From Bacilli bacterium (lineage in GTDB: Bacteria; Bacillota_I; Bacilli_A; RFN20; CAG-826), in the NCBI GenBank assembly GCA_024408655.1, contig JAKSUV010000007.1:1-45521 (forward strand): a stretch of DNA of 45,521 nucleotides, read 5' to 3'. The notes beneath the pieces are model-generated. The model worked only from the letters and a program-made list of their open reading frames with translations. It made no database searches and was not told where the DNA came from. Positions 1 through 45,521 of the stretch are shown one piece after another. The first letter of the stretch is position 1. Every line of letters begins with the position of its first letter. Both the position numbers and the translations under genes were made by a program.

Positions 1-48
1 AAAAACCTCCCAATTATTGTACCAATTGTTGGTCCAATATTTGGGGGT
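1..48 (-). terminator. Rho-independent terminator of the tRNA cluster
   Basis: On the minus strand ACC-CCC-AA and TATTG pair with CAATA-TT-GGG-A-GGT (one bulged A, one A/A mismatch). The loop itself contains ACCAA/TTGGT, and the hairpin runs straight into TTTTT at the window edge. It lies just after the last tRNA of the cluster. The T tract may continue outside the window. Confidence 0.75.
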
Positions 49-61
49 AATTTCATTTATT

Positions 62-143
62 TGGTGGCCCCGGCGGGACTTGAACCCACATGGTTTCCCG
101 GACGATTTTGAGTCGTCTGCGTCTACCATTCCGCCACGGGGCC
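62..143 (-). tRNA. tRNA-Leu (anticodon CAA)
   Basis: The minus strand folds as a cloverleaf. The acceptor is GGCCCCG/CGGGGCC with discriminator A and an encoded CCA (62-64). The D arm starts GGCGGAATGGTAGACGC, typical of leucine tRNAs. The anticodon stem GACGA/TCGTC encloses loop CTCAAAA, giving anticodon CAA (codon UUG). The T arm contains GGTTCAAGTCC. It is the last tRNA before the terminator at the window start. Confidence 0.95.
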
Positions 144-152
144 TTTTTGTTT

Positions 153-229
153 TGGCGCGCCCGAACAGATTCGAACTGTTGACCCCAACCTTCGGAGGGT
201 TGTACTCTATCCAACTGAGCTACGGGCGC
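153..229 (-). tRNA. tRNA-Arg (anticodon CCG)
   Basis: On minus, acceptor GCGCCCG/CGGGCGC with discriminator G and encoded CCA (153-155). D arm GCTCAGTTGGATAGAGT, anticodon stem CAACC/GGTTG with loop CTCCGAA (anticodon CCG, codon CGG), and T loop GTTCGAATC. It is 77 nt and separated from both neighbouring tRNAs by fewer than 10 nt, so one transcript is likely. Confidence 0.95.
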
Positions 230-235
230 ATTTTT

Positions 236-317
236 TGGTGCAGCTATCGAGACTTGAACTCGAACGGTTGCCCACTAGATTCTGATTCTAGCGCGTCTAC
301 CATTCCGCCATAGCTGC
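236..317 (-). tRNA. tRNA-Leu (anticodon CAG)
   Basis: On minus, the 5' end GCAGCTATGGCGGAATGG pairs with 3' ATAGCTGC, followed by A and an encoded CCA. The anticodon stem CTAGA/TCTAG encloses loop ATCAGAA (anticodon CAG, codon CUG). The T arm has GAGTTCAAGTCTC. It is the first tRNA of the three-gene cluster. A TATAGT box lies about 10 nt upstream, but no convincing -35 is visible. Confidence 0.95.
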
Positions 318-358
318 AAATAATACTATAAACTAAATTTAGCTAAGAAGTTAGGGGA

Positions 359-781
359 TTATTGTCCCCGGGCAATTTTACTCACCAGTCCCATATCGCA
401 TTGACCAGCGTGCTTCTCTTTAAAATAACGCATCACACTCGGAATTGATTTATCAAGCAAAGCGGCAATTTCTTTTCTAATCTCGTCTTCGCTCATCATC
501 TTCGGTAAGAATTTTAAAATAACCGCTTTTTGTTTATCAATCGCCGCGGCTTGTTCAGTGCGATTAGCGGCCACATAGCCCGCTTTCTCTTCGTCGAGTT
601 CTTTACTTAACTTCGTTAAAATCCGCACCGTATCCGCATCAGTGGTTTCTTTTTTGTTCGCTTTGTTTTCAATGCTCACTTGCATATAGCGATTAATCGC
701 GACTGATAAAGACGCACGGGCCTCTTGGTCGTGATTTTTGAGCGCTTCAATATTCGCTTTTTTTAATTCATCAATAATCAT
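359..781 (-). CDS. yqeY: GatB/YqeY domain protein
   Basis: A 140-residue helical protein of the YqeY family, which shares the tail domain of the GatB subunit of the tRNA-dependent amidotransferase. The family's cellular role is not firmly known; it is thought to touch tRNA or aminoacyl-tRNA. The pattern is typical: an N-terminal helix (MIIDELKKANIEALKNHDQE), a central E/K-rich coiled region, then LPKMMSEDEIRKEIAALL and a C-terminal G-L-V-S-K-like segment. Length matches the family (about 145-150 residues). An AAAGGAG ribosome site sits 6 nt before the ATG. It follows the flavoprotein gene by 12 nt, so it is probably the last gene of that unit, and the tRNA cluster starts 41 nt downstream. Confidence 0.9.
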   Translation of the reverse strand: MIIDELKKANIEALKNHDQEARASLSVAINRYMQVSIENKANKKETTDADTVRILTKLSKELDEEKAGYVAANRTEQAAAIDKQKAVILKFLPKMMSEDEIRKEIAALLDKSIPSVMRYFKEKHAGQCDMGLVSKIARGQ

Positions 782-793
782 AACTAACTCCTT

Positions 794-1858
794 TTAGATT
801 ATAGCACTTACTTTTAAAGCGGTGGCAAATGCCCACATAAGATTAAAGCCCCCACATAGACCATCTTGGTCTAAGGCTTCACCAATAATATAAACATTTG
901 ACTCAATTTTTGATTTAAAGTTTTGATCAACATCCTTTAAAGAAACACCACCAATCGTCGCCACACTATCGTGGTAGTTAGCGATATCTTTAACATGGAA
1001 GGTGACATGTTTAGGATTTTTATAGGGCTTTAGGTAAGAGGCTAACGCGGGTGAAAAATAATCCGTTAATGAGCCCACGAAACGTTCGTGTGGTAAAAAA
1101 TCAATAACGACTTCTGGCGCCTTCAAAGCGAAGCGTGTCACTTGACTACTCACGTGATAAATTACGATTCCGCTTAAGCCGTCATTTTTAAATAAAAGTT
1201 CCCCATCTTCATCAAGGTGAACTTGATGATGATCGAGTAAAGTGACATGGACTTTGCGGCGAATACCGCTAACTGATTTAGTTTTTTCAATCGTTTTAAT
1301 TGGTGTGAGTCCAGGACGTAATGAAACAATATGATAGCCATGTTTTGCTAAATTTAAAACGAAACTCGCATCCGCGCCAAGTTGTGGTTGACTCGCTAAG
1401 CCCGACGCAATAATTAATCGATCAAAACTAATCTTACCTTTATCAGTTATTAATACATTATTTTTATAATCAATTGCTTTGGTTTCACTTTGATAAATTA
1501 CACCTAAGGCTTTGCCTTCTTTAATTAAAGTATCGGTAAAAGCGTTCGCTGATTCACTATAGGGATATACATAATCACCATCGTGCATCGTGGCAATATG
1601 ATGCGTATGGAAAAACTTTAGTAATTTTTCGCGAGTAATATCGTGGAAGAGATTTTGGGCAACTATTTCGTGTTGATAGCGGCCTTTTAAATTACCAAGG
1701 TTTAAAATATTCGCTTTGCCGTTTCCGGTCGCGCGTAATTTCTTACCTAACTTGGGATTTTTATCTACCACCGTGACCATGTCACGCGGATGTTTTTCTT
1801 TAAGGGCGAGAGCGGCAAGTAAGCCAGCGGCCCCGCCACCCACAATTACAATCTTCAT
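794..1858 (-). CDS. BaiN/HI0933-type FAD-dependent oxidoreductase
   Basis: A flavoprotein of the HI0933/YhiN/BaiN family, cytosolic, with uncertain physiological substrate (members are annotated as aminoacetone oxidase-like or bile-acid reductase-like). The N-terminal Rossmann motif GGGAAGLLAAL (about residues 7-17) binds the FAD ADP moiety. The family signature LRATGNGKANILNLG follows at about 40-56, where most homologues have GNGRCN; here a K-A replaces R-C. The C terminus has IIGEALDQDGLCGGFNLMWA, the second FAD contact. At 354 residues it is slightly shorter than the usual 390-420. Its ATG overlaps the stop of the upstream ABC gene (TAATG), so it is translationally coupled to the exporter pair. 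Substrate specificity cannot be read from sequence. Confidence 0.85.
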   Translation of the reverse strand: MKIVIVGGGAAGLLAALALKEKHPRDMVTVVDKNPKLGKKLRATGNGKANILNLGNLKGRYQHEIVAQNLFHDITREKLLKFFHTHHIATMHDGDYVYPYSESANAFTDTLIKEGKALGVIYQSETKAIDYKNNVLITDKGKISFDRLIIASGLASQPQLGADASFVLNLAKHGYHIVSLRPGLTPIKTIEKTKSVSGIRRKVHVTLLDHHQVHLDEDGELLFKNDGLSGIVIYHVSSQVTRFALKAPEVVIDFLPHERFVGSLTDYFSPALASYLKPYKNPKHVTFHVKDIANYHDSVATIGGVSLKDVDQNFKSKIESNVYIIGEALDQDGLCGGFNLMWAFATALKVSAII

Positions 1859-3768
1859 TATTCGAGTTCAAACGCCCCAGTATAAAGTTGATAGTAGACG
1901 CCTTTCTTCTCAATTAATTCGTTATGGGTACCACGTTCAATAATCTTACCATGGTCAAGCACGACAATCGCGTTACTATTTTGAACGGTGGATAAACGGT
2001 GGGCGATAACAAAGGTCGTCCGGTTCATCATAATTTGGTCCATCCCTTTTTGAACGAGGAGTTCAGTTCTTGTATCAATTGAGCTCGTGGCTTCATCAAG
2101 AATCATCACTGGGACATTCGCGACCGCGGCCCGAGCGATATTAATTAATTGGCGTTGACCTTGGGAGAGGTTCGCTCCATCACCACTCAGCATTGTATTA
2201 AAGCCGTCGGGTAAACGCATAATAAAGTCGTAGGCATTAGCAATCTTTGCTGCCTTAATGACTTCTTCATCACTCGCGGTAAGTTTTCCATAACGAATGT
2301 TATCCATCACGGTGCCGGTAAATAAGTTCGTGTCTTGTAAGACAACGCTTAAGGAACGACGTAAGGATGACTTTTTAATCTTATTAATGTTAATGCCGTC
2401 GTAACGAATCTTCCCGTCTTCAATATCGTAGAAGCGGTTAATTAAATTGGTAATTGTGGTCTTACCAGCGCCCGTCGCCCCAACGAAGGCAATCTTTTCA
2501 CCCGGCCGGGCAAAAATGGTGACATCATGTAAGATCCGGTGGCCAGGATTATAGGCAAAGTCAACGTGGCTTAATAAGATATCGCCTTCAAGTTCCGTAT
2601 AAGTAAGTGAACCATCTTTATGTGGATGTTTCCACGCGAAGAAACCAGTTTCTTCCACGGTTTCCACGAAACTTCCATCACGCTTATATTTAATGTTCAC
2701 TAAAGTGACATAGCCATCATCGGTTTCACTCTTTTCATCAAGTAAGTCAAAGGCCCGAGATGCACCGGCGCTACCTAAGAAGATCATCGAGAGTTGTTGG
2801 CTCAGGTTATTGACATTATTAGAGAACATTCTCGCCATCATTAGGAAGGTCACAATCATTGGCACTCCAACCTTATAGCCAGGTAAGATTGAAATATTTG
2901 GTACCTTAAAAACAACAAAAAGAGCGCCGGTAATCGCTAAGATCACGTAAAGAATATTACCGATGTTAATAATTACTGGCGTGAGCATGTTACCAGCGGT
3001 ATTGGCTTTAATACCATCTTCGGATAAGGCGTCGTTAAGAATGGAGAAATCATATTCGCTTTTTTCTTCGTGTGAGAAGACTTTAATGACCTTAAGGCCA
3101 TTAATTGCCTCTTCAATATGACCTTCGACGACACCAAGTTTCTCTTGTTGTTTTCTAAAGTATTTTGACGATCTCCGGCCAATGCGTTTGGCCGCAATAA
3201 GAATCGCCACTGCCGCCGCTAAAACGACTAAGGTTAAATAAATCGATAGGCAAAGCATAATAATAAAGAGGGCCGAAACAATGACACCCGTTTGGAACAC
3301 ACCTGGCAATGATTCACGGACAATTTGCCGCAAGGTATCAATATCGTTCGTATAAATCGACATGATATCGCCTCGCTTGTGAGTATCAAAATAACGAATC
3401 GGTAACGTTTCCATGTGTTCAAACATCGCCATCCGGATTTCGGCTAAGAAGTCTTGAGTAACAACCGACATCGCAATGTTAGCAATGACGGCGCCGATTA
3501 CACCTAGACCATAAACAACACCCATAATGATTAAATACTCAGTCATCCTGGCCCAGAATTCAGCTTCCGTAATTAATCCCTGAATGCCTTGCTCGATACA
3601 TTCGGTAACTAAACCAACAAAGATCGGTGCACCAAAGGTGGAGAAAGCCATCACCACTACAAAGAAGAGAACGGTAAAAACACCAAGCGGATGTTGTTTA
3701 CATACCATTTTAATGAGGCGGTTAATGGTGCCTTTTTTGCCTTTACCAGTTGGCATCGCGCGTGGCAT
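1858..3768 (-). CDS. ABC exporter half-transporter, catalytic partner (heterodimer subunit B)
   Basis: A 636-residue half-ABC exporter: about six membrane helices (residues 30-340) followed by a nucleotide-binding domain. Walker A GATGAGKTT starts near 430, the signature is LSQGQ near 534, Walker B MILDE has the catalytic Glu near 559, and the switch His is in IAHRLST near 590. An extra charged stretch (about 345-395) sits between the membrane domain and the ATPase. The partner gene just upstream has Asp and Gln at the catalytic positions. This deviated LSQGQ fits the degenerate ATP site of a TM287/288 or BmrCD-like heterodimer, in which only one site hydrolyses ATP. Its ATG overlaps the stop of the partner (TAATG). 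Drug or lipid export is likely; the substrate is unknown. Confidence 0.93.
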   Translation of the reverse strand: MPRAMPTGKGKKGTINRLIKMVCKQHPLGVFTVLFFVVVMAFSTFGAPIFVGLVTECIEQGIQGLITEAEFWARMTEYLIIMGVVYGLGVIGAVIANIAMSVVTQDFLAEIRMAMFEHMETLPIRYFDTHKRGDIMSIYTNDIDTLRQIVRESLPGVFQTGVIVSALFIIMLCLSIYLTLVVLAAAVAILIAAKRIGRRSSKYFRKQQEKLGVVEGHIEEAINGLKVIKVFSHEEKSEYDFSILNDALSEDGIKANTAGNMLTPVIINIGNILYVILAITGALFVVFKVPNISILPGYKVGVPMIVTFLMMARMFSNNVNNLSQQLSMIFLGSAGASRAFDLLDEKSETDDGYVTLVNIKYKRDGSFVETVEETGFFAWKHPHKDGSLTYTELEGDILLSHVDFAYNPGHRILHDVTIFARPGEKIAFVGATGAGKTTITNLINRFYDIEDGKIRYDGININKIKKSSLRRSLSVVLQDTNLFTGTVMDNIRYGKLTASDEEVIKAAKIANAYDFIMRLPDGFNTMLSGDGANLSQGQRQLINIARAAVANVPVMILDEATSSIDTRTELLVQKGMDQIMMNRTTFVIAHRLSTVQNSNAIVVLDHGKIIERGTHNELIEKKGVYYQLYTGAFELE

Positions 3769-5543
3769 TAGATTCCCCCTCCTTCCTGTTGACTCGCTTT
3801 ATTTTGCGTATGATAAACTTCTTGATAAATTTTGTTGGTTTTTAAAAGTTCTTCATGGGTCCCAATTTGATCGATGTGCCCATTATCCATAACGATAATT
3901 TGGTCCGCATCGCAAATGCTTGAAGTCCGTTGAGCAATAACAATCTTGGTGGTTTCTGGTAACTGGGTTTTAAGCGCCTTTCTAATTAACGCATCAGTTT
4001 TGGTATCAACCGCACTTGTCGAGTCATCAAGAATTAAAATCTTCGGTTTCTTTAATAAGGCACGAGCGATACAAAGACGCTGTCTTTGACCACCACTAAC
4101 GTTGGTGCCACCTTGTTCAATATAGGTGTTATATTTTTCTGGGAACTGTTGGATGAATTCATCAGCTTGGGCAATTTTTGCCGCCGCTAATAATTCGTCA
4201 TCAGTCGCATTTAAATCACCCCAGCGAAGATTTTCGGCAATGGTGCCAGAGAAGAGAACGTTCTTTTGTAACACCACTGCGACATTATCCCGTAAGGTGC
4301 GTAAGTCATAACGATCAACCGAATGCCCACCGACGATAAGTTCACCCGTTGAGATATCGTATAGACGCGAAATTAAGTTAATTAAAGATGTTTTGCCTGA
4401 ACCGGTTGAACCAATAATCCCAATGTATTGGCCGGACTTAATGTCTAAATTAATTTCGTCTAAGGCGTTACGTTTCGCTTTTTCAGAATACTTAAAGGTC
4501 ACGCGGTTAAATTGGACTGCGCCATTTTTTAATTGCATGACTGGATTCTTGGGATTTTTAATTGTGCTTTCTTCGCGTAATACTTCGCAAATCCGGCGCA
4601 TACTTTCTAAGCTCATTGATAACATACCTAAGATAATTGTCACCATGAGAAGCGCCATTAAAATCTGAACACCATAGGTGAGCAAAGAAGATAATTGTGG
4701 AACATTGATTTCTACCCCACCTGATTCATAGGCAATCCAAGCCCCAATGCCACACACTAAAATATTGACGAGGTTAATCGAAAGGCTCATCATTGGCGAA
4801 GCAAACGAGACAATGATTTCCGCTTTCTTAAAGTCATCCCGCACATCATCAGTTGCCCGCGCCATCTTTTTGACTTCATAATTTTCCCGGACAAAGTTCT
4901 TCACCACGCGAATCGCAGCCACGTTTTCTTGGATGGATTCATTTAATTTATCGTAGCGTTTAAAGACCCGGTTAAAGATGCGGGTTGCGTACTTAATCAT
5001 GAGGAAGAAAGCTAGACATACAAGTGGGATAACCGCGATAAAAATCCACGCCATCCGACCACCCATCACGAAACTTAACACCGTCGAGAAAACGAGCATC
5101 AATGGCGCTTTCACTACAACGCGAATCCCGATGTTAAAAGTCATGAAGGTATTGGTTACGTCGGTTGTTAAACGCGTTACTAAACTCGAAGTTGAGAAAC
5201 GGTCAATATTCGCGAAGGAAAAAGATTCTATCTTTTTAAAGACATCTAACCGGAGGTTTTGAGCTAAGCCAACTGAGGCTTTCGCCGAAGTTTTTGAACC
5301 TAAGAATCCAGCAATTAAGCTCACAATCGCGACCGAAATAAAAATACCGGCCTGGATACTAAATTGCACAAAATCGATTGTTTCGGTTTGCTGGTAGTCT
5401 TGAATTAAGCTGATAAAACGCGCCATAATAATCGGCAAGGCGCATTCACAAGCGGATTCAAGAATCATTAAAACCGGCGTTAAAATCGCATAAACTTTAT
5501 GTTCACGAAGACTGTGTAAAATAAGTTTAAAGTTCTTAAACAT
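3768..5543 (-). CDS. ABC exporter half-transporter, degenerate-site partner (heterodimer subunit A)
   Basis: A 591-residue half-ABC exporter and the first gene of the pair. The membrane domain has about six helices, then an ATPase with Walker A GSTGSGKTS near 378, an intact signature VSGGQ near 482, and Walker B ILILDD in which the catalytic Glu is replaced by Asp (about 507). The switch residue is Gln instead of His (IAQRTSS, about 538). These two substitutions mark the degenerate subunit of TM287/288-type exporters. The start codon lies only 10 nt after a TATCAT box, and only AAGG directly abuts the ATG. The mRNA is therefore probably nearly leaderless. The gene is followed without gap by its catalytic partner and by a flavoprotein gene. 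Confidence 0.93.
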   Translation of the reverse strand: MFKNFKLILHSLREHKVYAILTPVLMILESACECALPIIMARFISLIQDYQQTETIDFVQFSIQAGIFISVAIVSLIAGFLGSKTSAKASVGLAQNLRLDVFKKIESFSFANIDRFSTSSLVTRLTTDVTNTFMTFNIGIRVVVKAPLMLVFSTVLSFVMGGRMAWIFIAVIPLVCLAFFLMIKYATRIFNRVFKRYDKLNESIQENVAAIRVVKNFVRENYEVKKMARATDDVRDDFKKAEIIVSFASPMMSLSINLVNILVCGIGAWIAYESGGVEINVPQLSSLLTYGVQILMALLMVTIILGMLSMSLESMRRICEVLREESTIKNPKNPVMQLKNGAVQFNRVTFKYSEKAKRNALDEINLDIKSGQYIGIIGSTGSGKTSLINLISRLYDISTGELIVGGHSVDRYDLRTLRDNVAVVLQKNVLFSGTIAENLRWGDLNATDDELLAAAKIAQADEFIQQFPEKYNTYIEQGGTNVSGGQRQRLCIARALLKKPKILILDDSTSAVDTKTDALIRKALKTQLPETTKIVIAQRTSSICDADQIIVMDNGHIDQIGTHEELLKTNKIYQEVYHTQNKASQQEGGGI

Positions 5544-5553
5544 ACCTTAAAAT

Positions 5554-5582
5554 ATGATATTCTCGCCCTTAGTGAGTGTCAA
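5554..5582 (-). promoter_or_regulatory. Promoter of the first ABC exporter operon
   Basis: On minus, a perfect -35 TTGACA (5577-5582), a 17-nt spacer and -10 TATCAT (5554-5559). The predicted start of transcription is about 3-5 nt before the ATG at 5543, so the mRNA would be practically leaderless. Confidence 0.8.
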
Positions 5583-5584
5583 CT

Positions 5585-5607
5585 ATAAAACAAATACATT
5601 GTTTTAT
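5585..5607. promoter_or_regulatory. Candidate operator: 9-bp inverted repeat upstream of the ABC promoter
   Basis: ATAAAACAA and TTGTTTTAT are perfect 9-bp arms separated by 5 bp, ending 2 bp before the -35 box of the exporter promoter. The size and symmetry fit a dimeric regulator binding site. No regulator gene is nearby, so the protein is unknown. Confidence 0.5.
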
Positions 5608-5611
5608 TTAA

Positions 5612-5660
5612 AGAAAAATTCCTCCATCATTGAACTAGTCAAGTGTCAGGGGGAATTTTA
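5612..5660 (-). terminator. Terminator after tRNA-Glu
   Basis: On minus, AAATTCC-C-CC pairs with GG-A-GGAATTT, with an inner TTGA/TCAA helix in the loop, followed by TTTTTCTTT. It ends the tRNA-Asn/tRNA-Glu transcript and separates it from the ABC promoter just downstream. Confidence 0.75.
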
Positions 5661-5666
5661 TTAACT

Positions 5667-5743
5667 TGGTGACCCGTATGGGGTTTGAACCCATGAATGC
5701 AAGATTGAAAATCTTGTGAGTTGAACCACTTCTCCAACGGGCC
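5667..5743 (-). tRNA. tRNA-Glu (anticodon TTC)
   Basis: On minus, the 5' end GGCCCGTTGGAGAAGTGG and 3' ACGGGTCACCA match the usual Bacillus-type tRNA-Glu ends. The anticodon stem CAAGA/TCTTG encloses loop TTTTCAA (anticodon TTC). The T arm has GGGTTCAAACCCC. CCA is encoded. It is 3 nt downstream of tRNA-Asn. Confidence 0.93.
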
Positions 5744-5746
5744 GTT

Positions 5747-5821
5747 TGGCGCCCACTGTAGGATTCGAACCTATGACCAATCGGTTAACAGCCGATTGCT
5801 CTACCGCTGAGCTAAGTGGGC
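5747..5821 (-). tRNA. tRNA-Asn (anticodon GTT)
   Basis: On minus, acceptor GCCCACT/AGTGGGC, discriminator G, encoded CCA. D arm GCTCAGCGGTAGAGC, anticodon stem ATCGG/CCGAT with loop CTGTTAA (anticodon GTT), and T arm AGGTTCGAATCCT. Confidence 0.95.
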
Positions 5822-5831
5822 AGCGTGTTAA

Positions 5832-5860
5832 ATCTTATCACAATCGCTAAATTAGGGCAA
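5832..5860 (-). promoter_or_regulatory. Promoter of tRNA-Asn/tRNA-Glu
   Basis: On minus, -35 TTGCCC (5855-5860), 17-nt spacer, -10 TAAGAT (5832-5837), about 10 nt upstream of the tRNA-Asn 5' end. The -35 abuts the acpP stop codon. Confidence 0.7.
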
Positions 5861-6097
5861 TTATTTATTGTGCGCTACTTTGGCCTCAAGTGCCGCGTAT
5901 AAGTCTTGCACTTTTTTGAGTGATTTTAACTCATCGTTATTGAATTGAATATGGAATTCATTTTCTAAGGCCAAGAGCATTTCTACGATATCTAATGAAT
6001 CTAAACCAAGTTCCCGTAGCTCTTTCGTTGGATCAACCGTTTTAACTTTTAATTTTTTCGCTAAAACTTCTTCCGCTTTTGCTCGTATTTCGTTCAT
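5861..6097 (-). CDS. acpP: Acyl carrier protein
   Basis: A 78-residue acidic acyl carrier protein that holds growing acyl chains on a 4'-phosphopantetheine arm for fatty acid or phospholipid synthesis. The attachment serine is in LGLDSLDIVEMLLALE (about residues 31-46), preceded by a helix and followed by the recognition helix of the family. The protein is full length. An AAAAGGAG ribosome site and its own promoter (6121-6150) precede it. It is not next to other fatty acid genes; upstream is the TadB/C-like operon and downstream are two tRNAs. Confidence 0.93.
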   Translation of the reverse strand: MNEIRAKAEEVLAKKLKVKTVDPTKELRELGLDSLDIVEMLLALENEFHIQFNNDELKSLKKVQDLYAALEAKVAHNK

Positions 6098-6120
6098 ACG
6101 TTCTCCTTTTTCTGCTTACT

Positions 6121-6150
6121 ATTATATTACAAAGTAATATATTTAAGCAA
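6121..6150 (-). promoter_or_regulatory. Promoter of acpP
   Basis: On minus, -35 TTGCTT (6145-6150), 18-nt spacer, -10 TATAAT (6121-6126), 24 nt before the ATG. The -35 overlaps the stop region of the upstream gene. Confidence 0.7.
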
Positions 6151-6490
6151 ATAGGCCAATCACGACGCTGCGCTCAACACTAATGTGGTTTTTATTTTTC
6201 CCTAAAACAATTGGTAGATACTCTTTATCGATAACGTAAGGATAAGTGTCACCAACTTTTACCACTGTTCCTTCGGGTAAGGTGGTATAGATAACCGCGT
6301 TAATTTCTTTTTTCACATAGGCTTGGATATCTTTAGTAATGCCACCGTCTTTACTAATATAGTAACCAACGGTCATCGCCACATTATCAAGTTGATCATA
6401 AATCATTTGTACACCAAGTAGATCACTCATGAGTAATATAGCAATCGTGGTTAAAAGCATTGAACCCATAAAAATAATCCGCTTAGCCAT
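6143..6490 (-). CDS. Small single-pass membrane protein, TadE-like
   Basis: A 115-residue protein with one N-terminal membrane helix (about residues 5-27) and a short outside domain. The segment LGVQMIYDQLDNVAMTVGYY just after the helix resembles the region of TadE-like pseudopilins where the helix continues into a Y-x-Q-L-x-N-A motif. This is similarity by eye only. It is the last gene of a tight operon after two T2SSF-topology proteins, overlapping the upstream gene by 8 nt, with ribosome site AGGAGAG 7 nt before the ATG. That neighbourhood is the main reason to suggest a minor pilin role. Alternatively it is a lineage-specific membrane-anchored protein. Confidence 0.55.
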   Translation of the reverse strand: MAKRIIFMGSMLLTTIAILLMSDLLGVQMIYDQLDNVAMTVGYYISKDGGITKDIQAYVKKEINAVIYTTLPEGTVVKVGDTYPYVIDKEYLPIVLGKNKNHISVERSVVIGLFA

Positions 6491-7139
6491 GTAGATACTC
6501 TCCTACTAACAAAATAATGGCGATAATGACCATGATAAGGACTATCGAAACACCGACAATCGCTGTGGATTTAGCGAAATCAAAACGAGTTTTTATTCGT
6601 TCTTGCGCTTTTTGTTCACTACTTGTTTTGAGTTTTAAATATGCTTCGTTAAAAATCTTTAGATTTTCTAGTTCCGGTTTTTTCGCGTAACGATATAAGG
6701 CGACCATCACCTCTTCGAGTAAGATTGATGGGAATTGATGCGCGAACGCAAGGTATGGCGTGACATCATTAGCTTGGCTTTCTAATAGATTAACTAATAA
6801 CTCGTTTAAATGAAGACTTGCGTAACTCTTTAATTGTTCAAGTGCTTCTTTCACATTAAGTCCATTATTTAAATCGACATAAAGATAACGAAATAATAGA
6901 CTCACTTCGTGAATCGCGTTGTCTTGCCGAAGATCACGGTAATAATAAAACCGCCAAAGATCCGCCAAATCTAACGCGATGATAAGAAAAATAAATGGTG
7001 CGGTTAATAAAAGACTATGGGTAAAGATATAAGTAATAACACCTGATACCACTAAAATCGCATCAATAGTGAGAATGACGGTTATTTCAAAGTTAAAGCG
7101 GAGACCGGCGTCCGCGACTAGACGTTTAATTTTACTCAT
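6483..7139 (-). CDS. TadC-like inner-membrane protein (T2SSF-type topology)
   Basis: A 218-residue protein. Two membrane helices near the N terminus (about 20-60), a cytosolic helical domain of about 120 residues, and a C-terminal membrane helix (about 190-214). The cytosolic part has the look of a type II secretion F domain: FRYLYVDLNNGLNVKEALEQ, then repeated amphipathic helices ending in FPSILLEEVMVALYRYAKKP. TadB and TadC, the platform proteins of Tad pili, have this architecture but are usually larger (about 280-320 residues). It overlaps the upstream TadB-like gene by 8 nt and has a GGGAG ribosome site. No secretion ATPase is in the window. Confidence 0.6.
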   Translation of the reverse strand: MSKIKRLVADAGLRFNFEITVILTIDAILVVSGVITYIFTHSLLLTAPFIFLIIALDLADLWRFYYYRDLRQDNAIHEVSLLFRYLYVDLNNGLNVKEALEQLKSYASLHLNELLVNLLESQANDVTPYLAFAHQFPSILLEEVMVALYRYAKKPELENLKIFNEAYLKLKTSSEQKAQERIKTRFDFAKSTAIVGVSIVLIMVIIAIILLVGEYLHG

Positions 7140-7824
7140 GGTGAAGACTCCCTTGTTTCGTGTACGTAAATAAATACAAGCTCATTAAGAAGAAAGCGTA
7201 ATAAATCACTAGACCAACGAGATACACCCAGGTGGTCGAAATATTCGCGAATTGGTTAGCGATGGCAAACCTTAGAATAATCAGAATTAAAAAGGAAACT
7301 GTCCATAACAGGATAAACTCCGCTAACGCTTTGTGCGTTTGTTTATCCACCAGTTTCCTTTCATCCAGAAGGCGGTCATTTTCCTCTAACAAAAAGTTCG
7401 CGCTCACTAACAAATCACTTTTTTCTTTGACCGCAAGTTTTAAATTATCAAGAAATAATAAATAAATGGGATGATGGAAATAGCTACTTAATTGCTCTAG
7501 GCGTTCCATCACGGGGTACTCTTCAGTAAGTTTGAGGTGTTCCACTAAGGCATAACTAACATTTAACGTGGATTGATTTAATCCTTCTGTTAAGTCGTTA
7601 TTTTTGGCGTAGCCATAAATAAAATCATGGATAAAGTAATTTAAATCATTGGCGAGGGTCTTCGCCTGTTTTTGCTTACGACTCATCATCCGTTCGTAAA
7701 GGAAGAAATAACTAAGAAAAATCGCTAACACCGCCGCGGCGAAAATAATACTCCCACTCATTAAGAAACTTGAGGCGGCCACCGCTAAAGAAACCGCTAC
7801 ATAAATTAAATATTCATTCAGCAT
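7132..7824 (-). CDS. TadB-like inner-membrane protein (T2SSF-type topology)
   Basis: A 230-residue protein with two N-terminal membrane helices, a cytosolic helical region of about 110 residues (about 45-160), and two C-terminal helices, ending in a basic tail. This 2TM-cytosol-2TM plan is that of TadB/TadC platform proteins of type IV filament systems; primary similarity is weak, so the call rests on topology and on the adjacent TadC-like gene. The ATG at 7824 overlaps the preceding TGA stop by 11 nt, with ribosome site CGGAGA 6 nt upstream. The pair would form the membrane platform of a small filament or secretion machine. Confidence 0.55.
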   Translation of the reverse strand: MLNEYLIYVAVSLAVAASSFLMSGSIIFAAAVLAIFLSYFFLYERMMSRKQKQAKTLANDLNYFIHDFIYGYAKNNDLTEGLNQSTLNVSYALVEHLKLTEEYPVMERLEQLSSYFHHPIYLLFLDNLKLAVKEKSDLLVSANFLLEENDRLLDERKLVDKQTHKALAEFILLWTVSFLILIILRFAIANQFANISTTWVYLVGLVIYYAFFLMSLYLFTYTKQGSLHHE

Positions 7825-8212
7825 AATTTGTCTCCGTAATTAAATAATTCATCGCCTTATAGTAATCACTTGTAAATGGTACTGCTGCGCGTAAAGATAA
7901 ACGAACACCTGAAACATAACGACCTTCAACTTCCTCCATTGTTTCCGCGTCAAAATAATAAAATCCGATTTGGTAACGATCAATCACGCCTTTTAGGTTA
8001 TGCGAAAGATGCTGAATACTTGTCGTTTCCACAAGATATGTATCATATAAAGGCGCTTCTAGTTCACCTTCGACATCGGTCACTACCCATAAATCGGGTA
8101 AGGCATAATTAAGTGAAGTAAACGCGTGATCGATACTATGATAAACGGTTGAACTAACTAAGGAGACGCTCCCAAGTAATAAACCCCAAATTGCCACTAA
8201 TAACAAAATCAT
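7814..8212 (-). CDS. Small membrane-anchored exported protein, possible pseudopilin
   Basis: A 132-residue protein whose first 22 residues form a membrane helix (MILLLVAIWGLLLGSVSLVS) with no basic leader, followed by a soluble outside domain. Not recognised as a family. Its place between a secreted protein and the TadB/TadC-like pair suggests a minor pilin or assembly factor. The start ATG overlaps the upstream stop as ATGA, and its own stop is TGA inside the start region of the next gene. These two TGA stops in coupled genes are good evidence that TGA is not read as Trp here. Confidence 0.5.
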   Translation of the reverse strand: MILLLVAIWGLLLGSVSLVSSTVYHSIDHAFTSLNYALPDLWVVTDVEGELEAPLYDTYLVETTSIQHLSHNLKGVIDRYQIGFYYFDAETMEEVEGRYVSGVRLSLRAAVPFTSDYYKAMNYLITETNYAE

Positions 8213-9246
8213 AGTTCGACCTCGTAGACATGTTCTTTTACGTTATTGCCATAGTCCATTTCGCTTTCGATACAATAAGCGCTATCGTTACAATGGCCAA
8301 AGAATTTCTTTTCGTATTTAAGGGAGAACGTCGCGCTGATGTTATAGTCAAAGAAACTATCAACATCAATGTTAATAAGACAATTAATATCATTTAATTG
8401 ATCCGCGTAGCGTTTTGGGAAATAAAGGAAAGAAGTTCCGCGATACCCTTCTTCATAAATCATGGAAGATTGATAAGTGGTTGGTTGAAAATAAAGTTGA
8501 GCCCCAAAGGCAAAATGGTAGTAACCATCGCTATCCGCGTAGATAGTTAATGGAATACTCCGAAACATCGTTTCTTCTTGGATGGGGAAACCCGGAAATA
8601 AATTAAAAGCGTCATAAAAGCTAAAGCGACAAGTCGCATTTAAAGTTTTTCCTTTTGAGTTATGGTAGGTAAAACGGAACCGACGAATATCAAAATATTT
8701 ATAGACTGGTTCCACCACCGTTTCTTCAAAGTTATCAAAGATAAAGTAGTCTTCACTAATCTCGTAACCACGAAGCATCGTATAGATTTCTTTATAATAA
8801 CCGCTATTAAGTGGCTTATGATTATGTTTCTCCTCCACTTCCAGATATTTTTCCCCACTCGGACGATAATGAACCGTCTTCTTTTCACTTGTATAACTAG
8901 GATCACTAGTCGTAATCGCGAATGTAAAAGCGTTATCTTTCCCAATTTGAGTCGCCTTTAATTCGTAGTCAGGAAGCTCACCATCACTAGGAATACCCGA
9001 TGGAAAAGTCTCTTCTTCTAATAAAACAGAATCACCATCATCAACCGTGTGGAAAAGCTGAAAGGTTACTTTATAAGTACTCTTATTTTTCTTATAGTAA
9101 GTGGCATGAATAATTAAGCCACCACTACTCGTATCGCGATAACTTAATTCTTTTACCCGTACCGCGTAGTCATTCATTGGCGTCGATGCACTCGTTAAAG
9201 CCGCGAGCGTTAGTCCAAAAGTTAATTTAAGCATTTTGTGCCACAT
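8209..9246 (-). CDS. Secreted protein of unknown function in the Tad-like operon
   Basis: About 345 residues. The start is taken at the ATG at 9246 because AGGGGG lies 6 nt before it; an upstream GTG at 9261 has no such site. A signal peptide is visible (MWHKMLKLTFGLTLAALTSA, cleavage near ASTP). The mature part is rich in aromatic residues and alternating polar/hydrophobic stretches, which suggests beta structure, with cysteines near the middle and the C terminus. No LPXTG, lipobox or C-terminal anchor is seen. Not recognised. It is coupled to the next gene by an ATGA overlap and overlaps the preceding gene by 20 nt, so it belongs to the same machine; a secreted or filament-associated subunit is one reading. 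Confidence 0.6.
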   Translation of the reverse strand: MWHKMLKLTFGLTLAALTSASTPMNDYAVRVKELSYRDTSSGGLIIHATYYKKNKSTYKVTFQLFHTVDDGDSVLLEEETFPSGIPSDGELPDYELKATQIGKDNAFTFAITTSDPSYTSEKKTVHYRPSGEKYLEVEEKHNHKPLNSGYYKEIYTMLRGYEISEDYFIFDNFEETVVEPVYKYFDIRRFRFTYHNSKGKTLNATCRFSFYDAFNLFPGFPIQEETMFRSIPLTIYADSDGYYHFAFGAQLYFQPTTYQSSMIYEEGYRGTSFLYFPKRYADQLNDINCLINIDVDSFFDYNISATFSLKYEKKFFGHCNDSAYCIESEMDYGNNVKEHVYEVEL

Positions 9247-9601
9247 ATAAAGCCCCCTCACTATTTACTAAACGCACTTTTTTAAGATTGTTAATAAAAC
9301 CCGCAATCGCTTCTTTTTTAAAGATGCGGTATTGTTTCTTGTTATAAAATTCTTCCCACCAAAATGAATAATTCTTGTAGAAATATTCATACTTAATGAT
9401 CTTGCGGAGATGATAAGGTAAAGCGAAGTAACAAGTTTCGACCCCTAAAATAAATTGTTCCCACGGATAATGTTCTCGGCACGCATTACTGACAACATCA
9501 TAAAACTCTAGTTCTTGGTTATAATCCGGAAAGAAATTATGTTTCCGTAATAATTGATGATAAGTCTTCGCGACTAGACGAATGATTTTCTCTTCTTCCA
9601 T
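9227..9601 (-). CDS. Cytosolic protein of unknown function, first gene of the Tad-like operon
   Basis: About 124 residues. An in-frame ATG exists at 9616, but the ribosome site AAGGAG lies between it and the ATG at 9601, so the latter (MEEEKIIRLVAK) is the probable start. The protein is helical, aromatic and basic, without a signal or membrane segment. A region with YEYFYKNYSFWWEEFYNKKQ suggests a compact helical bundle. I do not recognise the family. The next gene overlaps its end by 20 nt. An inverted repeat and a weak -10 lie just upstream (9617-9644). Confidence 0.6.
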   Translation of the reverse strand: MEEEKIIRLVAKTYHQLLRKHNFFPDYNQELEFYDVVSNACREHYPWEQFILGVETCYFALPYHLRKIIKYEYFYKNYSFWWEEFYNKKQYRIFKKEAIAGFINNLKKVRLVNSEGALYVAQNA

Positions 9602-9616
9602 AAATTGCTCCTTCAT

Positions 9617-9644
9617 TAACTAGCAGCGCCCCACACTAGTTATA
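9617..9644 (-). promoter_or_regulatory. Candidate promoter/operator of the Tad-like operon
   Basis: Perfect 7-bp arms TAACTAG/CTAGTTA (9617-9623 and 9636-9642) flank a GC-rich 12-bp spacer. A minus-strand TATAAC box (9639-9644) overlaps the distal arm; a -35 is only weakly matched (CAACTT or TCAACT). The repeat would cover the transcription start and end 3 nt before the ribosome site of the gene at 9601. It could be an operator or a 5'-UTR hairpin. Confidence 0.4.
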
Positions 9645-9664
9645 CGAGGCGCCGGGAGTCAAAG

Positions 9665-9692
9665 TTGAGTTTTCATTAACGCGTGATATAAT
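9665..9692 (+). promoter_or_regulatory. Plus-strand promoter in the 9.6-10.0 kb gap
   Basis: TTGAGT (9665-9670), 16-nt spacer, TATAAT (9687-9692) with an extended TGA just before the -10. It is one of the best promoters in the window, yet no plus-strand gene follows. Transcription would start near 9699. Confidence 0.65.
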
Positions 9693-9698
9693 AACAAC

Positions 9699-9744
9699 GG
9701 TATTGGTTATTAGGAGGACGGGTGTTAACCCATCCCCCTTTTTT
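9699..9744 (+). ncRNA. Candidate short plus-strand RNA, possible antisense regulator
   Basis: The strong promoter at 9665-9692 is followed after only about 14 nt by an intrinsic terminator (9713-9744). If both work, the product is an RNA of about 45 nt that is almost all terminator hairpin. It would be antisense to the 3' end of any minus-strand RNA carrying the hydrophobic peptide at 9746-9805. A GTG with AGGAGG upstream also exists on this RNA, but its frame would continue past the terminator. Confidence 0.4.
9713..9744 (+). terminator. Plus-strand intrinsic terminator
   Basis: GGAGGACGGGT pairs with ACCCATCCCCC across a GTTA loop (two mismatches), followed by TTTTTT at 9739-9744. On the minus strand the same hairpin has no T tract. 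Confidence 0.7.
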
Positions 9745-9745
9745 A

Positions 9746-9805
9746 TTAGTCCTTTATTAATATCACTAATAACACCAAGAGAAGTAAGACGAGTATTAGT
9801 TTCAC
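9746..9805 (-). CDS. Candidate 19-residue hydrophobic peptide (type I toxin-like)
   Basis: A GTG-initiated frame encodes MKLILVLLLLVLLVILIKD: a lysine, a single leucine/valine-rich membrane helix and a charged end, the size and composition of small membrane toxins of type I systems. AAAGGAGG lies 13 nt before the GTG; a CCC-TTTTC-GGG mini-hairpin between them could bring them closer. The GTG overlaps a TGA that closes another short frame (GTGA), as in coupled translation. The frame is open upstream to 9850, so a longer N terminus is possible without a standard start. TTATTAGT/ACTAATAA arms (9743-9772) cover its 3' end. Chance occurrence of such a short frame is quite possible. Confidence 0.3.
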   Translation of the reverse strand: MKLILVLLLLVLLVILIKD

Positions 9806-9975
9806 CCCGAAAAGGGATCCTCCTTTATTCGTTTCACGCTTAATGAGACTCTAATAACCTCCTTGGGAAATAAACGTATGTTTACCTCCTACTATTAAGG
9901 TAGAGTTTTCCACCAAGCGAAAACGCGAATTTCTAATTATATTTATAAATAAATATAGATTATTAAAGATTTAGC
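9806..9975. other. AT-rich non-coding stretch with repeated ribosome-site motifs
   Basis: No gene larger than the peptide frame is seen between 9806 and the surface-protein terminator. On minus, strong AGGAGG-type sites occur near 9885-9890, 9858-9864 and 9819-9825. The first is 5 nt before an ATA that opens a 25-codon frame ending at 9803. A GGTGGA/TCTACC hairpin lies near 9897-9912. A TATAAT-containing AT-rich block (about 9935-9960) could supply a minus-strand promoter, but no clear -35 was found. Confidence 0.35.
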
Positions 9976-10014
9976 AAAAGAAAAGTTTCCCACTCCTTTG
10001 TGGAGAAAAGGGAA
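9976..10014 (-). terminator. Terminator of the surface-protein operon
   Basis: On minus, TTCCC and CTCC pair with GGAG and GGGAA around an ACAAA loop with an internal TTTT bulge, followed by ACTTTTCTTTT. It is 21 nt after the stop of the large repeat protein. Confidence 0.75.
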
Positions 10015-10034
10015 GCTCTTAATAATTATCTAAT

Positions 10035-12440
10035 CTAATTATAGTAATACTTATTACCAGCAGTTGGGGTGCCATCAAAAGATCCACCAGTGCCATTAAA
10101 CATACGATGAACAGCGTCCTCAGGAATTTGAGATGGACATTCAAATATTAGTGTATTTCCTTCTTTTTCACTCACATTTAAGGAAGTGCAACCGTAGAAC
10201 ATGTCATAATAACAGAAATCCGCTAATGTGGTTGCGGGTAAAGTGGGTGCTTGGGCGAGAGAAGTGCAACCTTGGAACATAGAGTTGTAACAATCTTTTG
10301 CTAATATGGTTGCGGGTAAAGTGGGTGCTTGGGCGAGAGAAGTGCAACCTTGGAACATTTGTGAGCAGCAGGAATCCGCCAATGTGGTTGCAGGCAAAGT
10401 GGGTGCTTGGGTGAGAGAAGTGCAACCGTAGAACATAGAGTAGTAACAACGATCCACTAATGTGGTTGCGGGTAAAGTGGGTGCTTGGGTGAGAGAAGCG
10501 CAACCGCGGAACATTTGTGAGTAGCAGTAATTCGCTAATGTGGTTGCGGGTAAAGTGGGTGCTTGGGTGAGGGAAGTGCAACCGTCGAACATAGACATAT
10601 AACAACTATTTGCTAATGTGGTCGCAGGCAAAGTGGGTGCTTGGGCGAGAGAAGTGCAACCTTGGAACATTTGTGAGTAGCAGGAATGCGCTAATGTGGT
10701 TGCGGGTAAAGTGGGTGCTTGGGTGAGAGAAGCGCAACCGTAGAACATTTGTGAGTAGCAGTAATTGACTAATGTAGTATCAGGCAATAGCAAATTATAT
10801 GATGAGACTAGATTTTTGAAATCTTTAAATACGCATTCAAAACTGTAATCGCTAAAAACTCCACTAGGCAGTATAGATTTACATAAGCCGCTCGTTTCGA
10901 AATCTGATGATTCATTAGAATCAAATACATTTTTAAAATCATAAGAGACGTTGTTTCCCTTAACAAAAATTCTTACACCTCGATTAACAGTAACATTTTT
11001 TGTTTCTTCTGTAACATTAACCCAATTATCACTACTAGAAATTTTATAGCGTAAATCTCTACTGCCTTCATTGATGATTAACGTCGCATTATCGTTTCGT
11101 GGGGTGAAGGTTAAATATTCTTCAGATGTTGGAGCGTACACCGCTTCTAATTCAACTGCATCATTGATTACAGCATCTTCGGCTATCATCGCACCATTAA
11201 TCGTCCAATAAAGGAAATCATTCATTGGCTTAGCGCCACCAATTAGTCTTTCTTCTAAATCTCCCCAAGTTGCTCCTTTTTCTACTTCAAAAGAATAATA
11301 GCGATCACCATCGGTTGTTTCAATAAAACCAGAACGTCCAGCGTCTAATGTAATAGTAACTTTGTTACTATTTTCAATCCATTTAGCGTATAAGGTGAAA
11401 CTACTAGAAACATGAGTCTTAGTGAAATTAAATTTATTTTTGAAAGTCTCATCATCTAAATACCAACCATTGAAAACATATCCATCTTTAGTAGGGTTAC
11501 TTGGAGCGCTTATAGTCGCGCCTATTTGAATGCCGGTTATAGATTCAACAGCTGAGCCTTCATTGGAATCAAAATCAACAGTTAAAAATTTACCGGCACT
11601 TGCTTGAATAGAAGTAGCATCCTTTAATTTAAAAGATAGTGTATAAGTACCATCATCATTAAGTGTGTATTGATAATCAGTGCCTTTAACACCGATTTTA
11701 TCACCAATCTTAACCTTTATATCTTCTGGTAAAGTTAGACCATCATTTGGTGTTAAAGTGAAAGAATAGGGAGAACCTATATCACCAGTTAAGATAAACA
11801 TATCGCTATCTTGGTCATATCCTTTAGCGGTACAACCAATACCTTTAAAGCTGATTTGGTTCTCACTAATCGCCGTTGCTGATATCTCAACATCTTCTGT
11901 CATACTAGAGATAGTAATAATGTTATTAGTTTCATCAACATCGACTATATCTTCACCTTTAGTAACTTTAATTAATGAAACCTTTTTATCAGCTGCAGGA
12001 ACAATAGTAAATTTAACGTTTTCCTTAAGATAATGAATTTTAGAATTATAGTTAGTTTCACCATTAATCGTACAATCGGTACCAATGAATTTAAAATCAT
12101 ATTCCTCTTGGTATGTTTTAGTACATTCAGCTGTAATCTCGATATCTTGAGTAATTGGATCAGGGAAAGAGATAATACCGCGACTATATTCAAAATCAAT
12201 ACCACCACAATCAATATCATCTTTGGTAGGCATTAAATATGTAGCATCTGCTTGGATGGTATATTTTAAGTCGGTTTTACCTGAAATAACAATATCGTTA
12301 AACTCAGATTCACCATTAATTTTACAATGAGTACCTACAAAATGGACTTTGTGCGTACTAACTTCGTTAATTGCACTAGTCGCGCTAATAGAAAAGAAGG
12401 AGGATCCTACTAATAATATTTGAAATATTTTGTTATTCAT
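10035..12440 (-). CDS. Large secreted surface protein with InlB-like and BspA-like repeats
   Basis: About 801 residues. The ATG at 12440 is preferred over 12449 because AGAGG is 9-10 nt before it and directly abuts the earlier one. Order: signal peptide (MNNKIFQILLVGSSFFSISA); three beta repeats of about 75 residues, each starting with an F-x-G-x-x-C-x-x-x-G-like motif; an InlB/Flg_new-type repeat with FDSNEGSAV and GYVFNGWYLDD ending LYAKW; a variant of it ending VEAVYA-like; a linker; then eight 26-residue repeats with consensus TLAxxCYxxMFxGCxSLxQAPTLPAT. The C terminus has MFNGTGGSFDGTP and ends YYYN. Such BspA-like repeats occur on surface proteins of gut bacteria and their phages and are thought to mediate adhesion. 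There is no LPXTG. It follows the related lipoprotein gene with a ribosome site overlapping that gene's stop. Confidence 0.85.
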   Translation of the reverse strand: MNNKIFQILLVGSSFFSISATSAINEVSTHKVHFVGTHCKINGESEFNDIVISGKTDLKYTIQADATYLMPTKDDIDCGGIDFEYSRGIISFPDPITQDIEITAECTKTYQEEYDFKFIGTDCTINGETNYNSKIHYLKENVKFTIVPAADKKVSLIKVTKGEDIVDVDETNNIITISSMTEDVEISATAISENQISFKGIGCTAKGYDQDSDMFILTGDIGSPYSFTLTPNDGLTLPEDIKVKIGDKIGVKGTDYQYTLNDDGTYTLSFKLKDATSIQASAGKFLTVDFDSNEGSAVESITGIQIGATISAPSNPTKDGYVFNGWYLDDETFKNKFNFTKTHVSSSFTLYAKWIENSNKVTITLDAGRSGFIETTDGDRYYSFEVEKGATWGDLEERLIGGAKPMNDFLYWTINGAMIAEDAVINDAVELEAVYAPTSEEYLTFTPRNDNATLIINEGSRDLRYKISSSDNWVNVTEETKNVTVNRGVRIFVKGNNVSYDFKNVFDSNESSDFETSGLCKSILPSGVFSDYSFECVFKDFKNLVSSYNLLLPDTTLVNYCYSQMFYGCASLTQAPTLPATTLAHSCYSQMFQGCTSLAQAPTLPATTLANSCYMSMFDGCTSLTQAPTLPATTLANYCYSQMFRGCASLTQAPTLPATTLVDRCYYSMFYGCTSLTQAPTLPATTLADSCCSQMFQGCTSLAQAPTLPATILAKDCYNSMFQGCTSLAQAPTLPATTLADFCYYDMFYGCTSLNVSEKEGNTLIFECPSQIPEDAVHRMFNGTGGSFDGTPTAGNKYYYN
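10153..10776 (-). repeat. Eight tandem 78-bp repeats inside the surface-protein gene
   Basis: The phrase GTTGCGGGTA or close variants recurs on plus at 10231, 10309, 10387, 10465, 10543, 10621 and 10699, exactly 78 bp apart. Each unit encodes 26 residues with a C-Y-x-x-M-F-x-G-C core. Long identical stretches between units would permit slipped-strand or recombinational change of copy number in whole codons. The terminal units are the most diverged. Confidence 0.95.
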
Positions 12441-12452
12441 AATTATCATCCT

Positions 12453-13892
12453 CTAGTTGTAATAATAATAAGAGCGACCTCTCTCTGGAGTGTCATCCTC
12501 TAGAGGCCCTCCAGTACCCAAAAACATACACTCAAAGCATCCTTCAACTGCGGCATGTTGAGGCACTTCAAAAAACTTAGTATATATATCACTTTCAATG
12601 TCAGTAGTTGGATGACGAGTTAATTTTAAATTACTACAACCTTGAAACGTCATTAAGCAAGAAGCGTCTTGAAAAGAGGTTGCGGGTATTTTAGGAGCAG
12701 TAATTGTGTATGTGTCTGAAAACATTAGCGCATAACAACGGATAGATAAAGTAGTTTTAGGTAATAATAAATTATGAGCACATATCACATTAAAATCCTG
12801 AAACAAGTTGGAGTAAGCACTGTTAGGCAAAAGGGTCGGCTCTTGAAATAACGATCCACATAAACCACTAACGCTAAAATAACTACTGCTACCAAACATC
12901 GCTTGTCCAATGGCTTCATCATCAGACCCTTTAATATAAATTTGCTGACCATATTCTAAGTCGACATCAGTGCCACTAGTAAACGGTGTCCAACCAGTAT
13001 CACCGGTCCTTTGATAAGAGAAGGTTCTAGTTCCATCTCCTGGCGGATTAATGGTTAAAGTCGCATTGCTTCTAGGAGTAAGGGTTAAATATTCTTGAGA
13101 TACGCCTGCATATCGTGCTTGCAATGTGGTTGATTCATTAAATACATAATCGTCTGAAATAGGGTTAACACCATCAAGCGTCCAACATAAGAATTCAAGA
13201 TTATTAATATATCCACCATAGATACGATTAGCAATATCTTTCCATTTTTTGCCCTTAGTAATCCCTAATTCATATTTTCTTTCAAAATTACTCTCACACA
13301 AACCGTGCGCCCCAGCATCAAACGTTAAAACAATATCAGTCGATACCCATTTAGCGTGTAATTCAACATTTTCATAAATTGCGGTGGTTGCAAAATCAAA
13401 CTTATATTCAAAGGTATCGTCATCATAGTACCAACCATCAAATGCATAATCACTACGAGTAGGATCTGTAGGCGGATTAGTTATTTCACCTTCAATAACC
13501 GAAATTGCTTGAACTGCACTTCCACCATTTGAATCAAATGTAATATCATATTTAGTTTTCTTAGGCTCTGCTTCAATGCCAATAACTGTTTCTCCTTTAG
13601 GGTTAAACTTTAAAATATAGTTGCCAGTACTACCGTCAGGAAGATAAGAATAATCACTCGGGTCGGCGGTCACATTATTAATTTTGAAATTAATATTGTT
13701 AGTTAATTCATAACCACCGATCGGCACAATTGTAAATTGTAAACTATCAGTGTTAGTCGCAGTAATATTGAATATATCTTGAGAGGTGATACCTGCTCCA
13801 GTCGCCGTGCAATTAGTGCCGCTAAAACTGATGTTATATTCTTCTTTAAATTGTTCAGTCGTACTAGCAGTGATTGATATATTATTAGTCAT
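12453..13892 (-). CDS. 3' part of a frameshifted surface lipoprotein (InlB-like and BspA-like repeats)
   Basis: Open frame of 479 codons. It starts at an ATG that falls inside a beta repeat (MTNNISITAS), with no ribosome site and no signal peptide. It is best read as the continuation of the lipoprotein that starts at 14431, after a 1-bp loss near 14185. Contents: the end of beta repeat 2, beta repeat 3 (YNISFSGTNCTATG), an InlB-type repeat with FDSNGGSAV and WYYDD ending LHAKW, a variant one, and about two degenerate BspA-like units (CYALMF, MTFQGCSNL). The end MFLGTGG ... YYYYN matches the end of the 801-residue neighbour, so the two are paralogues; this one has a much shorter repeat array. 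A TAGAGG site overlapping its stop serves the next gene. Confidence 0.7.
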   Translation of the reverse strand: MTNNISITASTTEQFKEEYNISFSGTNCTATGAGITSQDIFNITATNTDSLQFTIVPIGGYELTNNINFKINNVTADPSDYSYLPDGSTGNYILKFNPKGETVIGIEAEPKKTKYDITFDSNGGSAVQAISVIEGEITNPPTDPTRSDYAFDGWYYDDDTFEYKFDFATTAIYENVELHAKWVSTDIVLTFDAGAHGLCESNFERKYELGITKGKKWKDIANRIYGGYINNLEFLCWTLDGVNPISDDYVFNESTTLQARYAGVSQEYLTLTPRSNATLTINPPGDGTRTFSYQRTGDTGWTPFTSGTDVDLEYGQQIYIKGSDDEAIGQAMFGSSSYFSVSGLCGSLFQEPTLLPNSAYSNLFQDFNVICAHNLLLPKTTLSIRCYALMFSDTYTITAPKIPATSFQDASCLMTFQGCSNLKLTRHPTTDIESDIYTKFFEVPQHAAVEGCFECMFLGTGGPLEDDTPERGRSYYYYN

Positions 13893-14431
13893 CTCACTGA
13901 TAGTGATAACACCGGTTGTGTTATCATAATTAACTTTGCCTTCCGGCTCAACTTTGGTTGGTAATTTATATCCAATATCAGGAGAAATTGTGTATTTAAT
14001 ATTTTTTCCGCCTTTTTCAATCGTATCATCAAAGTCTTTAATGCCGCCGATACTACAGTTTGTGCCCTCAAAATGGAATGCACAATAACTTTCATCAAGA
14101 ATTGCGGTTGCGGTAATTTTTTTAATATCCTTAGTAACTTTATTAATATTAATAACACCAGTATCCTTATCATATTGATAAGTATACCTTCTGGCATGCC
14201 AATTGTTTCTGGTAAATTATATCCATCACTAGGGACAATCGTGTATTTCGCGTTCTCTTTATCTTTTATTACAGCATCAGAAAAGTTAAAGTCACCATTA
14301 ATCGTACAAAACTCACCTTCGAAGGCAATATCATATGTATCTTTAGTGGGTTCAGGAGAAGGATTCCCACCGCAACTCGCTAAAAGAGAAACGCTCATGA
14401 ATGAGATCGCGAATAAGCCAAGTTTTTTCAT
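13889..14431 (-). CDS. 5' part of a frameshifted surface lipoprotein
   Basis: The first 80 or so codons are real: MKKLGLFAISFMSVSLLASC with lipobox LLAS-C (Cys20), then the first beta repeat with FEGEFCTING and YTIVPSDGYNLPETIGMPEG. After that the frame gives low-complexity I/L/K/R-rich residues, while the -1 frame continues the repeat pattern (YTYQYDKDTGVINI, later IKYTISPDIGYKLP) without a break into the frame of the 12453-13892 segment. Loss of one base in GGTTAT (now GGTAT, about 14184-14187) explains it. The intact protein would have about 659 residues. Its ribosome site AGAGG lies in the 3' arm of the hairpin at 14440-14500. Sequencing error, pseudogene or on/off switching are all possible. 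Confidence 0.7.
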   Translation of the reverse strand: MKKLGLFAISFMSVSLLASCGGNPSPEPTKDTYDIAFEGEFCTINGDFNFSDAVIKDKENAKYTIVPSDGYNLPETIGMPEGILINMIRILVLLILIKLLRILKKLPQPQFLMKVIVHSILRAQTVVSAALKTLMIRLKKAEKILNTQFLLILDINYQPKLSRKAKLIMITQPVLSLSVR

Positions 14432-14439
14432 AAAATGAA

Positions 14440-14500
14440 AACCTCTAACCTTCTAAACTTATTATACATCATGTAGTTAAGTTTATTCTAGTTAGAGGTT
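14440..14500 (-). terminator. rpoC terminator containing the lipoprotein promoter -10 and ribosome site
   Basis: Perfect 10-bp arms (14440-14449 and 14491-14500) plus inner 8-bp arms TAAACTTA/TAAGTTTA (14454-14461, 14478-14485). On minus the hairpin is followed by TTTTCATTTT, so it can end the rpoBC transcript 27 nt after the rpoC stop. The loop holds TATAAT (14461-14466), and the 3' arm holds AGAGG, the ribosome site for the lipoprotein ATG at 14431. No clear -35 was found for this -10. Confidence 0.65.
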
Positions 14501-14526
14501 AATCAAATAATTAAAGCGATAAGAAA

Positions 14527-17500
14527 TTACTTTTTCTCTTCGTTATAATCGTGAACACCGATATAGTGCGCGCTCACTTCGTCCATCTTCGCTTTGACCG
14601 AGAAATTATCAATAATATTTTCTTCCTCTTCTTCGCTCTTTAAACCACGACCAGCGGGGATTAATTTACCCGTAATGACGTTTTCTTTTAAGCCATGGAG
14701 TGGATCAACCTTGCCTTTAATCGCGGCGTCAGTTAAGACACGAGGTGTCTCTTGGAAGCTCGCGGCTGATAAGAAACTTGGGGTCTCTAAGGCGGCTTTA
14801 GTAATACCTAGCATTAATGGACGTGCAACCGCTGGACGTTTACCCGCGACTAACGCTTTGGCGTTCGCTTCAGTATAGCGATGGACATCCACACGGGTAC
14901 CAGGTAATAAATCCGTTTCGCCACCATCAACGACTAAAACTTTACAAAGCATTTGCCGGACAATGACTTCAAGGTGTTTATCGTTAATTTCGATACCTTG
15001 CGCACAGTATGGCTTATGGATTTCGTCTAACATATAGTTTTCAACCGTGGTGACATCCGAAGCGTCTAATAACTTCTTGGGACTAATCGCACCGGTGGTT
15101 AAACGTTCACCATTATTCACGCTTTGACCTTTCTTGACCGCTAAACGGGCACCGAAGGTGGTCGTATAGGTCTTGGTTTCAATGTCGTTAGTGACATCGA
15201 TTAAATAACAACCATTCTCTTCTTCAATGCGCGTGATCTTACCTTTAATATCACTAATTAAGGCTTCACCTTTCGGGTGACGGGCTTCGACTAATTCTTG
15301 AACCCGTGGTAAACCTTGAGTAATATCGCTTTCGGCAACACCACCAGAGTGGAAGGTTCTCATCGTTAATTGCGTACCTGGTTCACCAATTGATTGAGCG
15401 GCCATAATGCCAACCGCTTCACCAATTTGGACTAAGTTACCAGTCGCTAAGTTACGACCATAGCAATGGGCGCAGACGCCGTCTTTAGTTTGACAACCAA
15501 ACAAGGAACGGATCTCCACTTCTTCAATGCCACTATCTTCAATTAAGTGGGCTTTGGTGTTAGAAATTAAGGTATTGGCTTCTGCAATCACTTCGCCGGT
15601 CTTCGGATTTTTAATATCGTGCATCGCGTAACGACCACGAATCCGGTCATATAAACTCACTAATGGTTTTTCTTCGCCTGGGTTCTTAATCGCTCTCATC
15701 ACAAAACCATGGTCCGTACCACAATCTTCTTCACGCACAATCACGTCTTGGCTTACATCAACAAGCCGCCGGGTTAAATAACCTGAGTCAGCGGTCTTAA
15801 GTGCGGTATCCGCACCACCCTTACGGGCACCATGCGTCGCAATGAAGAATTCACTCACCGTCATACCTTCACGGAAGCTTGATTTAATTGGAAGTTCAAT
15901 AGTTTCGCCGTTTGGCTTATTCATTAGACCCCGCATACCTTCAAGCTGCGCGAAGTTACCTAAGCTACCACGAGCACCTGAGTCAACCATGATGAATAAG
16001 GGGTTCTTATCATCTTCTTTGAGTTGTTTATCAAGTTTCGCGATGACTTCGTCTTTGACCTTCGTCCAGACTTCGATAATCTTGTTATGACGTTCACTAT
16101 CCGTTAATAGACCTTTCGCGTAAAGTTTTTCGATTTGGGCAATTTGTTTATCGCCTTTCGCGATTAATTCTTCTTTACCTTCAAGGGTGCGGATATCGTT
16201 TAAGGAAACGGTCACACCACTTACAGTTGAATACTTAAAGCCTTGGTCTTTTAACTTATCAAGGATGACACTCGTGTTCATCGTATCGTAACGGTGGAAC
16301 ACTTGGTCAATAATCTTCCCTAAGTTCTTTTTCTTTAAGGGCGCGCGAAGTGGCATCTTTTCGATCACTTCTTTTACGTTCGTGCCACGGGCAACGAAGT
16401 GCTTCTTAAGCACTTTTAAACGCGCTTTATTCGCGTCATCATCCTTCCCTAAATTAATCTTTAAGGAATCGTCCGTCGCATCGTTTAAATACGGGAAGTT
16501 AGACGGGAAGATGAGGTTAAAGATAATCCGACCGACACTCGTTAATAAATACATATTTTGCATTTCTTCGGTGAAGACGGTGTTATCTTTCTTTAAGGCT
16601 TTCGCGATAATCGCCACGCGGTTATGGAGGCTAATTTGTTTAGTTTCATAGGCACGTAAGACATCTTCAACACTTGAGAAGACTTTACCTTCACTCGCGG
16701 CGAAGAGTTTATATTGCTCTTCGGCGTCATAGTCTTTCTCTTCGTGCGCCTTTTTCGCGCGTTCTAAGAAGCTATTAGCCGTTTCTTCAAGCGTTAAGTA
16801 ATAGTTACCTAAGACCATGTCTTGCGATGGCGTAACGATTGGTTTTCCATCCTTTGGACCTAAGATGTTATTACTCGCGAGCATTAAATTAAGCGCTTCT
16901 TCTTGAGCGGCTTTACCTAAGGGGACGTGCACGGCCATTTGGTCACCATCAAAGTCCGCGTTAAAGCCAGTACACACTAAGGGGTGTAAACGAATGGCTC
17001 TTCCATCAACAAGTTTTGGTTGGAAGGCTTGGATACCTAACCGGTGTAAAGTTGGTGCGCGGTTAAGTAAGACCGGGTGCTCGGCAATAATATCTTCGAC
17101 AATGTCATAGACCACTGGATCTTTCCGGTCAATCATCTTGTCGGCTTCTTTATGCGCTAACACGCCATAATCTTTAATTAAGATACTCGCAATAAACGGA
17201 CGGAGTAATTGAATCGCCATTTCACGTGGTAAACCGCATTGATACATTCTTAAATCTGGACCAACGGCGATGACGCTCCGGCCACTATAGTCAACCCGCT
17301 TACCAAGTAAGTTTTGCCGGAACCGGCCTTGCTTACCTTTTAAGGCAGCGGTTAAGCTCTTAAGTGGACGACCGGCGGTGGATAAGACTGGCTTATTATT
17401 CCGACGACCATTATCGATTAAGGCGTCAACCGCTTCTTGAAGCATTCGCTTTTCGTTCATTAAGATAACGTAAGGGGCGTTCATATCAACGAGTTTTCTT

Positions 17501-18447
17501 AACCGGTTATTCCGGGTAATGACACGGCGATATAAATCGTTTAAATCGCTAGCCGCAAAACGACCACCATCAAGTTGTAGCATTGGCCGTAAATCAGGTG
17601 GAATGACTGGGATGACATCTAATACCATCCATTCGGGCTTATTATCACTGGTTCTAAAGGCTTCTAAGACTTCAAGACGTTTGGTAAGTTTAATCCGACG
17701 AGGACCTTGCGCGTCTTTTAGTTCCGCTTGGGCCTTCTTAAATTCTTTTTCGATATCAAGTTCACGGAGTAAACGCTTCACCGCATCCGCACCTTCACCA
17801 AATTCCGCACCAGTGTGCTTACTGATGAATTTCGCGATGGTAAAGTAGTCGAAGGTTTCGTCGCGCTTTGCCATGTGGGCAAGATAGAGTTCAACCTTTT
17901 CGCTATCGCTACTACCGGCATCAAACTTATTTTTGATCTCGTTAATGACATCACTAAAGACAATACGCGCAGTCGCTTCGTCAAGGTATTGACCTTTCTT
18001 TAAGGACTTGGCACTACCAGGATTTAAACAAATGTGCGCCGCAAAATAGACGACTTCTTCGAGTTCCTTAACGCTAATATCGGCGTAAGTAGAAAGAAGG
18101 AGTTGAATCCGGCTTGGGACACCTTTTAAATACCAAATGTGGGTGCAAGGAGTGGCTAATTCAATATGGCCCATCCGTTCCCGGCGGACTTGTTTAGAGA
18201 TCACTTCAACGCCGCACTTTTCGCACACTAAACCTTGGTAACGAATCTTTTTATACTTCCCGCAATGGCATTCAAAGTCTTTGCTTGGACCGAAAATCTT
18301 TTCGCAGAAAAGACCTTCCATCTCCGGCTTTTGACTCCGGTAGTTAATCGTCTCGGGACGAGTCACTTCACCATGACTCCATTCTCTGATCCGATCAGGA
18401 GAGGCAAGACCAACTTGCATCGCGGATAAATCTTTAACATTAAACAT
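14527..18447 (-). CDS. rpoC: DNA-directed RNA polymerase subunit beta'
   Basis: 1306 residues, the catalytic clamp subunit of RNA polymerase. It starts [20 protein letters not shown]. The N-terminal zinc site is [20 protein letters not shown] (about 59-78). The active-site Mg motif is [12 protein letters not shown] near the middle. The second zinc cluster includes CGTDHG and [13 protein letters not shown]. The trigger-loop region carries [20 protein letters not shown]. Length is in the range of Firmicute and Mollicute homologues. AAGGAGGAG lies about 7 nt before the ATG, and rpoB ends 18 nt upstream. It ends the ribosomal protein/RNA polymerase operon. Confidence 0.99.
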
Positions 18448-18465
18448 ACGCTTTTCTCCTCCTTA

Positions 18466-21400
18466 TTAATTTAATTGCTCGTCAATGTCTTCTTTACTGA
18501 CACTGGTCGAGTTAGTGGCTTGTTCGCTAGTGAGGTTATGGATTAAAGACGAAGTCTTTCTTTCCTCTTGTTGCACCTCACGCGCTAAAGCGTCCATATC
18601 AATTGGCGTCCCATCTTTACTTAAGAGTTTGACGTCGATACAAAGCGCTTGTAATTCTTTCGTTAAGACGCGATACGCTTCTGGTAGACCTGCTTGCGGT
18701 AATTCGTTTTGTTTAATAATCGCTTCGTAGGTCTTATTCCGGCCAACGCGGTCATCACTCTTCACGGTTAAGATTTCTTGTAAAGTATGGGCCGCGCCAT
18801 AAGCTTCAAGCGCCCAGACTTCCATTTCACCAAACCGTTGACCACCGTTTTGCGCTTTACCACCAAGTGGTTGTTGTGTGACTAGACTATAAGGTCCCGT
18901 CGCCCGAGCGTGTAACTTATCATCAACCATGTGGTCGAGCTTAATCATGTACATCACGCCCACGCTAATGCGTTCATCAAAGCGTTCGCCCGTCCGACCA
19001 TCGTAGAGGATGGTTTTACCATCTTTTGCAATATTGGCTTTATCCATGAGTTCACGGATCTTCTTGTCGTCAATTCCATCAAAGACTGGTGTCGCAATTT
19101 TTAAGCCTAATTTCCGGCACGCTAAACCAAGATGGATTTCGAGAATCTGACCAATGTTCATCCGGCTTGGAACACCAAGGGGGTTAAGCATAATATCAAT
19201 TGGGGTACCATCAGGTAAAAACGGCATATCTTCGACCGGGAGAATCCGGGAGATAACACCCTTATTACCATGGCGGCCTGACATCTTATCACCTTCGGAG
19301 ATCTTTCTCTTTTGGGCAACATAGACTTTAATTGACATATTAACGCCAGGTGGTAATTCATCTTTATTCTTGCGGCTAAAGACTTTGACATCCATCACAA
19401 TACCCGCACCACCGTGAGGAACACGTAAAGAGGTATCTTTACCTTCACGGCTCTTCTCGGAGAAGATGGCCATGTAGAATTTTTCTTCAGGGGTTGGTTC
19501 ACTTAAACCACGCGGAGTGGTTTTACCAACTAAGATATCGCCTTCTTTCACTTCGGCGCCCACGGTAATAATTCCGTTTTCGTCTAAGTACTTCTTGGCT
19601 TCTTCACCCACGTTAGGTACTTCACGCGTGATTTCTTCATCACCTAGTTTCGTCGAACGGCAATCAATTTCGTATTTTTCAATGTGAATGGAAGTGTAGG
19701 TATCATCCTTCACTAAACGTTCGCTCATGATGACCGCGTCTTCGTAGTTATAACCGTTCCAGGTCATAAAGGCGATGGTGACGTTTTGGCCAAGGGCCAA
19801 GTCGCCGTTTTGCATCGCGGGACCATCAGCGATAATTTGTTGGGCTTTAATTTCATCGCCCACTTTGACAATCGCTTGTTGGTTAATACAAGTACCTTTA
19901 TTACTTCTTTCAAATTTTTGGAGTTGATAGGTTCTGGTTTCTTTCGCTTCCTTCACCATAATCTTTTGCGAGTCAACATAAGTGACCTTACCTGGCTTAA
20001 CGGCTACGACCGCTAAACCACTATCGCGGGCAATCCGGCTTTCAATACCAGTACCAACGTAAGGAGCTTCGGGACGGAGCAAAGGAAGAGCTTGACGCTG
20101 CATGTTCGCACCCATTAAGGCCCGGGTCGTATCATCTGACTCAAGGAAGGGAATACAGGCAGCCGCAACGGAAACGATTTGTTTTGGTGAAACATCGATG
20201 TAATCAAGTTCGCTTGCGGCGGCTAAAATGTTTTCGCCGTTATGCCGCGCGACCACGTATTCATCAAGGATTTCGCCTTTTTCGTTTAAGGTGACGTTCG
20301 CTTCCGAAATCACGTAATCACGTTCTTGATCAGCGCTTAGATATTCACTATCATCACTTACGATGTGCTTACCATCTTTGTGATACACATGACGATATGG
20401 CGTTTCAATAAAACCATACTTATTAATTTTCGCGTACGAGGCTAAGGAGTTAATTAAACCAATGGTTTGACCTTCAGGTGTTTCAATTGGACAAATCCGA
20501 CCATAGTGAGTGTAGTGAACGTCACGCACCTCACCGACCGCCCGGTCACGCGCGATACCGCCTGGACCTAAAGCACTGAGTCGACGTTTATTGGTTAATT
20601 CCGCTAAGGGGTTTGTTTGATCCATGAAGCTACTTAATTGGCTACTCGCGAAGAATTCGTGAACCGCACTATTAATCGGTTTAATGTTAATTAAACTTTG
20701 GACCGTAATATTTTCGGTTTCGCTAATTTGCATCTTTTGTTGGATGGTCTTACTCATCATAGCTAAACCGACCCGGAATTGGCTTTGGAGTAATTCACCA
20801 ACGCAACGAATCCGGCGGTTACTTAAGTTATCAATATCATCGCAACTACCGATGCCTTCTAAGATATTTAAGAAATAAGAGAAGGTCGCACAGATATCAC
20901 TAATGGTGATCCGGCTTTCGGTTAAGTTAAGATCAACACCAACGATGTGGGCAATCTTATCTTGTTTATCATTAAGATAAACTTTGACGAGGTTCACACA
21001 CGAATGCTTATCAAGTTTGTCATTGGTGTGTAAACGAATTTGGTGGGCACCCCGTTCGAAGAATTCTTCGTTTTGGAGTTCCTTAATATCCTCTTTCGTG
21101 ATTTCGTGACCTTTTTCAAACTTAATTTCGCCGGAAGCGCTCACTAAGTTTTCCGCTAAAACGCGGCCAAGTAAACGGTTATAAACCCCTAACTTTTGGG
21201 TAAGTTTAAACCGACCTGCCCGGCCTAAATCATAACGCCGCGCATCAAAGAAGGTTTGAATTAAGAAATTGTGCACACCTTCTTGGGTAGTTGGCTCGCC
21301 AGGTTTTAATTTATGGAAGATTTCGGTTAAGGCAACCACACTTGGGGTGTCTTTATCTTCACTTAAGGTATTCATTAACGCAGGTGATTTACCGAATAAA

Positions 21401-22023
21401 TCAAGAATATCGGTTGATTTCTCTAAGCCGATCGCGTGGAGTAAAACACTCGCGGGCATTTTCTTTAAACGGTTAATCCGGACATCTAACCGATTCTTCG
21501 CGTTATTTTCAAATTGTAAATAGTTACCGCGGCTTGGGATTAAATCGTTACGATATAAGTGGTTACCTTTATTATCCGGTCCCACATCAATCATATATGA
21601 GCCGGGGCTTCTTACGATTTGGGAGATAATAACTCTTTCGCTACCGTTAATGACGAAAGTCCCTGATTGCGTCATTAAAGGAATATCGCCCATGAACACT
21701 TCGTGTTCTTTAATCTCACCGGTTTCTTTAAAACGAAGCCGTAAAGTAGCGCGGAGTTTCGCGCCATAGGTGAGGTTTCTTGCTTTACATTCTAAGTATG
21801 GATACTTTGGTTGTTCTAACCGTGAAGAAATGTATTCAATAACCAAATTACCCGCATTACTTGTAATCGGGAAATTGTCGCGTAAAGTTTCGTCAATTCC
21901 CTTCTTTAAGAACCAGTCGTAGGAATCTGTTTGGATTTCGACGAGGTAAGGAAGCTCTAAGCTTCCTGAGACTTTCGAGAAGTCAAGTCTTCCGTTGGTG
22001 ATTTTTTGTGTTGAATTACCCAT
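18466..22023 (-). CDS. rpoB: DNA-directed RNA polymerase subunit beta
   Basis: 1185 residues, the second catalytic subunit. The rifampicin-pocket region is visible ([20 protein letters not shown], then [11 protein letters not shown] and [13 protein letters not shown]). The C-terminal half has [27 protein letters not shown] and [20 protein letters not shown]. In the rifampicin cluster the residues look wild type by family pattern (Q-L-S-S-F-M-D). Full length compared with Bacillus RpoB (about 1190). It follows the ybxB-type methyltransferase gene by 11 nt. Confidence 0.99.
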
Positions 22024-22034
22024 AATTCTCTCCT

Positions 22035-22634
22035 TTACTTCGTGGCCTTAATGACCCAATAGCCTTTGTGCTTCTTAAGCACCTCTACCGTCGAGAAGAA
22101 CTCCTTGAGACGCGTAACCGTTGATTCCGCACCTTGTTTCTTCCGCACCACGATAAAGAGGCTACCTGAAGTTTTTAAGTGATCGTGCGCCCCGCGATAT
22201 AACTTTATTAATACCGCGTTACCCGCACGGATAGGCGGGTTAGAGACCACGTAATCAAACTTACCTTCAATCTTCTCATAGAGATCACTCTGAAGGCTAG
22301 TGACCTGCTTGCTTAATTCGAGAGCGTGCGCGTTTCTTTGACATAAGTCCACCGCACGAAGGTTGATATCGCTAGCGGTAACTAGGATATCTGGGATGAG
22401 GGAGGCGAGAGTTAAGCCAATCACTCCATACCCACATCCGATGTCTAACACTTTTCCCGTATGGATCAAGGGGATCAATACTTTGAGAAGCGTATCGCTC
22501 CCTTCGTCCACACCATTCTTAGCAAAGACATTTGTGTCCGTTAATAGGGGAATGGATAGACCATGGATTTGATAAGTAATGATCTTCTCCTTACTCGGAG
22601 TTGATGGATTCTTAACAAAGTAATGACTATTCAT
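22035..22634 (-). CDS. Class I SAM-dependent methyltransferase (RsmC/YbxB family)
   Basis: About 199 residues. A TTG at 22643 is in frame, but the ATG at 22634 gives the usual family start [11 protein letters not shown]. Motif I for SAM binding is [16 protein letters not shown] (about 71-86), and the catalytic motif [10 protein letters not shown] follows at about 137-146. It is typical of N2-guanine rRNA methyltransferases such as RsmC. In Bacillus the equivalent gene ybxB also sits between rplL and rpoB, so the position is conserved. The exact rRNA target is not known from sequence. The ribosome site is weak. Confidence 0.88.
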
Positions 22635-22669
22635 TCGCACCAATTAACGATATTTAAATAAGCGTTTGC

Positions 22670-23041
22670 TTACTTAACTTCAACTGTGGCACCAGCCGCG
22701 GTTAAAGCCTTCTTGTGCTCTTCCGCTTCCACTGGTGAAACTTTCTCTTTGATGGTGCTTGGCGCCGCATCAACGAGTTTCTTCGCATCCATTAAACCTA
22801 AACCGGTAATTGCTTGAACCGCTTTAATGACTGCAACCTTTTGGGCACCAACGGCCTTTAAGATCACGTTCACTTCCGCTGGTCCTTCCGCGGCGGCTTC
22901 CGCTGGCGCAGCAGCAGCTGCAACAGGCGCGGCGGCGGTCACACCGAATTCGGTTTCGACGGCTTTCACTAAATCATTGACCTCTAAAAGCGTCATTTCT
23001 TTTAAAGTCGCAATGATGTCTTCTTTACTAACTTTTGCCAT
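22670..23041 (-). CDS. rplL: 50S ribosomal protein L7/L12
   Basis: 123 residues of the ribosomal stalk protein that recruits translation factors. An N-terminal dimerisation helix pair (to about 35), a flexible Ala/Pro-rich hinge ([20 protein letters not shown], about 35-54), and the C-terminal domain with [20 protein letters not shown] and [19 protein letters not shown] ribosome site precedes the ATG. It follows rplJ by 16 nt, as usual. Confidence 0.98.
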
Positions 23042-23057
23042 AAAATTATCCTCCTAA

Positions 23058-23546
23058 TTAGGCTTTTTTAGTTTTGCTATACGCGTCAAGCGTACGGGCA
23101 AATTTCGCAACGGGTTCTTTTAAACAACATAAGAACATCGCAATGAGTCCTTCTTTGTTTGGTAAGCTACCGATGGTTTTAATTTCCTCGGCGGTTGCGA
23201 CCTTACCATCAATCATGCCTGCCTTAATGACAAGCTTTTTGTGCTTCTTGCCAAATTTGAGCAAGACACTTGGACCACCTGTTAACTCTTCTGAGAAAAC
23301 ATAGGCGTTTGGTCCGGTGAGGTCCGTACCTAAATCAAGTTTTAACTCTTGAAAGGCGCGGGTAACAAGTGTGTTCTTGTAAACATTGAGCGAGGCTTTG
23401 TTCTTGCGTAGTTCCCGACGGAGTTCCGTTAATTCGGCCACCGTTAAACCACGATACTCAGCAATCACGATACTTTGACTTTTCTTCGCCGCATCGATGA
23501 TCTTAGTCACGACTGCTTGTTTACTTTTGAGAATTTCTTGGTTCAT
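23058..23546 (-). CDS. rplJ: 50S ribosomal protein L10
   Basis: 162 residues, the stalk base protein that binds 23S rRNA and anchors L7/L12 dimers. The start is the ATG at 23546 (MNQEILKSKQAVVTKI), which has GGAGGG 5 nt upstream; the longer open frame to 23612 is leader RNA. The motif IVIAEYRGLTVAELTELRRE is typical, and the C-terminal helix for L7/L12 binding is present. The upstream gap carries a probable L10 autoregulatory leader. Confidence 0.97.
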   Translation of the reverse strand: MNQEILKSKQAVVTKIIDAAKKSQSIVIAEYRGLTVAELTELRRELRKNKASLNVYKNTLVTRAFQELKLDLGTDLTGPNAYVFSEELTGGPSVLLKFGKKHKKLVIKAGMIDGKVATAEEIKTIGSLPNKEGLIAMFLCCLKEPVAKFARTLDAYSKTKKA

Positions 23547-23676
23547 CGTTTCCCTCCTTTTTTCACTAATTGTAGAGGACTTAATATCTAGTGAGTTTAG
23601 CCTCGGTAACAAATTAAGCTTCCGCAGTTACTTTCTTAGGTATTTAGCACACTTTACAATCTAACTTGTTGAAGGT
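23547..23676 (-). promoter_or_regulatory. Probable L10 leader (ribosomal protein autoregulation)
   Basis: 130 nt between rplA and rplJ with no gene. On minus it contains GCGGAAGCTTAATTTGTTAC followed by CGAGGC, like the conserved purine-rich loops of the Firmicute L10 leader to which L10-L7/L12 binds. It ends in a strong ribosome site. The identification is by position and short motifs only. Confidence 0.6.
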
Positions 23677-24366
23677 TTATTGGTCACGCCCTTCAAACGT
23701 GATGTGAATACTTGGTCCCATCGTCGTGTGGATCGCGGCATTGGTAATGTACTTTCCTTTCACGGTGAGGGGGCGACTTCTTACAATCGCATCACAAAGC
23801 GCTTGTAAGTTTTCGGCAATTTTCTTTTCCTCGAAAGAAACCTTCGCGCAGCTTAAGTTGATGTTCCCGTCCTTATCGACCCGGTACTCAACCTTACCCG
23901 CTTTAATTTCCTTGACGGCTTTCTTGATATCGGGACTCACGGTGCCGCTCTTGGGGTTAGGCATTAAACCTTTTGGACCCAAAATCCGACCGATCTTACC
24001 GATCTCGCCCATCATGTCAGGAGTCGCGACGATGACATCATAATCGAACCAACTTTCCTTGGTGATTTTTTCAATCATCTCCTTGGCGCCTGCATAATCT
24101 GCGCCCGCCGCCTTCGCTTCGTCAACTTTATTGGTTAACGCTAGGACGCGCACGGTCTTGCCATTGCCATGTGGTAGAACAATCGTGCCACGAATCATTT
24201 GGTCGGGTTGCTTCGTATCAACGTTCAGTTTGATACTTAAATCAACAGTCGCATCAAATTTCGTGGTGTTCGTTTTCTTTACAAGTGCGCTTGCTTCGGA
24301 AAGCGAATAAAGTTTATTGGCGTCGACTAATTTCGCCGCTGCAAGATATTTCTTACCGCGTTTCAT
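23677..24366 (-). CDS. rplA: 50S ribosomal protein L1
   Basis: 229 residues of the L1 stalk protein that contacts 23S rRNA near the E site. Typical segments: [62 protein letters not shown] and [17 protein letters not shown]. Full length. It starts 1 nt after the rplK stop, so translation is coupled. Confidence 0.98.
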
Positions 24367-24367
24367 C

Positions 24368-24781
24368 TTAGTCCACCACCTTTAAACCGATATTAAAAGC
24401 GGTACCTTCTACCACTTTGATAGCCGCCTCAATATCGTTGCAGTTAAGATCTGGCATCTTATATTCTGCAATTTTCTTAATTTGCTCCTTCTTAATCGAA
24501 CCGACGGTTGTCGTCTTCCGATTGGGTGAGCCTTTTTTAATCCCGGCCGCTTTGAGTAATAACTCCGCGGTGGGGGTTGTCTTAATCACAAATGAATGTG
24601 ATTTGTCTTCATAAGCTGTGATAATCACGGGGACCGTTTCACCTTTCCGGTCAGCGGTCTTCGCGTTAAAGTCCGTACAGAACTTTGGCATGATGACACC
24701 CGCACTTGCTAGCTTAGGACCAGGTTTGGCCGCGCCGCCAGGCAGTTCCATCTTCACAACTTTTGCGATCTTTTTTGCCAT
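24368..24781 (-). CDS. rplK: 50S ribosomal protein L11
   Basis: 137 residues. The N-terminal domain has [20 protein letters not shown], where most homologues read P-x-P-x-G-x-A-L-G, and the C-terminal rRNA-binding domain has [20 protein letters not shown] and [18 protein letters not shown]. The normal Q-I-P-A-G-K-A-N-P-A-P-P stretch is shortened at the start ([14 protein letters not shown]). AGGAGG lies 6 nt before the ATG. First gene of the ribosomal/RNA polymerase operon. Confidence 0.98.
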
Positions 24782-24891
24782 GGGAATCCTCCTTTATTGA
24801 ATTCTTGGCAGTGGTGCAATTGAGTGATCAACTCTCCCACGCCTAGGTGTATTAAATCCTAATCATGCGCACACGAAAAGGACGATACGCG
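24782..24891 (-). promoter_or_regulatory. 5' leader of the rplK operon
   Basis: About 110 nt of transcribed leader between the promoter and rplK. It contains GTGGGAG ... CACCAC, which can pair (GTGG/CCAC), enclosing a GAGT/ACTC hairpin. Similar GTGGGAG leaders are common upstream of Firmicute rplK. A regulatory role is inferred. Confidence 0.4.
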
Positions 24892-24897
24892 AGTAAT

Positions 24898-24926
24898 ATC
24901 ATACACGAGTAGATAGCGAAAGGCAA
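24898..24926 (-). promoter_or_regulatory. Promoter of the rplK-rplA-rplJ-rplL-rpoBC operon
   Basis: On minus, -35 TTGCCT (24921-24926), 17-nt spacer, -10 TATGAT (24898-24903). The best promoter in the gap upstream of rplK. Confidence 0.8.
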
Positions 24927-25100
24927 ATTTATTTTTTAGACTGTTGATTAATTAAAACCAAGAAGTTTATACCAGGCAAACGGAACCGATAAATATAAAT
25001 TTAATTATCGTTAGTTTTACAAATATATTTTTGCAACTGCTGTCAGGCAAAGTGTTATGACAAGTGAAGATAATGTTCTGTCACTTCCTTTACATTTTTT
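24927..25100. other. AT-rich gap upstream of the ribosomal operon promoter
   Basis: No gene seen. It holds CGATAA/TTATCG arms (24988-25011) and AAGTGA/TCACTT arms (about 25060-25085), either of which may be a weak terminator for the lipoprotein gene ending at 25101, but neither has a convincing T tract. Confidence 0.3.
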
Positions 25101-25745
25101 TTAAATCTCGGGTATCGTAGGTTCTTCAATATTTTCTTTATCATATGAATAGGTGGCTACGTGAATAAGACCTCCCATTCCTTCAGAATCATAGTCAGTA
25201 TCAAGACTAACTACTTTTTTATTTTCAAAATGCAAAGCGACATACATTTGTTTTGTATAGCCTTCAGGTACAAAATAAAGACAATAAGCCTTTTTAGCAT
25301 CTTCATAAACAAAGTCTTTATAGCCTTCAATGCCTAGTTCCCATGCTTCATGAATGGCTTTAACTACATCCTCTTCAATTGTTTCATAATAATATGGCTT
25401 TTCAGTCATTTTATCAAGGTCCCAGTCAGCATCGATAAATCTATGATATTGAAAATAAGTTGAACCTTTTTTAAAGTATCGATATTCATTTGGAAACTCC
25501 TCTTCTTCGTCATATTCACGCCAACTCATAGCATCTGGCATATAAACACTACGTCTTATAGGCATGAATTCTTCCGGTTTAGCTTTAGATGCGGCACCTT
25601 CAACTATTTGTAAATACTTAACACCTTTAAAGTCAAGAGCATCATTAAATTCTTGTTCTGTAACTGTATAATCAATATCTTTCGAGCCACAATTTACTAA
25701 AAGCATTGGTGCCAATAGCGATAATAACATAATTTTATTTTTCAT
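25101..25745 (-). CDS. Lipoprotein of unknown function
   Basis: About 214 residues from the ATG at 25745, chosen for its lipoprotein signal MKNKIMLLSLLAPMLLVNCG (Cys19 in a VNC lipobox) and GAGAGG 9 nt upstream; the frame extends further without support. The mature part is acidic and aromatic, with DYTVTEQEFNDALDFKGVKY near the start and an E-E-E-E-rich C terminus, and looks like a small solute- or peptide-binding or structural lipoprotein. Not recognised. The sequence around its start (AGAGGTTTCATTATATG) closely resembles that of the surface lipoprotein at 14431. Confidence 0.7.
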   Translation of the reverse strand: MKNKIMLLSLLAPMLLVNCGSKDIDYTVTEQEFNDALDFKGVKYLQIVEGAASKAKPEEFMPIRRSVYMPDAMSWREYDEEEEFPNEYRYFKKGSTYFQYHRFIDADWDLDKMTEKPYYYETIEEDVVKAIHEAWELGIEGYKDFVYEDAKKAYCLYFVPEGYTKQMYVALHFENKKVVSLDTDYDSEGMGGLIHVATYSYDKENIEEPTIPEI

Positions 25746-25773
25746 ATAATGAAACCTCTCACATTTTGATGTT

Positions 25774-25804
25774 ATTACATTTGAAAAAAAAAATTCAATG
25801 TCAA
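25774..25804 (-). promoter_or_regulatory. Promoter with a T10 tract in the spacer (lipoprotein gene)
   Basis: On minus, perfect -35 TTGACA (25799-25804), then a spacer containing ten T (25784-25793), then TGTAAT (25774-25779), giving a 19-nt spacer. Slippage by two T would make the optimal 17. This layout resembles phase-variable lipoprotein promoters of mycoplasmas. Confidence 0.45.
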
Positions 25805-25826
25805 AGCAAAGAACGCTGGCTCTCAT

Positions 25827-25854
25827 GTTGTCTTAGCAAACCATTTAAGACAAC
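25827..25854. repeat. 9-bp inverted repeat between two lipoprotein genes
   Basis: GTTGTCTTA and TAAGACAAC, perfect arms with a 10-nt spacer, about 14 nt after the stop of the lipoprotein gene at 25868 and upstream of the next promoter. No T tract follows directly on either strand, so it may be an operator or a weak transcript-end hairpin. Confidence 0.5.
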
Positions 25855-25867
25855 TTAAAAATTAATT

Positions 25868-26380
25868 TTAAATTTCGGTAAACCAGGTATAGGTATCAAC
25901 AATAGTAACTTCAAAATCACCAAGCATTCCTTTTTGAGTGTATTGCTCTAAAAGTAAACTACCATTAAAGATATATTCGTATGTGCCTTTAAAAGTCATG
26001 ATATCGACTTCTTGAACAATCTTAAATCCATCGCCTTCACAAGTGATTTTGGCTTTCATTAAATCAAATGCCTTGGCGTAGTTATAAGTTAGTGGATCTT
26101 GGCATTTCTCGGCATCAATCTGGTGCTCTGCGGGGCCTTCCGGAGTTAAAGTATATTGCTGCAATTCTCCGTCATAATCTAAAGTATAACCTTCCTCCAC
26201 TGGATCTTTGCTACCGTCTTTATATGCAAGGACGACTTTTTTATAGTTTTTCCATGTCGATGCTACTTGATTTTCGAGTTCTTTAATTTTGTCTAACGCT
26301 TCTTTATTGCTCGCTCTACCTTTGCAAGCAGTTAACGCGACAAAAGCGCAACTTACGATTGCTATATTTCTTAATTTCAT
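25868..26380 (-). CDS. Lipoprotein of unknown function
   Basis: 170 residues. Signal MKLRNIAIVSCAFVALTAC with lipobox LTAC (Cys19), then a short helix (ASNKEALDKIKELENQVAS) and a probable beta-rich domain with repeated Y and T. It has a C-terminal YTWFTEI. Not recognised. It follows the small membrane gene by 18 nt with no Shine-Dalgarno, so reinitiation after the upstream stop is likely. Together with the neighbouring lipoprotein and membrane protein it forms a small envelope operon next to an ABC exporter. Confidence 0.7.
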   Translation of the reverse strand: MKLRNIAIVSCAFVALTACKGRASNKEALDKIKELENQVASTWKNYKKVVLAYKDGSKDPVEEGYTLDYDGELQQYTLTPEGPAEHQIDAEKCQDPLTYNYAKAFDLMKAKITCEGDGFKIVQEVDIMTFKGTYEYIFNGSLLLEQYTQKGMLGDFEVTIVDTYTWFTEI

Positions 26381-26398
26381 ACACTTTTAGTTAATTAT

Positions 26399-26662
26399 TT
26401 ACTTTACTGCTCTAGCAAAGACTAGTAATTGGATAATGAGTGGGATGATGCAAAAGATTTCGCAAACAATCGAGAAAATTAACGGGAATTTTCCTTTTTT
26501 GTTAGCCTTTTTAGCAATAAAGTAGAAAGCCACTCCGAGAACGATTGCGACTGCTCCGAGTATTAACCCGACAATCGAAAGATACATTCCAAAAGCCGGA
26601 ATGAATCCTAACGCGCCGCATAAAATGACCGCGACACTAATAATGATTGACAATGTTGCCAT
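26399..26662 (-). CDS. Small integral membrane protein
   Basis: 87 residues with three hydrophobic stretches (about 5-25, 28-50 and 60-83) separated by a KKANKKGK loop; similar in plan to small DUF4190-type membrane proteins with G-A-I-L-x-I-x-G repeats. Function unknown. AGGAGG lies 6 nt before the ATG, and a T10-containing promoter-like sequence is upstream. First gene of the small lipoprotein operon. Confidence 0.65.
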   Translation of the reverse strand: MATLSIIISVAVILCGALGFIPAFGMYLSIVGLILGAVAIVLGVAFYFIAKKANKKGKFPLIFSIVCEIFCIIPLIIQLLVFARAVK

Positions 26663-26690
26663 ATTTTTCCTCCTAAATTCACTAAAGACA

Positions 26691-26717
26691 ATTGTAGTTA
26701 TTAAAAAAAAAAGTCAA
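26691..26717 (-). promoter_or_regulatory. Promoter-like element with T tract (small membrane protein operon)
   Basis: On minus, TTGACT (26712-26717), then nine further T (ten in total including the last base of the hexamer) and AATAAC, then TACAAT (26691-26696): spacer 15 nt. The same TTGAC plus T10 arrangement occurs one transcription unit downstream. The T tract could instead be the U tract of a weak AAGTC/GACTT terminator for the ABC operon. Confidence 0.4.
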
Positions 26718-26743
26718 TGTGATATCTAGGTAGGACTTCGTTT

Positions 26744-28552
26744 TTAGGCGTCAGCGAATTGGGAATTATATAATTCCGCGTAAAAACCTTTCTTCTTAAG
26801 AAGTGATTCATGGTTACCGTGTTCAACAATATCGCCTTGGTCAAGCACGAAAATTACATCCGCGTTCTTAATCGTGGATAAACGGTGGGCAATAATAAAA
26901 CTCGTCCGCCCTTTGGTGAGTTCATCCATTGCTTTTTGGATGACAATTTCGGTCCTAGTATCCACGCTACTAGTGGCTTCATCAAGAATCAGTAACGGGG
27001 CGTCTTTAATAATGGCCCGGGCAATCGTTAATTGTTGTTTTTGTCCTTCGGACAAGTTGAGTTTATCATCAAGCATGGTGTCATAGCCATGCGGCAAAGT
27101 TTTAATAAAGTGATCAAGCCCCACCGCTTTCACCACTTCGTCTAATTTCTCATCGCTTACATGTTTTTTGTTATAAACGAGGTTTTCTCTTACGGTTCCA
27201 GTAAAGAGCCAAGTGTCTTGTAAAATCATATTAAATAATTCGTGGACGCGCTCACGCTTTAAGTCTTTGGTGGAAACACCATCAATCTTAATATCACCCG
27301 AATTTAGTTCATAGAAGCGCATTAATAAATTAACAATCGTGGTTTTACCCGCCCCCGTTGGTCCAACAATCGCAATCTTTTGACCAGGTTTAATATGCGC
27401 GGTGAAACCATGAATAATTTCTTTGTTTTTAACATAACCAAAGCGGATTTTATCAAAGATAACTTCGCCTTTAATCGTCTTTAATTTATTTTGTTTATGC
27501 TCTTCGTTACTAAGCTCAGTTTGTTCAAGTAACGCAAAGACTCGTTTACTGGCCGCACTAGCTTGTTGAATGGAGGTCATTGATTGAGCGAAGGTCGATA
27601 ATGGTTGAGCGAATAAACGTGAATAGATGACGAAGGAAAGAATTGTGCCAAGAGTGACTAAGGTACTGCCATCAATAATAAACATAATGCCGAAGACGAA
27701 GATTAACACATAGGATAAATTACCGGCGAACACCATGATGTGCATATTCATACCTGAGAGAATCTGTGACTTCCAGTTATCTTCGTATAGGCAATTATTC
27801 GTTTTAATAAACTTCGCTCTTTCAAACGCGTTAGCGGCGAAGATTCGCACAATCTTATGATTAGTAAAGACTTCTTCAATTTGTCCATTCATCGTGCCTA
27901 AATCATCTTGCTTCCGGTTAAAGTATTTTTGTGATTTAGCGAGCACAAACGCCATCGCAATAAAGCCGACGATAGAAGAACCAATTGTAATAAAAGCGAG
28001 AATCCAGTTACTTCTAAACATCATCACAATGGTGCCTAAGAATAAGGCGAATGAACTAATTAAGTTCGCGACTGAACTCGCAAGCGTTTGACTAATCGCA
28101 TCTACGTCGTTAGTCACGACTGATAAGGTATCGCCAATCGTCGTAGTATCAAAATAATTCAAAGGAATTTTGTTAACTTTATCACTAATATCACGCCGTA
28201 AGCGGTAGCTAATATATTGCGTCACGTTGGCCATGATTAATTGTTGACCATAGGATAGAAGTGCCCCACCAACATATAAACCAACTAATAAATAGGCGAT
28301 GGCTAAGAATTCATCCATATCAACGCCTTCTGGACGAGTAATGCCGTTAGTAATAATGTTGACTAAATCTTTAACTTTTTCAGGACCAATCACGGAACAA
28401 ACGGCGCCACCGATGGCTAAAATAATCGCGACAATAATCGCGGGTAAATAGCGTTTACCATACACCACAATCTTTTTGAGGGCATGAAAATCCGCTTTTT
28501 CTTTTGGTCCCGAACCTCGCCGGGCGTGCATACCACCCATCATCCCCGCCAT
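26744..28552 (-). CDS. ABC exporter half-transporter, catalytic partner (second heterodimer)
   Basis: 602 residues: an M/G/R-rich N terminus, about six membrane helices, then the ATPase with Walker A GPTGAGKTT near 397, signature LSEGQ (deviated) near 500, Walker B LLILDE with catalytic Glu near 525, and switch His in AHRLST near 556. This is the catalytic subunit of a heterodimer whose signature faces the degenerate site of the partner at 28552-30312. Its start overlaps the partner stop. Organisation and substitutions mirror the first exporter pair (1858-5543), so the two systems are probably ancient paralogues. Substrate unknown. Confidence 0.93.
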   Translation of the reverse strand: MAGMMGGMHARRGSGPKEKADFHALKKIVVYGKRYLPAIIVAIILAIGGAVCSVIGPEKVKDLVNIITNGITRPEGVDMDEFLAIAYLLVGLYVGGALLSYGQQLIMANVTQYISYRLRRDISDKVNKIPLNYFDTTTIGDTLSVVTNDVDAISQTLASSVANLISSFALFLGTIVMMFRSNWILAFITIGSSIVGFIAMAFVLAKSQKYFNRKQDDLGTMNGQIEEVFTNHKIVRIFAANAFERAKFIKTNNCLYEDNWKSQILSGMNMHIMVFAGNLSYVLIFVFGIMFIIDGSTLVTLGTILSFVIYSRLFAQPLSTFAQSMTSIQQASAASKRVFALLEQTELSNEEHKQNKLKTIKGEVIFDKIRFGYVKNKEIIHGFTAHIKPGQKIAIVGPTGAGKTTIVNLLMRFYELNSGDIKIDGVSTKDLKRERVHELFNMILQDTWLFTGTVRENLVYNKKHVSDEKLDEVVKAVGLDHFIKTLPHGYDTMLDDKLNLSEGQKQQLTIARAIIKDAPLLILDEATSSVDTRTEIVIQKAMDELTKGRTSFIIAHRLSTIKNADVIFVLDQGDIVEHGNHESLLKKKGFYAELYNSQFADA

Positions 28553-30312
28553 TAGAGTTCGTTCTCCTTTAATTGTGATAACGCGATTTCGCGATAAATC
28601 TTACAAGTCTTTAAAAGTTTTTCGTGCTTTCCTAACCCCACCATCTTGCCTTTATCAATGACTAAGATTTGGTCCGCGTTTTTAATCGTACCAATCCGTT
28701 GGGCCACGATAATGACCGTTGTGCCTTTTAAATATTCTTTTAAACCTTTCCGCACTAACATATCGGTTTTATAATCAAGCGCCGAGAAGGCATCATCAAG
28801 AATTAAAACTGGTGCGTGTTTATAAATCGCTCGCGCAATACTAAGCCGTTGTTTTTGTCCGCCTGAGAAGTTAGTTCCACCTTGGGCCACTTCTTCGTGG
28901 ACACCATTTTTTAAGCGATGCACAAAGTTCGCTTGCGCAGTTTTAATCGCGTAACGGAAATGCTTGTCATCATCTGGAATCGTTTGGCTACTACCATAGG
29001 TAATATTGGATTTAATATCGCCTTTAAATAAGATGGCTTTTTGGGTTGCAATCGAAATATTATCGGTAATATCTTTTTGGCTAAATGATTTAATGTTTTC
29101 ACCATCCAATAAAATTTTGCCTTTACTTACATCGTAAAAGCGTGGAATTAAATTAATAATTGAAGATTTACCTGAACCCGTCGCACCGATAATTGCAAAG
29201 GTCGTGCCAGGTTTAATCGTGAAATTAATATTCTTTAAACAAGGTGATTGGGCGTCAGGATAGGCAAAAGTCACATTCTTAAAAGTAACTTCACCACGAA
29301 TCCGTGGATGCTTATTTTCTTTGGGATAAACAATGCTAGTTTTGGTATCCAGGACTTCATTAATCCGGCGCGCTGAAACAATAGACCGTGGTAATAAAAT
29401 AAAGATTAAGATGAGCATCATAAACGCAATGACGACTTGTAGTGCGTATTGGGTGAAAGCAGTCATATTCGCGATGATTTGGGCCCGTTCCGCCGCACTG
29501 GCGGGATCAGTTAACGGGATTTGATTAATTAAACAAGCGGCAATCCAATAGATGGCTAAAGTTAAACCACTCATACATAAAGTCATCACTGGCATCATGA
29601 CGCCCATCGCCCGTGAAGTGAATAAGTTATTTTCAGTTACCGTTTTATTAGTTACGCCAAATTTATTGGATTGATACTCTTCCGCGTTAAAGGCGCGAAT
29701 AACGCGCACACCCGTGATGGTCTCACGCATCGCGTTATTTAAATCATCGGTTAATTTTTGAATCTTTTTAAAGCGCGGATAACAAACTAGAACAATAAGA
29801 CCAACACAAGCGATAATCACTAATACACAAATTAAGACCGCCATTGTCCATTCAATACTCGTCGAGGAAATTTTACAGACGGCCCAAATGGCTAAGATCG
29901 GCGCTTTAATTAAAACCTGCATGCCTAAGGCAATAAACATTTGCATGTTCACTACATCATTCGTGGTCCGCGTAATTAAACTGGGGGTGGAAAATTTATT
30001 CATTTCCGCATCGGAGAAGGAGGCAATTTGATCATAAAGTTTACTACGTAAAGTCCGCGAAAAGTTAGCGGCGATGTGACTAGAAAAATAGCCCGTAGCG
30101 ATCGCGGCACACATACTCGCAAACGCTAGACCTAACATAATCCCACCGTTAAGCCAGACTTCGTTTTTATCCTGCTCGGCTATCGATTCAGTTAACTTCG
30201 CCGTGTAATCAGGAATCGTTAAATCAAGGTAAACTTGTAAAATAATTAAACCAATCGCGATGATTAAAAAAGCGATGTCACGTTTCGATAGATGTTTAAA
30301 AATTTTTAACAC
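28552..30312 (-). CDS. ABC exporter half-transporter, degenerate-site partner (second heterodimer)
   Basis: 586 residues. GTG start with GAGGA 7-8 nt upstream. Six membrane helices, then Walker A GATGSGKSS near 376, intact signature FSGGQ near 482, Walker B LILDD with Asp in place of the catalytic Glu (about 507), and Gln in place of the switch His (VAQRIG, about 538). These match subunit A of the first pair and the TM287 type. It is divergent from upp; the 133-nt gap between them is AT-rich, and a clear promoter is seen only for upp. Confidence 0.93.
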   Translation of the reverse strand: MLKIFKHLSKRDIAFLIIAIGLIILQVYLDLTIPDYTAKLTESIAEQDKNEVWLNGGIMLGLAFASMCAAIATGYFSSHIAANFSRTLRSKLYDQIASFSDAEMNKFSTPSLITRTTNDVVNMQMFIALGMQVLIKAPILAIWAVCKISSTSIEWTMAVLICVLVIIACVGLIVLVCYPRFKKIQKLTDDLNNAMRETITGVRVIRAFNAEEYQSNKFGVTNKTVTENNLFTSRAMGVMMPVMTLCMSGLTLAIYWIAACLINQIPLTDPASAAERAQIIANMTAFTQYALQVVIAFMMLILIFILLPRSIVSARRINEVLDTKTSIVYPKENKHPRIRGEVTFKNVTFAYPDAQSPCLKNINFTIKPGTTFAIIGATGSGKSSIINLIPRFYDVSKGKILLDGENIKSFSQKDITDNISIATQKAILFKGDIKSNITYGSSQTIPDDDKHFRYAIKTAQANFVHRLKNGVHEEVAQGGTNFSGGQKQRLSIARAIYKHAPVLILDDAFSALDYKTDMLVRKGLKEYLKGTTVIIVAQRIGTIKNADQILVIDKGKMVGLGKHEKLLKTCKIYREIALSQLKENEL

Positions 30313-30392
30313 GCGTTCTTCCTCAATTAATTACTAACCTATATATGATAACTAAATTAAGAAAAAATGATAGGATTTTATCGTTTTATTTA

Positions 30393-30421
30393 TTGCCATC
30401 TGATAATAATTTTTGTAAAAT
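30393..30421 (+). promoter_or_regulatory. Promoter of upp
   Basis: TTGCCA (30393-30398), 17-nt spacer, TAAAAT (30416-30421), 24 nt before the ATG. Confidence 0.75.
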
Positions 30422-30445
30422 TATTAAAGTTTAAAGGAGTACATT

Positions 30446-31099
30446 ATGTCCGCTAAGAAAAATCCTAACGTCCATGTTTTCCATCATCCATTAATTTCTC
30501 ACAAGATGGCTATTTTAAGAAATAAATATACGAGTATTGTTGAATTCCGTCGCGCGATTAAGGAGATTGCAATGCTTGAATGTTACGAAGCGCTTCGCGA
30601 TATTCCAACCGCGACTCAAACGATCGTGACTCCACTAGAATCAACATGCCAACATGTTATCAAAGAAAAAGAAATTTGCTTTGTCCCAATTTTACGGGCG
30701 GGCTTAGCGATGGCCGAAGGCTTTATTGATTTAATGCCAAGAGCAAAAGTTGGTCATATTGGTATCTACCGTAATCCTAAAACCAAAAAACCCGTTGAAT
30801 ATTTCATTAAATTACCCCGCAATATTTCTAAGCTACGCGTATTTTTAATTGACCCCATGTTAGCCACTGGCGGTAGCGCCATTGAAGCCGTTAAACGCTT
30901 ATATAAACACGGGGCAAAAAATGTCACCTTTGTTTGTATGGTGGCTGCACCTGAAGGTGTTAAAGCTTTTGCAAAAGCTTGTCCACACGTTAAACTCTAC
31001 ATCGGCACTTTAGACCGCGAACTTAATAAAAATAAATATATCTTACCGGGTATCGGCGATGCCGGTGATAGGATCTACGGTACAGAAGAAGAAATCTAA
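30446..31099 (+). CDS. upp: Uracil phosphoribosyltransferase
   Basis: 217 residues. It converts uracil and PRPP to UMP (pyrimidine salvage). The PRPP-binding motif is FLIDPMLATGGSA (about 132-144), and the uracil-binding region has LPGIGDAGDR near the C terminus. A long KNPNVHVFHHPLISHKM start is typical. AAAGGAG is 6 nt before the ATG. It is one of only three plus-strand genes and ends exactly where the convergent RDD gene ends, so transcription of the two must overlap unless terminators lie inside the genes. Confidence 0.97.
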   Translation: MSAKKNPNVHVFHHPLISHKMAILRNKYTSIVEFRRAIKEIAMLECYEALRDIPTATQTIVTPLESTCQHVIKEKEICFVPILRAGLAMAEGFIDLMPRAKVGHIGIYRNPKTKKPVEYFIKLPRNISKLRVFLIDPMLATGGSAIEAVKRLYKHGAKNVTFVCMVAAPEGVKAFAKACPHVKLYIGTLDRELNKNKYILPGIGDAGDRIYGTEEEI

Positions 31100-31606
31100 T
31101 TAGAAACTTTCTTTGTTGTTATCGCTACTAACAATATCAACGACGCGTGTCATTGATATTTCTTCATGGAAAGTTGTGTGTTTTGGATTAACGCATAACG
31201 CAATTAAAGAAACAATCGCGCTAAAGCCAAGGGTTAATACCGCGGTGACAATGCGGGTGGTTTCTCTAAGAAACATTGTCCGAACGCCAGGTCCTTTAAG
31301 GGTTTGTTTATCAATAATGCGGATGCCCATAAAACGTTTACCAATGGTTTGGCCATCCCAATAAACAGGTAAGGCAACAAAGTAAAGAATAACGACACAA
31401 ATTAAAACCGCTCCCCCAACACCAGAAGCAATCCATAACGCTACAATACTAGCGGGCCGAACATCATTCACTAAAACGTTAGCCAACGCAAAGATCGATG
31501 GTAATAATAAGACCACCGCAACGATAAGTAATAACGCAAAATCAAATAACAAAGCGAAAACCCGTTTCTTCGGTTTTGCGTTTAAGATTTGTCTAGCGTC
31601 TTTCAT
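31100..31606 (-). CDS. RDD family membrane protein
   Basis: About 168 residues from the ATG at 31606; a TTG at 31615 with AAGG 6 nt upstream is an alternative start that overlaps the Nudix stop. Three or four membrane helices with the RDD signature: R-V-x-A-L-x-x-D in the first helix (KKRVFALLFDFALLL), and the second conserved block GQTIGKRFMGIRI. Some RDD proteins transport osmolytes or cations, but for this one the function is unknown. It follows the Nudix gene closely and is convergent with upp. Confidence 0.85.
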   Translation of the reverse strand: MKDARQILNAKPKKRVFALLFDFALLLIVAVVLLLPSIFALANVLVNDVRPASIVALWIASGVGGAVLICVVILYFVALPVYWDGQTIGKRFMGIRIIDKQTLKGPGVRTMFLRETTRIVTAVLTLGFSAIVSLIALCVNPKHTTFHEEISMTRVVDIVSSDNNKESF

Positions 31607-31607
31607 A

Positions 31608-32213
31608 CTAATCAAAAATTACCTTATCCGTTTGCGCCGCTTTAATCATCCGTGTAATTTCTTCTTTAGTACCTTTAAAAGACAACTTTGGCAGCTTCTT
31701 TGGATTAAAGAATTTTACATCCGTAGTTTCGTAGCAATGACATTTTAAATCCTTCGCAACTTTGGCTTTAAAGACCGCGACAAACGCTGGAATCGTGACG
31801 CGATGTTTAAAGGGGATTTGGTGTAATAGACCAACAAACTTAATATCTTTAATAATAACGCCCGCTTCTTGTTTTACTTCTTTTGCGGCGGTGTCACTCG
31901 CTGATTCATATAAGTCACACCAGCCACCTGGTAAAGAATAACCGCCATCAACTTTTTCTTTAACCATTAACACTTCACCTTTTTTGTTAAAGACTACGGT
32001 CCGCACTGAGATGTTAGGGGTTGGATAAACAAATTTAGTGAAGTAATTGTTCCGGTCAAACTTTACCTCTTGAAAATGTTCAAGCATCGTTTTGGTTAAA
32101 TCAGAAATTTCGTGATAGTTATCAAGGGCATAGGGATCAGTTGAATAAACTAAACCCGTTTTGGCAATCGCTTGCACCTTAATAAGGAAATCATAAAATT
32201 GCTTATTTTTCAT
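31608..32213 (-). CDS. Nudix hydrolase with YjhB-type N-terminal domain
   Basis: About 201 residues from the ATG at 32213. The N-terminal domain FYDFLIKVQAIAKTGLVYST matches the helical extension of Bacillus YjhB-like Nudix enzymes acting on nucleoside diphosphates linked to another moiety. The Nudix box runs GWCDLYESASDTAAKEVKQE then AGV (about 108-131). The usual R-E-V-x-E-E reads KEVKQE, so one metal-site Glu is Gln. No Shine-Dalgarno is present; TATAAT (32223-32228) ends 9 nt before the ATG, consistent with leaderless mRNA. The start is only 25 nt from the divergent gene at 32239. Confidence 0.88.
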   Translation of the reverse strand: MKNKQFYDFLIKVQAIAKTGLVYSTDPYALDNYHEISDLTKTMLEHFQEVKFDRNNYFTKFVYPTPNISVRTVVFNKKGEVLMVKEKVDGGYSLPGGWCDLYESASDTAAKEVKQEAGVIIKDIKFVGLLHQIPFKHRVTIPAFVAVFKAKVAKDLKCHCYETTDVKFFNPKKLPKLSFKGTKEEITRMIKAAQTDKVIFD

Positions 32214-32228
32214 TGCGCTTATATTATA
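32199..32228. promoter_or_regulatory. Divergent overlapping promoters in a 25-nt gap
   Basis: Plus: TTGCTT (32199-32204), 17 nt, TATTAT (32222-32227), for the gene at 32239. Minus: TATAAT (32223-32228) for the Nudix gene, without a good -35. The -10 region is inside a perfect TTATATT/AATATAA inverted repeat. Each -10 lies only 9-11 nt from its ATG. Confidence 0.6.
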
Positions 32229-32238
32229 GAATATAACT

Positions 32239-32616
32239 ATGTTAAATTTCGTAGATTTTGTCTTGCTGATTCTTCTTTGCACAGTCACTGCGGTTGTTTT
32301 AGTCTTTGCGACTGGCATTGTTTACACTAAGCGTGGCTATGTGAGTGTTATTGAAAAACACCGTAAATTTTATCGTTTAGAATCACGGACCACGAGTTAT
32401 TATCTCCCCTTTATCTATAAGAAAGCTGCCTATTATCCCACTACCGTGGACGGGATAATTAAAACGCGGTCAAAAAAAGTTATTACTTATCGCATCGTCG
32501 ATGTGATGAAACTCTACACTAGTAAAATTGAACTCAAGAAATTGTTAAGCGAAGAAAAAAATCTCGAGGCGAACCTCGAGCAATTATTTGGCATCAAAAT
32601 TATTAAAGTCGAATAA
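32239..32616 (+). CDS. Small membrane protein resembling the N-terminal part of SPFH/band-7 proteins
   Basis: 125 residues: one N-terminal membrane helix (about 6-29), then KRGYVSVIEKHRKFYRLES and YYLPFIYKKAAYYPTTV. The order G-x-V-x-V-I-E-x-x-x-K-x-x-R then L-P-F-I-x-K follows the start of stomatin/prohibitin proteins (a membrane helix, then a V-V-E-R-L-G-K-F pattern and I-P-F-x-D). The C terminus is short and charged (LEANLEQLFGIKIIKVE), without the long coiled coil of full SPFH proteins. So it may be a reduced member or an unrelated small protein. No Shine-Dalgarno. Its 3' end carries, antisense, the terminator of cdaA. Confidence 0.5.
   Translation: MLNFVDFVLLILLCTVTAVVLVFATGIVYTKRGYVSVIEKHRKFYRLESRTTSYYLPFIYKKAAYYPTTVDGIIKTRSKKVITYRIVDVMKLYTSKIELKKLLSEEKNLEANLEQLFGIKIIKVE
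32555..32580 (-). terminator. cdaA terminator located inside the convergent gene
   Basis: On minus, CTCGAGG-TTCG-CCTCGAG, a perfect 7-bp stem, is followed by ATTTTTTT. It lies 38 nt past the cdaA stop, within codons of the plus-strand gene ending at 32616. Confidence 0.85.
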
Positions 32617-32617
32617 A

Positions 32618-33373
32618 CTATTCGCTTTCGTTCATGCGGTAAAGTAATTCGCGCGCAAATTTATCAGGGTTCACTGTATCAAGTTCACCAATTTGGGCAA
32701 TGGAAATACGACCTGTTTCTTCGGAAACCACCACGGTAATGGAATCGGATATTTCGCTTATGCCAATCGCGGCCCGGTGCCGTGAACCATATTTACCCGT
32801 TAAGGCTTTAGTGGTTGGAGTGTAATAAACACTCGCGGCATAAATCATATTATCTTTGATAATAACCGCCCCATCGTGTAAACGCGTACCAGGATAAAAG
32901 ATCGTGGTTAATAATTCACTTTTCACTGGCGCATTAATAATGGTGCCGTTTTTCGTTAACGGGGTTAAATTGTCGTGTTTTTCAAAAGTAATAATCGCCC
33001 CGATTTTTTGCCGACTGCACGCAAGAACCGCTTTCTCTACTTCTTTCACTAACGCTTCCCGATCAATAATTTTTTTCGGCATATGTTTCTTATTAATTTC
33101 GCCGTGCGGTGACTTAGAAAAAAGTGCCCGGATGGCGCCAAGCTTAAGAATCGCTAACACTAAAACGAAAGCCGTACCAACCACTAATAAAACATCTGAG
33201 ACTAAATTTAAATTGAATAAACAGGCGACAACAATTAAACCAAAGAAACCAATTAAGCCTACTACCAACCATTTATTAAATTTAATCTTAATCGCAAGTA
33301 GAATCACCGCCGCAATCAGAACAAGTCCAATGGAGAGATCAACGATTGTACGAACGTCACTAAAGTCCAACAT
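32618..33373 (-). CDS. cdaA: Diadenylate cyclase CdaA (c-di-AMP synthase)
   Basis: 251 residues. Three membrane helices at the N terminus (about 8-85), a linker, then the DAC (DisA_N) domain with GTRLHDGAVIIKDN (DGA motif) and GSRHRAAIGISE (RHR motif); both ATP-binding motifs are intact, so it should make c-di-AMP, which controls potassium and osmotic balance in Firmicutes. The usual neighbours cdaR and glmM are absent here; hpt is upstream instead. TATAAT (33384-33389) ends 10 nt before the ATG, and no Shine-Dalgarno is seen. A strong terminator follows inside the convergent gene. Confidence 0.95.
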   Translation of the reverse strand: MLDFSDVRTIVDLSIGLVLIAAVILLAIKIKFNKWLVVGLIGFFGLIVVACLFNLNLVSDVLLVVGTAFVLVLAILKLGAIRALFSKSPHGEINKKHMPKKIIDREALVKEVEKAVLACSRQKIGAIITFEKHDNLTPLTKNGTIINAPVKSELLTTIFYPGTRLHDGAVIIKDNMIYAASVYYTPTTKALTGKYGSRHRAAIGISEISDSITVVVSEETGRISIAQIGELDTVNPDKFARELLYRMNESE

Positions 33374-33383
33374 AGTTATAGAT

Positions 33384-33389
33384 ATTATA
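33384..33389 (-). promoter_or_regulatory. -10 box of cdaA
   Basis: TATAAT on minus, 10 nt before the ATG and within 15 nt of the hpt stop. No good -35 is seen. It would give a near-leaderless cdaA mRNA. Confidence 0.45.
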
Positions 33390-33404
33390 TATTAAGTTTT
33401 ATAT

Positions 33405-33962
33405 TTAATCTTTCATTATCTTACTTAAGAGTGTTTTCACCTCTTCAGGTGAAATTGCATAAACTTCTGGTAAATTACGACCGACTTCAATGTAATCAAG
33501 ACCATAACCAAACAAGAAATAATCATCGGTAATTACCTTGCCAACATAATCAATTTTGACTTCGCATTTCCGCCGGGAACGCTTATCAAATAAAGCCACC
33601 AAGATAATCCGTTTGGGATGGTATCTCTCTTTAATATAATCAAGTAAATATTTCATGGATAAACCAGTATCGATTACGTCTTCCACTAACACTAAGGTCC
33701 GACCATCGACTTTAAAATCGATCCCCCGTGACATCGTTACTTTTTCGGTAGACTCAGTACCAGCGTAAGAAGAAATTTGAATAAATTCGGTATAAACGTA
33801 GGGCTTAATATTTTCCGCTAAATCCATCATAAAGTTGAGTGCGCCTTTCATGATTCCAACAATGACTGGAATATGTTCTTCGTGCGCTAAATCTTTACTG
33901 AGTGCTTCGCCAATACGCTTCGTCGCGGCTTGAATTTCGGCGCGGGACATGACTAGTTGCAT
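33405..33962 (-). CDS. hpt: Hypoxanthine phosphoribosyltransferase
   Basis: About 185 residues from the ATG at 33962 (MQLVMSRAEIQAATKRIGEA), preferred because AGGAGG lies 7 nt before it and the ATG overlaps the xpt stop (TAATG). It converts hypoxanthine (and guanine) plus PRPP to IMP/GMP. PRPP motif LVLVEDVIDTGLSMKYLL near 100-117; the flexible loop is ISSYAGTEST; FALFGYGLDYIEVGRNLPEV-like end (here DDYFLFGYGLDY). Coupled with xpt as a purine salvage pair. Confidence 0.95.
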   Translation of the reverse strand: MQLVMSRAEIQAATKRIGEALSKDLAHEEHIPVIVGIMKGALNFMMDLAENIKPYVYTEFIQISSYAGTESTEKVTMSRGIDFKVDGRTLVLVEDVIDTGLSMKYLLDYIKERYHPKRIILVALFDKRSRRKCEVKIDYVGKVITDDYFLFGYGLDYIEVGRNLPEVYAISPEEVKTLLSKIMKD

Positions 33963-34543
33963 TAGCATTCCTCCTTACTAAAAATGGGGCGATTATTGCT
34001 AAAACCAGTAATCCGAGCGCAAGCGCAAACTTTGACGCCTAGTTCCTCAAGCCGTTTCCGTCCGCCTTGCATTTCTTTTTCGCACGCGACAGCAACGCCA
34101 AGCGGGATGGCTTTCGCTTGTAAACACATTTTAATTAAACCAACGGAGGATTCACCCGCCGCTAAAAAGTCGTCAACGATTAATACTCGTTCACCTGGTT
34201 TTAAAAAATCTTGGGCAATATAAATATTATTATCCGTATTATGAGTAAAAGAATGAACCGTATAAGAATAATTATGATCACTCGCGGTAACCGCGGTTTT
34301 GCTTTTTTTCGCAAATACAATTGGTACATCACCTAACTCCATCGCGACCGCAACCGCAAAGGCGATACCACTTGCTTCAATCGTTATCACCTTATCAACG
34401 TTTTGAAAATGTTGGGCGATAAAATGCGCTACCGCTTTTAAAACTTTCATATCAATTTGGTAGTTTAAAAATGAGTCAACCTTTAAAATTGAATTATTGA
34501 GAACAACCCCTTCCTGGAGGATTCTGTCTTCTAATAATTTCAT
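33962..34543 (-). CDS. xpt: Xanthine phosphoribosyltransferase
   Basis: 193 residues. It starts MKLLEDRILQEGVVLNNSIL, typical of Bacillus-type Xpt. The PRPP loop is VLIVDDFLAAGESSVGLI (about 120-137), and the purine site VITIEASGIAFAVAVA is at about 57-72. It salvages xanthine (and guanine) to XMP/GMP. The stop overlaps the hpt start. No purine riboswitch was seen: the gap to the ATPase gene is only 31 nt, AT-rich, with TATAAT and no Shine-Dalgarno. Confidence 0.95.
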   Translation of the reverse strand: MKLLEDRILQEGVVLNNSILKVDSFLNYQIDMKVLKAVAHFIAQHFQNVDKVITIEASGIAFAVAVAMELGDVPIVFAKKSKTAVTASDHNYSYTVHSFTHNTDNNIYIAQDFLKPGERVLIVDDFLAAGESSVGLIKMCLQAKAIPLGVAVACEKEMQGGRKRLEELGVKVCACARITGFSNNRPIFSKEEC

Positions 34544-34574
34544 AAGCGGTAATAATTAATAATTATTATAAACC

Positions 34575-36722
34575 TTAAATATGTTTTGGTCTATGAACTT
34601 TTTGGTAGAGTAAAACGAAAGCGCAAATAATCATTAAAACCGTTAAACCGGTATCGGCTAAAACCGAGTAAATCATATCCATATCCTTTACTACGATATC
34701 CACAATCATCACCCCAAATTTCACCGCTAAAGAAAAGACGACGCAGAACCAGGCCCGGTTCCGGGTCATCTTGGCAATCTTATGGGCGTCATATACCTTA
34801 GCAGGATTATCATTCATAATAACAACATCAGCGTGATTGACCGCGATATCGCTACCAATTCCACCCATCGCAATCCCGATGTCGCTACGCATAATACTTG
34901 GAGCGTCGTTAATTCCATCGCCAATAAAGGCAACTTTTTTGTTAGGATCACTCATTTCCATTTCCAGGTACTTAGTTTTTTCATCGGGTAAGAGTTCGCT
35001 GTGCCAGCGGTCAATCCCTAAAGCTTCACAAGTTTCTTTCGCGGTTTCTTCTTTATCACCAGTGAGCAAAACAATTTCTACGCCCGCGTGATGCAAGAGA
35101 TTTACCATGGGTTGAGCGTCTTTCTTTAATTCATCACTTAACACGGCGTAACCAGCGTATTGTCCATCGACGGCTAAATAAATCACCGTACCAATATCGC
35201 TAACTTCATCAACCGTAACACGGTGCGATGATAAAAAGAAACGGCTCCCAACCACAATCGCGTGGTCTTGGTAGTGAAGCGAAACACCTTTCCCCGCTTC
35301 TTCTTGATAATTCTTAACCGCATTAATATAATCTTTAGCTTTGACTTCGTGCATAATCGCTTTCGCAATTGGGTGATCACTTAAACATTCCGCGGCATAA
35401 AGATATTCCTTAAATTGCTGTGCGCTTAATTTATTCGGCACAACTTTCGTCAGCATAAACGCACCATGGGTTAAAGTCCCGGTTTTATCACTGACCAGTT
35501 TTTTTAGTTTCACTAATTCATCTAAGTAATTAGCGCCTTTAACAATAATGCCGTTTTTACTTGCTAGACCAATTCCAGCAAAATAGGAAAGTGGCACACT
35601 AATGACAATCGCACAAGGACAAGCAATGACGATGAGATTGAGTGCTTTCTTGGTCGCTTCAACCCAATCAGTCGTGGCGCTACCCCAAATGACGAGTAAT
35701 AAAATCGCCGCGATAATAACACTCGGCGTGTAATATTTAGCAAATTTCGTAATAAAGTTTTCGGCTTTCGCTTTATGTTCACCACTACTAGCCACTAATT
35801 CTAAGATTTTACTAACGGTTGATTCTTGATAAATCTTCTTCACTTGGAGTGTTAAAGTGCCGCTTTTTAGCATGCAACCTGACAAAGCTTCATCGCCCGC
35901 TTTCACGTGTTTAGGAACGTATTCGCCAGTTAAAGAAGATATATCAAGGTTCCCTTCTCCTTCAATCACTTCGCTATCAACCGGGATTGTCTCCCCCACT
36001 TTTACAATAATTAAATCGCCGACTTTTAAGTCTTGGCTTTTGACCGTCTTAGTTTCAATGCCATCGAAATAAGTGGCGGTTTCTGAACGTTCATCGACCG
36101 CGGTCGAAATCGCGTTCCGACTTTTATTCGTCGCATAGTGCTCAATCATTTGCCCGATTTGGAAAAGAAGGATCACCATCGTCGCATCAAAGAATGGTTC
36201 GTAGCGGCCATCTTCTTCTGGGAACACCGCGGTTAAAATAGAAACACCAACCACCGCTAAAGTGATTAATAAGAATTCATCAATCGGATTTTTAAGATGG
36301 ATAATCTTATAAATAACTTTATAAAAAATTGAATAACCAACGATAAGAATCGCGATTAAATAAAGAATTAAACATGCGATATTATTTTGATCACGAAAGA
36401 AAGCGAAGCGACCAACAAACATTAAAATAGCCGCAATGATAATGCGCCCTAATAAAATAATGTTTTTCGTGGTGAAGAACTTTTCGCGTTCTACGTTTTG
36501 TTTTGCATCACTAATATATAAGTCGTTACTTTCAACTTGTTTAATAAGTCGCTTAATTTCTTCAATACTTAATGGTTGATCTTTATAGGTGATATATAAC
36601 CGCGCTCCAGCAAAATCAATCCGCGCGTATTCAATGCGCGCGTCGTGATTAAGAAAGGATTCAGTTTTTGCGGCGCAGTTAGCACAATCAAAACCTCGGA
36701 TGGTATAAACTTTTTTCATCAT
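34575..36722 (-). CDS. Heavy-metal P-type ATPase (Zn/Cd/Pb type)
   Basis: 715 residues. An N-terminal heavy-metal-associated domain with FDCANCAAK (about residues 14-22, the C-x-x-C metal site). Eight membrane helices; the membrane metal site is ACPCAIVISVP (CPC); phosphorylation site SDKTGTLTHG; HP motif SDHPIAKAI; ATP site GDKEETAK; hinge GDGINDAP. These mark a P1B ATPase, and the CPC form with this following context suggests Zn, Cd or Pb export rather than copper, though this is not certain. Follows glyA by 2 nt, with ATG-ATG start and no Shine-Dalgarno. Lies between glyA and xpt. Confidence 0.93.
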   Translation of the reverse strand: MMKKVYTIRGFDCANCAAKTESFLNHDARIEYARIDFAGARLYITYKDQPLSIEEIKRLIKQVESNDLYISDAKQNVEREKFFTTKNIILLGRIIIAAILMFVGRFAFFRDQNNIACLILYLIAILIVGYSIFYKVIYKIIHLKNPIDEFLLITLAVVGVSILTAVFPEEDGRYEPFFDATMVILLFQIGQMIEHYATNKSRNAISTAVDERSETATYFDGIETKTVKSQDLKVGDLIIVKVGETIPVDSEVIEGEGNLDISSLTGEYVPKHVKAGDEALSGCMLKSGTLTLQVKKIYQESTVSKILELVASSGEHKAKAENFITKFAKYYTPSVIIAAILLLVIWGSATTDWVEATKKALNLIVIACPCAIVISVPLSYFAGIGLASKNGIIVKGANYLDELVKLKKLVSDKTGTLTHGAFMLTKVVPNKLSAQQFKEYLYAAECLSDHPIAKAIMHEVKAKDYINAVKNYQEEAGKGVSLHYQDHAIVVGSRFFLSSHRVTVDEVSDIGTVIYLAVDGQYAGYAVLSDELKKDAQPMVNLLHHAGVEIVLLTGDKEETAKETCEALGIDRWHSELLPDEKTKYLEMEMSDPNKKVAFIGDGINDAPSIMRSDIGIAMGGIGSDIAVNHADVVIMNDNPAKVYDAHKIAKMTRNRAWFCVVFSLAVKFGVMIVDIVVKDMDMIYSVLADTGLTVLMIICAFVLLYQKVHRPKHI

Positions 36723-36724
36723 AA

Positions 36725-37969
36725 CTAATAAGGTAAAGGATATTTATCGAGTAATTTCTTAATATCAGCTCGCGCCGCTTTTAACGCTACTTCATCATCA
36801 CGGTGTTTAAGAATCGTGTCAATTAAACGCGCGACTTCACGAACACCATCTTCTTTAAAACCACGGGTTGTCATCGCGGGTGTCCCAATCCGTAGACCAC
36901 TCGCTTTAAAGGGTGGTAAGGGGTCACGCGGAATCGCATTTTTATTTAAAGTGATGTTATTTTGATGTAATAAAGTCTCCGCTTCTAACCCATTAATGCC
37001 TAGTTTAGTTATAACTAAGGTAAAGAGGTGATTATCGGTACCGCCACTCACCACTTCATAACCCATCTTAATGAATTCATCAACCATCGCTTTAGCGTTT
37101 TTAACGATTTGCTGTTGATAAGTTTTAAATTCCGGTTGAAGTGCTTCATGGAAGGCGACCGCTTTTGCGGCAATCACGTGTTCTAATGGCCCACCTTGGC
37201 AGCCCGGGAAGATACTACTATTAATCTTTTTAATAATCTCTTCATTGTTAGTTAAGATAATGCCACCACGTGGTCCTCTTAAGGTCTTGTGGGTCGTCGA
37301 AGAAACTACATCCGCCACTTCACACGGATTAGGATGTAGACCCGCCGCGATTAAACCAGCAATATGCGCCATATCGACAAATAAGTACGCACCGACTTCA
37401 TCACAAATGGCCCGGAACTTTTTAAAATCAATAATGCGAGAATAGGCGCTTGCCCCCGCAATAATCATTTTGGGTTTACATTCTAAAGCAATACGCCGCA
37501 CTTCATCATAATCGATATAACCTTGATCGTTCACGCCGTAAAATTTCGCATTAAAATCTTTGCCTGAGAACGATAATTTATAACCATGAGTTAAGTGTCC
37601 ACCCGCATCTAGACTCATGCCTAAAACAGTTCCGCCGTTAGGCACTAAGGCTTTATAAACAGCCATGTTCGCACTACTTCCGCTATGGGCTTGAACGTTC
37701 GCGTATTTCACATTAAATAATTTACATACCCGGTCAATTGCTAACCGTTCAGCGTTATCGATAAATTCACAACCACCGTAATAGCGTTTACCAGGATAAC
37801 CTTCCGCATATTTATTAGTTAACACACTACCTTGTGCTTCTAAGACCGCTAACGAAACATAGTTCTCACTAGCAATGAGTTCAATGTTATCCCGTTGCCG
37901 GTTTAGTTCGTTTTGAATCTGTTGATAAAGTTCTGGATCCACTTCTTGGAGTTTCTTTTTGTTCATCAT
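36725..37969 (-). CDS. glyA: Serine hydroxymethyltransferase
   Basis: About 414 residues from the ATG at 37969 (or 413 from 37966). It makes glycine and 5,10-methylene-tetrahydrofolate from serine. PLP lysine in [15 protein letters not shown]-terminal [11 protein letters not shown] and [16 protein letters not shown]-terminal [12 protein letters not shown]. Full length. The frame continues upstream to 38023 but without support. On minus, TTATCA (38000-38005), 17 nt and TAAAAT (37977-37982) end 7 nt before the ATG, so the mRNA would start at or next to the ATG. Divergent from mrp. Confidence 0.96.
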
Positions 37970-37976
37970 AAATGAT

Positions 37977-38005
37977 ATTTTATCATAGATAAAAAGCGAT
38001 GATAA
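37977..38005 (-). promoter_or_regulatory. Leaderless promoter of glyA
   Basis: On minus, TTATCA (38000-38005), 17-nt spacer, TAAAAT (37977-37982). The ATG at 37969 is 7 nt from the -10, and no Shine-Dalgarno is present. Confidence 0.55.
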
Positions 38006-38033
38006 TTTTTGTGCTTTTGTCAAGAGAAAACGC

Positions 38034-38039
38034 TATAAT
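38034..38039 (+). promoter_or_regulatory. -10 box of mrp (leaderless)
   Basis: TATAAT ends 8 nt before the ATG at 38048; no Shine-Dalgarno (AAACCCT precedes the ATG). A -35 is only weakly matched. Confidence 0.5.
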
Positions 38040-38047
38040 TAAACCCT

Positions 38048-38833
38048 ATGAGTGAATGTAATCATAACTGTAATGAATGTAATCAAAAAGACTGCGGCGA
38101 ACGCTCATTAGCGTTTAAGCTTCATCCTAGTAGTCATATTAAACACACCATTGGTATTTTTAGCGCAAAGGGTGGAGTTGGTAAATCACTCGTCACTTCT
38201 TTACTCGCGATTAAAAAAGCCCGGGAAGGGAAGAAAGTGGCGATTCTTGATGCGGATGTAACTGGGCCAAGTATTCCAAAAGCCTTTAATGTAAAAGGAC
38301 CGCTTTACGCGGAGGAAGGAGCGATTATCCCATTAGTAAGTCAAACGGGTATTAAAATCGTTTCCGCTTCGTTGTTACTTGATAATAACAGCCAACCAAT
38401 TCTTTGGCGGGGTCCGCTCATCGCGGGCATGGTCAAACAATTCTACACCGATGTTAATTACGGCGATTTAGATTATTTATTTATCGATATGCCACCCGGA
38501 ACCGCGGATGTTTCATTAACGGTTTTTCAATCATTAAATCTTGAGTCTATTATCATTGTTACGACCCCACAAGATCTTGTTAACGAAATTGTTACTAAAG
38601 CCATTGAGATGGCTAAGAAAATGAATATTAAAGTTTTAGGTATCGTTGAAAATATGGCGTACGCCATTTGTCCTGATTGCCATAAAAAGTTCAAATTATT
38701 TGGTGAATCTCACGTTAAAAAAGTGGCGGATTTCTATCAACTACCAATTTTAGGTGAAATCCCGATTGATCCGGCAATTAGTAAACTCGTCGACAGCGGA
38801 ATGATTGAATTAATTAAAGATACTTATCTATAG
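38048..38833 (+). CDS. mrp: Mrp/NBP35-type P-loop ATPase (iron-sulfur carrier)
   Basis: 261 residues. Cys-rich N terminus (MSECNHNCNECNQKDCGERS) followed by the deviant Walker A motif SAKGGVGKSLVTS (about 39-51), the switch-region IDMPPGTADVSLT, and a C-terminal CPDCHKKFKLFGES with a C-x-x-C that carries a bridging Fe-S cluster in this family. Members (ApbC/Mrp/Nbp35) insert or carry Fe-S clusters. The N-terminal cluster C-x3-C-x2-C-x4-C may hold another cluster. Its 3' end overlaps the convergent uracil permease gene by 20 nt. Confidence 0.9.
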   Translation: MSECNHNCNECNQKDCGERSLAFKLHPSSHIKHTIGIFSAKGGVGKSLVTSLLAIKKAREGKKVAILDADVTGPSIPKAFNVKGPLYAEEGAIIPLVSQTGIKIVSASLLLDNNSQPILWRGPLIAGMVKQFYTDVNYGDLDYLFIDMPPGTADVSLTVFQSLNLESIIIVTTPQDLVNEIVTKAIEMAKKMNIKVLGIVENMAYAICPDCHKKFKLFGESHVKKVADFYQLPILGEIPIDPAISKLVDSGMIELIKDTYL

Positions 38834-40715
38834 AAGTCTTTTTCTTCTTTTTGAATTGTTGTTTTAAAAATTTATCAGTTCTTTTGTCAATCTCTTGGCA
38901 ATTCTTACGAATTAACTGAATAATTTCGCTCTTACTCATTTCGGGTTTATAGCCTTTAAACTGGAATAATTTAATCAGTGAAACAAGTTCATCAACTGTG
39001 CGATTATTAAGCATTTCTTCGCTTCGTAAATAGTTAGAAAGTTGTGCGACTGTAAAATCAACGTTTTCGTGAATAAAACCGAAAGTTAATAATCCAGTGG
39101 CTAATGTTTCTGGTTCAAATCGTTTTAAATAACGACGCACGTAGTCTTCGTATTTCACTTCCTCGTTTACTTCTGAAACCACTGCGTTTGTCCGCTTAGT
39201 CAGGCGACGACAAATATGGTAAGTAGCGATTCCTAATAACATCGCGGTGGCGATTGAGCCAATTTCCATACTACCAGTAACAATGTGGGTGGTTTCCGTA
39301 ATGTGGAAAGGCGGGAAGATAATAATTAATCCACCAATTCCGGCAATTAAAATTGAACAAACCGTTAATAAGTTAGTATTATCATCAAGGTTAATATCCT
39401 TGAACATTCTTAACCCCGAAACAGAAATATAACCGTAAAGAGCTAGACAAATGCCGCCCATAACACAACTTGGAATAGTCTGAAGTGCAGTGCTAAACGG
39501 TGCGAGGAAAGATAAGACAATACAAATACACGCCGTCGTAAAAGTAGTAATAACGGAAGCGTTCCGCGTCATTGCTACGCACGCGATACCTTCGCCATAT
39601 GAAGTGTTAGGACAAACGCCACACACGGTGCCAGCAATGCTACCAACTCCATCACCAAGTAAAGTTCGTGTTAAACCAGGATCAGTTAATAGATCGTGTT
39701 CAATGATTCGGCTCATGTTCTTGTGATCCGCTAAGTGCTCGGCAAAACTCACAATCGCAATCGGACAGAAAGCTAATACAATTGCCCCCACTCCTGACCA
39801 TGATAAGGCGCCAACAAACACATGGTTGTCCACTAAAATTTTCGTAAGTTCTTTCACATTTTCTAAAGTAATGTCAACGCCTATAAACCAATCGGAATGA
39901 AGCGTATTATAAAAGTTAGCTTGATCAACAATGAATTGGGGATCAGGCTGACCAGTAATTAATTCTTTTATGCCTTCCACTAAAGAAATATGCGGAACTT
40001 GAAAGAAGGATTGCCAGCTCACGTTTGTAAATAATTTTTCTACCGGTGACCAATCAATAATCTTTAAATAATCGGTGTTAGTAGCATTGCCAATCGCGGT
40101 AAAAATAGCGGCTAAAGCGTAACCAGCTAAAATGCCGATGATAAATGGGACTAATTTAAGACTTTTGTTCCGCGTTTGAACCGAACAAATTACCACTGTA
40201 AAGAAGGCAACGAGACCACATAATAAAGCAACTAAGTTATAAGTTTTAAAATCACCTTGGTTCGCCGAAACAATATTACCCATCGCGCTACTAGCTAAGC
40301 TTAAACCGATAAGCGCGACAACTGGGCCGATAATTACCGGTGGTAAGATACGATTAATCCAATGAACACCAATAAATTTCACGATGATGGCAATAATGAC
40401 ATACATTAAGCCACTTAAAATACCACCCAGTAAAACACCACAATAACCAAACGCTAACGCAGCCGGGAAAGCAGCAAGATAAGCGAAGCTACTTGATACC
40501 ACGATTGGTGATTTGCCTTTGGTAAATAAGATATAAACAATGGTCCCGACACCAGCGCCTAAAATCGCACTCGGGATTTGACTAGGAACACCAATTGCGA
40601 CTGGAACCGCGATGGTCGCCGCTAAAATTGCTAATAATAATTGGGTAGAATAAAGCAATAGATTTTTGAATTTCGGACGATCGCCAACTTGGTAAATGAG
40701 CTCGTTAGTTTGCAT
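38814..40715 (-). CDS. Uracil/xanthine permease family protein (SLC23/NCS2) with long C-terminal extension
   Basis: 633 residues, compared with about 430 for UraA. The membrane domain has the NCS2 signature region DGVGSIAGTVCGVCPNTSYG (about 350) with N-T-S-Y-G-E as in uracil permeases (N-T-T-Y-G-E). An insert of about 70 residues (HISLVEGIKELITGQPDPQF and following) lies in an outer loop, and a cytosolic tail of about 130 residues (from RRLTKRTNAVVSEVNEEV) ends with a very basic KQQFKKKKKTSIDKYL. The tail is unrecognised. Its place beside the pyr operon suggests uracil uptake, inferred. No Shine-Dalgarno; two TATAAT boxes (40729-40734, 40740-40745) are upstream. Confidence 0.85.
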   Translation of the reverse strand: MQTNELIYQVGDRPKFKNLLLYSTQLLLAILAATIAVPVAIGVPSQIPSAILGAGVGTIVYILFTKGKSPIVVSSSFAYLAAFPAALAFGYCGVLLGGILSGLMYVIIAIIVKFIGVHWINRILPPVIIGPVVALIGLSLASSAMGNIVSANQGDFKTYNLVALLCGLVAFFTVVICSVQTRNKSLKLVPFIIGILAGYALAAIFTAIGNATNTDYLKIIDWSPVEKLFTNVSWQSFFQVPHISLVEGIKELITGQPDPQFIVDQANFYNTLHSDWFIGVDITLENVKELTKILVDNHVFVGALSWSGVGAIVLAFCPIAIVSFAEHLADHKNMSRIIEHDLLTDPGLTRTLLGDGVGSIAGTVCGVCPNTSYGEGIACVAMTRNASVITTFTTACICIVLSFLAPFSTALQTIPSCVMGGICLALYGYISVSGLRMFKDINLDDNTNLLTVCSILIAGIGGLIIIFPPFHITETTHIVTGSMEIGSIATAMLLGIATYHICRRLTKRTNAVVSEVNEEVKYEDYVRRYLKRFEPETLATGLLTFGFIHENVDFTVAQLSNYLRSEEMLNNRTVDELVSLIKLFQFKGYKPEMSKSEIIQLIRKNCQEIDKRTDKFLKQQFKKKKKTSIDKYL

Positions 40716-40770
40716 AAAAAATCTATCTATTATAGATATATTATACTATGTATAATAAGGCAAAAATCAA

Positions 40771-41853
40771 CTAATGTTTTTGTTCGCAATAGATGCACTT
40801 AAATTCGCCTTTTTTATTGGTCGGGACGAATTTATGTTCGTGCTCTTGTTCGATGCCAGAAATGCAACGTGGATTTTTGCACTTTAAATCGTAGCGGACT
40901 TTCTTCTTATCGTATAAGGGTTCTTTCTTCGGATTCTTTTTCGCCAACGCTAAGAGTTTAAGAATTAACGCCATCCGAATATATTTTCCGTTTAGCGTTT
41001 GCCGGAAATACGCCGCGCGTGGATCATCATCGACCTTCACACTAATTTCGTTCACGCGTGGTAAGGGGTGAAGAATGCGTAAACTCTTCTTGGCCTTTTT
41101 TAATTTATCAACTGTTAAGACATAAGAATTCTTTAGGCGTTCATATTCTTTTTGGTCAAAGAATCTTTCACGTTGAATCCGGGTCATATAAAGAATATCT
41201 AAGTCTTTAATGTTATCTTCTAGGCTCGTCACTTCTTTATATTTCATATGGTTCTTTTTAATGATATCATTAATGACATAGTCAGGCATCTTTAATTCTT
41301 TCGGCGAAATTAAAACGAGCTTAATATTTTTATAACGTGACATCGCTAAAGTTAACGAGTGAACGGTGCGACCATATTTAAGATCACCACACATCCCAAT
41401 AGTGAGATTATTAAATCCTCCTTTCTCACGATAAATCGTTAATAAATCCGCAAGCGTTTGGGTTGGGTGAGCGTGCATGCCATCGCCAGCGTTAATGACG
41501 GGAACATTCGCCGCTAAGGCGGCCACTAAACCTGCACCATCTTTGGGGTGACGAATCGCAATGATATCCGCAAAATTAGAAACCACTTTGCAAGTATCCG
41601 AAACGCTTTCCCCCTTTGCGCTACTACTTGAAGTAGCTTCGCTAAAGCCTAAAACATTACCACCTAATTCCATCATCGCCGCGGTAAAAGATAAACGCGT
41701 TCTTGTTGATGGCTCAAAGAAAAGCGTCGCGAGTTTTTTACCTTCACAAGCGTGAGCGTATTTCTTCGGATGCTTAATAATGTCGCAAGCGGTTTTACAT
41801 AATTCGTCTAATTCTTTGACGGATAAATCTTTAATATCAATTAAACTACGCAT
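40771..41853 (-). CDS. pyrB: Aspartate carbamoyltransferase with C-terminal PyrI-like zinc domain
   Basis: 360 residues. The catalytic part (about 1-305) has the carbamoyl-phosphate motif [11 protein letters not shown] (about 46-56), [13 protein letters not shown] and HPLPRV. The last about 40 residues read KCKNPRCIS ... [10 protein letters not shown], with Cys at 325, 330, 353 and 356. The spacing 5/23/3 is nearly that of the zinc site of PyrI (109, 114, 138, 141 in E. coli). The N-terminal nucleotide-binding domain of PyrI is missing. So this looks like a catalytic chain with only the zinc module fused on, which in E. coli links regulatory to catalytic chains. AAAGGA 5 nt before ATG. Last gene of the operon, 2 nt after pyrE. 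Confidence 0.95.
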
Positions 41854-41855
41854 AA

Positions 41856-42497
41856 CTATCCTTTAATCCAACTCTCATCACTCGGGTTATTACGGAAAGC
41901 GAGTAAACGCTTAATATCTTCACTCTTAATATAATTTTCTTGAGCGGCAACTTCAGCAATCACATCAAAGTTAGTAAGTGAATATGTTGTGACTTTCGCT
42001 TCGGCTAAAGCGTCTTTACTCTTTTGCATATTATAGGTAAAGATCGAAACCATCCCTAAAACATTAACACCCGCTTCACGGAGTACCTTAATAACTTCTA
42101 AGGATGAACCGCCGGTAGAAATTAAATCTTCAATTACCACCACTTTCATACCACTCGTAATCTTGCCTTCAATTTGGTTTTTCCGTCCGTGGTCTTTAGC
42201 GCCCGCTCTCACATAGCCCATTGGTAGGCGAAGGAGATGACCAACAATCGCTGCGTGAGCGATACCTGCGGTCGCGGTACCAACAATCGCTTCGACTTGC
42301 GGGAACTTCGCTTGAACGGTTTCCGCTAAAGCGTTTTCCACATCGTTTCTTACTTTGACAGAAGTTAAAGTTAAACGGTTATCACAATAAACCGGGCTTT
42401 TAATACCGCTTGCCCAAGTAAAGGGTTCATCGGGTCGAAAGAAAACCGCTTTAATACTGAGAAGGTCTTTCGCAATCAATTCTTCAATTTTTTCCAT
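41856..42497 (-). CDS. pyrE: Orotate phosphoribosyltransferase
   Basis: 213 residues from the ATG at 42497 ([20 protein letters not shown]), chosen for AAGGAG 7 nt upstream; the open frame to 42533 overlaps pyrF. PRPP loop [48 protein letters not shown] is the catalytic loop with the lysine-rich K-x-H-G. It makes OMP from orotate and PRPP. Operon with pyrF (11-nt gap). Confidence 0.96.
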
Positions 42498-42508
42498 TGT
42501 CTTTCTCC

Positions 42509-43207
42509 TTATTTTATAAACTCTTTGACACACCGTTCATAGGCCGCCACTGGATCAATTGCTTCCGTAATGGGTCGACCCACTACAATATAATCAGAGC
42601 CAATCGCGTTAGCTTGTTCGGGCGTCATAACACGTTTTTGATCGCCTTTATTTGAATCCGCGAAGCGGACACCCGGCGTTACGGTTAAGAAAGTATTACC
42701 ACAAGCGTCATGAACTTTTTTAGCTTCAAGTGGTGAACACACGACACCATCTAAACCACTATCTTTCGCGTTCTTTGCGTAATGCATTACCACATTAGCG
42801 ATGTCATCTTTAATTAATAAATCTGTTTCCATCGCCGCTTGATCAGTGGAAGTTAATTGAGTAACCGCGATTAATAAAGGCCGCGTCCCATCCGGACGAG
42901 TTAAACCTTCTAAGGCCGCCTTCATCATCGCCTTCGTTCCTGAGGCGTGACAGTTAACCATATCAACATCAAGATTACTTAATACCCGCATACTCTTCTT
43001 TACCGTGTTTGGGATATCGTGCAATTTAAGGTCTAAGAAAATCTTATGGCCACGAGCCTTAATGGCTTTAATAATACTTGGTCCCGCACTATAAAAAAGT
43101 TCCATGCCGATTTTCACAAACGGCTTTTTATCTTTAAATAAATCGAGAAATTTGAGTGTGGCTTCTTCGCTCGCGAAGTCGCAAGCAATAATGACATCTT
43201 TTCCCAT
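42509..43207 (-). CDS. pyrF: Orotidine-5'-phosphate decarboxylase
   Basis: 232 residues, TIM-barrel. The catalytic motif FLDLKLHDIPNTVKKSM (about 55-72, D-x-K-x-x-D), phosphate-binding end ADSNKGDQKRVMTP and YIVVGRPIT. It decarboxylates OMP to UMP. The start overlaps the pyrD stop (TAATG), with GGGGGA upstream. Confidence 0.96.
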   Translation of the reverse strand: MGKDVIIACDFASEEATLKFLDLFKDKKPFVKIGMELFYSAGPSIIKAIKARGHKIFLDLKLHDIPNTVKKSMRVLSNLDVDMVNCHASGTKAMMKAALEGLTRPDGTRPLLIAVTQLTSTDQAAMETDLLIKDDIANVVMHYAKNAKDSGLDGVVCSPLEAKKVHDACGNTFLTVTPGVRFADSNKGDQKRVMTPEQANAIGSDYIVVGRPITEAIDPVAAYERCVKEFIK

Positions 43208-44118
43208 TATTTACATCCCCCGATAATTTCTTTTAACGCTTTAATTTTATAATGAGACATTACGCGTGGTAAATCCTTAATGATTTTGTAAGACGCATAA
43301 GGATCCACTAAATTCGCGGAACCAATCTCCACCGCGGTAGCGCCCGCTAACATCATTTCAATGACGTCTTCAGCGCTAGACACACCACCCATGCCGATAA
43401 CTGGAATTTTGACCGCGTGAGCGACTTGATAAACCATCCGTAAAGCAATCGGAAACACCGCATCACCACTATAACCACCAAAGGTGTTTTTAAGAATTGG
43501 CGAACGTTTCTTTAAATCAATCCGCATTCCTAGAATAGTGTTAATAAGAGATAAACCATCCGCACCCGCTTTCTCGCAAGCTTTAGCGATTTCCACAATG
43601 TTTGTGACATTCGGCGAAAGCTTGACGATGATTGGTTTTTTACTTACTTTCTTAACTGATTTAGTGACTAACGCGGCATTTTTGGCATCTGTCCCAAACG
43701 CCATGCCGCCACCATGAACGTTGGGACACGAAATATTAATTTCAATCCAACCAACTTGAGGACATTTATTTAGTTTTTTCACCACACTTACATATTCATC
43801 AATTGAGAAACCACTGACATTGGCCATCACTGGTTTCTTAAAGAACTTTTTCATCTTCGGTAGTTCAACTTTAATGACTTGATCAATCCCGGGGTTTTGT
43901 AAACCCACCGCGTTAAGAATGCCGTTTTTGCCTTCGGCAATCCGTGGGGATAAATTACCAAACCGGGGTTTTAAAGTTGTACCTTTAAAGGAGAAGGTGC
44001 CTAAGAGATTTAGATCATAAAGTTTTGCGAATTCTTCGCCATAACCAAAGGTACCACTCGCAGGAATCACTGGGTTAGTTAAGGTGATGCCACATAGTTT
44101 AACTTTGGTGTCTACCAT
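43207..44118 (-). CDS. pyrD: Dihydroorotate dehydrogenase catalytic subunit (type 1B)
   Basis: 303 residues. FMN-binding TIM barrel. IEINISCPNVHGGGMAFGTD holds the catalytic Cys of type 1B enzymes (about 130), ISLINTILGMRIDL and VIGMGGVSSAEDVIEMMLAG the phosphate site. The adjacent pyrK gene supports the NAD-dependent heterotetramer PyrD2-PyrK2. AAGGAG 5 nt before the ATG; overlaps the pyrK stop region. Confidence 0.96.
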   Translation of the reverse strand: MVDTKVKLCGITLTNPVIPASGTFGYGEEFAKLYDLNLLGTFSFKGTTLKPRFGNLSPRIAEGKNGILNAVGLQNPGIDQVIKVELPKMKKFFKKPVMANVSGFSIDEYVSVVKKLNKCPQVGWIEINISCPNVHGGGMAFGTDAKNAALVTKSVKKVSKKPIIVKLSPNVTNIVEIAKACEKAGADGLSLINTILGMRIDLKKRSPILKNTFGGYSGDAVFPIALRMVYQVAHAVKIPVIGMGGVSSAEDVIEMMLAGATAVEIGSANLVDPYASYKIIKDLPRVMSHYKIKALKEIIGGCK

Positions 44119-44834
44119 ATAATCTCCTTGCCAAGAAAGACCGGCCCATCTTTACAGACACGCTTCGCGCCTTCCTCAGTTTTAATTGTACATCCCATAC
44201 ATGCTCCAAAGCCACAACCCATTCTTTCTTCTAAAGAATATTCGCCAACTTTGGCTAACGTATAAACCGCCTTTAGCATTGGAATTGGACCGCAGGCATA
44301 AACATAATCATAACGAAGTTTTTTCATCGCATCGGTGACTAAACCTTTAACGCCGACACTACCATCAAGCGTAGTCACAATTACTTTCACGCCGAGCTTT
44401 TTAAATTCGTCCACATAGAATAATTCATTCTTCTTATTAAAGCCAAGAATGACAGTTACATCTTTCTTTTGCTTCTTTAATTCCTTGGCTAAGAAGTATA
44501 GCGGTGGAATCCCAACACCACCACCGATTAATAAATTATGTTTCTTCGCGTGGGCTAAGTTATAACCATTTCCTAAATTAGTTAATACATTAATTTCACC
44601 ACGAAGTTTACTAAGTTTATCCGTGCCTTTCCCAACCACTTTATAAATTAAAGTTAATTGGTTTTTATTCATGTCACAAATCGAGATTGGACGACGAAGA
44701 TAACAGCCCGGAATTTTTAAATTAACAAATTGTCCTGGATGCATCGTATCGATATGTTTACCAGTTAAAACTAAGCGATAAACATCGCTAGTGAGAGGGT
44801 GATTTTCTTTAATCGATAAAATTACTTCTTTCAT
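44112..44834 (-). CDS. pyrK: Dihydroorotate dehydrogenase electron-transfer subunit
   Basis: About 240 residues. The start at the ATG at 44834 (MKEVILSIKENHPLTSDVYR) aligns by pattern with other PyrK; the open frame reaches upstream to a TTG at 44846. FAD-binding domain (LRRPISICD), NAD-binding part (LLIGGGVGIPPLYFLA), and a [2Fe-2S] Cys motif near the C terminus: MGCGFGACMGC ... CKDGPVF. It passes electrons from PyrD to NAD. Its start is next to the carB stop, so reinitiation is likely. Confidence 0.93.
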   Translation of the reverse strand: MKEVILSIKENHPLTSDVYRLVLTGKHIDTMHPGQFVNLKIPGCYLRRPISICDMNKNQLTLIYKVVGKGTDKLSKLRGEINVLTNLGNGYNLAHAKKHNLLIGGGVGIPPLYFLAKELKKQKKDVTVILGFNKKNELFYVDEFKKLGVKVIVTTLDGSVGVKGLVTDAMKKLRYDYVYACGPIPMLKAVYTLAKVGEYSLEERMGCGFGACMGCTIKTEEGAKRVCKDGPVFLGKEIIW

Positions 44835-44835
44835 A

Positions 44836-45521
44836 TTAGGCATCAATCGTTGAAATCTTTAAGGTTGTCTCCTCTAATACATCAAGTAGGACACCCACGG
44901 TGTCTAGACTTGTAAACATCGTCACATTATTTTCGGTTGCCACTTGGCGAATTCGGTAACCATCGCGTTCTTCACCAAACGCCCCGACATCTTGCGTATT
45001 AATAATATAGGCGATGTGACCTTGACGAATCGCATCAGGAATTTCGTTTGAACCACCCGAAATCTTTTGCATAATGTGCGTACGAATGCCACGTTTCTTT
45101 AAATATTCCGCGGTGCCTTTTGTCGCACAGATATTAAAGCCAAGCTCATAGAAACGTTTCACTAACGGGAACGCTTCGTTTTTATCTTTATCGGCAATGG
45201 TGACAAAGATTGTACCAAAGTTTTTCACTTTCATACCACTCGCTTGTAGGGCCTTAAATAGCGCCCGGTGCATATCATCATCGTAACCAATCGCTTCGCC
45301 CGTTGATTTCATTTCGGGACTTAAGTAAGCATCTAGACCCCGTAACTTATTAAAGGAGAAGACAGGGACTTTCACATACCACCGTTTCTTTTCAGGCGCA
45401 TAGAGTTCAAAGATACCTAATTCTTTGAGGCTCTTACCTAAGATAACATCGGTCGCAATATCAGCAAGCGAATAACCAGTTGATTTAGAAAGGAACGGAA
45501 CGGTTCGTGAGGACCGTGGAT
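44836..45521 (-). CDS. carB: Carbamoyl-phosphate synthase large chain, C-terminal part (cut by the window edge)
   Basis: The frame is open to the right edge; only about the last 228 residues are here. It begins with PRSSRTVPFLSKSTGYSLAD, the end of the second ATP-grasp half, and SPEMKSTGEAIGYD links to the C-terminal MGS-like domain (FGTIFVTIADKD, FNICATKGTAEYLKKRG, INTQDVGAFGEERDGYRIRQ), the allosteric domain. An internal ATG at 45375 is not the start. First visible gene of the pyr operon; carA and other genes are expected beyond 45521. Confidence 0.96.
   Translation of the reverse strand, partial: PRSSRTVPFLSKSTGYSLADIATDVILGKSLKELGIFELYAPEKKRWYVKVPVFSFNKLRGLDAYLSPEMKSTGEAIGYDDDMHRALFKALQASGMKVKNFGTIFVTIADKDKNEAFPLVKRFYELGFNICATKGTAEYLKKRGIRTHIMQKISGGSNEIPDAIRQGHIAYIINTQDVGAFGEERDGYRIRQVATENNVTMFTSLDTVGVLLDVLEETTLKISTIDA

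Follow-up and report, generated by a model that had tools for sequence, protein, structure and literature searches.

The minus strand of the window (the whole stretch of DNA analysed, 45,521 nt) carries six tightly packed genes that the original prediction described as a possible reduced filament or secretion system of this lineage, with a T2SSF-like platform pair and a motor possibly encoded elsewhere. The locus thus raises the question of what machine these genes encode, and whether a platform of this type is retained where its motor ATPase is truly absent.

Gene content, conservation, and selection

Six minus-strand ORFs spanning 6143–9601 were confirmed, with the ORF at 9227–9601/9616 first in transcription and consecutive overlaps of 35, 4, 11, 8, and 8 nt (Table 1). 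Hydropathy agreed with the topologies proposed for their products (2TM-cytosol-2TM, 2TM-cytosol-1TM, and single-pass).

Table 1. Coordinates of the operon, its internal sites, and its downstream flank in the window
Feature	Position	Strand	Description
Gene 1, small cytosolic protein	9227..9616	-	124 aa from ATG at 9601, 129 aa from 9616
Gene 2, secreted protein, 350 aa	8209..9261	-	N-terminal signal-like stretch; 17.7% F+Y+W
Gene 3, single-pass protein, 132 aa	7814..8212	-	One N-terminal hydrophobic segment and outer domain (hydropathy)
Junction of genes 3 and 4	7814..7824	-	11-nt overlap; in relatives, site of a TadA/CpaF-class ATPase gene (~310–360 aa)
Gene 4, platform protein 1, 230 aa	7132..7824	-	Two hydrophobic segments on each side of a soluble domain; TadB position of tad operons
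GG-motif site, platform protein 1, residues 135–136	7417..7422	-	Lys-Ser in the window
Gene 5, platform protein 2, 218 aa	6483..7139	-	Two hydrophobic segments before and one after a soluble domain; TadC position of tad operons
Gene 6, TadF/TadE-like minor-pilin-like protein, 115 aa	6143..6490	-	One N-terminal hydrophobic segment
45-nt gap	6098..6142	-	In relatives, site of a pilin-like gene of ~50–70 aa (MSEIKGQLLGILLVLAIFG...)
Acyl carrier protein gene, downstream neighbour	5861..6097	-	Pfam PP-binding, 2.6e-12

The same six genes occurred in the same order in nearly all of the 42 relatives examined, and the operon, whose conservation in related genomes had been left to be checked, is kept throughout the bacterial family. 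All six genes were under purifying selection (dN/dS 0–0.19 in two pairs). Gene 1 showed pN = 0 against a near-twin genome, and the values for the two pairs were 0.15 and 0.10 for gene 2, 0.04 and 0.08 for gene 3, 0.06 and 0.11 for gene 4, 0.11 and 0.19 for gene 5, and 0.006 and 0.05 for gene 6, which showed the tightest constraint in the operon. Because the gene order recurs across these relatives and selection acts on every gene, the arrangement is not a product of chance. The genus of the window was sampled through five draft genomes, 67–90% complete, two of which were near-twins; all five had intact reading frames despite identities of 30–40% between some of them. Scanning genome contigs with one protein recovered nothing beyond the near-twin.

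Gene 1, which heads the operon in most relatives, encodes a protein with a conserved Trp-Trp ... TYYR-like C-terminal motif and a likeness to small HTH regulators; it matched no Pfam family, the best row being DUF1492 (E=0.16) in one relative only. Gene 2 was present in 20 of 22 loci, with a C-terminal GxC..S..C motif in 12/37 members, and its product is a candidate tip or cargo protein. Gene 3, conserved in all 22 loci, has a pseudopilin or TadE/F-like layout. Since its family gave no convincing Pfam match, and none to TadE or TadF, we infer its pilin nature from this layout. The gene 6 family gave weak matches to TadF in 3/22 members (best 2.5e-4) and to TadE in one. Genes 3 and 6 are thus classed as minor-pilin-like mainly by layout.

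Fold of the platform pair

AlphaFold (AF2) models of the gene 4 and gene 5 products had pLDDT values of 86.7 and 89.2, respectively. Fold comparison ranked OutF, PilC, and EpsF first for gene 4 (Z 7.9–7.6; next unrelated row 5.9) and PilC, EpsF, SpoIIIAB, and OutF first for gene 5 (Z 10.3–9.4; next unrelated row 6.6; the PilC, EpsF, and OutF rows together 10.3–7.9), the PilC, EpsF, and OutF structures being cytoplasmic domains. Profile searches with Pfam T2SSF (PF00482) stayed below the curated cut-off of 25.2 bits: gene 5 scored 18.7 bits (E=0.0018), and gene 4 gave no match. Searching the PDB with sequence profiles of both platform families likewise returned no convincing relative, and matches came from fold comparison alone. 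Profile comparison indicated that the two platform families are homologous to each other (95%). The proposed T2SSF-like pair was therefore borne out by the fold, with PilC, EpsF, and OutF on top for both proteins, and not by the T2SSF profile; on the models, the two membrane proteins have the T2SSF fold of platform proteins.

The GspF/PilC platforms of type II secretion systems and type IVa pili (EpsF, OutF, PilC) share with these proteins a helical cytoplasmic-domain fold between membrane segments. Here, however, each protein holds a single T2SSF domain, with the two domains on separate genes, and the genus has no GspE/PilB partner. The SpoIIIA complex offers an earlier example of the fold being reused, its T2SSF-like SpoIIIAB platform serving a non-pilus complex, although SpoIIIA retains the ATPase SpoIIIAA and works with different partners.

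Loss of the motor ATPase and the pilin-like gene

In relatives, the ATPase encoded between genes 3 and 4 matched TIGR03819 of the TadA family in 16/16 members (best 9.7e-40), Pfam T2SSE in 15/16 members, and solved CpaF at 1e-27. Within the window's genus, its profile detected nothing in any of the five genomes. Nor did Pfam T2SSE reach its cut-off in any of these five whole assemblies, while the positive controls were detected (3/3). The ATPase profile also detects PilT, PilB, GspE, and VirB11, so that a motor of this class acquired from another source should have been seen. The original statement that no ATPase or prepilin peptidase lies nearby was correct, and it holds for the entire assembled genome as well. 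The suggestion of a motor encoded elsewhere did not hold: the relatives' copy sits inside the operon, and because none of the five genus genomes has a T2SSE-type ATPase, the motor is not simply encoded at another locus. An assembly gap was also rejected as the cause, as the operon was contiguous and gapless in all five genomes and adjoining or overlapping genes closed the ATPase junction. In the window, no ATPase remnant was left at this junction.

In a survey of 156 genomes of the family, platform and ATPase occurred together in 134, and neither was found in 12. A platform without an ATPase was limited to four sampled members of the genus and one further genome (G134), in which the platform match begins at contig base 414 and is truncated by the contig edge. 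In the remainder of the family, the two were mostly lost together. The genus was monophyletic (UFBoot 100) and nested within ATPase-bearing taxa (99).

Relatives carry a pilin-like gene of ~50–70 aa after the gene corresponding to that ending at 6143. Its product matched no pilin family in Pfam and was identified by its size, KG-hydrophobic N-terminus, and position. The corresponding profile found it in none of the five genus genomes (0/5), which supports loss of the major pilin-like gene together with the ATPase; the absence of both from the genus is well documented. Because a short pilin-like gene and one for a TadA/CpaF-class ATPase lie within the relatives' operon, the proposal of a reduced filament or secretion system is upheld in the form of Tad-like descent without motor and pilin-like gene, and the reduced form is particular to this lineage.

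The A24 prepilin peptidase (PF01478) was detected in none of 34 family genomes, nor in any of 30 genomes holding both ATPase and pilin (0/30), while control genomes and two relatives were positive; a peptidase outside the reach of this profile may exist. Weak candidates in two genomes (G000 and G003; E about 0.1) lacked the GxGD motif and were rejected.

Compared with the Tad (type IVc) pilus of monoderms, the operon shares two separate platform proteins and small single-pass proteins of TadE/F-like layout. In relatives, the likeness extends to a TadA/CpaF-class ATPase gene beside the platform genes and to a very short pilin-like protein that has no head domain. The operon differs in that no TadV-type peptidase was found, none of its genes was recognised as TadZ or another accessory Tad protein, the platform proteins are only ~220–230 aa, the 350-aa secreted protein and the small cytosolic protein are fixed members, and the genus has neither ATPase nor pilin.

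In platform protein 1, all 37 loci outside the genus carried the GG motif, which none of the five within it retained, a change coordinated with these losses. This pattern fits release from a contact that would be needed only by the motor or a moving pilin; drift on a long branch could also produce it. In a second genus, G051 had lost the pilin, and its ATPase was without the Walker-B Glu and the TTxH motif; G029, from the same genus, was intact. G051 is an independent case of a catalytically dead ATPase with pilin loss. An initial placement of G051 as sister of the window's genus (UFBoot 69) was dropped when the addition of G029 grouped G051 with its own genus (99). The original prediction had not foreseen the loss of the platform motif, the parallel decay in a second genus, or the absence of a recognisable peptidase even where motor and pilin are present.

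Working mode and alternative explanations

On balance, we favour descent by reduction from a Tad-like type IV filament machine, with the product most likely working as a static surface complex. The family ancestor would have combined a TadA/CpaF-class ATPase with a pair of half-size platform proteins; it would also have encoded a very short pilin-like protein, a large secreted protein, and two minor-pilin-like proteins. In the genus ancestor, the genes for the ATPase and the short pilin-like protein would then have been cleanly lost, with the other six genes staying under purifying selection. With motor and major subunit gone, no filament would be built in the usual way. The platform pair may act as a membrane anchor for the two TadE/F-like proteins, which would present the Sec-exported 350-aa protein on the surface as an adhesin, receptor, or envelope factor. 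The end state would be a pilus tip held on its base, with no shaft.

The best-placed alternative, to which we give a small but real chance, is a machine that is still dynamic without a T2SSE ATPase, with ion motive force acting through the platform, or an unrelated NTPase, moving a short minor-pilin-like pseudopilus in and out. The platform protein PulF is reported to be a trimeric channel that the endopilus requires for its assembly, a process for which membrane potential was proposed as the power source (PMC10790770), and the strong constraint on gene 6 (dN/dS 0.006) also favours this explanation. However, the GspF/PilC proteins for which this channel is described retain an ATPase partner, and in the genus the major subunit has been lost as well.

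Slightly less probably, the platform and the small proteins may have been taken over for an entirely separate role in the membrane, such as an envelope or lipid-linked complex, with no connection to tip display. The combined loss of motor, pilin, and GG motif would suit such a change, but gene 2 and genes 3 and 6, which are found in motor-bearing relatives, are all kept in order, and the tip-like part therefore seems to be the retained portion.

All five genus genomes are incomplete, so ATPase and pilin genes could lie in assembly gaps, or elsewhere and too diverged to be seen. We regard this as improbable: the relatives' copies sit inside an operon that is gapless here, the profiles extend to distant families, and the chance of missing a gene located elsewhere in all five genomes is ~1e-4, as calculated from the completeness values with independence assumed. 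A decaying, functionless remnant heading for loss is equally improbable. The ATPase decay in G051 and the 12/156 genomes missing both parts point in that direction, but platform and ATPase mostly disappear together elsewhere in the family, and a pseudogene is rejected by the dN/dS values and by the intact frames in all five genomes. SpoIIIAA and SpoIIIAB belong to the same superfamilies as the Tad ATPase and platform, and gene 5 also matched SpoIIIAB in structure (Z 9.8), but a SpoIIIA-type sporulation channel is rejected as barely credible on the ATPase family, which was TadA-like in 16/16 relatives against NCBIfam spore_III_AA in only 3/16 (best 8e-5), and on the presence of two platform genes and the absence of any Spore_III family among the Pfam matches listed.

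We consider it reasonably probable that a type IV filament base has worked over a genus's lifetime with no motor ATPase or major pilin and no recognised prepilin peptidase, its platform adapted to the motor's absence, within a family whose Tad-like machine has motor and pilin but no A24 peptidase. The Com pilus, likewise a very small gene set in a monoderm, has been described as a minimal type 4 filament of pilins, peptidase, ATPase, and platform (PMC10191384); of these four core parts, the genus has just the platform and minor-pilin-like proteins. The lineage keeps only these parts of the machine under selection, many motor-bearing sisters serve as controls, and the genus of G051 provides a second independent case at an earlier stage of decay. 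The roles of platform and tip protein on their own, and the platform residues that serve the motor, become testable. Across the family, the operon represents a Tad-like system without a recognisable peptidase in reduced-genome gut Bacilli. Literature searches returned nothing on Tad pili in RF39, two papers on related orders did not mention pili, and no work on surface machines of these Bacilli was found in the library searched.

ComEC (PF03772) was found in some full-operon genomes and was missing in others, and therefore no tie to competence was seen. The downstream acyl carrier protein gene adjoins the operon in most relatives; it probably lies outside the machine.

Operon layout and platform fold

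The window genome is a 913-kb draft (67% complete), with the window as contig 8, and its closest relative is the near-twin G003 (90% identity of the gene 5 protein). The six open reading frames of the original prediction were confirmed, with overlaps of 35, 4, 11, 8, and 8 nt, and the topologies it proposed match the hydropathy of the products.

Coordinates of the operon, its surroundings, and loci in relatives
Feature	Position	Strand	Remark
Gene 1, cytosolic	9227-9616	minus	
Gene 2, secreted	8209-9261	minus	350 aa
Gene 3, single-pass	7814-8212	minus	
Gene 4, platform protein 1	7132-7824	minus	
Gene 5, platform protein 2	6483-7139	minus	
Gene 6, TadF-like	6143-6490	minus	
Acyl carrier protein gene	5861-6097		adjoins operon in most relatives
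Secreted repeat protein	10035-12449	minus	804 aa; upstream of operon
78-bp tandem array	10183-10775		within repeat protein gene
Second protein	12453-14431		lipoprotein start at 14431; homologous frame continues at 12453-13892
ABC exporter genes	1858-5543; 26744-30312		two head-to-tail pairs
L043, operon locus of G051	G051:C1:248000-267500		
Peptidase_A24 gene, G064	G064:C14 ~39879-42840		
Peptidase_A24 gene, G077	G077:C3 ~89637-101298		

The tandem array upstream encodes 'MFxGCTSLAQAPTLPATTLAxxCY' repeats. The second protein has an N-terminus of the same type as the repeat protein and looks frameshifted, its lipoprotein start leading into low-complexity sequence.

The T2SSF profile matched gene 5 under the Pfam cut-off (E=0.0018) and gene 4 not at all, a weak sequence indication of platform identity. 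AlphaFold2 models, built on alignments of 22 relatives, had mean pLDDT values of 89.2 (gene 5) and 86.7 (gene 4). VIA-align placed entries for PilC, EpsF, SpoIIIAB, OutF, and TcpE, along with a model of the type IVa pilus machine, in the best eight rows for gene 5 (Z 10.3-7.9, rmsd 2.4-3.1, 91-112 residues; first unrelated row Z 6.6), and OutF, PilC, and EpsF in the best five for gene 4 (Z 7.9-7.6; first unrelated row Z 5.9); helical domains commonly give middling Z values, and the top rows for both genes came solely from this superfamily. Foldseek by itself also ranked this superfamily first (gene 5: E 0.09, probability 1.00; gene 4: E 0.6, probability 0.96). The models thus give good support to the T2SSF-like fold predicted for both membrane proteins, and to their identity as platform proteins. 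The two families are mutually related (95%, hhalign), as are TadB and TadC of Tad systems.

Loss of the motor and pilin-like genes

Profile searches detected the gene 5 family in 63 of 95 relatives. The operon is conserved, with the same order and composition across the 42 loci examined: cytosolic, secreted, single-pass, [ATPase], platform 1, platform 2, TadF-like, [pilin-like], often followed by the acyl carrier protein gene. Every examined locus outside the window's genus carries the ATPase and pilin-like genes, except that of G051, a genome of another genus, which has no pilin-like gene. The relatives' ATPase matches TIGR03819 (16/16 members, best 9.7e-40) and Pfam T2SSE (15/16), its related solved structures are 2oap, VirB11, and CpaF, and it belongs to the TadA/CpaF class. 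The pilin-like proteins (45-86 aa as called, N-terminus MSEIKGQLLGILLV, no head domain) matched no Pfam pilin family, and are therefore regarded as putative pilins from their size, N-terminus, and place in the operon.

Profile searches recovered neither gene anywhere in the genus, whose five genomes are 67, 85, 81, 90, and 86% complete. Pfam T2SSE yielded just short P-loop fragments under the cut-off, and control genomes gave similar ones. No T2SSE-type ATPase was found in these five genomes, so the proposal that the motor is encoded elsewhere is not supported. Genes 3 and 4 adjoin or overlap at the ATPase site of relatives, and 45 nt are left at the site of the pilin-like gene.

Among 156 family genomes, 134 had platform and ATPase, 12 neither, five the ATPase alone, and five the platform alone. 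Four of the last belong to the window's genus; the fifth, G134, has its platform at base 414 of a contig with the upstream part cut off. Elsewhere in the family, therefore, platform and ATPase are usually lost together, and the base is retained in this genus only. In a tree of concatenated retained proteins, the genus formed one clade (UFBoot 100) nested within ATPase-bearing taxa (99), with representatives, also ATPase-bearing, of further families of the order outside; the loss is therefore derived. Genome counts are not independent events, and the losses in the genus are probably one event.

Selection on the retained genes and a second case

For the six genes, dN/dS was 0-0.15 (window versus G003) and 0.01-0.19 (G004 versus G001, a pair with synonymous sites close to saturation, gene 1 most). 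Decay of the operon in the genus was ruled out by these values (0-0.19 over two pairs). Constraint was strongest on the TadF-like gene 6 (dN/dS 0.006; 99% identity versus 43% of synonymous sites different). At 37/37 loci outside the genus, the cytoplasmic domain of platform protein 1 carries a Gly-Gly pair, against 0/5 within, and platform protein 2 has lost the conserved residue genus-wide in 8/20 strongly conserved columns. These changes fit relaxed motor-side contacts; part may reflect divergence along the long branch to the genus.

G051 (96% complete) retains an intact platform pair. Its ATPase frame reads LIFNDIS in the Walker-B region versus LIVAExRG in others, with the TTxH motif changed to GTFS, and the TadA-type enzyme is predicted to be catalytically dead. 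Since its genus mate G029 (support 99%) is intact, inactivation has begun at least twice; G051 represents the loss seen in the window's genus at an earlier stage, reached independently.

A Tad-derived complex and the prepilin peptidase

According to a review, every type 4 filament system has pilins, peptidase, ATPase, and platform (PMC10191384); some Tad systems have lost a platform homologue (PMC6668835). In the literature searched, which covers only a minority of subscription papers, we found neither platform genes described as retained in the absence of any motor nor pili described in this lineage. Because no ATPase, pilin, or A24 peptidase was found in the window's genus, the operon is a Tad-derived complex, not a Tad pilus system. 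The original prediction of a reduced system of this lineage is supported.

A T2SSF-fold pair and small proteins are kept under selection, with motor and main subunit gone. The platform pair would hold the TadE/F-like proteins in place, and these would present the secreted 350-aa protein, making the machine a static pilus tip upon its base. An ion-driven machine is an unlikely alternative, retained in view of PulF, a platform protein that reportedly forms a channel required for assembly (PMC10790770).

MSH loci that carry no peptidase of their own have been described (PMC6668835). PF01478 (A24 peptidase) was matched in 0/34 family genomes and 0/30 searched genomes with both ATPase and pilin-like gene; relaxing the search to E 10 yielded a candidate without GxGD and one negligible match. 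Judged from these searches, Tad-like operons that include both the ATPase and the pilin-like gene occur family-wide, in 30 genomes, without an A24 prepilin peptidase in the genome. The pilin-like leader has six residues (MSEIKG), and either stays uncleaved or is cut by another peptidase. Only two genomes of the order, G064 and G077, matched PF01478, and in each the contig with the match also holds an ATPase of another kind with a weak profile score; these are probably canonical type IV pilus loci.
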